A stretch of DNA of 41,175 nt from Thermoguttaceae bacterium. GTDB lineage: Bacteria > Planctomycetota > Planctomycetia > Pirellulales > Thermoguttaceae. The position numbers and the translations under genes were made by a program. The DNA lies in contig JARKPK010000148.1 of assembly GCA_029975295.1 (NCBI GenBank), forward strand, positions 1-41,175, written 5' to 3'. Below the pieces are notes generated by a model, which saw nothing but the letters and a program-made list of their open reading frames with translations, did no database searches and was not told where the DNA came from. Positions 1-41,175 of this stretch are shown here, piece after piece (position 1 is the stretch's first letter; every line of letters starts with the position of its first letter).

Positions 1-117
1 CGTCTCGGCGGCGAGCGGCGGGGATGGTTCGGGCCGACGCGTCGCCGAAGCCGAAACGGCGTTTTCGAGCGAGAAATCGCCGGCGACTGTTCATCCCAAG
101 CGCCGGTTTTTCGACGC

Positions 118-1044
118 TCAGTAGCCCAACAGGTCGGCAAAGAGAGTTTCAACGAACGCGTCGGCATCGAAGAGAGTGAGATCCTCCAGTCCCTCGCCGA
201 CGCCGACGTACTTCACCTGCAGACCCACAGTTTTGCGAATTGCCACAACAACGCCGCCTTTGGCCGTGCCGTCGAGTTTGGCCAAGATCAGGCCGGTGCA
301 TTGCACCGCTGCGGTGAAATGCTTGGCTTGGCTGATCCCGTTTTGTCCGGTCGTTGCGTCGAGCACCAAAAGGACTTCGTGAGGCGCCTCGGGCAGTTGC
401 TTGCCCAGCACTCGATGAATCTTCTTCAGTTCGTCCATCAACGACTGCTGGGTTTGAAGCCGGCCGGCCGTATCGACGATGCACACGTCGGCCCCCGATT
501 CAATAGCCCGCGCCGCGGCGCGGTGAGCGACACTTGCCGGATCGGCCCCTTGCGGGCCGGTGACGATCTCGACCCCCAGACGCTTGGCCCAGATCGTCAA
601 TTGCTCGACCGCAGCCGCACGGAACGTGTCGGCCGCTCCAAGAATGACTTGCTTGCCCTCGCTTTGAACCAATCGGGCCAGTTTGGCGATGGATGTCGTT
701 TTGCCCGAGCCGTTGACGCCGGCCACCATGATGACGGTCGGCCCCGAATCGGCGAATCGAATCGGAGCCGTTGGTTGCGCCAGCACCGCCTTGAGGATGG
801 CCTTGATGCGGGTGAGCACGTCGGCCATCTCGACGACACGGCTGCGGAAGTTCGTGCCGACATCATCGACGATCTCTTGCGCCGATTCGACGCCCATGTC
901 GGTCTTCACCAACGCCTCGAAGAGTTCGTCGAGAAACGCCTGAGCCACCAAACGTCCACGCGACTTGAACAGGTCGCGGATGTCGGTGTTGAGCAACTGG
1001 GTCGTTTTCTTCAACCCCTGTTTGATTTTGTCGAATAGTCCCAT
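118..1044 (-). CDS. ftsY: Signal recognition particle receptor FtsY
   Basis: SRP-receptor GTPase of 308 residues that docks ribosome-SRP complexes at the inner membrane. After an N-terminal helical (N) domain of about 95 residues comes the NG-type GTPase domain. It has a P-loop GVNGSGKTTS (about 109-118), DTFRAAA (139-145), DTAGR (191-195) and AKLDGTAKGG (about 255-264), which replaces the TKLDG guanine-recognition motif. The long acidic A domain of E. coli FtsY is absent, so this is a short FtsY whose membrane contact probably relies on the N-terminal amphipathic helix. It is the last gene of a ribH-nusB-ftsY series on the minus strand, 183 nt after nusB. The ATG at 1042-1044 gives the expected MGLFDKIKQGL start. 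Identification is secure; the operon is inferred from order and spacing. Confidence 0.97.
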   Translation of the reverse strand: MGLFDKIKQGLKKTTQLLNTDIRDLFKSRGRLVAQAFLDELFEALVKTDMGVESAQEIVDDVGTNFRSRVVEMADVLTRIKAILKAVLAQPTAPIRFADSGPTVIMVAGVNGSGKTTSIAKLARLVQSEGKQVILGAADTFRAAAVEQLTIWAKRLGVEIVTGPQGADPASVAHRAAARAIESGADVCIVDTAGRLQTQQSLMDELKKIHRVLGKQLPEAPHEVLLVLDATTGQNGISQAKHFTAAVQCTGLILAKLDGTAKGGVVVAIRKTVGLQVKYVGVGEGLEDLTLFDADAFVETLFADLLGY

Positions 1045-1120
1045 GACTCGTCTTTCTTCGGGCGACGGTCCGGTCGCCGCATCTTGTCTCGAATCAAGTT
1101 GTTCTGTTCGTCAGAATCGC

Positions 1121-1138
1121 CCGGAATCGCAATTCCGG
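1121..1138. repeat. Perfect hairpin between nusB and ftsY
   Basis: Inverted repeat CCGGAAT-CGCA-ATTCCGG: a 7-bp stem with a 4-base loop in the 183-nt nusB-ftsY spacer, 77 nt upstream of the ftsY start. No T-run follows on the minus strand, so it is not a classical intrinsic terminator. It may be an mRNA-stability or processing element, or have no function. Confidence 0.4.
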
Positions 1139-1227
1139 TGGTCCCGAGAGGTCGAGCTGCCGCCCGGCGGCCGGCTTGGGCCCGGCGGCTTTGCAACCTC
1201 TGGCTTGGGAGGCCGGGCCCCAACCGG

Positions 1228-1698
1228 TCAGTCGGTTGGAGCCGCCGGTCCGTCGTCGCCCTCGGCCGAGGCCGCTTCTGCCGTGGGCGACGCGGCGGAG
1301 CGGCGTTCGCGCATCAGGCGATCGAGGATGCCGTTGACAAAACTGCCCGAGTGCGCCGTGCCGAATCGCTTAGCCAATTCGATGGCTTCGTCGATGACGG
1401 CTCGCGGGGGCGTGTTCGTATACAACAGCTCGTAAGCCCCCAAGCGGAGCACGTTGCGATCGGTGGCGCTCATCCGGTGAACGCTCCAATGCGCGGCGCA
1501 ACTGGCGAGAAGATCGTCGATTTCCCGACGGTTCCTTCGCACCCCGGCCACCAGTTCGCGGCCGAACGCCACCAACTCCGGTTCGCGCAGCCGGCGGACG
1601 ATCAGATCGTCGGTCATCGCCGGATTGTGCTGCGGGTTCAAATCGTCTTGGAAAAGCACTTGCAGGGCCACGGTGCGGGCACGAGTACGTCGCGACAT
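1228..1698 (-). CDS. nusB: Transcription antitermination factor NusB
   Basis: All-helical NusB protein of 156 residues. NusB with NusE (ribosomal protein S10) binds boxA RNA and supports antitermination of rRNA operons. Recognisable features are the N-terminal RRTRARTVALQVLFQ helix and the C-terminal block NVLRLGAYELLY followed by PPRAVIDEAIELAKRFGTAHSGSFVNGILDRL. A tail of about 25 residues rich in Ala, Ser, Glu and Asp extends past the usual end. The ATG at 1696-1698 lies one base downstream of the ribH stop, and a GGGAGG Shine-Dalgarno sequence sits inside the ribH 3' end, so the two genes are almost certainly co-transcribed and probably translationally coupled. ribH-nusB adjacency is common in bacteria. 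Confidence 0.95.
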   Translation of the reverse strand: MSRRTRARTVALQVLFQDDLNPQHNPAMTDDLIVRRLREPELVAFGRELVAGVRRNRREIDDLLASCAAHWSVHRMSATDRNVLRLGAYELLYTNTPPRAVIDEAIELAKRFGTAHSGSFVNGILDRLMRERRSAASPTAEAASAEGDDGPAAPTD

Positions 1699-1699
1699 G

Positions 1700-2251
1700 T
1701 TACGCTTGCGGCCTCCCGATTGAAGGACATTCCGCCCATGGGCGAAGTTGCTGCATCAGAGCGACCATTTCGAGAGCGGCCAGGGCGCAATCGATGCCTT
1801 TGTTGCCGATGACCACCTGCGCGCCGTCCTTCCCCGAGGTGACTGCGCCGCCCGATCGGGCCATTGCCTGTTCGAGGGAGTTGCAGGTCAGGATGCCGAA
1901 CAGCACGGGCGTGGCGTAATGCACGCCGATCTCGGCAATCGCGCCGCTGACGGCGCGATTGATATGTTGATCATGCGTCGTTTCGCCTCGGATCACCGCT
2001 CCGAGGCAGATGACGGCCGAAAACCGGCCGGAGGCTGCGAAACGTTCAGCGACGGTCGGAATCTCGAACGCTCCCGGCACCCAAGCGATTTCGATCCGAT
2101 CTTCAGCGACGCCGTGTTCTCGAAGCGTGCCGACCGCTCCGTCGAGCAGTCGAGAAGTGATCGACTCGTTGAACCGCGACACGACAATTCCGAATCGCCC
2201 GGCGGCGCCGTCGATCGGCGAACCTTGATAGACTCTCACGCTAACCCCCAT
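1700..2251 (-). CDS. ribH: 6,7-dimethyl-8-ribityllumazine synthase
   Basis: Lumazine synthase of 183 residues. It condenses 5-amino-6-ribitylaminouracil with 3,4-dihydroxy-2-butanone 4-phosphate in riboflavin synthesis and usually forms large cage-like or pentameric assemblies. Family motifs are SRFNESIT near the N-terminus, WVPGAFEIP, and the catalytic segment CLGAVIRGETTHDQHI containing the expected His. A C-terminal GNKGIDCALAALEMVALM helix is also present. The ATG at 2249-2251 gives MGVSVRVYQG; only a weak Shine-Dalgarno is seen. It opens the ribH-nusB-ftsY series and lies 297 nt downstream of rho on the same strand. No other riboflavin genes are in the window. Confidence 0.96.
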   Translation of the reverse strand: MGVSVRVYQGSPIDGAAGRFGIVVSRFNESITSRLLDGAVGTLREHGVAEDRIEIAWVPGAFEIPTVAERFAASGRFSAVICLGAVIRGETTHDQHINRAVSGAIAEIGVHYATPVLFGILTCNSLEQAMARSGGAVTSGKDGAQVVIGNKGIDCALAALEMVALMQQLRPWAECPSIGRPQA

Positions 2252-2548
2252 TCTGAATGCAAACGACGCCGATCTTCCGAATGCCGGTCACCCCGGCTGC
2301 TCGGCAGGCCGTTGCCGCAGGCCTCGTCCCATCCGTTCGGCGAACGCCGTTAACCGGGCCATCAAACGCAGCCGACTGTTGCCGAATCGCCGCCGCCGAC
2401 CGTTTCCATTACGACCGACAACCGAACGAGTCGCTCCAGACTTCCGAGGCGGAATGCCGCCGAAAAACCGCGCCGTCGGATTGGCGGTCAACCGATCGCC
2501 GAACTCAGCCGCCGGCCCGACTTGACCGGCTGCGCTTCGGGCGGCCGA

Positions 2549-4090
<1,542 letters not shown>

Positions 4091-4497
4091 GACTGGATAC
4101 CTTGTGAAAAGACACAGCGGCGACTTGCGGACGGAAACGGCAAGTCAGGAGGGGTCAGACTCTTATTATTCACGAAAACCCGGTCGCTTGCCTAGCGAGA
4201 TCGCGCAAAATTCTGTTCTTTTGGGCCCGCTGGCGCAACAATGGCAAGGTTTTGCGCAGAGTAACGCATGGCCGCACCTGCGGCGGTGGCCCGATCGGAC
4301 GCCTCCCGAAAATAGCCCTCGGAAGCACGCCCGGCGTTCGCACAATTGCCTCCGGCGATCCACGAACGCCGGTCTTGGAACCCCAAGGAGATCAGCCTCT
4401 GTCGTTCAAAGGAACTTCGCGGGAGGGCTGCCGTTGGCAGAAGCCGCCCCCCTTGGGTTGGCCTTACCGCCTCTTGTTTCGAGCCTCATAAGCCCGC
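4091..4497. other. Intergenic region upstream of rho, downstream of coaE
   Basis: 407 bases without a convincing gene; the only reading frames are short and lack recognisable content. It holds the rho leader with a promoter candidate at 4165-4194 and the 3' flank of coaE. A clear terminator was not seen. Confidence 0.6.
4165..4194 (-). promoter_or_regulatory. Candidate sigma70-type promoter for rho
   Basis: On the minus strand TAGGCA (4/6 to TTGACA) and AATAAT (5/6 to TATAAT) are separated by 18 bp in a locally AT-rich stretch. The predicted start is near 4158, leaving a leader of about 70 nt before the rho ATG. Consensus match only. Confidence 0.35.
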
Positions 4498-5115
4498 TCA
4501 TCTTGGGCCCCGCACGCCCCAACGCTGCACCAGCGATTGCACCTGTTCGGCAGTTTGGGCAAAATCGCCCGAATTGTCGATCACACAGTCGGCCTGCCGC
4601 CGCTTTGCCTCGGGCGGCCACTGGGCAGCCTCTCGGGCGTGAAACTGCTCGGCCGACCATCCGCGGGCCGCGGCCCGCGCCAGCCTGGCCTCGGCGGGCG
4701 TATCGACGCAAACGACCCGCGAGCACTGCCGATTCCAGCCGGCCTCGAAGAGAAGGGCAGCGTCGATCACCACCCAAGGGCAGCCATCCGCCGCGGCTTG
4801 GGCGATTCGCCGCTCGAGCAAGGCAGCAATCTTCGGGTGGCTTATCGCTTCGAGAAGGGCTCGATTACGCGGCCCCTCCGGCGGCGGCGCGAAGACGATG
4901 GCTGCCAGCCGTTGCCGATCGACTCTCCCCTGGGGATCGAACGCGGCCGAACCCCACGCGGCGCGAATCGCCGCGATCGCCTCGGGATCGGTCAGAACCT
5001 CGTGGCCGAGCCGATCGGCGTCGATCCGCCGGGCGCCGGCTTGCTCGAACAGGGCCGCAACGCTGCTCTTGCCGCAAGCAACGCCGCCGGTAATGCCGAT
5101 GATTTGCGTTTGCAC
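4498..5115 (-). CDS. coaE: Dephospho-CoA kinase
   Basis: Last enzyme of coenzyme A synthesis, phosphorylating the 3'-hydroxyl of dephospho-CoA with ATP. The protein begins with a short strand and the P-loop GITGGVACGKSSVA, followed by RIDADRLGHEVL, VIDAALLFEAGW and a VVCVDTP strand, as expected of a P-loop nucleoside-monophosphate-kinase fold. I chose the GTG at 5113-5115 (205 residues) because it places the P-loop strand four residues after the start and has GGAG 11 nt upstream. The in-frame TTG at 5227-5229 would add 38 unconserved residues and overlap the end of polA. It lies 85 nt downstream of polA on the same strand; polA-coaE adjacency is common. Confidence 0.93.
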   Translation of the reverse strand: MQTQIIGITGGVACGKSSVAALFEQAGARRIDADRLGHEVLTDPEAIAAIRAAWGSAAFDPQGRVDRQRLAAIVFAPPPEGPRNRALLEAISHPKIAALLERRIAQAAADGCPWVVIDAALLFEAGWNRQCSRVVCVDTPAEARLARAAARGWSAEQFHAREAAQWPPEAKRRQADCVIDNSGDFAQTAEQVQSLVQRWGVRGPR

Positions 5116-5200
5116 GGCTTCTGATTCTCCGCAGCCTCGAATCGTGGTCCCCGCCAACCCAATCGCGCGGTTCGCGCTCTGAAAGAAATGCCGATCTGCC

Positions 5201-8200
5201 TCACTTCGACTTCCGACGGCCAATCGCAATCATGTCGGCCCAATTCGGACCGACCTTGACATCGACTTCCAGCGGCACGGAAAGCGCTGCCACGCCGGCC
5301 ATCTCGTCAGCGACAATTTGTGCCAGCCGGTCGGCCTGATCGGCGGGGGTTTCGAACAACAGCTCGTCGTGAATTTGCAGAAGAAGTTGGGCTGCCAATT
5401 GTTCTTTCTGCAAACGGCGGCGCACCGCCAACATGGCCAGCTTGATAATGTCGGCCGCCGAGCCTTGGATCACGGTGTTCACCGCGGTTCGCTCGGCCAG
5501 ATTGCGCTGTCGGCCTGCGCCGGGCCGAACTCCTTCGATCGGCCGGCGCCGTCCCAACAGCGTCCGGGCATATCCGGTCCGGCGGCACTGTTTCAACGTG
5601 TCTTCCAGGAATCTCTCAATGCCGGGATAGCCGGCGAAGTAGCTGTCGATGAACTCCGCGGCGGCGCGCCGGTCGATGCCGAGCGCCCGGGCGAGTCCGA
5701 CCGGCCCCTGGCCGTAGATGACCCCGAAATTGACCGCTTTCGCCCGTCTCCGCATTTCCGCGTCCACCTGGTTGAGCCCGACGCCGAAAACTCTGGCAGC
5801 GACCTGCGAGTGAATGTCGTCGTCGCGCGCGAAGGCCTGACACAAGTTCGCATCTGCGGAAAAATGCGCCAACACGCGAAGCTCGATTTGCGAATAGTCG
5901 GCGGCCAGCAACAGCCAATCCGGTTTTCCGGCGGTGAAGGCGGCGCGAATTTCGCGGCCTGCCTCGCCGCGAACGGGAATGTTCTGAAGGTTCGGGTCGT
6001 TGGAACTCAATCGACCCGTGGCGGTTACCACCTGATTGAACGAGGTATGCACTCGGCCGGTTCTCGGATGGACCATCCGGGGCAAAGCATCGACATACGT
6101 CCCTTTGAGCTTCGCGTACTGCCGGTACTCGAGTATCTTTGCCGGCAGCGGGTGCAGCCGCGCCAGTTCCTCGAGCGTTTCCGCGTCGGTGCTGTTGCCG
6201 GTTTGTGTGCGGCGGCCGCGGGGCAATCCAAGCTCGTCGAAGAGCACTTGTTGCAGTTGTTTCGGCGAGTCGATATTCAGCGGATGGCCCGCCAATTCGA
6301 CGATCTCTTGCTGAAGTTGGTCGAGCCGTTGCTGGTAGGCGTCGCTCAGCCGGGCAAGCAGCGCCAAGTCGATCGGCATGCCCAGATGTTCCATATCGAC
6401 CAGAACGTCCATCAAGGGCATTTCCACCTGTTCGAAGAGCGTTCGCAAGCCTGCCTGCTCCAGCCGATCTTCCAGCAGGGGCGCGAGGCGCCACGGAAGG
6501 ACGGCGTCATCGCCGGCGTAGTCGGCCACACTTCGGACGGACACTTCGTCCATCCTCTTCTGGCTCTTGCCGCTGCCGATCAGTTCGTTGATGCGGATCG
6601 TCGAATGATTCAGATAACGATGGGCCATCGCGTCGAGACTGTGGCTCCGACTGCCGCTATCGAGCAGGTAGTCGGCAAGCATGGTGTCGAAGCCGCAGCC
6701 GCGAAGTTCAACCCCAGCGCACCGCAGGACGATGCGATCGTACTTGAGATTCTGGCCGATCTTCACCACGTGTTCGTCTTCGAGAATGGGGCGAAGCTGA
6801 TCGAGGACTTCGGCTTGATCGAGCCGCCGCTCGCCTTCCGGAGCGCGCAACGGCACGTACCAAGCGCTGCTGCCGTCCCAGGCGAACGAGATTCCCACAA
6901 GTTCGGCCCATCGCGGCCAAACATGGGTTGTCTCGGTATCGATCGAGAATCGCTTCTGCTGCCGCAACTGGCCGACGAATTCCCGCAAGGCCTCGGACGT
7001 GTCAACAATGGTTGTCGCGATTGCGCCCCGGCCGGCCCGGACGGGGGCGGACTGCGGCTCGCTCGCGTTTCCTGCGGCTGAACGCCCCTCGGCCTTCGCC
7101 GCTGGAACCGAGACTGTCTGCACGGCATCGGACCGGCGGCCGGTAGTGTCTTCAGTCTGTTCACCGGCGGCCTGCTTCTCGAAACGCTGTTGGGCGTATT
7201 CGCGTTCGGCGCCGGCGTCCGGGGCGTCGGTTCTTTGCGATTCGTCGTCGAGATCGGACGGAGCGGCGCAATCGCCGGTCGGTGTCTGTGGATCGGACGG
7301 CGCTTGACGACTGACTCCGGCTTTCCCTCCGGCAGCTCGCTCGCCCGCTGCAAAGAGCTGGCGAATTCGGCCGGCCACGCTGCGAAAGCCCAGTTCGTCG
7401 CACAGCGCCATCGCCGCAGTCGGGTTGGCGAGGCCGAGTCGAGCAGTGTTCCAATCAATCGCAACGGGCACATCATCTTCCAAGCGAACCAACTGCCGAC
7501 TCATCAATGCTTGCTGCCGCGAGGCAATCAGGTTTTCTCTTCTCTTAGCGCCCGAAACCTGGTGCGCGTGGTCGAGCACGTTTTCGAGCGACCCGTATTG
7601 CTCGAGCAACTGGCGCGCGATTTTCGGGCCGATCAGCGGCACGCCCGGAATTTGATCGACCGGATCGCCGACCAACGCCTGGAAGTCCACAACCTGGTCG
7701 GGACGGATGCCCCATTCTTCGTGAAGCGACTCGCGGTCGAAATATTCGCCCTTGCGGATGTTGTAAAGCTTGCAGTGGTCGGAGATGAGCTGGCGGCAGT
7801 CTTTGTCGTTCGTCACCAAGACGCATCGTGCGCCCAAGTCGGTGGCGCGGCGAGCCACTGTGGCCAAGATGTCGTCGGCCTCGTAGCCCGGGCACTCGAC
7901 TTGGGCGATGCCCAAAGCGGAGAGCATCTGGCGGATGACGGGTATTTGGGGCTGCAAGTCCTCGTGCATCGCCGGGCGGTCGGCTTTGTATTCGGGATAG
8001 ATTTGGTGGCGAAACGTCTTGCCGGGCAGGTCGAATGCGCAGAGCAGGAAGTCGGGCTTCAGGTCGATCAGGCTCAACAGATCCCGGGTGAACCCGAATA
8101 TTGCCCCGACCGGCTGCCCGCGCGGCCCAGTCATTTCGGGCATTGCATGAAACACCTGATGGATGAGCGAGTGGGCGTCGACGGCCCAAACCGTCTGCCC

Positions 8201-8335
8201 TTTCAGGCTGGCCGGTGGTTGCGGCGCAGGGACGGCAGAGGTCTGTTCGGCGGCATGTTCTCGGGCCGAATCGCGGATCTCCTCGGCCGAGGGGCCGAAA
8301 CCCGGCAATCCGAGTTGGCGGAATGGCTCCGACAT
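5201..8335 (-). CDS. polA: DNA polymerase I
   Basis: Full three-domain family A polymerase, 1044 residues, for Okazaki-fragment maturation and repair. The 5'-3' nuclease domain spans about 46-330 (AVDAHSLIHQ, ECPGYEADDILAT, VTNDKDCRQL). A low-complexity linker follows (about 331-440), unusually long for the family. The 3'-5' exonuclease (about 440-625) keeps FSIDTETT (Asp466, Glu468), NLKYD and the DYAGDDA block, so proofreading looks active. In the polymerase domain, motif A is DYSQIELR (813-820), motif B is RRRAKAVNFGVIYGQ (862-876) and motif C is QIHDELLFE (987-995). Phe870 is the O-helix residue tied to ddNTP discrimination. The ATG at 8333-8335 follows GAGAGGAG at good spacing. About 40 extra residues precede the nuclease core. 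Confidence 0.98.
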   Translation of the reverse strand: MSEPFRQLGLPGFGPSAEEIRDSAREHAAEQTSAVPAPQPPASLKGQTVWAVDAHSLIHQVFHAMPEMTGPRGQPVGAIFGFTRDLLSLIDLKPDFLLCAFDLPGKTFRHQIYPEYKADRPAMHEDLQPQIPVIRQMLSALGIAQVECPGYEADDILATVARRATDLGARCVLVTNDKDCRQLISDHCKLYNIRKGEYFDRESLHEEWGIRPDQVVDFQALVGDPVDQIPGVPLIGPKIARQLLEQYGSLENVLDHAHQVSGAKRRENLIASRQQALMSRQLVRLEDDVPVAIDWNTARLGLANPTAAMALCDELGFRSVAGRIRQLFAAGERAAGGKAGVSRQAPSDPQTPTGDCAAPSDLDDESQRTDAPDAGAEREYAQQRFEKQAAGEQTEDTTGRRSDAVQTVSVPAAKAEGRSAAGNASEPQSAPVRAGRGAIATTIVDTSEALREFVGQLRQQKRFSIDTETTHVWPRWAELVGISFAWDGSSAWYVPLRAPEGERRLDQAEVLDQLRPILEDEHVVKIGQNLKYDRIVLRCAGVELRGCGFDTMLADYLLDSGSRSHSLDAMAHRYLNHSTIRINELIGSGKSQKRMDEVSVRSVADYAGDDAVLPWRLAPLLEDRLEQAGLRTLFEQVEMPLMDVLVDMEHLGMPIDLALLARLSDAYQQRLDQLQQEIVELAGHPLNIDSPKQLQQVLFDELGLPRGRRTQTGNSTDAETLEELARLHPLPAKILEYRQYAKLKGTYVDALPRMVHPRTGRVHTSFNQVVTATGRLSSNDPNLQNIPVRGEAGREIRAAFTAGKPDWLLLAADYSQIELRVLAHFSADANLCQAFARDDDIHSQVAARVFGVGLNQVDAEMRRRAKAVNFGVIYGQGPVGLARALGIDRRAAAEFIDSYFAGYPGIERFLEDTLKQCRRTGYARTLLGRRRPIEGVRPGAGRQRNLAERTAVNTVIQGSAADIIKLAMLAVRRRLQKEQLAAQLLLQIHDELLFETPADQADRLAQIVADEMAGVAALSVPLEVDVKVGPNWADMIAIGRRKSK

Positions 8336-9087
8336 CTTCGACCGCTCCTCTCTTTCCGCTGGTTTGGAATCGCCACCGGATCGTCACCGGGGAAGAAAAC
8401 AAGAATGAGAAACACCGGCTGCCGCTTCGCGGAATCCTCAGACAGGGAATGCGGATAGACCGTCCCTTCATGCGCCGCCGCTTCAGCAGTTTCCGCGGCC
8501 CCTCCACCGTGCGACGGCGCAGTGTTTATCATCGCAGAACTGTTGGTTTGGGGGAACCCGGCGGCACCGCCGCGACCAAGGCTGTCATTGCCTCTGGGTG
8601 CGATGGCCCAGGAGTGGCGGGAGCGTGTCCGAGGGAGTCGCTTGGGCGTTCCTTGAAATCGTGCAACGCAGACCGCCGGGCAGGTCCAGGGCCCCATTGT
8701 TCGGCAAGCGGTAACGAGGGGGCATTGACAGCCGGGGAAAGCGACAAGAGAATCGTAGGTTACCCTGCCCGATCCATGCGCTCAACGCACGACAGGGCGT
8801 CTCGCTGTTACGTTTGTGGGGGCGGCGTGCCCTGCGGGCGAAGCGACCTGCCGGAAACCGAAGGGTCATCCCGGGCCGCTCAGCGTCCGTTCAGAACGAA
8901 GGCCGTGGCAGGGAACAAGGCTGCAAGGGCGTCTGCGGCGTTTTGAAGCGTTGTGCCGGACCTGTCGGGTCAGCGGAGATACCGACAGATTTCGGCGAGC
9001 GCCCGATTCTTTGTTCAGTGGTGGTTCTTAGCGGGGTAAGTTGCGCGCGCTGGCCTTCCTCAATGGTCTTTGGGAGCAATAGAAGCC
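8336..9087. other. Long divergent spacer between polA and the pckG fusion
   Basis: 752 bases with no credible coding sequence on either strand. It contains the polA leader, a promoter candidate facing the fusion gene (8725-8753), and a small GC-rich hairpin CGGCG-GCAC-CGCCG at 8559-8572. If the promoter is right, the fusion mRNA has about 330 nt of leader. Confidence 0.55.
8725..8753 (+). promoter_or_regulatory. Candidate sigma70-type promoter for the PEPCK-aminotransferase gene
   Basis: A perfect TTGACA (8725-8730), a 17-bp spacer and GAGAAT (8748-8753, 4/6 to TATAAT). The predicted start near 8760 is about 328 nt upstream of the GTG at 9088. Sequence match only; a closer promoter cannot be excluded. 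Confidence 0.4.
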
Positions 9088-12000
9088 GTGAATCCTCAAC
9101 ATGCCGAGTTGCAGCAGTGGGTCGAGCAAATGGCGGCCATGTGCCAGCCGGATCAGATCGTGTGGATCGACGGCTCCGAAGAAGAGAAAAACTGCCTTCT
9201 GCAAGGGGCGATCGCTTCCGGCGAAGTCTCGTTGTTGGATCAGCAGAAATACCCAGGGTGCATCTACCACCGAACCGCAATCAACGATGTTGCCCGGACC
9301 GAAGACCTCACCTACATTTGCACCCGTTTGCGCGAAGACGCCGGGCCGACGAACAATTGGATGTCGCCCGAGGAGGGCTATCGCCGCGCCCGAGAGATTT
9401 TCAGCGGCTCGATGCGCGGGCGGACGATGTACGTGATTCCGTTTTCGATGGGGCCGGTCGGCTCGCCGTTCAGTAAGATCGGCGTCGAATTGACCGACAG
9501 CATCTATGTGGTGCTGAACATGCGGATCATGACGAAGGTGGGCGCCCCGGTACTCAAACAGTTGGGCACGGCCGGCGAGTTCACCAAATGCCTGCACAGC
9601 AAGGCCGACCTGGACATAAAGCGGCGGTTGATCCTGCATTTTCCCGAGGACAATGCGATTTGGTCGGTCGGCTCGGGTTATGGCGGCAACGTGTTGCTGG
9701 GCAAGAAGTGCTTGGCTCTGCGCTTGGCAAGCTATTTGGGACGCCGCGAAGGCTGGCTGGCCGAGCACATGTTGATCATGGGCGTGGAAAACCCCAAAGG
9801 GCGGATCGAGTATATCGCCGCGGCTTTTCCCAGCGCATGCGGCAAGACGAATCTGGCGATGCTGATTCCTCCGGAAGGCTTGCGGATCAAGGGCTATCGC
9901 ATTTGGACCGTGGGCGACGACATAGCCTGGATGCGCATCGATACCGACGGTCGCCTTTGGGCGATCAATCCTGAAACAGGGTTCTTCGGCGTTGCTCCCG
10001 GCACGAATAGCAAGAGCAACCCGAACATGCTCAAGACGATCAGTCGCAACACGATCTTCACCAACGTCGTGTTGGGCAAAGACGGCACGGTTTGGTGGGA
10101 AGGGGCCGATTGGGATCCGCCGGCCGAGGCGCTCGATTGGCAGGGCCGTCCGTGGACGCCCGACACCAAGGACAGCAACGGAAAACCGGTGGTTGGCGCC
10201 CATCCGAACAGCCGATTTACGGCGCCGTTGTCGCAGTGCCCGTCAGCTTCGTTCCGCATCGAGCACCACCACGGCGTGCCGATTTCGGCGATTATTTTCG
10301 GCGGTCGGCGGGCGCGGCTTGCCCCGCTGGTGTACGAAGCCTTCGACTGGGAACACGGGGTGTTTCTCGGGGCGACCATGGCTTCCGAGCGCACGGCGGC
10401 CCAATTCGGCAAAATCGGGGAAGTGCGCCGCGATCCGATGGCGATGCTCCCGTTCTGCGGCTACCACATGGGCGATTACTTCGAGCATTGGCTGAACATC
10501 GGCCGCCGGATGTCTCAGCCGCCGCGGGTGTTTCATGTCAATTGGTTCCGGCAAGACGAGAACGGCGAATACCTTTGGCCGGGCTTTGGCGAGAACCTGC
10601 GCGTGATTGAATGGATTCTCGACCGTTGCCGCGGCGAAGCGGATGCGGTGAAAACGCCGATCGGCTTCGTGCCCACGCCCGAAAGCCTCGATCTGACCGG
10701 CTTGGATTTGCCGCGGGCGAACTTGGAGAAACTTCTGAGCGTTGACCGCGACGACTGGTATCGCGAAAGCGAGAGCATTGTGGGTTTCTTCCAGATGTTC
10801 GGCGATCGCTTCCCGAAGGCCCTTTGGGATCAGCTCGAGGGATTGCGATTGCGCCTGCGGTCGCCCATTTCGTTGGTGCAACCGGGAAGCGACGTGCGCC
10901 CCTTGGCGGCGGAACTGAACGACACGATTGCCCGCGAGAACCCGCACGTTTACGCCATGCTTTCGGAGTTCGGCAAGCGGCTGTTCTTTCCCAAGGGCAT
11001 TTTGGCGCAAAGCGCCGAGGCGAAAGACAAGGCCAAGAAGTTCGACGCCACGATCGGCATCGCCAGCGAACAGGGCAAGCCGATGTATCTGCCGGCCGTG
11101 ATGAAATACTTCAACAACTTGTCGCCGGCCGAGGCGTTGACCTATGCGCCGGCGACGGGTCGGCCCGACTTGCGGAAGCGATGGCGCGATGACTTGCTGG
11201 TGAAGAATCCCTCGCTGCAAGGCAAAGCGATTTCGATTCCGATCGTTACCTCGGGCGTCACCCACGCTCTGAGCCTGGTGGGCGACCTGTTCATCGACAA
11301 GGGCGACATGGTCTTGCTGCCCGATAAGTTTTGGGAGAACTACGAGCTGCTGTTCGGCGTCCGTTATCAGGCGCAGATCGGGCTCTTTCCGTTCTTCAGC
11401 GCGTCGGGCGGCTTCAATGTCGATGCGCTGCGACAGGCCTTGGCCACCCGGGCGGGCAGTTGGAAGACCATTTTGGTGCTCAATTTCCCCAACAATCCGA
11501 CCGGATACTCGATTACCGCCAACGAGGCGCGCGAGCTGGTATCGGTGCTCATCGAGTTCGCCAACGAGGGGCGGAACTTGATCGTTGTGTGCGACGACGC
11601 CTATTTCGGGCTCTTTTACGACGAAGCGGTGTTGGGCGAATCGCTCTTCGCCAAGCTGGCCGGTTGCCACGAGCGGATTGTCGCCATCAAAGTGGACGGC
11701 CCGACCAAAGAGCAGTTCGTTTGGGGATTCCGAACGGGAATGTTGACCTTCGGAGTGAAGGCGGGCTTCAGCGCCGACACCCTTTACAGCGCTTTGGAGA
11801 AGAAGTGTGCCGGCGCCATTCGCAGCGCCATTTCCAATTGCTCGCAGGTGGCCCAGTCGGTGCTGGCCAAGGCGATGGCCGAAGAGGAGTGCGCCGCGCA
11901 ACGTCGGCAGAAGAAGGAGATTCTCGAGGCCCGCGCGCACAAGGTGCGCGAAGTGCTGAACAATCCCGAGTACGCGAAGTTCTGGGAACCTTACCCGTTC

Positions 12001-12219
12001 AATGCCGGGTATTTCATGTGCTTGCGGCTCAAAGGGATTGGCGCCGAGCAGTTCCGCAAACACTTGCTCAATAAGTACGGCGTTGGTGTGATTGCCGACG
12101 GCGCGCACGACATTCGGGTTGCGTTCTCGGCGGTCGAAATCGATCAGTTGCCCGAGCTCTATCAATTGCTGGCCGCTGCGGCACGCGACATCGTCGAAGG
12201 CGAATCCGTGGCCGGCTAG
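9088..12219 (+). CDS. pckG: Fused PEP carboxykinase (GTP) and class I/II aminotransferase
   Basis: One frame of 1043 residues with two complete enzymes. Residues 1 to about 590 are GTP-type PEP carboxykinase (oxaloacetate + GTP to PEP + CO2 + GDP): RTMYVIPFSMGPVGSP, GYGGNVLLGKKCLALR, the P-loop FPSACGKTN with active-site Cys251, and GDDIAWM. After a linker of about 13 residues (591-603) comes a fold-type-I PLP aminotransferase (about 604-1043): NFPNNPTG (799-806), DDAYFG (Asp836, Tyr839), the PLP lysine in GPTKEQ (Lys874) and Arg1010 in DIRVAF for the substrate carboxylate. I use the GTG at 9088, with GGGAG 11 nt upstream, rather than the TTG at 9070. No stop or frameshift lies at the junction. 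The amino donor is unknown; aspartate would couple the two reactions directly. Confidence 0.93.
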   Translation: MNPQHAELQQWVEQMAAMCQPDQIVWIDGSEEEKNCLLQGAIASGEVSLLDQQKYPGCIYHRTAINDVARTEDLTYICTRLREDAGPTNNWMSPEEGYRRAREIFSGSMRGRTMYVIPFSMGPVGSPFSKIGVELTDSIYVVLNMRIMTKVGAPVLKQLGTAGEFTKCLHSKADLDIKRRLILHFPEDNAIWSVGSGYGGNVLLGKKCLALRLASYLGRREGWLAEHMLIMGVENPKGRIEYIAAAFPSACGKTNLAMLIPPEGLRIKGYRIWTVGDDIAWMRIDTDGRLWAINPETGFFGVAPGTNSKSNPNMLKTISRNTIFTNVVLGKDGTVWWEGADWDPPAEALDWQGRPWTPDTKDSNGKPVVGAHPNSRFTAPLSQCPSASFRIEHHHGVPISAIIFGGRRARLAPLVYEAFDWEHGVFLGATMASERTAAQFGKIGEVRRDPMAMLPFCGYHMGDYFEHWLNIGRRMSQPPRVFHVNWFRQDENGEYLWPGFGENLRVIEWILDRCRGEADAVKTPIGFVPTPESLDLTGLDLPRANLEKLLSVDRDDWYRESESIVGFFQMFGDRFPKALWDQLEGLRLRLRSPISLVQPGSDVRPLAAELNDTIARENPHVYAMLSEFGKRLFFPKGILAQSAEAKDKAKKFDATIGIASEQGKPMYLPAVMKYFNNLSPAEALTYAPATGRPDLRKRWRDDLLVKNPSLQGKAISIPIVTSGVTHALSLVGDLFIDKGDMVLLPDKFWENYELLFGVRYQAQIGLFPFFSASGGFNVDALRQALATRAGSWKTILVLNFPNNPTGYSITANEARELVSVLIEFANEGRNLIVVCDDAYFGLFYDEAVLGESLFAKLAGCHERIVAIKVDGPTKEQFVWGFRTGMLTFGVKAGFSADTLYSALEKKCAGAIRSAISNCSQVAQSVLAKAMAEEECAAQRRQKKEILEARAHKVREVLNNPEYAKFWEPYPFNAGYFMCLRLKGIGAEQFRKHLLNKYGVGVIADGAHDIRVAFSAVEIDQLPELYQLLAAAARDIVEGESVAG

Positions 12220-12343
12220 CGAGCTGTCGAAACACGCCTACCGCGGCGGTTTCACCGGCGTCTTGATTGGTCGGCTTCCGGTTGATCGAGACGCTTTGCG
12301 TTGTCGATGTCGACCTGAGAAGGCTCTGGGAAGGCGATGCCGA

Positions 12344-13147
12344 CTACGCGGGCGGCCCGCGGCGATGCACCTCTTGAGCCAGAGCTTCGTAATCGTCGGC
12401 TCCGTTTGAACCGGGGGCGTATTGAAAGATCGTCTGGCCATGGCTGGGGGCCTCGGCCAAGCGGATATTGCGGCGAATCCGTGTTTCAAACACCGTGGCG
12501 CCCGACCAGCAGGTTGGGCGATCGCCTTGCGCCCGAAAATAGCTTTCCACGTCGGCCCCGACTTCGGCGGCCAGCCGGGTCGTTTGATCGTACATGCAAA
12601 GGACGACGCCGGTCAGACGCAAGCGGTCGTTCAGACGCTCAGCCACCAGTTCGATCGTCTCGAGCAACTTGCTCAGCCCGTGCAACGCCAAGAAATGCGG
12701 TTGCAAGGGAATGATGACCTCCTCGACGGCCGCCAGCGCGTTGATTGTCAACAAGCCCAGCGAGGGCGGGCAGTCGATCAGGGTGTAGTCGAACAGTGGT
12801 TCGTCCTCGCGCAGCCGCTGGCGCAGGATCATCTCGCGGCCCGGTTGGCCGGCCAATTCGAGCTCGGCAGCGGCCAGATCCAAACTCGACGTGACGACCG
12901 AGAAGTTCTCGGTCGCGGCAACTGCTTGTCGCACGTCGGCCAGCTTGCGCTTGTGGCAAAGCACGTCGTAAACGGAAGGCAGATTCGGAAGCGGATCGCA
13001 GCCGACATGCAACGTGGCGTGCGCTTGAGGGTCGAGATCAATCAGGCATGCTTTCAATCCGTTGCGCGCGAGGGCGGCCGCCAAATTGACCGCCGTGGTG
13101 GTCTTTCCCACGCCGCCCTTCTGGTTCATCACTGCAATGGTGCGCAT
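12344..13147 (-). CDS. ParA/Soj-family ATPase, orphan
   Basis: ParA/MinD-type deviant Walker ATPase, 267 residues, of the kind that positions DNA or protein cargo by ATP-dependent nucleoid binding. The deviant Walker A KGGVGKTT is at 10-17, followed by ACLIDLDPQAHAT and the Walker B-like YTLIDCPPSLGLLT. The domain is full-length and lacks an N-terminal helix-turn-helix extension, as in chromosomal Soj. No ParB or parS-like gene is adjacent, so the cargo cannot be named. It starts 119 nt downstream of the radical SAM gene on the same strand and could be co-transcribed. The ATG at 13145-13147 is preceded by a GAAGAAGAG purine run. It faces the fusion gene convergently with a 124-nt gap. Confidence 0.88.
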   Translation of the reverse strand: MRTIAVMNQKGGVGKTTTAVNLAAALARNGLKACLIDLDPQAHATLHVGCDPLPNLPSVYDVLCHKRKLADVRQAVAATENFSVVTSSLDLAAAELELAGQPGREMILRQRLREDEPLFDYTLIDCPPSLGLLTINALAAVEEVIIPLQPHFLALHGLSKLLETIELVAERLNDRLRLTGVVLCMYDQTTRLAAEVGADVESYFRAQGDRPTCWSGATVFETRIRRNIRLAEAPSHGQTIFQYAPGSNGADDYEALAQEVHRRGPPA

Positions 13148-13266
13148 CGTTCTTCTCTTCTTCCGAAGCGGGGAATCATCGAATTCGGGGGAAGCTCGCC
13201 GGCCGATTCAGCGGCCTGCGCCCGCACGGCGCCGACCGCGTTGCTGCTGTGGGCCGAGGCGCGGCT

Positions 13267-14457
13267 TCAGCCGTAACCTCCCATGCCGAAAAACAACTGA
13301 CGTTTGAGAAAACGGTAGATTCGGCTCTCTTCCGGAATCGCCTGTTCGCCAAGATCATGACTTGGTCGGGGCTCCGAGGCGGAAAGCTCGGCAATCACGT
13401 CGCGGCCGCTGAAGTCGCCGGCGCGATGCCGAGCGAAAAACTCAGCCAGCCGGCGCGGTTGCTCCAGGATGACGCAGCCGCGCGTGTGCGATCGACAAAA
13501 CTCTTGAAAGTCGCGGAGCATCGCGCTTTGGTTGATCGCCGCGAATAGGTCTCCTTGCGAGTCTCGCACCGTTTCGCAGGCCAGCGAAAGCGGTGGGCAA
13601 GGCTCGATGCTGCCTTGCGGGCCGATGTGAAACCCCAGGCCGGCGGCCGCGGGGCAAACCGCTTTGCCCTCGGCATCCCAGTAAGTGTCGATCAGGATAA
13701 TCGGGCTTCGTTTTCGCAACGCGATGAGTCGGCGGCGGAACTCCCGCATTCCTTGGGCGTCGAGGGCCAGGTGCGGCGCGGGTTCGGCGCCCACGGGCCG
13801 GTAACCGTAATACCACAGGTAAGCAGCTCCCTGATCGACGAAGAAATCGACATAACGTGCGTCGAGCACTTCGTCGATGTTGCGCGAAGTGACCGTTGTC
13901 GCTGCTCCAAAGAGGAGCCGTCCGCGTTTCAGCTCTTTCAAACCGGCGACGGCCCGGTCGAACACGCCTTCGCCCCGCCGTTGGTCGTTGGCGTCGCGCC
14001 AGCCGTCGATGCTCACCAACGGACTGACGTTGCCGGCCCGCCGCAATCGGCCGACGACCTCCGGCGTGAAGAACAACCCGTTGGTGATGATCTGAAAGTA
14101 GCAGTCGGGATATCCTTCGATCAAACGCCACAGGTTGGGATACAAGAACGGCTCGCCGCCGAGCAACGCGAAGAAGTTGACGGAGTGCTTTCTGCCCGAC
14201 TCGATCACAGTTTGGATTTCTTCCCAACTCAACTGGTTCGGCCGGCCGTGACTCTCGATCCAACAACCGCGGCAGCGCAGGTTGCAGGCGTCCGTCAAAG
14301 CGAGGAACAAAAAGGGGGGAAAGAGTTCGTTGCGGGCCAACCGTTGGCGATACGCTCGCATCGCGCGCAGTCCGCCGCCCACCCACAACCGAGCCGCTTT
14401 GTAGAGCAGCCTGGGCGACACGTGCGTGATCATCCTTGCGATATATCGCAGAAGCAT
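13267..14457 (-). CDS. Radical SAM/SPASM-like enzyme
   Basis: Radical S-adenosylmethionine protein of about 396 residues. The [4Fe-4S] motif is CNLRCRGC (Cys58-x3-Cys62-x2-Cys65), followed by the SAM-binding GGEP (about 100-103) and ITNGLFF. A C-terminal cysteine set (about 267, 286, 293, 320, 327) could hold an auxiliary cluster, as in SPASM or twitch domains. The substrate is unknown. It does not look like HpnH of hopanoid synthesis, whose cluster motif context differs. It is divergent from the terpene cyclase gene, with 236 nt between starts. A strong promoter candidate ends about 9 nt upstream of the first ATG (14457), so the mRNA may be nearly leaderless, or the start may be the second Met at 14433. 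A 14-bp palindrome lies between the two starts. Confidence 0.88.
   Translation of the reverse strand: MLLRYIARMITHVSPRLLYKAARLWVGGGLRAMRAYRQRLARNELFPPFLFLALTDACNLRCRGCWIESHGRPNQLSWEEIQTVIESGRKHSVNFFALLGGEPFLYPNLWRLIEGYPDCYFQIITNGLFFTPEVVGRLRRAGNVSPLVSIDGWRDANDQRRGEGVFDRAVAGLKELKRGRLLFGAATTVTSRNIDEVLDARYVDFFVDQGAAYLWYYGYRPVGAEPAPHLALDAQGMREFRRRLIALRKRSPIILIDTYWDAEGKAVCPAAAGLGFHIGPQGSIEPCPPLSLACETVRDSQGDLFAAINQSAMLRDFQEFCRSHTRGCVILEQPRRLAEFFARHRAGDFSGRDVIAELSASEPRPSHDLGEQAIPEESRIYRFLKRQLFFGMGGYG
14437..14450. promoter_or_regulatory. 14-bp perfect palindrome, possible operator
   Basis: TGCGATATATCGCA is a perfect two-fold palindrome just downstream of the predicted transcription start of the radical SAM gene (centre about +16). 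It falls in codons 3-7 if the first ATG is used, or in the leader if the second is used. The position suits a repressor site; the regulator is unknown. Confidence 0.4.
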
Positions 14458-14465
14458 GGGGGAGC

Positions 14466-14495
14466 ATTATAGCAGCATCGCCGCAAATCTGTTAA
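14466..14495 (-). promoter_or_regulatory. Near-consensus sigma70-type promoter for the radical SAM gene
   Basis: On the minus strand TTAACA (5/6), an 18-bp spacer and a perfect TATAAT. The predicted start is about 14459, two or three bases before the first ATG of the radical SAM gene. It is one of the two best promoter matches in the window. Confidence 0.6.
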
Positions 14496-14693
14496 GCTAT
14501 GCGGCTTACATCTTGGGCCGATCGTCTTCGCCGGTCAGACCCGGCCGGGCGGTGCGCGGACTCAACCTGCACGGGAAACGCGGTTCGGAGGAACGAATCC
14601 GTCCGCCGACCTAATGGCTGCCGCTGTTGGCGATCGTTTGCTCGGCATCTCCAATGGCCGAAACCGCGATGCAGAGGGAACATTCGGCAGATC

Positions 14694-16589
14694 ATGGAAA
14701 TGATCGACTCACAGACACTTCTTCAGTCGCATCAGACGGTTCGCCGCGAGCTGCTGGCGATGCGCGACGCGCACGGCGTGTGGCGCGGTTGGCTTTCCAG
14801 CTCGCCGTTGGCGACCGCCACATCGGTCAGCGCTCTATCGCTGTTTGCCGATCGGTCGCCCGACGACGCGCTTTCTAACGCTTGCCGGCAGCTTTCTCAT
14901 CGCGGAGTCGATTGGCTCTTGGGGCGCCAAAACGCCGATGGAGGGTGGGGCGACACTGACCGGAGCCTGTCGAACATCTCGACGACGCTTTTGGCAATGG
15001 CCGCGCTGCGGCTTGCCGGAGCTAGCGCACGAGCGGGAGATGCCCTGGGACGTGCCGAACAGTATGTGCAGCGGCAGGGCGGAACGGATGCCGTTGTCCG
15101 GCGGTACGGCAACGACCGCACTTTCGCCGTGCCCATTCTGATGAATTGCGCTTTGGCGGGCATGGTCGATTGGTCGTCCGTGGGCAGCCTGCCCTTCGAA
15201 TGGGCTTGTCTTCCGCACCGCTTTTGGCGGTCGATTCGGCTGCCGGTAGTCAGCTATGCGCTGCCCGCGTTGGTAGCTGTCGGGCAAGCGTGCTACCATC
15301 ACCGAAAACCGTGGAATCCGATCACCCGTTTGTTGCGTGGATTGTGCCGTCAAGCCAGTCTGTCGGTCATCGAGCCGATGCAACCGGCCGACGGCGGCTT
15401 TTTGGAAGCGATTCCGTTGACGGCCTTTGTGGCGATGGCGCTGAGCTCGATCGGGCTGGCGGAACATCCCATCGCGCGGCGCGGCGTGAAGTTCTTGCTC
15501 AACGCCTTCCGCGACGACGGCGGGTGCCCGATCGACATTGATTTGGCCGTTTGGAACACAACGCTGGCGGTGGGATCGCTGGCGAAAGCGGCCGGCGATG
15601 TCGGCGCGCTGGGGTGTCTTGATTGGTTGCTCGGTTGCCAGCACACTCGCGAGCATCCGTTCACCCACGCGCCGCCGGGCGGGTGGGCCTGGACCGATCT
15701 TTCGGGCGGAGTGCCCGACGCGGACGACACCTCGGGCGCGCTGCTGGCGCTTCGTTCGTTGAGAGGGTCGGCGGCGCCGTCGCAACACCACCGCATCGAT
15801 TCGGCGGCGGCGGCGGGGATTCGGTGGCTTCTGGATTTGCAGAACCAAGACGGCGGTTGGCCCACGTTTTGCCGGGGATGGGGCAAGCTCCCCTTCGACC
15901 GTAGTTCGCCGGATCTAACGGCACACGCTATTCGAGCCCTTTGGGCTTGGGCTCCTAATGCCAGCGCTGCGGCAAGCGGTCACGATCAACCGCCGTCGTC
16001 CGAAGTGCCGCGCAGCGCGCCAACGGGCGGAAGCAGGCAGGGCTTCCCCGTGGCCGAGATCAGCGCAGCCGTGAGTCGCGGATTCGAATACTTGTCGCGG
16101 ATGCAGCAGCCCGACGGAAGCTGGACTCCGTTGTGGTTCGGCAACCAGTTCGAGCCGAATGAGGAGAACCGGGTTTACGGAACGTCTCGCGTGCTCTTGG
16201 CGTTTGCGGCAGCAGGGCGAACCGCCCGGCCTGAAGCGGTTCGTGGTGTTGATTGGTTGATGTCGCGGCAAAGCGCTGACGGCGGTTGGGGGGGCGACCG
16301 CGAGGCAGCGCCGCGGCCGTCGAGCGTGGAAGAGACGGCCGTAGCCCTCGAATCGCTGCTGGCGACTTGCGCCGACCGAAAGCACCCGCTTCCCATTCAA
16401 GCGGCCTTGCAATGGCTGATCGGCGCTGTTGAGTCGGGCCAGTACCGCGAGGCTTCGCCGATCGGCTTGTATTTCGCCAAACTCTGGTACTACGAAAAAA
16501 CCTATCCCGTTGTCTTCACTTTGGCGGCCCTGGGCGAGGCCATACGGCGCTGGCTGCCGGCGAACGGGCACTCGGAACACCATCAGTGA
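14694..16589 (+). CDS. Squalene-hopene-cyclase-like class II terpene cyclase
   Basis: Protein of 631 residues, the length of classical bacterial squalene-hopene cyclases, with the same repeat architecture. It has QW-type repeats RQNADGGW (about 78-85), LQNQDGGW (382-389), MQQPDGSW (470-477) and SRQSADGGW (524-532). The acid motif DADD (342-345, in GGVPDADDTSG) is the DxDD signature of class II cyclases that protonate a terminal alkene. The C-terminal block IGLYFAKLWYYEKTYP also fits the superfamily. A low-complexity insert lies at about 421-450. The ATG at 14694 has GAGGGAA 13 nt upstream; a longer upstream frame is unconserved in appearance. No squalene synthase genes are present, so squalene is not assured as substrate; a linear polyprenyl chain is possible. 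Confidence 0.85.
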   Translation: MEMIDSQTLLQSHQTVRRELLAMRDAHGVWRGWLSSSPLATATSVSALSLFADRSPDDALSNACRQLSHRGVDWLLGRQNADGGWGDTDRSLSNISTTLLAMAALRLAGASARAGDALGRAEQYVQRQGGTDAVVRRYGNDRTFAVPILMNCALAGMVDWSSVGSLPFEWACLPHRFWRSIRLPVVSYALPALVAVGQACYHHRKPWNPITRLLRGLCRQASLSVIEPMQPADGGFLEAIPLTAFVAMALSSIGLAEHPIARRGVKFLLNAFRDDGGCPIDIDLAVWNTTLAVGSLAKAAGDVGALGCLDWLLGCQHTREHPFTHAPPGGWAWTDLSGGVPDADDTSGALLALRSLRGSAAPSQHHRIDSAAAAGIRWLLDLQNQDGGWPTFCRGWGKLPFDRSSPDLTAHAIRALWAWAPNASAAASGHDQPPSSEVPRSAPTGGSRQGFPVAEISAAVSRGFEYLSRMQQPDGSWTPLWFGNQFEPNEENRVYGTSRVLLAFAAAGRTARPEAVRGVDWLMSRQSADGGWGGDREAAPRPSSVEETAVALESLLATCADRKHPLPIQAALQWLIGAVESGQYREASPIGLYFAKLWYYEKTYPVVFTLAALGEAIRRWLPANGHSEHHQ

Positions 16590-17222
16590 GACGGACCGCG
16601 CCGTTCGATTCCGACGCACGATCTGTTTGCACGGTGGCACGAAGCGATGCGGGTCGGCGCGGCAGCAGACGGAACGCGATCCCGGCCCTGCCGGCCCGGC
16701 CAAAAGCGCACATCGTTCGCTCGAGCCTTGCTCGATTCGCCAGGAGCTCGTGCCGCTTGGGAAAAGGCGTTTTGTGAAACGCCACTTCACTGAGCAATAG
16801 AAGGAACGGAACTCGGCAAGCGGCACGTTCGCCTTGGGTTCCCATCCCATTGAAACGGTGCTGCTGCGGTTGAACTCGTTACGGGACCATGCCAGTTGAT
16901 TCGGAGGGCGACTGGCCCGTCGGCAGTGTTCGACATCGGCCCGGGGGCAATCGCCATCCGCCCGGTGTAAACGCCGGTGGCCCGCAGCAAACCCATGGAA
17001 AATGGCATGTTGCAGGCCGATCGCGGCATGGGGCGCCCCGGCACTCGCACACAGCGTTGTTGGTTGTGTATGATAATGCTTCGATCGCGTTCGAGGACGC
17101 AAGCGTCCAGAACGGCGTCGGCCGCGGGGGGCGCTCAGCTCGGAGGTCGCTTTTTTGGCGGGCAAGTCGCTTGTTTTTCTCCTGATTCCGTGATGGGCCC
17201 CTTGTCGCTCTGCCTGTGAGTA
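16590..17222. other. Spacer between the terpene cyclase and DUF116-prenyl synthase genes
   Basis: 633 bases with no supported gene. A perfect hairpin, GGCGTTT-TGTG-AAACGCC, lies at 16766-16783 (7-bp stem, 4-base loop, no T-run), about 180 nt after the cyclase stop. It could be a weak terminator or processing site. The spacer makes a single cyclase-prenyl synthase transcript uncertain. Confidence 0.5.
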
Positions 17223-19193
17223 TTGCCGGTGGCTGCCAGTTCGTTTCAACTCCGTTCCGATGCAACGGCAGATGCCGGACTGCTGCCCGTCTTGGGTAAT
17301 CGGGGCAAGGGCAATGCCCTTACGCGGGTTCCAGAAACCCGCGACTTGCGCGACCGCATTCGAACGGCGGTGGACGAGTGGATTGCTCGCATTGACCGGG
17401 CCCGTCCGCTAAGCCGATACGAACTGGAGACCGCCGCACGCTCGTTGTTGACGAAGATGGGATTGCCCGGTGAGTTTGCCGGTTGGACGATGGTGGCGAT
17501 CGCGTCGCGCTTCTGGGCGGAACAGGTCGAATCGGTGCCTTTCAGCCGGCGTCTGCTCTTGCTGCCGCACTGTTTGCGCAAAGCCGAGACATGCCCGGCC
17601 GCTTTCGATCACCTGGGCCTGGTGTGCCGGCATTGCGGCGCTTGCGATTTGCACCAGCTTGCCCGGCATGCCGAATCGCTCGGCTACAAGGTGATGATTG
17701 CCGAAGGGTCGCCGGTAGTGCTCAAGACGATCTTGAGCGGGCACGTCGATGCTGTGTTGGGGGTTGCCTGCTTGGAGACCCTCGAGCGCACGTTCGACAA
17801 AATTCTCCTTGCCGGCATTCCTTGCATGGCGGTTCCCTTGGTTGAGGCGGGCTGCCGCAACACTTCGGCCGATGCCGATCAGATCACCGAAATGATCGAT
17901 CGACCCTACCGCCCGCAAGTGCAAACCACACGCACGTACTTGCACCTGATGCGCCTTGCGGCGCGGATGTTCGATTGGGAGCAATTACGCAAGCTTGCCT
18001 CGTCGCAGGTCGAGCCGCTGGGAATGCGAGGCATCGGGCCGGAACCGTCAGCGAGCGATGCGAACGGCGGTTCGTCGCCGTCCATCGCCGGAGGCGAGTT
18101 GCTTGGAGGCGAGATCGACGGCACACCGATCGCCCGTCTGCTCGATGGCACGGAGTCGCTGGCTCTCGACTTCCTTCGCGCCGGCGGAAAGCATTCGCGC
18201 CCCTTCATCACGCTGGCCGTTTACGACGCTATGCTTGGCGGGAGGGCGACTGGGCCCGAGGGTGCAGCGGCGGCCGCGGCCATGCCCGACCATGTGCGGC
18301 GTATTGCGCTGGCAATCGAGGTGTTTCACAAGGCGTCGCTTGTTCATGACGATGTGGAAGACGACGATCGTGTGCGCTACGGGCAACCGACGATCCATCA
18401 CCGCTTCGGGCCGGCGGTGGCGATTAATGTGGGCGATTTTCTGATTGGTTTGGGCTATCGGCTCATCGGACAACCCAGCGACCATGTGCCCGCCGATTCG
18501 GCGGCCGATTTGCTTCGTTTGTTCGCGTCGGCGCACATGCGGTTGGCGCAAGGGCAGGGGGCGGAGCTGATTTGGCGCGACGGGGGCAATAAGCATCTGG
18601 AGCCGCTCGACGCTCTGCGAATCTACGCCCTGAAGACAGCGCCGGCGTTTGAAGCGGCCATCTTGGCCGGAGCGCGTTTGGCCGGTCCGATCAACGCGGG
18701 CCTGAAAGAAGCGGTCGAACGCTACTCGCGGCATCTTGGGGTCGCCTTTCAGATACTCAATGATTTGGACGACTGGTCGGAAGATGCAATCCGACAAGCG
18801 GGTTCGCTCAAAGAAGCGGATTCCGCGACGCCCGCGGGCGGCGGGCCGATCGTTCGAGCAGGTGCGCCCCGATCGAAGCAGGGGTCAGACGTGCTGGCCG
18901 GTCGGCCGACAATCCTTTGGGCCTTGGCATGGCAGCGGCTTTCTCCGGCAGAGCGCCGATGGTTGATCGACCTGCCCACGGCCGGTTGCGCCGGCGAGCG
19001 GCTTAGCCAAGCGGCCGAGTGCTTTTCGCGCACAGGAGCTTTTCAACGGGCGGCCTCATTGGTGGTCAAGCATCATCGACGCGCGATCGAAGCGGCCGAC
19101 GGGATGGAACCGGAGCCGCTGCGTTTCTTCTTGCGGTTTCTGGCCGATGCCATTCTGGATCGGCGCCCTCTCTCGATCAACGACCATGGATGA
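17223..19193 (+). CDS. DUF116 domain fused to polyprenyl diphosphate synthase
   Basis: Protein of about 656 residues. The N-terminal third (about 65-220) is a DUF116 domain with cysteines in PHC, CPA, CRHCGAC, GVAC, GIPC and GC (about 117, 124, 135, 138, 141, 183, 201, 211), suggesting metal or Fe-S binding. Residues about 300-650 are a trans-isoprenyl diphosphate synthase: GGKHSRP (321-327), the first Asp-rich motif DDVED (376-380), and a second motif NDLDD (513-517) with Asn replacing the first Asp. An insert (about 523-550) follows the second motif before GSDVLAGRPT. The chain length made cannot be read from sequence. The start is uncertain: TTG at 17223 or GTG at 17229, both with weak ribosome-binding sites. 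It lies 210 nt upstream of the ABC exporter. Confidence 0.88.
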   Translation: MPVAASSFQLRSDATADAGLLPVLGNRGKGNALTRVPETRDLRDRIRTAVDEWIARIDRARPLSRYELETAARSLLTKMGLPGEFAGWTMVAIASRFWAEQVESVPFSRRLLLLPHCLRKAETCPAAFDHLGLVCRHCGACDLHQLARHAESLGYKVMIAEGSPVVLKTILSGHVDAVLGVACLETLERTFDKILLAGIPCMAVPLVEAGCRNTSADADQITEMIDRPYRPQVQTTRTYLHLMRLAARMFDWEQLRKLASSQVEPLGMRGIGPEPSASDANGGSSPSIAGGELLGGEIDGTPIARLLDGTESLALDFLRAGGKHSRPFITLAVYDAMLGGRATGPEGAAAAAAMPDHVRRIALAIEVFHKASLVHDDVEDDDRVRYGQPTIHHRFGPAVAINVGDFLIGLGYRLIGQPSDHVPADSAADLLRLFASAHMRLAQGQGAELIWRDGGNKHLEPLDALRIYALKTAPAFEAAILAGARLAGPINAGLKEAVERYSRHLGVAFQILNDLDDWSEDAIRQAGSLKEADSATPAGGGPIVRAGAPRSKQGSDVLAGRPTILWALAWQRLSPAERRWLIDLPTAGCAGERLSQAAECFSRTGAFQRAASLVVKHHRRAIEAADGMEPEPLRFFLRFLADAILDRRPLSINDHG

Positions 19194-19403
19194 TCGCCCT
19201 TGCCGTCGCCTTATCGCGCTTCCATCGCCCCGGCTTGCGATTTCGGCTGCTCGATGGACTGTTGGGCAATTTCAAAGCGAACTTGGGCATCTTGATCGTC
19301 GCGATAAGATTGCAGCGGTGGTTTCGTTTTGTTCTCGACCAAGCGGCCTGAAGAAGAATCCGACCGGGGAAACGGAAAGGCGGAATTGAGCAACGGAGCG
19401 GCA

Positions 19404-20420
19404 ATGACGGCGGCGATCGAGATCAAAGGACTGACCAAATCCTTCCGGGTCTATCAGAAACCGGAGGGATTGCTTGCCTCGGTCGCGGGCTTGTTCCGCC
19501 GCCGATATCGCCACGTCGAAGCCGTGCGCGGCATCAATCTCACCGTGACGCCCGGAGAATTTGTCGCCTTTTTGGGGCCCAACGGCGCCGGCAAGACGAC
19601 AACGCTGAAGCTGCTCTCGGGCGTGCTGACGCCGACGTCGGGCGAGGCTCGAGTGCTGGGCCACGTTCCCTGGCGCCGCGAGAATCGCTATCGGAGGCGG
19701 TTTGCCCTAGTCATGGGGCAGAAGAACCAGCTTTGGTGGGACCTGCCGGCTGCCGAGTCGTTCCGGCTGCATCAACATATCTACTCGTTGCCGCGGACCG
19801 AATTCGAACGGACCCGAGACGATCTGGCCGAGATGCTTTCTGTGACGCATCTGCTCCAGCAGCCGGTGCGCGAGCTGTCGTTGGGCGAGCGAATGAAGAT
19901 GGAGCTGATCGCCGCGCTGCTCCACTCGCCTGAGGTGCTGTTTCTCGATGAGCCGACGATCGGCCTCGACGTGGTCGCCCAGCACAACATTCGCGCGTTT
20001 CTGCGCGACTATCAACAACGCCGCGGGGTGACGATCGTGCTGACGAGCCACTATATGATCGACGTGGCGGCTCTCTGTCACCGTGTGGTGATGATGGGGC
20101 GGGGCCGCATCGTTTACGACGGAAGCCTCGATGGGATTGTCGAGCGTTTCGGAGGGCACAAGGTCATTTCGCTGCATGTCAACGGGGCGTGGTCGCCCGA
20201 ACTGTTGAGCGGTTTGGGAGAGTTGCTCTCGTTCGAGCCGCCGCGCGCCCGCCTTCGCGTCGCCCGTGGCGACGTGCCTGCCGTTTTGCAGCGGATTTTG
20301 GCCGCCGGCCAAGTGCTGGATTTGAGCGTGGAGGATCCGCCGCTCGAAGAGATTGTGGCCGCTTGGTTCGCGGCCGAGCGTTCGGATGACGGCCCTTCGC
20401 GGCGGGGCGAAGAGGTGTAG
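19404..20420 (+). CDS. ABC transporter ATP-binding protein (COG4586-like)
   Basis: ATPase subunit of an ABC-2 exporter, 338 residues. It has Walker A GPNGAGKT (58-65), Q-loop GQKNQLWWDLP (about 105-115), a signature written LSLGE (159-163) instead of LSGGQ, Walker B VLFLDEPT (178-185) and the switch His in TSHYM. The VPWRRENRYRRR and QLWWDLP segments resemble the uncharacterised family usually paired with two ABC-2 permeases, as here. The C-terminal 90 residues form an accessory domain. The ATG at 19404 follows GGAG at 5 nt; an upstream in-frame TTG is less likely. The next gene starts 2 nt after the stop, so the three genes form one operon. The substrate is unknown; the neighbours suggest a lipid, but that is inference. 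Confidence 0.92.
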   Translation: MTAAIEIKGLTKSFRVYQKPEGLLASVAGLFRRRYRHVEAVRGINLTVTPGEFVAFLGPNGAGKTTTLKLLSGVLTPTSGEARVLGHVPWRRENRYRRRFALVMGQKNQLWWDLPAAESFRLHQHIYSLPRTEFERTRDDLAEMLSVTHLLQQPVRELSLGERMKMELIAALLHSPEVLFLDEPTIGLDVVAQHNIRAFLRDYQQRRGVTIVLTSHYMIDVAALCHRVVMMGRGRIVYDGSLDGIVERFGGHKVISLHVNGAWSPELLSGLGELLSFEPPRARLRVARGDVPAVLQRILAAGQVLDLSVEDPPLEEIVAAWFAAERSDDGPSRRGEEV

Positions 20421-20422
20421 AA

Positions 20423-21244
20423 ATGTCGCCGGCGGCAGCGTGGACGATCATCCGCATCAGCATCGCCGAGCGATTGATCTATCGCGGCGATTTCGCCCTG
20501 GGCACGTTGATGCGCTTCTTGCCCATCGTCACGCAGGTGTTCTTGTGGGCAGCCGTCTTTTCGGCCCTCGACGCCGCCGGCCGACCCGCCGAGGTGGCGG
20601 GCTTTTCCTATCGCGAGATGATCGCCTACTACCTTCTGACGATGGTGGCCCGAGCATTCTCCAGCATGCCGGGATTAGCCTCGGGCATTGCGCGCGACAT
20701 CCGCAGCGGCGCTGTCAACAAGTACTTGATTCAGCCGGTGGACATGCTCCACTACCTGCTGCTGCACCGTATTGCGCACAAGTTGGTGTACTACTCGGTG
20801 GCCTTGGGGCCGTTCGCACTGGTGTTTCTGCTGTGCCGCGGTTTTTTCCCCGGTTGGCCCGACCCTGAAACGCTTTGCGTTTTCGCAGCATCGCTGGTGA
20901 TGGCGTTTCTGCTGGGGTTTTTCTTGGAGAGCGCGCTGGGAATGATCGGGTTTTGGTTCCTTGAGGTGAGTTCGCTCTTGTTCGTTTACATGTTGTTCGC
21001 GTTTTTCTTTTCCGGGCACATGTTTCCGATCGACATGTTGCCCGCAGGAGTTGCGACCGTTGTTCGACTGCTGCCGTTGCAGTATTTGGCCTATTTCCCC
21101 GCGGCGGTGTTCTTGGGCAAGGTGAGCGGTCCGGAGCTTTGGCAATCGCTGGCCGTCGAGGCCGCGTGGATTGTCTTTTTCGCCTTTGCCGGACGGATTG
21201 CCTTCAGGCGGGGAGTGCGACGCTACGGCGGCTACGGCGGTTGA
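20423..21244 (+). CDS. ABC-2 type permease subunit 1
   Basis: Integral membrane protein of 273 residues with about six hydrophobic segments, for example FLPIVTQVFLWAAVFSAL, a long central helix pair near 140-185, and VSSLLFVYMLFAFFFSGH. It resembles the first permease of the COG4586/4587/3694-type ABC trio. The start codon lies two bases after the ATPase stop, with GAGGTG from the end of that gene as Shine-Dalgarno, so expression is tightly coupled. It would form the translocation pore with the following permease. The export direction is inferred from the ABC-2 type and the lack of a binding protein. Confidence 0.85.
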   Translation: MSPAAAWTIIRISIAERLIYRGDFALGTLMRFLPIVTQVFLWAAVFSALDAAGRPAEVAGFSYREMIAYYLLTMVARAFSSMPGLASGIARDIRSGAVNKYLIQPVDMLHYLLLHRIAHKLVYYSVALGPFALVFLLCRGFFPGWPDPETLCVFAASLVMAFLLGFFLESALGMIGFWFLEVSSLLFVYMLFAFFFSGHMFPIDMLPAGVATVVRLLPLQYLAYFPAAVFLGKVSGPELWQSLAVEAAWIVFFAFAGRIAFRRGVRRYGGYGG

Positions 21245-21262
21245 GAGGGCGCGCAAACGGCG

Positions 21263-22168
21263 ATGAGAACGATGGATTCGAGACAATCCGCGAATCCCGC
21301 GCTTGGGGCGGCCGACGGTGGGCCGATCGGTCCGAGCGGCCCGCTTCGTTACGTGCGCGTGATGGCCGTTTTCGCGCGGAACAGCCTGGTCCGGGACATG
21401 ACGTTCCGTGTGAACTTTTTGATCAATGTTGCGTCGTCGATCTCTTGGGTGTTGATGAACTTGGGCTTCTACCTGTTGATCTTTCGTTTTGCGCCGTCGA
21501 TCGGCGCGAGCACCGGCTGGGAACAATGGCCGTTTTTCGCGTTCTTGGCGACCGGTTTGTTGATCAATAGCACCGTGCATGCGTTGTTCATGGTCAATGC
21601 GGACGAGTTGAGCGAGCTCATTCGCACAGGCAATCTCGATTTCGTGCTGCTTCGCCCGATTGATACTCAGTTCATGGTTTCGCTGAGTCGGATTGATTGG
21701 TCGGCATTGGGCAATTTTTGCGTGGGTCTGATTCTGCTTGCCACCGCGCTTGTTCGGATGAATTATCTGCCGAGTTTTCTCGAATGCGCCCTGTACGTGT
21801 TCTTCCTGGTCTGCGGAGTGGCGATTTACTATAGCTTGATGATCGCGCTGGCGGCTTCGAGCGTTTGGCTGGGCCGCAATCTTTCGCTGCTGGATTTCTG
21901 GTTCTACATCACGACATTCGCCCGTTATCCGATGGAGATTTACCAAGGGCGATTCGGCGCGCCGCTCCGGGCGGCGTTCACTTGGGTGATTCCCGTGCTC
22001 GTGGTGGTTAATGTGCCGGCGCGATTGCTCGTTCAATCGGTTCGGCCTTCGTCGGCGAGCGATTGGTTCTTGGCGGCCTTCGCCGTGGCGGCGGCGATCG
22101 CAAGCCTTGCCGCCTCGCGGATCATCTTTCAAATCGCGCTTCGGGCGTATCGCAGCTCCGGGAGTTAG
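21263..22168 (+). CDS. ABC-2 type permease subunit 2
   Basis: Second permease, 301 residues, about six membrane segments after a cytoplasmic N-terminal tail of about 30 residues. The pattern VMAVFARNSLVRDMTFRVNF then a first membrane helix is typical of the third partner in these ABC-2 trios. NTGNLDF-like text appears as IRTGNLDFVLLRPID, a conserved cytoplasmic coupling region. It starts 18 nt after the previous stop. It completes an exporter of one ATPase dimer and two different permeases. No substrate can be assigned from sequence. Confidence 0.85.
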   Translation: MRTMDSRQSANPALGAADGGPIGPSGPLRYVRVMAVFARNSLVRDMTFRVNFLINVASSISWVLMNLGFYLLIFRFAPSIGASTGWEQWPFFAFLATGLLINSTVHALFMVNADELSELIRTGNLDFVLLRPIDTQFMVSLSRIDWSALGNFCVGLILLATALVRMNYLPSFLECALYVFFLVCGVAIYYSLMIALAASSVWLGRNLSLLDFWFYITTFARYPMEIYQGRFGAPLRAAFTWVIPVLVVVNVPARLLVQSVRPSSASDWFLAAFAVAAAIASLAASRIIFQIALRAYRSSGS

Positions 22169-22486
22169 CCTGAACTGCGGCGCTGCGGCCGAAGGCCGGG
22201 CGCGGCCTTGCGTCGCATTCATGCTTGTCGATAATGTGTCTGCGAAGCAATGCGTTGGGGGGCGGCCGAGGCGGGCCGACTTGGGTTGGCAAAACCGCGA
22301 GCTGTACGAAACACCTCGTGGTTGCGGATCAATAATGCTTTGATTTAGTCGGCGCCGAGGCGCCATGAGGGACCGTCGCTCCGCTTAGGCCGTTTGGCCG
22401 CACGCGGTTCGTCGGGCCGAGGCTGCTTTCGCGCAGGTTCGATGGTCGTACCGATTGTGCGCGTTTTGGGAAAAGGCGGTTGATTG
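22169..22486. other. Spacer between the ABC exporter and the TIM-barrel gene
   Basis: 318 bases, no supported gene. A short hairpin CGGCC-GAA-GGCCG lies at 22186-22198, 18 nt after the permease stop, and an isolated AATAAT at 22331-22336 lacks a good -35 partner. Nothing else is evident. Confidence 0.45.
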
Positions 22487-23341
22487 ATGCGATTGGCATA
22501 CAGCTCCAATGCCTATATGCGTTACTCCATCGAGGAGACGATCGAACGCATTGCGCGGTTGGGATACCAGGGATTGGAACTGCTGGCCGACGTGCCTCAT
22601 GCCTGGCCGGTCGGCTTGCTGGCCGAGCGGAAGGACTCAATCCGCCGCAGCCTGCAAGAGCAAGGGCTCAGCGTGGCCAATGTGAACGGCTTTATGATGA
22701 ATGCAGTGGCCGATGTGCGCCAGCCCTACTGGCACCCGTCGTGGATCGAGCCCGACGCCCATTATCGCGCATTGCGCCGCGAGCACACGAAACGAGCGCT
22801 TCGGTTGGCCGCCGAACTGGGGGCGCCATCGGTGCAGACCGAGCCGGGCGGGCCGCTCGAATCGGGGCAGTCGTGGAAACGCGCGGCCGATCTGTTCTAC
22901 CGGGAACTCATGCCGTGTGTTGAGGTGGCTGAGGAGGTCGGTGTATCGCTGCTGATCGAACCCGAGCCCGGATTGATGATCGAAACCTTCGAGCAGTATT
23001 TGGAGTTTGCCGGCCGAATCGATTCGCCCAGCCTCGGGTTGAACTTCGACATCGGGCATGCGTTCTGCGTGGGGCAAGAGCCGGAACAATGGGTGCCGCG
23101 GATGGCCGCTCACACGCGGCACTACCATCTGGAAGACATCGCCGCGACCCGTCGGCACGAGCATTTGATTCCGGGCCGAGGCGCCATCGACCTTGCCGCC
23201 GTGTTGCGGGCGATTCGCGCAACCGACTACCAGGGGTGGATCACGGTGGAACTCTATCCGTACATCGCCGATCCCGATCAGGCGGGCCTTGAGGCGAAAC
23301 AGCACGTCGAGCGAATCTGGCCCGACGCCGATGGGAACTGA
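22487..23341 (+). CDS. Sugar phosphate isomerase/epimerase-like TIM-barrel protein
   Basis: Xylose-isomerase-like (AP endonuclease 2 superfamily) TIM barrel, 284 residues. Candidate metal ligands lie on the usual strands: Glu in GLELLAD, Glu in VQTEPGG, Glu in LLIEPEPG, Asp/His in NFDIGHA, His in HYHLEDI and Glu in ITVELYPY. This is the pattern of divalent-metal isomerases and epimerases. The substrate is unknown. The ATG at 22487 follows an AAGG-like sequence and directly follows an in-frame TTG. It sits between an ABC exporter and a UbiA-type gene. Some bacterial clusters pair TIM-barrel proteins with EboC-like UbiA proteins, but this one is shorter than I would expect for EboE, so I do not name it so. 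Confidence 0.8.
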   Translation: MRLAYSSNAYMRYSIEETIERIARLGYQGLELLADVPHAWPVGLLAERKDSIRRSLQEQGLSVANVNGFMMNAVADVRQPYWHPSWIEPDAHYRALRREHTKRALRLAAELGAPSVQTEPGGPLESGQSWKRAADLFYRELMPCVEVAEEVGVSLLIEPEPGLMIETFEQYLEFAGRIDSPSLGLNFDIGHAFCVGQEPEQWVPRMAAHTRHYHLEDIAATRRHEHLIPGRGAIDLAAVLRAIRATDYQGWITVELYPYIADPDQAGLEAKQHVERIWPDADGN

Positions 23342-23925
23342 GGCGTTTCGGTCCGTTTGTCTCATCCCGGTTTCGCAAAGAAAGAATCATCGGCTGCGCG
23401 CTGCTTCTGCATGTTTGCTCGCTGGCGCGTGCAATGATGGCGACGGGTTGGGAAATGGGCAATGTCCTCGTCGGCAATCGGAAAAGGGCCATCGCCGAAA
23501 ATGCAAACCCCTGTTGAGTGCGGCGAAAGAACCGCGGCGTGCTTGCGATGGAAGCGGCTTGTGAGCCTGTTGCCGCTGCAATCGCCGCTCGGTTGTTGCA
23601 GCCGATAAAGATCGGGCGTCGCATCGCGTTCGAGTTGCCGTTGCGGGTGTTCGCTTTCGCTCAATCGGCGTTCGGGGTAGAATTCGTTGTGGTGGGCCTT
23701 CGACAACCGGAACAGGGCGAATTGTCTGCGGAAGCGATGGCCGACGACGTGAGCCGTTGACGCGGCGACGGGGCGATCGATCGTCGCTCCTGCAACCGCG
23801 CAATTCCTTTCCGTCCCAAACAGAACCGCGGAAAACAAATAGCAGTGTGGCGGCGCCGTGTCCGCCCTGCGAACGATTCGCTTTGCTCTCGGCCGCTTTT
23901 TTCGCGGACCCATTCAGTGTGATCC
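23342..23925. other. Spacer upstream of the UbiA-type gene
   Basis: 584 bases. A frame at 23518-23760 (+) could encode 80 residues, but it has no recognisable domain and no clear ribosome-binding site, so I do not call it. A TAGAAT at 23678-23683 resembles a -10 element with a poor -35; if used, the UbiA leader would exceed 200 nt. Confidence 0.45.
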
Positions 23926-24864
23926 ATGGTTCTTTTTCGCCGCGATCGACCCAACTGGCCAGCGCTGGCAGAGCTTGTTCGGGTTCCGAATTTGCCCACG
24001 GCCATGGCCGATTCGTTGATGGGGGCCCTGTTTGTTTCGGCCGATCGCTCGGCGGGTGGTTGGCCGGCGGTGGCTCTGGTCGCCGCGGCCTCGATGCTGA
24101 TGTATGCCGGCGGCGTGGCCCTGGGAGATGTGTTCGACGTTGCCGACGATGCCCGTCGCCGACCGAGCCGCCCGATTCCCTCGCGTCGGGTTTCGCTGCC
24201 GATGGCGCGTTTGGTTGCCGCCGAACTGCTGCTGCTGGGATCGACCGCGGCATGGTTTGCCGCGTTCTTCGCCGGCACGCTTTGGCCCGGCATCACCGCG
24301 TTGGCCTTGATTGCGACCATTGTCGCCTACACCGCTTGGCTGAAACGCACCTTTCTGGGGCCGGCGGCCATGGGAATGTGCCGGGCGTTGAACGTGTTGC
24401 TCGGTGTCAGTGCTGCGCCGCAATTTGCGCCGACCGCCGTTTGGCTGGTTGCCGCGGCTGTAGGGACGTACACGGCAGGGATCACGCTTTTCGCGCGGAC
24501 CGAAGAATCAATCAGCCGGCGGCGGACTCTCCTGCTGGCCACCGGGATTATGTTGGCCGGCCCCGGCCTGCTGGCATGCCTTCCGCTGACCGATGCGCCG
24601 TTGATTCCCACTCTGGTCGCCGAGCCGATGCGGTGGATCGTTCTGATGCTGATCTTGGCCTTGATGATTTCGTGGCGATGCGTTCGTGCGGTCGGCGACC
24701 CGCGGCCGATGCTTGTCCAGGTCACCGTGGCCTACGCGATCATGACATTGGTGGTGCTCGATGCCGCGGCGGCCTTCGCCGTGCGCGACGTCCAGGCGGC
24801 AGTGGTGATCTTGGCCTTGCTGATGCCGACGATTCTGCTTGCCCAGCGATTCAAGGCGACCTGA
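23926..24864 (+). CDS. UbiA-family prenyltransferase (EboC-like)
   Basis: Polytopic membrane protein of 312 residues with about eight to nine hydrophobic segments. The first Asp-rich motif reads GDVFDVADD (67-75), matching NDxxDxxxD with Gly for Asn, followed by the family hallmark RPSRPIPSRRVS (79-90). The usual second motif region reads TLFARTEES (about 187-195), without the DxxxD pair of aromatic prenyltransferases. This, with MGMCRALNVLLG (149-160), recalls the EboC-type UbiA branch; that resemblance is from memory, not a search. UbiA enzymes move a prenyl group from a diphosphate to an acceptor, so the upstream polyprenyl synthase is a plausible donor source. The ATG at 23926 is the only good start. 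Confidence 0.85.
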   Translation: MVLFRRDRPNWPALAELVRVPNLPTAMADSLMGALFVSADRSAGGWPAVALVAAASMLMYAGGVALGDVFDVADDARRRPSRPIPSRRVSLPMARLVAAELLLLGSTAAWFAAFFAGTLWPGITALALIATIVAYTAWLKRTFLGPAAMGMCRALNVLLGVSAAPQFAPTAVWLVAAAVGTYTAGITLFARTEESISRRRTLLLATGIMLAGPGLLACLPLTDAPLIPTLVAEPMRWIVLMLILALMISWRCVRAVGDPRPMLVQVTVAYAIMTLVVLDAAAAFAVRDVQAAVVILALLMPTILLAQRFKAT

Positions 24865-25154
24865 GCCGGACGCACTGCGCAAATCCCGCCGGAAATGCGA
24901 CCTAATCGCCGCGAAGCAGCGAGCCGTGTTGAGGGCGGTTGCGCGTAGATACGGATCGGCGCGGCCGTTCAAACGGCGAGCGCGGCAACCGTCTGCGGCC
25001 AACCGATTACCGGACTGCCGGCATTCGGCCGCACGGAACCGCTCAACCGCCGGGATCGCCGCTCATCCGGCATGATCGCTGCGACGAAAACGGCCGGAAG
25101 GCGTCCGCGGCGCGGCGGTTTTCGGGCCATGTGGGCACGCTCGATCGCAAGCGA
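24865..25154. other. Convergent spacer between the UbiA-type gene and argF
   Basis: 290 bases between two converging genes. It contains a small hairpin GCCGT-TCAA-ACGGC (24964-24977) and a wider inverted repeat GAAAAC...GTTTTC (25086-25091 and 25118-25123) with a GC-rich interior. Either may contribute to termination; neither is a canonical terminator. Confidence 0.4.
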
Positions 25155-26084
25155 TCATCGCACGACGTCGGCCGCGCCGAGCAGCCAAGCGAGTATCGCT
25201 TTCTGCACGTGCATGCGGTTGCCTGCTTGCCGGACGACAACGCTGTTCGGACCGTCAATGACCTCGTCGGTCACCTCCTCGCCGCGATGGGCCGGAAGAC
25301 AATGCATGAACACGGCGTGGCGCGGCGCGGCGGCCATCAGTCGGCCGTTGACCTGGTACGGCGAGAATATCGCGATCCGCTCGTCTCGCTCTTTCTCCTG
25401 GCCCATGCTCACCCAAACGTCGGTATAAACGGCGTCGGCTTGCGCAACAGCCTCGAAGGGGTCGTCGACAAAGGCGATGTCCAACGTATCGGCGTGTCGG
25501 CGAATCCACACCAGTTCATCGTCCGAGAATCGGTATTGCGTCGGACAGGCGACGAGCATCTTCATGCCCGTCCGCCCGCAGCCGAGGGCCAGACTGCGGG
25601 CCACATTGTTGCAGTCGCCGATCCACGCCAGCGTCGATCCGGCCAGTTTGCCCCGCAATTCACGGAGGGTGAACAGATCGGCCATCGCCTGACAGGGGTG
25701 GCTGAAATCGCTCAGTCCGTTGATGACGGGGCACGAGGCGCAACGGGCCAACGTGGCGAGCGTGTCGTGGGCGTAGCAGCGGACGACGATCGCATCGACG
25801 TACTCGCTCAACACCCGGCCGAAGTCCTCGATCGACTCGCGTTTTCGAAATCCTGCGTCGGGGCCGAGGAACAGCGTGCTGCCGCCCAATTGCCCCATGC
25901 CGGCCTCGAAGCTGACACGCGTTCGCAGCGAAGGCTTTTCGAAAATCATCGCCATCACCCGGCCGGCCAGCAAGGGGCGGCGAACGCCTTCGGCCAGCTT
26001 CGATTTGAGATCGGCGGCGATGTCGAACAAGCGGTTCACTTCGTCCGCGTTGACGTCAGCCAATGAGAGCAAATGACGTGGCAC
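25155..26084 (-). CDS. argF: Ornithine carbamoyltransferase
   Basis: Forms citrulline from ornithine and carbamoyl phosphate; 309 residues. The carbamoyl-phosphate loop is SLRTR (52-56, in FEKPSLRTRVSFE), a common variant of STRTR. HPCQ (129-132), the ornithine-side DVWVSMGQE (222-230) and HCLPAHRGEE (261-270) are intact. The SMG loop and HCLP motif favour ornithine over aspartate or acetylornithine. The start is GTG at 26082-26084, supported by GGGAGGA nine bases upstream. It is the last gene of argB-argD-argF, 54 nt after argD. Confidence 0.96.
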   Translation of the reverse strand: MPRHLLSLADVNADEVNRLFDIAADLKSKLAEGVRRPLLAGRVMAMIFEKPSLRTRVSFEAGMGQLGGSTLFLGPDAGFRKRESIEDFGRVLSEYVDAIVVRCYAHDTLATLARCASCPVINGLSDFSHPCQAMADLFTLRELRGKLAGSTLAWIGDCNNVARSLALGCGRTGMKMLVACPTQYRFSDDELVWIRRHADTLDIAFVDDPFEAVAQADAVYTDVWVSMGQEKERDERIAIFSPYQVNGRLMAAAPRHAVFMHCLPAHRGEEVTDEVIDGPNSVVVRQAGNRMHVQKAILAWLLGAADVVR

Positions 26085-26138
26085 GATAATAATCCTCCCA
26101 GGCGCGAACCTGTTTCGACGGGCGCGATTCCGCAGGCG

Positions 26139-27329
26139 TCAGGCGTTGGCCGCATAACGCCGCAGCACGTCGGCGATTATGTCGCAACCCTGATGGGCAA
26201 GTTCTTCGGTCAGTGTCAGAGCCGGCAGCAAACGCAGCACGTTGCCATGGGTGCAATTGATGAGCAGTTCGCGCTCAAGGCACGCCTTGACGATCGGCGC
26301 GCCTTCGAAGGCCAATTCCACGCCGACCATCACGCCCCGAACCCGAACATCTCGAATCGCTTCGCACTGCTGCTGCAATTCGACGAAGCGGGAGCGAAAC
26401 AGTTCGCCCAATTGCTTGCCTCGCTCGAGCAGCGACTGCTGTTCGATCATCTCAACGGCCGCCAATCCGGCCCGTGCGGCAATCGGGTTGCCCCCGAAAG
26501 TGGCCGCATGCATGCCGGGCCGCAAACTCGGGGCGATTTCGCGCTTGACGAGCATGGCTGCTCCGGCAATGCCCCCGCACAGGGCCTTGGCCAAGGTCAT
26601 GATATCGGGGACAACATGATCACCTTGGTAAGCGAACCATTCGCCCGTTCGGCCGAAGCCCGTCTGAACCTCGTCGAAAATCAGCAGCAACTCGCGTTCG
26701 TCGCACAAACGCCGCAGTCCGGCGAGGAATCCCTCCGGCGGTATCCGCACGCCGCCCTCGCCCTGGATCGGCTCGATCATGATGGCGGCCGTCTCGTTGT
26801 CGATAAGCCGTTCCACCGCGTCGAGATCGCCGAACGGGGCGTACACGAAGCCGGCCATCAGAGGCCCCAGCCCCTCGTGATATTTCGGCTGCGCCGTCGC
26901 CGAGGTCGAACCAAGGGTTCGGCCGTGAAAGCCGCCCTCAAACGTAATGATCTTGTATTTGTGCTTCGGCGTGTGCAGACGCGCCAATTTGATCGCGGCT
27001 TCGTTTGCCTCGGTCCCCGAGTTGCAGAAGAAGGCTTGGCCCCCGAAACTTCGCTCCGACAGGGCTTGAGCCCATCGGCCTTGCACTTCGGTGTACCAGG
27101 TGTTGGGCACATGAATCAGTTTGCCCACTTGATCGCGCACGGCGTCCACAACAGGCCCGGGGCAGTGCCCCAGCAAGTTGCATCCCCAGCCGGGAAAAAG
27201 ATCCAAATAGCGGCGCCCTTCGCTATCCCAAACATACGAGTCTTCACCACGAACCAGGCTGACCGGGAATCGGGCATAATTGGGAACAACGTATTGCTGG
27301 AACAGCTTGATCGTTTCTTCGCTGGTCAT
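26139..27329 (-). CDS. argD: Acetylornithine aminotransferase
   Basis: Class III PLP aminotransferase, 396 residues, converting N-acetylglutamate semialdehyde and glutamate to N-acetylornithine and 2-oxoglutarate. It has NSGTEANE (103-110), [10 protein letters not shown] (132-141), [13 protein letters not shown] (217-229) and the PLP lysine in TLAKALCGG (Lys248). The family also includes ornithine and succinylornithine aminotransferases; the argB and argF neighbours settle the assignment. The ATG at 27327-27329 has no clear Shine-Dalgarno. A hairpin of 8 outer base pairs starts 19 nt upstream (27348-27390). The 379-nt gap to argB is long for an operon. Confidence 0.95.
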
Positions 27330-27708
27330 AATCGCTGCATCTTTCTGGGCGTCGGGCCGTCATCGGGCGATGGCCCTGCGGTCCGACGCCGAACAATACT
27401 GCTCGCCCGTTCTTCGTTGGGGACGGCCTGCGCCAACCGGCTGCGGCATTGCGGGCAACCAAGTGAAACGACGCACAAAGGAAAGCGGCTCGGTGGTCGG
27501 TTGCACGTCCCTCCGCCGCTTCGCCGCGCTGGGCGACGCTATCACTATGGCGCGGCCTTGTTTCGAAGCGGACGATCACATTCTCGGCATTGCGCAGCTC
27601 ACCGACGCCGTTGCGGGCATCTCGCTTGCGATCTGAACAACCGTGCCGCCGTCGCCCGGCTTCTCCCAAGCGGCCGCGGCTTGTCGAAAAGCCCCGCTTC
27701 AGCCTCCT
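27330..27708. other. argB-argD intercistronic region
   Basis: 379 bases with no supported gene. The reading frames here are shadows without domain content. The notable element is the hairpin at 27348-27390, close to the argD start. No strong promoter was seen, so argD may depend on the argB promoter. Confidence 0.45.
27348..27390. repeat. Inverted repeat upstream of argD
   Basis: Outer arms GGCGTCGG (27348-27355) and CCGACGCC (27383-27390) pair perfectly over 8 bp. The interior can add GCC/GGC and ATC/GAT pairs around a GGGC loop with bulges. It lies 19-61 nt upstream of the argD ATG, where it could affect translation, mRNA processing or termination after argB. Confidence 0.4.
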
Positions 27709-28620
27709 TCAAACCCGCCCGCCGGCTTTCGAGCAACCGTTGTTGTCTTTGACGATCGCGGTGCCCACGCCCCGCGTGGTATACACTTCGAGCAAAAGCG
27801 AATGACGCAGTCGCCCGTCGATGATATGGACTTTGCGCACGCCGCGATCGAGCGTTTCCAAACAGGCTTGAACTTTGGGGATCATGCCGGTCTCAATGGT
27901 TCCGTCGGCGATGAGCGATCGGGCCTCGCTCTCGCTGAGGGTGGGGATGAGCGAATCGGGATCATCCTTGCGCCGCCGCACCCCGTTGACGTTGCTCAGG
28001 TAAACGAGCTTCTCCGCCTGCATCGCTTGGGCGACTGCGGTAGCCGCTGTGTCGGCATTGACGTTCAGCTTCTCTCCGTCGCGAGTGATCGCCATCGAAG
28101 GGATGACAGGCACGATGCCGCGCCGGCAATACGATTCGATCGTCGTGCGATCGACCCACGTGACTGTGCCCACATGGCCCAAGTCGAGCTCGTTGCCATC
28201 CGGGTCGCGGAGCTTCATCCGCTCGCCGTGCAGGACGTTGGTTGTCTTGAAGTTCAACGGTTGGGCGCGGCCGCCCAGTTGCTCGATGCGTTCGGCGATT
28301 TCTTCGTTGATCTGCTCCGCGAGAACCCTCTCGACGATTGCCAACGCCGCGTCGTCGGTGTAGCGACGGCCTTGCACGAAACGCGGGGTAAGGCCCGCCT
28401 CGCTCATCGCCTTGCTAATCGCTGCGCCGCCGCCATGCACGACAATGGGCTGCATGCCGACGGCTTCCATGAAGACCACATCGAGCAACAAGTGCGTAAT
28501 CGCCTTGTCGTCCTCCATGACGCTGCCGCCCAATTTGATCACCGTCACTTTGTCGCGGAATTGACGGATCCACTGGAGGGCCTCGATCAACACGTCGGCC
28601 TTGAGAATCGCTTCTTCCAA
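27709..28620 (-). CDS. argB: Acetylglutamate kinase
   Basis: Amino-acid-kinase fold enzyme, 303 residues, phosphorylating N-acetylglutamate, the second step of arginine synthesis. It has [11 protein letters not shown] (about 27-37), [12 protein letters not shown] (61-72), [11 protein letters not shown] (80-90) and a C-terminal [14 protein letters not shown]. About 20 residues forming an N-terminal helix ([17 protein letters not shown]) precede the first kinase strand. Such a helix is characteristic of arginine-inhibited hexameric enzymes and is absent from the E. coli form, so feedback inhibition by arginine is likely. The start is TTG at 28618-28620, behind a GGGGG run about seven bases upstream. 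No in-frame ATG lies upstream. Confidence 0.95.
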
Positions 28621-28716
28621 CGAAGTACCCCCAGGACTAAGTGACCATCACCCCCGGCTGTGGCGAACGGGATTAGCCCGCTCGAACAGCCGCTGAACGA
28701 CTGCATGCACGCTGTG

Positions 28717-28747
28717 CGTTCGGCGGTCGCTTGCAACCCGCCGAACG
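28717..28747. repeat. Perfect 10-bp hairpin in the argB leader
   Basis: Arms CGTTCGGCGG (28717-28726) and CCGCCGAACG (28738-28747) pair perfectly around an 11-base loop. The element lies between the predicted argB promoter and the argB start, so it would be transcribed about 35-65 nt from the 5' end. Possible regulatory leader structure or dyad binding site. Confidence 0.55.
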
Positions 28748-28786
28748 TTGCCCAAACGACTTGGTTTGCCGCTTGGGAAACCCCAT

Positions 28787-28814
28787 ATTTTAGTCGCTTG
28801 CCACCGACTGTCAA
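28787..28814 (-). promoter_or_regulatory. Near-consensus sigma70-type promoter for argBDF
   Basis: On the minus strand a perfect TTGACA, a 16-bp spacer and TAAAAT (5/6). The predicted start is near 28780, giving a leader of about 160 nt before argB. With the radical SAM promoter it is the best match in the window. Confidence 0.6.
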
Positions 28815-29324
28815 CGGCCTTTCTTGCCCATCTCAAAAGCAATCCGGCATCCGAAGGCCGGTTAGGGTTTTGTTGCCAACCGCGTCGGCGGCTTGCGGGC
28901 CGTTGTCCGCACGATGCCGCGTACAATGATCGAGATAGAAGTGCGGCACGAAAGTCAATTCTTTCTGCACAATTGGGCAATGGGCCGCCGGCGCGGCGGC
29001 CGGCGCAGATGATCCGGGCAAGTGCGAGTCGCTCGATCTTGCGGTCCGCTTTTCGTCTGCCGCCGTTTCTGTTTGGAGTGTGGGCTGCGAGTTCGGCCCA
29101 TGTCCGCCCGGCTGAAGAAGGCGTTTGCAGCTTCGGCTGTCGCGCGGGTTGTGGCGGGCGTGCATCCCGCCGAGCCGTGTGGTAAACTCGAACCTCGAAT
29201 TTGGGGCAGCCCGTGTTCTGTCAACGCCGGCGTCGTTGTTTTGCCGGCGCGCCGGCCGAATCTGCGGCCGCAGTAGCCATCCTTGAAGAAACGAAGAAAT
29301 CCTGCCGTAAGAGGAGCGAGCAAC

Positions 29325-30353
29325 ATGCGTACTGCCTTGCACCGTCGAGTTGTGCGTTTTGTGACGACGAGTTGGATCTTGGGCGCGGCCATCGGTTGCG
29401 CGGTGGCGGTTTCCGCCGTGATTTGCGAGGCGGCCGATCAGCCGGCGAAAAAGATTCCGGTGATTCTCAGCACCGACATTGGCGACGACATCGACGACAC
29501 ATGGGCCCTGGCCCTTGCCCTTCAGTGCCCGGAGATCGAATTGAAGCTTGTCGTCGGCGACTATGGCAATCGGATTCCGCGGGCGACGTTGATCGCCAAG
29601 TTTCTCGAAGCCGCGGGCCGCACGGATGTTCCCGTCGGAGTTGGTTGCGAAAGCCCGTGCAAGGCCAAGTTCAATCAGGCCAAGTGGATCGAAGGGTACG
29701 ACCTGGAAAAGTATCGGGGCAAAGTCTATCAAGACGGCGTGCAGGCGATGATTGAGATGGTGATGGATTCCGACAAGCCAATCACCTTGGTTTGCATCGG
29801 GCCGGTGCCGAACATCGCCGAGGCCTTGCGGCGCGAGCCGCGCATTGTGGAAAAGGCGAAGTTCGTCGGCATGCACGGCAGCATTTATCGTGGTTACGGC
29901 AACAACCCCAATCGTGCCGCTGAGTGGAACGTGGTTTGCGATCCGGCTTCGTGTCGGGCCGCGTTGACGGCGAAATGGCCTGTGTTGATCACACCGCTGG
30001 ACACATGCGGGTTGGTCGTTCTTCGCGGCGAGAAGTACGCCAAGGTGCGCGATAGCGAGTTGGCGCCGACGAAGGCGTTGATGGAGAACTACCGCGTGTG
30101 GAGCGAGGCTCATAACGCCCGCGGGGCGAAGATCGATCCCCAACATCAGAGTTCGACCCTGTTCGACACGGTGGCCGTCTATCTGGCGATCAGCGAGGAA
30201 CTCTGCGAGATCGAGTCGCTGCCGATTCGCGTGGACGACAAGGGGATGACTCTGAAGGACCCGGCCGGCGCAACGATTCGGGCGGCGGTGCGATGGAAAG
30301 ACCTCGGCGCGTTTGAAGACTGGTTGGTCGATCGCCTGACGAAGACGAAGTGA
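29325..30353 (+). CDS. Secreted nucleoside hydrolase-family protein
   Basis: Inosine-uridine-preferring nucleoside N-ribohydrolase family protein, 342 residues, with an N-terminal Sec signal (basic start, hydrophobic core about 15-34, likely cleavage near Ala37). The Asp cluster STDIGDDIDD (49-58) corresponds to the DTDPGxDD calcium site, and FVGMHGSIYRG and the terminal FDTVAVYLA contain further family positions. The export signal suggests extracytoplasmic nucleoside or related N-glycoside scavenging; planctomycetes carry many such paralogues and the true substrate is unknown. The ATG at 29325 has GAGGAG nine bases upstream. The in-frame TTG at 29283 would put a charged extension before the signal peptide and is less likely. 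No nucleoside transporter is adjacent. Confidence 0.88.
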   Translation: MRTALHRRVVRFVTTSWILGAAIGCAVAVSAVICEAADQPAKKIPVILSTDIGDDIDDTWALALALQCPEIELKLVVGDYGNRIPRATLIAKFLEAAGRTDVPVGVGCESPCKAKFNQAKWIEGYDLEKYRGKVYQDGVQAMIEMVMDSDKPITLVCIGPVPNIAEALRREPRIVEKAKFVGMHGSIYRGYGNNPNRAAEWNVVCDPASCRAALTAKWPVLITPLDTCGLVVLRGEKYAKVRDSELAPTKALMENYRVWSEAHNARGAKIDPQHQSSTLFDTVAVYLAISEELCEIESLPIRVDDKGMTLKDPAGATIRAAVRWKDLGAFEDWLVDRLTKTK

Positions 30354-30587
30354 GCGGCGTTGGCGACGGGATCGGGCGCGGCTTTCCAACCGAGAATCAC
30401 CGTTGTCGCGGGCGTGCTTTGCGCCGGTTGCTTTCAGAGAACGAGACTCGTCGGTTGAACTTGGTTGAACGGTTCGGTCCGCGAGCCTTGGCGGCCAACG
30501 TCGGCCCAGCGCGGCAGACGGTTGCCGCTACGGACGCTTTGAATCCGCGACTGGTGTTCGTTCGCGGAAAACGGCAAGGGCAGAACA

Positions 30588-33500
30588 ATGCGGCAGGCTG
30601 CGATCGTGCCGAACGAAGAGGAATTGTCGGGAATCGAGCAGCTTGTCGATCGCGGCCTGTATCTGTCGGCCTACCGCCGGGCGGCGTCGTTGGGTCCGTT
30701 GCGTCAGTGGACGGGGGCGAGGGCGCGAGTTCTGGCCAGCCGACTGGCACGGTACTTGGGCGCGCCGCGGCTTTCGCTGTGGCATATCCTCAAGGCATGG
30801 CGCGAAACGCCGGATCTACCGCAAGTGCGCTATTTCTACGGCGTCACCGTGTTGTGCGAAGCCGGCCCCTACGAAGCATTCCTGTTTGTCAAGAAGCACC
30901 CCGACTTGGGCGATGCCGACGCGGAACAGCGGGCCTGCTGGTACTCGTTGCACGGCCAGGTGTTTGGACTGCTGCGCGATTTCGAACAGGCCGAGCGGTG
31001 GTTGCAGCGGGCGTCGGAGACGGGCGTCGATTTGCCGTGGGTGCATGTCGTTCGGGCGAGCGTGTTGGAGTACGAAGACCGCGCTGAAGAGGCCCTGCAA
31101 GCGGTAGATCGCTCGCTGCAATTGCAGCCGTGGAACCGTCCGGCGGTGCAGTCGAAGGCCCACCTGCTTACGTTGCTCGATCGCGACGACGAGGCCTTCG
31201 AGTTCCTCACCGCCGCCGCCGAGCAGATCGAGTGCGCCGACTTGTACTGGCAAATCAGTCTGATTCATCTCGAGCGCGACGATTACGCCGCAGCGAACCG
31301 CGCTATCGAGCAGTATGCCGCGATGGCGCCGTTGATGGAGCGGGCGGTGAGCGGCGATTATTTCAATTACCGCGCCTATCTCGCCTACTTGCTGGGCGAC
31401 GACGAGGCCGCTTTTGGGTTTGCCCAAAGGTGCGGCCGCGACTCGGTGCGGCGGTTTGCCGCGCGGCTCGCAGACCCGGCGCGCAAAGGGCGGCCTCGGA
31501 TCGTCTTGCCCGTGGGTTTCGTGCGCCAGAACTATCTGACATGCGGTCCGGCAACGCTGACGGCGATCAGCAAGTATTGGTCGATGCCCGCCGAGCACCT
31601 CCAAGTGGCCGAGGAGATTTGCTACGACGGCACCTCCGACTATTCCGAACGGAAATGGGCGGTGACGCACGGATGGGCCGCGCGGTCGTTCACTGTCACG
31701 GAAGAGGCGGCCGAGCAGTTGATCGCCGCGGGCGTGCCGTTCACGGTTTCGACGGTCGATCCGGGCAACGCGCACTTGCAGGCCGTGGTGGGGTGCGACG
31801 GGCGTCGCGGCAGCCTGATTATTAGAGACTCGACGATCCGCACCCGCGGCGAGGCCGACAGCGAGGAGTTCCTCGCTCGCTACCGAGCGTTCGGCCCGCG
31901 CGGGATGGCGTTGACGCCGTTGGCCGAAACGTGGCGTTTCGATGGTTTGGCTCTTCCCGACGCCGACCACTGGGACCGGATTTACGAGCTTGATCACGCG
32001 CTTCAAAACCACAATCGGCCGACGGCGGCCTCGATTGTCGATCGCTTTCGCGCGGAATCGCCGGAGCATTTTCTCACGTTCGAGGCGGCTCGGCGGCTCG
32101 CCCTGTACGACGCCAACCCGCTGGCCGAGTTAGAGGCAGTCGAGCGTTTGCGCGACAAGTTCCCGGGCAATGCGGTGCTCGACTTGGTTCGCTTGGAACT
32201 GATGCGCCACTTGGGGCGCCGGCAAGCGCGGTTGGAATCGCTGGAAGAGCTTCATGCCAAGCCCGATGCCGACTCCGCTTTTCTTCCTGCGCTGGCGCAG
32301 GAATTGGCCGCCGACGCGCGGACGCACGATCGGGCGATCGAGTTGCTGCGGCGAGCCATTCGCAAACGGCCGGGCGATTCGTGGTGTTTCTATCTGCTGG
32401 GCAACGTGCTGCGAGATCAACTGCGGTTTGACGAAGCGTTGGAGCTTCACCGTTTCGCGGCCTGCCTTTCCGATAAGAAGGAACAGTACTCGGAAAGCTA
32501 TTTCATCGCTGCTCAGTACGGCCGCGCCACCGACGAGGCTTTGGGGTGGCTGCGGCGGCGTTTTGAGCGATTTGGCGACAAGTCGGGCCTGCCGGCGCAA
32601 ACGCTGGTATGGGCATTGCAGGGTTTGGAACGTCCGGACGAAGCATTGGGCGTTGTGGAAGAGGCCGTGCGCAAGCGCCCGAACGACGGCCCGCTGAAGC
32701 TGTTCGCCGCCCAGGTGTTCGCGACGACATCGGGCGATTATCTGTCTCGGGCCCGCGAACTGCTGGAAGAGGCCGAGCCCCAGTGCTCTCGAACGGAGTG
32801 GCTGCGCGCCGCCGGGCAAATCGCCTGGTGCAGCGGGCAGTTGGCCGAGGCGGCGCGCTTGTTTCTCGAAGTGTTGACGATACAGCCGTTGGCGATCGAC
32901 ACGCATCGGCGCGTGGCGCAGTTGCTCTCAGAAACGCAGAGCCGGGAGGCGGCGTTGGCCCATCTGCGCGCCGCCGTCGAGCGGTTTCCGCATCATCAGC
33001 CTTTGCTCGAACTGTGGATCGAATGGCTGCGCGACGAACCGGCGGAAGTGGTCGAGCCGTTCATTCGACAATTGATCGAGACGAATCCGGCCCACGCTTG
33101 GGCCATCCGCGAGTTGGGGTTCCTGCTGGTGCGGATGGGGCGGACGGACGAAGCGGAGCGGTGCGCGGTTCGGGCGGGCGAACTTGATCCGACTCATGTC
33201 GGTTGGCGGCATCTTCGCGGCGAGATCGCCGAATCGCGCCACCAGCTCGGCGATGCCCGGTTGGAGTACCGCGAGGCGATCCAGTTGTCGGTCGACAACG
33301 AGTACGCGATGACGCGGCTCTTGGCCTGCTGCCGTACGATGGACCAGCGCCGCGAGGCGCTGGCCTTCGTTCAACGCGAGTTGGTTCGGCAGGTGGTTTT
33401 CGGACCTGGGCTATTGACCTACCGGAATCTGGGGCACGGCATCTTGGAGGCTGACGAACTGCTGGCTTCGCTTCGGGAAGCGCTGAAGGCCCGGCCCGAT

Positions 33501-35690
33501 CTTTGGCACGCGTGGTCGGCCTGTATTGAGCAACTCGTGATCATGGAGCGGCTAGAGGAAGCCGAGGGTTTAGCTCGGCAGGCGGTCCAACGATTTCCGC
33601 TACTGCCCCGAGCATGGACCGACCTGGCCGAGGTGTATCGGGTGAGGGGCGACGCCGACGCCGAGCTGGCCGCTTTGTCGCAGGCGCATAAGATCAACCC
33701 ATCGTGGAGCGAGGCCACGCGGCGCTTGGCGGAACTGCACGAGCGTCGCGGCCAATGGGACGAGGCCCGCCGCTTGCTCGAGTTGGCCGTTGCGCGCGAT
33801 CCGTTGAACTGCGTCAACTACGGCTGGCTGGCAGAAGTGCTTTGGCGTCAGAACGAGCGCCAGGCGGCGTTGGATCTGGCGGTGCGGGCCCTCCATCTGC
33901 GGCCCGACTACGACTGGGCTTGGACGCAGCTGGGCCAGTGGTCCGTCGAGGCCGGTCAGCCGAGCTTGCGCGAGCAGACCGCACGTGAGATTGCCGAACG
34001 AACGCCCTTCAAGGCCCATTCGTGGCTGACCCTTGCCCGAGCGCTCGACGGCGGTGAGCGGCTGGACGAATGTCTTGCGCTGTTGGACAAGGCGGCAAGC
34101 CTGCAACCGACGATGGTTGAAGTGCATGACGAGAAGGCCCGACTATTGGCCAACGCGGGGCGCTACGACGAGGCCCGGGCCGCATGCCGCCCCACGGACG
34201 TTTGGCCTGAGAAACCGCCGATCGAATTGGCGGTGCGGGCCGCATGGATCGACTGGGGCAGCGGCCGGCGCGACGACGCGATCTCCCAACTGCGGCTCGC
34301 TTTGCAGGACGATCAGACCCAGCCGTGGGTGTGGGAGTTGCTCACCCGCTGGTGCCGCGAGTCGGGCGACGGGCCGGGCTACCTCGATGCGGCCGCCCGA
34401 TGGCTGCGGCTGGAGCCTTTCCGCGATCTGGCTTTGGCTTCTCATGCCGACGCGCTGCTGGTTTCGGGGAATCGCGAGGCGGCCAAACGGGCGTTTCGCC
34501 GAACGGTCGAACTGGCTCCCCAGTTCGCCTTCGCCGCCGAACAGCTTTTCGACCTTCAACTCGAAGACAAAGAATTCGACGAGGCGACTGAAACCATTGA
34601 GGCGGTTGCGGGCGCCGATCAAGAGCTTGGGCTTCTTTTCGCCGTTCGTCTGGCCGCGGCCCGAGCCGATCTTGCCTCGGCGGGCGATTCGTTCCGGCAG
34701 CTTTGCTCGTTGCCAACGCTTGACGACGGCCGCCTGCACGCCGCGGCGCACGTTCTGCAAGCCGCCAACTGGGAGCCCATGGCGCTGACTGTTCTTGAGG
34801 AGGCTCTCTGCACCGAAGGCACGGCGAAATGCGTGGGACGCTGTTGGGCGAAGTTGATGGCAACCCAGGGCAGGCCGATTTCCAGCGAGCGGTGGCAGCA
34901 GCTCGTGGCGTCGAGTCCCGCGGGCGAGCAAGCGGTTTACGGCTATCTCGACGGCTTGTTGAGCGAGAACGAGCGAGACTCTTGTATCGGCTTTTTGCGG
35001 CGAAATGCGCGATGGCTCAAAACGCGCACGTTCACCTGGGGCTCTGCGGGCTGGGCGTGGAACGCGTTGCGTTGTTGGCCCGAAGCCTTTAGCTGGATGA
35101 AGAACTGGCGCGACCATCCCGAAGCCGAGCCGTGGATGCTGGTCAATGCGGCCGAGGCCTTCCGCGTCATGGGCCATGATTCCGAGGCGTCGGAGATCAG
35201 CCGCCACAGTCTCGTCAACCTGCCCGAGGCCTACGGCCAACACCTGCACCGCATATGGCTGGCCGTCGACTGTGTGAAGGAGGGCCGATATTCGGAAGCG
35301 TTGCAGCGTTTGGCGGCCGAAAATCGGGATGCGCTCGACGGCGACTATCGTTTCCTGTTCACGTTGGTGGACGCCGGTGCGAAGGCCGGCATGCTTGCCG
35401 ATGGCGCCGACGCCGCGCAGTTCGTCAATCTCCGCCGCCAAATCGACGCAGCGGCGCGTGAGTACAAGAACATGCGTTTCGAGCCCGCCCGCCGACGCTT
35501 CTACTACTTCATTCTCAAGCATGTTGCCCGGTGCGAGGCTAGGGCCTGCGGCCGAGCCGGTTTGTCCGAATCCGGCGCTGTGCAACCGGGGCAGCAAGGC
35601 GCCGCGGCGCGCATGCTCGCCGCCCTTCGCCGCAAGATGACCGCCCTGCGCTCGCATCTTTGGGCTCTTTGGCGCCGAGCAACGCATTGA
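30588..35690 (+). CDS. Giant TPR protein with embedded C39-like cysteine peptidase
   Basis: 1700 residues without a signal peptide or membrane segment, so probably cytoplasmic. Residues 1 to about 300 and about 470-1650 are tandem TPR-like helical hairpins, with repeated patterns such as W-x-x-L-x-x-x-Y/L and D-E-A/A-L. Between them (about 303-450) is a papain-like domain of the C39 type: Cys319 in NYLTCGPATLTAISKYW, His396 in NAHLQAVVGCD and Asp414 in LIIRDSTIRT form a plausible catalytic triad. C39 domains usually cut double-glycine leader peptides in transporters, but no ABC transporter module or leader-type peptide gene is seen here. The TPR arms may present a protein substrate. The ATG at 30588 is supported by position; the Shine-Dalgarno is weak. 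Function is undetermined. Confidence 0.85.
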   Translation: MRQAAIVPNEEELSGIEQLVDRGLYLSAYRRAASLGPLRQWTGARARVLASRLARYLGAPRLSLWHILKAWRETPDLPQVRYFYGVTVLCEAGPYEAFLFVKKHPDLGDADAEQRACWYSLHGQVFGLLRDFEQAERWLQRASETGVDLPWVHVVRASVLEYEDRAEEALQAVDRSLQLQPWNRPAVQSKAHLLTLLDRDDEAFEFLTAAAEQIECADLYWQISLIHLERDDYAAANRAIEQYAAMAPLMERAVSGDYFNYRAYLAYLLGDDEAAFGFAQRCGRDSVRRFAARLADPARKGRPRIVLPVGFVRQNYLTCGPATLTAISKYWSMPAEHLQVAEEICYDGTSDYSERKWAVTHGWAARSFTVTEEAAEQLIAAGVPFTVSTVDPGNAHLQAVVGCDGRRGSLIIRDSTIRTRGEADSEEFLARYRAFGPRGMALTPLAETWRFDGLALPDADHWDRIYELDHALQNHNRPTAASIVDRFRAESPEHFLTFEAARRLALYDANPLAELEAVERLRDKFPGNAVLDLVRLELMRHLGRRQARLESLEELHAKPDADSAFLPALAQELAADARTHDRAIELLRRAIRKRPGDSWCFYLLGNVLRDQLRFDEALELHRFAACLSDKKEQYSESYFIAAQYGRATDEALGWLRRRFERFGDKSGLPAQTLVWALQGLERPDEALGVVEEAVRKRPNDGPLKLFAAQVFATTSGDYLSRARELLEEAEPQCSRTEWLRAAGQIAWCSGQLAEAARLFLEVLTIQPLAIDTHRRVAQLLSETQSREAALAHLRAAVERFPHHQPLLELWIEWLRDEPAEVVEPFIRQLIETNPAHAWAIRELGFLLVRMGRTDEAERCAVRAGELDPTHVGWRHLRGEIAESRHQLGDARLEYREAIQLSVDNEYAMTRLLACCRTMDQRREALAFVQRELVRQVVFGPGLLTYRNLGHGILEADELLASLREALKARPDLWHAWSACIEQLVIMERLEEAEGLARQAVQRFPLLPRAWTDLAEVYRVRGDADAELAALSQAHKINPSWSEATRRLAELHERRGQWDEARRLLELAVARDPLNCVNYGWLAEVLWRQNERQAALDLAVRALHLRPDYDWAWTQLGQWSVEAGQPSLREQTAREIAERTPFKAHSWLTLARALDGGERLDECLALLDKAASLQPTMVEVHDEKARLLANAGRYDEARAACRPTDVWPEKPPIELAVRAAWIDWGSGRRDDAISQLRLALQDDQTQPWVWELLTRWCRESGDGPGYLDAAARWLRLEPFRDLALASHADALLVSGNREAAKRAFRRTVELAPQFAFAAEQLFDLQLEDKEFDEATETIEAVAGADQELGLLFAVRLAAARADLASAGDSFRQLCSLPTLDDGRLHAAAHVLQAANWEPMALTVLEEALCTEGTAKCVGRCWAKLMATQGRPISSERWQQLVASSPAGEQAVYGYLDGLLSENERDSCIGFLRRNARWLKTRTFTWGSAGWAWNALRCWPEAFSWMKNWRDHPEAEPWMLVNAAEAFRVMGHDSEASEISRHSLVNLPEAYGQHLHRIWLAVDCVKEGRYSEALQRLAAENRDALDGDYRFLFTLVDAGAKAGMLADGADAAQFVNLRRQIDAAAREYKNMRFEPARRRFYYFILKHVARCEARACGRAGLSESGAVQPGQQGAAARMLAALRRKMTALRSHLWALWRRATH

Positions 35691-35768
35691 TCTTCGCCGG
35701 GGCCGTTGTGTTTGCCGACGCGGGGTCAGGCCCCCTTTGGCGCCGGGCAACGTATTGATCCTCGTCGG
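35668..35768. repeat. Imperfect 33-bp direct repeat at the end of the TPR gene
   Basis: Copies at 35668-35700 and 35736-35768 match at 29 of 33 positions, starting TTTGGCGCCG. The first copy spans the last codons and stop of the TPR gene, and the second repeats that gene end 68 bp downstream. It looks like a local duplication, or two copies of a dispersed short repeat. Confidence 0.6.
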
Positions 35769-36170
35769 CAGCCTGTCCGATGGGACCCGGCGCCTGCTCG
35801 ATCGCTCGGCGAATGCTGTGGCCGAGATATCTGTCGTTCGGTGGTGATTGCAGCGTGTGTAAACCTCTGTTAGGCATAGTGTTGCGTATCTTAATTCGAT
35901 TCAGTTCCAACAGCGGATTTCGGGGTTGCTTGCCGACACCACGATCGCGATAATCCGCGGTCGCAATGATCGGATTGTCTTCTCAGAAAACACCTTATGC
36001 ACGTTTCTTGCCGGTGAGTTCTTTTTGAGGATTTCGCCAGGCTGGCCTCGGGTCGCCCTCGGCGAACGCCGGCTCGCGGCTGCCGTTGGTTTGTGAAGCG
36101 GTTCGCTTGGGTGTGATGCAGCAGCGCTATTCCCAAGGTCGGATGCTCCCTTTCTGAAGTTGGACGCTCA
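35691..36170. other. Spacer between the TPR gene and the pseudokinase gene
   Basis: 480 bases, no supported gene. It has the second copy of the 33-bp repeat and a relatively AT-rich segment about 35,850-36,030 that may carry the pseudokinase promoter, but no -35/-10 pair at proper spacing stood out. Confidence 0.45.
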
Positions 36171-38717
36171 ATGCGGTCGAACATTCCACAGCCGCTGGCC
36201 GACCACCTCGGACGTTTGGGCTTAGTTCTGCCCGATGTCGCAGAGCGGGCCGCACCGTGGGTGGTCAAATGGGGACGCGACCTTCCGCCGCTGGAGGCCC
36301 TGTGGATCGATGCCTTGCTCCACACCGGAGCGATAACCGCGTTTCAGGCAACCATGCTGCATTGCGGCCGCGGGGCCGATCTGCGTGTCGGGCCGTATGT
36401 GCTGCTCAAAGAGATTCCGCGTTTGAATCATCAGCCGAGCTTTCTTGCGCGAAGGCAGGATCAGGCAGGCGAGTGCGAACTGATCATGATCGACTGCGGC
36501 GATTCACAGCAGGCCGAACGCCTTGCTGCCAACGCGGCTCCGTTGGCCGAGGCCGGACGGCGTTGGCTGCGGGAACACTCTTGGCCGTCTGCGGATCGCG
36601 CGGCGCCGGTCGTCGAGGTGGGCGTCGATGGCCGCCGCTTCTTCGCGGCTGCGCCGCACACCGACGGCCGATCGCTGGCCGAGCTGGTTGTCGGTCGAGG
36701 CAGGTTCGACGGCAGTCTGGCGGCCCTGATTGCCCGGTCGCTCTTGTTGTTGGCGGCGGAGTTGGATGAGGCCGGATTGAGGCCCGAGTTCGTTTCGCTG
36801 CACGAAGTGCGTCTTACCGACCAAGGCGGCGTCGTGGTTGTCGCCCCGGGGCTCGCCGATGTCTGTTCGCTGGAGACGCCGTTGCCGAAGGGGCAACCCA
36901 ACGGGTCGCCAAGTGTGTGCGGGGCCGACGATTGCCGCAAGGGTGCGCCGGCGACATCGGGCAGAGAGCGTTTCGGCCGCACCGAACGGCGACGAGCATG
37001 CGGGGCATTGCTCGAACAACTGCTTTTCGGCGCAGCGGATCATGCCAGGGTAGTGCGTGGCTCGCGGCATCGAGGGATATTGCCTGAGCTGTTGGAAGTG
37101 ATCGATGGACTGCTCTCGCCCACCAGCGACGTGTCATTTCGTCAATTGGCCGACCGACTGCCGCGGAACGATGATGCCGCGCGCCGTCTTGCGGCACGAC
37201 GGGCGTATCGTCCGTTGCCCGTTGATCGGCAGTGGTTGCAGTGGTCCGATTGCAGCGGTCGGAACCGAATCGATCCCCGCCAGGCGGTGCAACCCGTTCT
37301 GTGGCTGTTGGCGATCGGAGCGTTGTTGGGCGCGGGCTGGTGGGGGGCGAGTTTCAAGAGCTCGGTTTCGCCCCAACTCGCCGATGCGGCGTGTGCTGCC
37401 CAGCCGGCAGGCGATGTCCAGCCGCTGCGACAGACGCAACGTGGGCGCGGCGGGGAGCCGATCGTGGATTCAGCCGACCCAACGGGAAAGACGACTCCCG
37501 ATGCCCAAGGGGAGCCGGGCGCAATTGCCGCTCAGGGGCGTGGTGCAATGTCGCAAGCGTTGCGCAGGACCGAAGGCAACAGGAGCGAAGAAACGCCGAG
37601 TTCGCCAATCGCGGGCCGCAGCGGGCGTTCGCCCGCGGGGAGGGTTCAATGGACCGCCCACCACAACAATCTTGGTGACGTTGTCGTTGCAGCCGACGAG
37701 GCGAGGGGAGACTTGCGGCAGGCTCAGTTCGCCGACGAACGCGGCTTTGCCCCAGAGGCTCGAACACCGGCCCGATCGGCTGCGGGACGCCCCGCCGACT
37801 TGATCATTGATTCTGCCGATCCTGTAGATGCCGCCCGTTTGCGGTTGCGCGACGGGCAGCGGGTGCGCGGTGCGCCGGGACGCCGTGCGGTGATGCAATT
37901 GCCGGCCAAGGGCTGGATACTTTCTGCCGAGGGCGTCGTCTTCGAGAACGTCGATTTCGTGGTTTCGCGTCCGCCCGGAACGGATTCGAACGACGCGGCG
38001 CCGATGATCAAGCTTCAGGGGCGGCAGGCGGAGTTCTGCGGTTGTACGTTCGAAGCCGAGGGCCGGATTGCTATCGCTTGGAAACCGAATGCCGGAGCGC
38101 CAAACAACGGTTTGACCTTGGGTTGCCTGGTGATGGTTGATTGTGTTTTTCGCAACTGCCGCGCGGCTGTGCTAAGCGAGGGCGAAGCGGCTCAGGTTAT
38201 TGAAGCGGCCAATGTACTTCACTGGGGCGGCGATGCCTTCTGGCTGATCGGCGGGGCTGCGGATGCGGGCGAACCGCTGAAGCTGATCTTGCGGCAATTC
38301 ACGCTGCGCGAGGCCGGGCCGCTGATCGAGTTTGCCCGTGAGCCGCCCGCCGCCGTACCTCTAACGATCGAGGCCGAAGCGGCGGTGGTTTCCCCGAGTT
38401 CCGGGCGTCCGGTGCTGATGCTTCATGGCCGCCGGCCCGACCGAGTTCTCGACCGACTCGCTTGGGCGGGCCAAGGTTCGATCTTGGACGGCGATGCGCC
38501 CTTCGCCATGCTCACCCGTCAGGACGACGAGGTGGCCGCCCTTGATGACGAAGCAGTGGCCGTTGCCGGTCTTGCCCGCGGCCGCGTCGAGTTCGCCGGA
38601 GCGGTCGGGGCTGGGATCGATGAGCAGCAGGTCGTATCATGGCATGGGCCTTCTTCGGGCGAAGATCCGCCGGGAATCGTTGCCCAACGATTGCCGCGAC
38701 CCGCCTCGGGGCGATAG
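36171..38717 (+). CDS. Membrane-anchored apparent pseudokinase with beta-helix-like exterior
   Basis: 848 residues. Residues about 45-80 (ALLHTGAITAFQATMLHCGRG, then VGPYVLLKEI) copy the segment that precedes the catalytic domain in planctomycetal Ser/Thr kinases. The kinase-like part (about 75-345) lacks the glycine-rich loop and a recognisable ATP lysine. Where HRD and DFG should lie, the text reads LRPEFVSLHEV and VVVVAPGLAD (about 221-230), so the metal-binding Asp is replaced. One membrane helix (about 374-391) follows. A Pro/Gly/Arg-rich linker leads to about 570-830, with strand-turn repeats such as FENVDFVV and VMVDCVFRNC resembling a right-handed beta-helix. Topology: kinase-like domain in the cytoplasm, beta-helix outside (inferred). 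The next gene follows within 75 bases. Confidence 0.75.
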   Translation: MRSNIPQPLADHLGRLGLVLPDVAERAAPWVVKWGRDLPPLEALWIDALLHTGAITAFQATMLHCGRGADLRVGPYVLLKEIPRLNHQPSFLARRQDQAGECELIMIDCGDSQQAERLAANAAPLAEAGRRWLREHSWPSADRAAPVVEVGVDGRRFFAAAPHTDGRSLAELVVGRGRFDGSLAALIARSLLLLAAELDEAGLRPEFVSLHEVRLTDQGGVVVVAPGLADVCSLETPLPKGQPNGSPSVCGADDCRKGAPATSGRERFGRTERRRACGALLEQLLFGAADHARVVRGSRHRGILPELLEVIDGLLSPTSDVSFRQLADRLPRNDDAARRLAARRAYRPLPVDRQWLQWSDCSGRNRIDPRQAVQPVLWLLAIGALLGAGWWGASFKSSVSPQLADAACAAQPAGDVQPLRQTQRGRGGEPIVDSADPTGKTTPDAQGEPGAIAAQGRGAMSQALRRTEGNRSEETPSSPIAGRSGRSPAGRVQWTAHHNNLGDVVVAADEARGDLRQAQFADERGFAPEARTPARSAAGRPADLIIDSADPVDAARLRLRDGQRVRGAPGRRAVMQLPAKGWILSAEGVVFENVDFVVSRPPGTDSNDAAPMIKLQGRQAEFCGCTFEAEGRIAIAWKPNAGAPNNGLTLGCLVMVDCVFRNCRAAVLSEGEAAQVIEAANVLHWGGDAFWLIGGAADAGEPLKLILRQFTLREAGPLIEFAREPPAAVPLTIEAEAAVVSPSSGRPVLMLHGRRPDRVLDRLAWAGQGSILDGDAPFAMLTRQDDEVAALDDEAVAVAGLARGRVEFAGAVGAGIDEQQVVSWHGPSSGEDPPGIVAQRLPRPASGR

Positions 38718-38720
38718 AAT
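38691..38720 (+). promoter_or_regulatory. Candidate promoter for the DUF1080 gene
   Basis: TTGCCG (4/6), an 18-bp spacer and TAGAAT (5/6) overlap the end of the pseudokinase gene. The predicted start near 38727 leaves about 65 nt before the ATG at 38792. Moderate match; read-through from upstream is equally possible. Confidence 0.35.
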
Positions 38721-38791
38721 CCGGAAGGCTCGCGGAGTTGCGGCGACGCGGGCCGGAAGGCGTTCGGGATCGGAGTACGGGAGGTGAAGCC

Positions 38792-39865
38792 ATGCGTTCG
38801 TGTTGCGGCTGGGCGGCAGCGTTCTTCTGCGGCGTGGTGATCTTGAGTTCATTCGGATGCCGGCGCCAAGAGGCCACGGCCACCGAAAATCTGAACAAGC
38901 CGGTGGGCTTGCCGCCGTGTTGTGCGGGCAAGGCTTCCGACCATTCATCGGACTCCGCCCAGGGCGGCAACACGCATTCCCAGGGCGAACCCGATGACGC
39001 TCAGGCGGCAGGTCAACGCGGCAGCGGCGACGACTCTGCTGCGGTGAGCAGTGCGCGGGGCCCTCTTAAGCAGGCCGAATGCTGTGAAGGGGCCAATTGT
39101 CCGGCGACCGGTTCGGGCGCCTGCTGCGAGCATCCCGCGACCGATGTTGCCGTTGCGGCGGGGCCGGGCAAGGCCGATGACGCTCCGGTTGAGAACGCCA
39201 AGCCGGTTGATGCGGAGCCCGCTAAGGGCAACGGCGATGGAACTCCCGCCGGGGAAAAGAAACCGGACGATGCCGCGCGCAAGACGACAAAGCTGTTCGA
39301 TGGCAAGACGCTCAAAGGCTGGAAGAAGACGGCCTTCGGCGGCGAGGGCGAAGTGAAGGTGGAAGACGGCATGATTGTGATGGAGATCGGCAACGACATG
39401 ACCGGCGTGACTTACGACGGGCAACTCCCGGCCACCGACAACTTCGAGTTGACACTCCGTGCTCAGCGGTTGGACGGAGATGATTTCTTCTGTGCGACAA
39501 CGTTCCCGATTGGAAAAGAACACTGCACGCTGGTCTTGGGCGGCTGGGGCGGCACCTTGGTCGGCATTTCGTGCGTGGATGGTTACGACGCTTCGGACAA
39601 CACCACCACCCGAAGCATGACCTTCAAGAACAAACAGTGGTACGATGTTCGGATTCGGGTTTCGACCAAGAAGCTCGAAGCATGGATCGACGGCGAACAG
39701 GTGGTGAATCTTCCCCGCGGCGACCACAAGTTCAGCACGCGGTTCGAGTGCGATCCGTGTCGGCCATTAGGCTTCGCCACCTGGCGGACGAAGGGGGCGG
39801 TCAAAGGGGTCGAGTTCCGCGAGCTTTCCAAGGACGAAGTGGCCGAAATCTCGGAGGACGAGTAG
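38792..39865 (+). CDS. DUF1080 (3-keto-disaccharide hydrolase fold) envelope protein, Cys-pair rich
   Basis: 357 residues. A hydrophobic N-terminal segment ends in SSFGC (Cys23), a non-canonical lipobox, so a lipoprotein or a plain Sec substrate is possible. A low-complexity spacer (about 24-163) carries cysteine pairs PPCCAGK, AECCEGANC and GACCEHP. The C-terminal part (about 165-350) is a DUF1080 domain: KLFDGKTLKGWKK, VKVEDGMIVMEIG, TDNFELTLRAQRLDGDDFF and a final GVEFRELS, a lectin/glucanase-like jelly roll abundant in planctomycetes and linked in part to glycan breakdown. The ATG at 38792 has a strong GGGAGGTGA upstream. It follows the pseudokinase gene by 74 nt and may share its transcript. 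Substrate unknown. Confidence 0.85.
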   Translation: MRSCCGWAAAFFCGVVILSSFGCRRQEATATENLNKPVGLPPCCAGKASDHSSDSAQGGNTHSQGEPDDAQAAGQRGSGDDSAAVSSARGPLKQAECCEGANCPATGSGACCEHPATDVAVAAGPGKADDAPVENAKPVDAEPAKGNGDGTPAGEKKPDDAARKTTKLFDGKTLKGWKKTAFGGEGEVKVEDGMIVMEIGNDMTGVTYDGQLPATDNFELTLRAQRLDGDDFFCATTFPIGKEHCTLVLGGWGGTLVGISCVDGYDASDNTTTRSMTFKNKQWYDVRIRVSTKKLEAWIDGEQVVNLPRGDHKFSTRFECDPCRPLGFATWRTKGAVKGVEFRELSKDEVAEISEDE

Positions 39866-40171
39866 GCCCCCCCGTCCGAGTTCTGCCAAGTGCGGCCGCC
39901 GCTCGCCCTGGGGAGTTGATCGCGTTGGCAGGCAACCAAATGGGGGGCCACGCGGCGATTAAGACGGTGGCGCTGAGCCGATTGTTCGGCCTCGGTTGTG
40001 CCTGCTGCGGGGCGGCGTCCCAATCGAGGACGCCGCTGTTCAGGGCGCGGCGAGCCTTGCGGATAATCCTGCATAAACCGTGTCGCAGACTGGCATTTTG
40101 GACCGGAATTTGCAACAATAAGGTTGAGGGCTGGACGGTCTCGAACGAACTCGGACAGAGGAGTGTTGGAA
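39866..40171. other. Spacer between the DUF1080 and DUF1559 genes
   Basis: 306 bases with no supported gene. The main element is a strong hairpin at 40012-40036. A fairly AT-rich stretch (about 40,060-40,125) probably holds the DUF1559 promoter, but no convincing hexamer pair was found. Confidence 0.5.
40012..40036. terminator. Hairpin, possible terminator after the DUF1080 gene
   Basis: GCGGCGTCC (40012-40020) and GGACGCCGC (40028-40036) form a perfect 9-bp GC-rich stem with a 7-base loop, 146 nt after the DUF1080 stop. Only TGTT follows on the plus strand, so a U-tract is missing; termination may be inefficient or Rho-assisted. Confidence 0.45.
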
Positions 40172-41041
40172 ATGAATCGCCGTTCGCGTGGTTTTACGCT
40201 CGTCGAACTGCTGGTGGTGATTACGATTATCGGCATGCTGATGGCCCTGTTGCTGCCGGCGGTTCAATCGGCTCGTGAGTCGGGCCGTCGGGCCACCTGT
40301 TTCAACAACCAGTATCAGATTGCAACAGCGATGTTGCAGAGTGAATCAACTCGCCGCTTCTTCCCGGGCTTCATGAATCGCCTGGGCGACAAACAGGTGA
40401 GTTGGGTGCCGATGATTTTCCCCTACATCGAGCGCAACGACCTTTACGAGCAATGGAAGGTCGGCACGCAACCGACAACGCTTCTTCGGTTGCTGATTTG
40501 CCCTAGCGCTCCGCCGGAAACGAGCGGCGCCACCGACACGCCGCTCGCCTATGTGGTGAATACGGGCAAGAACACGAATTCGTCCACCGGCGGTTTTTCC
40601 GTTGCGAATCCCCGTCGCCCTTGCGACGGCGTTTTTCACGACCAGTTCAACACGGCCAACCAAATTCGCGTCAGCAACGATTACATTAGCGGCAAGGACG
40701 GTACGACCCAAACGCTGATGCTTGGCGAGTTGATTCCCCTGACGGCAACGGCGGCGATGGGTTGGCGAAGCACGGTGGAAAACGTCGTCGGCTTCCAATG
40801 GTGCGGCGCGAACACCAACGCGAGCAACCCACAACCCGTTTCGCTGTACACCAACCGCAAGGTGAGCGAGCATTTGACCTCGCGCCACGGCGGCGGTTGC
40901 GTCGTTTCGTTCTGCGACCGCCACACATACTTCCTCCGGGAAGACATCGACTACGAAGTCTTCGCCCACCTGATGACCCCTTCGAGCCGCGACGCCTTCA
41001 CTCCGGTGAAGTTTCCGGTGCTCGACGACCGCGACTTCTAA
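40172..41041 (+). CDS. DUF1559 protein with type IV pilin-like N-terminus
   Basis: 289 residues. It starts MNRRSRGFTLVELLVVITIIG, which includes the prepilin peptidase site (Gly7-Phe8, with Glu at +5) and the hydrophobic assembly helix. Then comes the DUF1559 body typical of planctomycetes: LLPAVQSARESGRRATCFNN, an SWVPMIFPYIE segment, a VNTGKN region and a C-terminal HGGGCVVSFCDRHTYFL block. Such pseudopilin-like proteins are very numerous in this phylum and are thought to be exported by a type II/IV pilus-like machine; their role is unknown. The ATG at 40172 follows a GAGGAGTG purine run. The prepilin motif fixes the start. Confidence 0.92.
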   Translation: MNRRSRGFTLVELLVVITIIGMLMALLLPAVQSARESGRRATCFNNQYQIATAMLQSESTRRFFPGFMNRLGDKQVSWVPMIFPYIERNDLYEQWKVGTQPTTLLRLLICPSAPPETSGATDTPLAYVVNTGKNTNSSTGGFSVANPRRPCDGVFHDQFNTANQIRVSNDYISGKDGTTQTLMLGELIPLTATAAMGWRSTVENVVGFQWCGANTNASNPQPVSLYTNRKVSEHLTSRHGGGCVVSFCDRHTYFLREDIDYEVFAHLMTPSSRDAFTPVKFPVLDDRDF

Positions 41042-41066
41042 ATAGCTCCAACACGTCAGCGTAGCG

Positions 41067-41175
41067 CTAGCTGGCGAGTTTGTACATGGTACGAAAGCTG
41101 TGAGTTTGCTCGTAGAACGTGTGTTGGGCGGCGGCCCACTGGTAGATTTCCCTCAGCAGTTCATCGAGCGTGCGG
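41067..41175 (-). CDS. 3' end of an unidentified minus-strand gene (truncated by window)
   Basis: Reading leftward from the window edge, an open frame of 35 codons ends at TAG (41067-41069). The residues include RTLDELLREIYQWAAAQHT and end HSFRTMYKLAS. The composition is protein-like, but I do not recognise a family. It converges on the DUF1559 gene, with a 25-base gap containing a TAGCGCTA palindrome that overlaps the stop. Confidence 0.5.
   Translation of the reverse strand, partial: RTLDELLREIYQWAAAQHTFYEQTHSFRTMYKLAS

Follow-up and report, generated by a model that had tools for sequence, protein, structure and literature searches.

A natural fusion of a GTP-type PEP carboxykinase with a predicted aspartate-type aminotransferase in Planctomycetota and Armatimonadota: a candidate bifunctional enzyme for aspartate synthesis

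Known GTP-dependent PEP carboxykinases (GTP-PEPCK; EC 4.1.1.32) are free-standing and mostly monomeric (PMC8100219, cited here and below for selected passages), whereas the one described here is continued by another enzyme on the same chain. The carboxykinase half resembles the GTP-PEPCK family (NF003253) and the Mycobacterium tuberculosis enzyme (PDB 4wou) in whole length, in both domains, in the P-loop and in the metal and substrate residues, and it is 50-51% identical to the M. tuberculosis protein over this half. The second half is similar, in whole length and active-site pattern, to the NF006388/PRK08637 family, represented by PDB 2x5f, presumably a Staphylococcus protein. Elsewhere this family is free-standing, and its NCBIfam name is 'hypothetical protein'; here it is fused. 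E. coli AspC is distant in sequence, belongs to another subfamily and has no PEPCK attached, but its Trp, Asn, Tyr, Lys and Arg, together with the dicarboxylate Arg, align with the aminotransferase half of the fusion. Malic enzyme with a PTA-like domain is likewise a fusion at the PEP-pyruvate-oxaloacetate node. In that case the PTA-like domain is inactive and allosteric (both statements from passages of PMC8100219), whereas here both halves retain catalytic residues.

The fusion gene lies in a window of 41,175 nucleotides, the whole stretch of DNA analysed, from a Thermoguttaceae bacterium. Its features are as follows.

9088..12219, + strand: complete fusion gene of 1043 aa, from the GTG start through the TAG stop
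9115..9744, + strand: PEPCK N-terminal domain (PF17297), residues 10-219; Pfam PEPCK_N, E 3.1e-86
9754..10848, + strand: PEPCK C-terminal P-loop domain (PF00821), residues 223-587; Pfam PEPCK_GTP, E 9.3e-162
9829..9852, + strand: PEPCK P-loop PSACGKTN with Cys251, residues 248-255; every letter invariant in 27/27 fusions
10861..10896, + strand: linker between the two NCBIfam matches, residues 592-603; ungapped in 27/27 fusions; pLDDT <50 at 592-600
10897..12192, + strand: aminotransferase half (NF006388), residues 604-1035; 590.1 bits; best PDB chain 2x5f_A, E 1.3e-104
11707..11709, + strand: Lys874, aligned with the PLP-binding lysine of E. coli AspC
11821..11823, + strand: Arg912, aligned with AspC Arg280 (pig Arg292); 37/37 aligned family members
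12115..12117, + strand: Arg1010, aligned with the alpha-carboxylate Arg of AspC; 26/26 fusions that reach it

The frame is open throughout and ends with TAG at 12217-12219. The ORF caller places the start at TTG 9070; the start aligned with homologues is GTG 9088. A first-pass annotation of this DNA held both halves to be complete, and the NCBIfam matches, both over cut-off and near full-model, bear this out: NF003253 covers residues 4-591 (872.5 bits against a cut-off of 504; model positions 19-608 of 612) and NF006388 residues 604-1035 (cut-off 301; model positions 2-431 of 433). The Pfam Aminotran_1_2 match spans residues 667-1024. Judged by sequence, the first half is almost certainly a GTP-type carboxykinase and the second an aspartate-type aminotransferase. 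The two matches are separated by 12 residues, in good agreement with the linker of about 13 residues proposed earlier, and residues 585-612 show no gap in 27/27 aligned fusions. It had also been claimed that the junction lacks both a stop and a start-site context. There is indeed no stop, but the window does have in-frame ATG, GTG or TTG codons close to the junction, e.g. at residues 596, 597, 603 and 606. No alignment column carries such a codon in 27/27 fusions, the commonest being column 597 (16/27); separate translation of the aminotransferase half may occur, yet it is without support from conservation because no junction start codon is common to all 27. AlphaFold2 (39 rows) gave a mean pLDDT of 74.9 and a pTM of 0.49, the latter making the relative placement of the two domains in the single-chain model unusable. 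All 50 matches listed by a fold search with the fusion are PEPCK chains, and the search is thus silent on the aminotransferase half.

How widespread is the fusion? Six short peptide patterns, scanned against a genome collection of 84,980 species, yielded 52 loci; because the scan relied on these patterns, the fusion count is a lower bound. A whole fusion without an inner stop was found by tblastn and translation in 26/52 fetched loci, among which is counted one that a contig end cuts at residue 1005 (L066). Three more loci span the junction: two are cut at the contig start and open throughout (L074, L088), and one consists of two matches with a break at residues 870/876, on a MAG contig with a coverage of 1.9 (L073). 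The 28 fusion loci read in one frame have no inner stops. The remaining 23/52 loci comprise 12 free-standing PEPCKs, 9 free-standing aminotransferases and two contig-end pieces from one MAG (L077, L082), which may be parts of one broken fusion. By phylum label, the 29 fusion or junction loci are distributed between Planctomycetota (20) and Armatimonadota (9). The source family (25 genomes) has the whole fusion in six (G000, G002, G004, G013, G014, G018) and the fusion in two contig-end pieces in G006; the rest of the source order has a whole fusion in 0/15 genomes. Among the matches listed for 392 genomes sampled from the phylum, a whole-length match is present only in the source genome. No published description of a PEPCK-aminotransferase fusion was found in the open-access literature, in keeping with the first-pass annotation, whose author knew of no such architecture. 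The bifunctional architecture is genuine and the fusion is new relative to the open-access literature searched, both enzyme kinds being already known.

The catalytic residues highlighted in the first-pass annotation are found at the numbers it gave. Cys251, P-loop Lys253/Thr254 and Lys874 are invariant in 27/27 aligned fusions, and Arg1010 in 26/26, the 27th (L066) ending before it at a contig end. Lys206/207, His227, Asp277/278 and Arg407 of the PEPCK half are, with Cys251, Lys253 and Thr254, also invariant in 27/27; for the P-loop, reactive Cys and metal-site roles of these residues we take the assignments of rat PEPCK to apply. Across six close pairs, dN/dS ranges from 0.03 to 0.12 in the PEPCK half and from 0.07 to 0.16 in the aminotransferase half. 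Purifying selection acts on both.

What substrates would the second half use? Trp749, Asn803, Tyr839, Lys874, Arg882, Arg912 and Arg1010 match E. coli AspC and TyrB in the alignment, and all seven are invariant in 37/37 aligned family rows. Arg280 of AspC (pig Arg292), the counterpart of Arg912, is taken here to be the Arg that binds the side-chain carboxylate of Asp and Glu. Of the seven other aminotransferase-like proteins in the source genome, the four that were aligned have Gly, Gln, Asp and Asp in the Arg912 column. Because this AspC-type Arg is present in 37/37 family members, Asp/Glu is the likely substrate pair, and there is good reason to expect aspartate to be a main substrate. Oxaloacetate is likely to be the intermediate common to both halves, since the aminotransferase carries the AspC-type dicarboxylate Arg; the earlier suggestion of an aspartate-accepting aminotransferase that shares oxaloacetate with the carboxykinase thus appears sound. 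Arg912 does not separate specificity for Asp from that for Asp plus aromatic amino acids, because TyrB has the same Arg, and activity on aromatic amino acids is possible. Among the 25 NCBIfam models listed for the fusion, the aspartate-aminotransferase models fall far below cut-off, and the best is NF006388. The source genome has eight Aminotran_1_2 matches, the fusion included. Two of the other seven are named over cut-off by NCBIfam (hisC and LL-diaminopimelate aminotransferase); below cut-off are two BioF-like proteins and one MocR-like. As the last two (L126, L128) lie under every NCBIfam cut-off, this genome may have a second aspartate aminotransferase, from another subgroup.

A pairing without fusion was found in G001 of the source family, where a GTP-PEPCK gene (593.4 bits against the cut-off of 504) is followed, in the order of the fusion and 23 nt after its TGA, by an aminotransferase gene. 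This PEPCK is only ~33% identical to the fused one. The aminotransferase belongs to the same family as the fused half (54%) and lies outside the fused group. Two PEPCK lineages have therefore been placed before this aminotransferase family. The pair is independent evidence for a functional link, albeit one case in 10 contexts of standalone aminotransferases (L021, L092, L094, L095, L096, L098, L100-L103); in the other 9/10 there is no adjoining PEPCK.

In which direction might the reactions run? The gene content around the PEP-oxaloacetate node was searched with a set consisting of PEPC, PYC/OADA, ATP-PEPCK, malic enzyme and isocitrate lyase; PPi-PEPCK, listed for the planctomycete Symmachiella (in a passage of PMC7716862), and archaeal-type PEPC fall outside this set. 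The source genome (99.99% complete) has no match for any of the five and one Ldh/Mdh-type match. PEPC and PYC are found in 0/25 genomes each of the source family. GTP-PEPCK is present in 14/25 at E <= 1e-20 (in pieces in G016) and ATP-PEPCK in 12/25, of which four are weak at 133-145 bits (G002, G011, G019, G023), such that one or the other is present in 25/25. A malic-enzyme match occurs in 8/25, with G004 and G014 of the fusion carriers among them. In the rest of the order (15 genomes), PEPC is found in 9, PYC in 13 and at least one of these in 15/15. Among the genomes behind the other fusion loci, 20 (of 29) were searched, with completeness not given; of the nine left out, five (L054, L056, L057, L072, L078) seem to be source-family genomes already counted. 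These 20 have PEPC in 1 and PYC in 4, with neither in 15/20 and one of both in 5/20; ATP-PEPCK is found in 4/20, malic enzyme in 5/20 and an Ldh/Mdh-type match in 15/20. Isocitrate-lyase matches occur in 13/45 genomes, over cut-off in 10, and nearly all are short pieces of ~50 bits; two long pieces are present in G002 only. According to a passage in the Symmachiella description (PMC7716862), Planctomycetes seem commonly to lack the glyoxylate shunt. Passages of PMC8100219 give the GTP-PEPCK reaction towards PEP as -4.3 +/- 6.7 kJ/mol, i.e. near equilibrium, and state that some bacteria use PEPCK for CO2 fixation.

The explanation that best fits the whole, and one that appears moderately probable, is a bifunctional GTP-PEPCK and aspartate aminotransferase with oxaloacetate in common, serving most probably in anaplerotic aspartate synthesis. 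The PEPCK half would convert PEP, CO2 and GDP to oxaloacetate and GTP; the aminotransferase half would convert oxaloacetate and glutamate to aspartate and 2-oxoglutarate. Immediate transamination against the glutamate pool would pull the near-equilibrium PEPCK step. Fold-type-I aminotransferases function as dimers, and for this reason the fusion is expected to be dimeric, with a PEPCK domain on each chain. Although both reactions are reversible, the direction from PEP carboxylation to aspartate is probably favoured, because the source genome lacks a match to every member of the search set. Carboxylation pulled by transamination is preferred in view of this gene content, the near-equilibrium PEPCK step and the CO2-fixing PEPCKs already known. 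Against it stand the other fusion genomes with PEPC or PYC (5/20), ATP-PEPCK (4/20) or malic enzyme (5/20), the malic-enzyme matches of G004 and G014, and PPi-PEPCK as a possible route beyond the search set. The fusion, its active-site residues, selection, spread and gene content are read from sequence, and from these we infer substrates, direction, dimer and pulling. A bolder proposal, offered tentatively, is a natural PEP-to-aspartate synthase, in which CO2 is fixed on PEP, phosphate-bond energy is kept as GTP and oxaloacetate is handed to transamination, and which, in part of the Planctomycetota and Armatimonadota, might have replaced PEPC and PYC as the chief step from C3 to C4. If true, CO2 fixation between PEP and oxaloacetate would be covalently linked with nitrogen assimilation into aspartate, and phosphate-bond energy would be retained as GTP, unlike with PEP carboxylase. 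It would also point to a way in which bacteria that lack both of the usual anaplerotic carboxylases may grow on sugars, provide a testable function for the functionally unassigned aminotransferase family NF006388 and offer a natural part for the engineering of aspartate-derived products.

Could the enzyme instead work from aspartate to PEP, the second half producing oxaloacetate and the first converting it to PEP for gluconeogenesis from amino acids? This was the main job envisaged in the first-pass annotation. Gluconeogenesis is the primary role of PEPCK in most organisms (as stated in a passage of PMC8100219), both reactions can be reversed and identical active-site residues serve either direction. 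However, the source genome would then be left without a C3-to-C4 route among the enzymes searched, nor does it have isocitrate lyase, and the aspartate-to-PEP direction is less supported and on the whole unlikely. It is a little less probable still that the fusion serves just for equal expression or PEPCK dimerisation, without metabolic coupling, and that the aminotransferase acts mainly on different substrates, for example aromatic amino acids. TyrB shares the Arg912-type Arg, the depositors of PDB 2x5f name it an aspartate/tyrosine/phenylalanine aminotransferase, and some lineages keep the aminotransferase and lose the PEPCK half; the G001 pair, with its different PEPCK lineage, argues instead for a common pathway.

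There is precedent at the same metabolic node, in the PTA domain of malic enzyme (PMC8100219, in part), for one half being enzymatically dead and acting as a regulatory or sensing domain. For the present fusion this is very improbable, as catalytic residues are invariant in both halves of 27 fusions and dN/dS is low in either half. An assembly or sequencing artefact that joined two genes has a negligible probability: 26/52 loci are fused and the junction is spanned in a further 3; these loci stem from many MAG projects and two phyla, and the 28 read in one frame lack inner stops. The first-pass annotation had pointed to separate, stop-divided genes in related genomes as the mark of an assembly error; the recurrence of the fusion in two phyla rules this out, and its natural fusion of a GTP-PEPCK with a PLP aminotransferase stands.

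How did the fusion originate? In a PEPCK tree of 76 rows, built by a quick method and weakly supported at its inner branches, the fused rows fall in one group, which also holds the unfused-looking L023 and L024 (family f100) and the contig-end piece L077. Separate fusion origins in Planctomycetota and Armatimonadota are unneeded, as the fused PEPCK rows group together, if with weak inner support. In the aminotransferase tree (40 rows), the standalone rows L092 (= L011), L094 and L095 branch from within the fused ones, with L094 and L095 grouping with the fusion L059 at a support of 100/100. A topology in which the fused aminotransferases are separate from these three is rejected (p-AU 0.0002, the group having been named after tree inspection). 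L094 and L095 even retain letters of the linker, PGSQLRPLA compared with PGAQLRPLA in fusion L059. The history may be read as a single fusion, transfer between the two phyla and a subsequent loss of the PEPCK part in certain lineages. G007 of the source family, where the L011 aminotransferase is encoded, also has a divergent, unattached PEPCK (36%) at another place in the genome.

A comparison of 21 loci (20 and the window), taking in as many as three ORFs per side, found no conserved operon partners of the fusion; just four pairs of neighbours show a match, and one of these pairs comes from two sister genomes. The fusion gene thus moves and is retained on its own. Around the standalone aminotransferases L092, L094 and L095 there are no neighbours of note. 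About 0.3 kb downstream of L096, the contig breaks off within a gene resembling aspartate-semialdehyde dehydrogenase, a neighbour that speaks for the aspartate reading. The L100 aminotransferase is preceded by purC, and nadC lies on the opposite strand near L102.

Linker letters of the fusion are kept in three standalone aminotransferases (L092, L094 and L095), which nest among the fused ones in the aminotransferase tree. They apparently became standalone after loss of the PEPCK half. An unfused pair is found in another genome of the family, G001 (locus L021), where 23 nt separate the two genes and the gene order is that of the fusion:

about 1432-3225, - strand, PEPCK, a separate gene of a lineage other than that of the fused PEPCK
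about 104-1402, - strand, aminotransferase, a separate gene

A GTP- or ATP-PEPCK match is present in all 25 own-family genomes (G000-G024), and PEP carboxylase or pyruvate carboxylase matches in none of the 25. In G002, G011, G019 and G023 the ATP-PEPCK match is a divergent one, at 133-145 bits. That of G002, a MAG bearing the fusion, lies on contig C381, putatively part of this genome, with isocitrate-lyase matches immediately before it (11188-14000 for the stretch with both).

Elsewhere in the window, three genes close together look like an isoprenoid or hopanoid cluster; the last is a fusion-like frame in which DUF116 (residues 75-225) precedes a polyprenyl synthetase domain (317-521):

13267-14454, - strand, radical SAM gene
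14499-16586, + strand, squalene-hopene-cyclase-like gene
17223-19190, + strand, DUF116 and polyprenyl synthetase (Pfam domain matches)

Four long open frames, putative genes, have no Pfam match at E <= 1e-5:

20675-22363, - strand
23757-24902, + strand
26073-27749, + strand
36171-38714, + strand

A further frame of 1700 residues (30588-35687, + strand) is rich in tetratricopeptide repeats by Pfam, and carries a weak Peptidase_C39-like match at residues 310-415.
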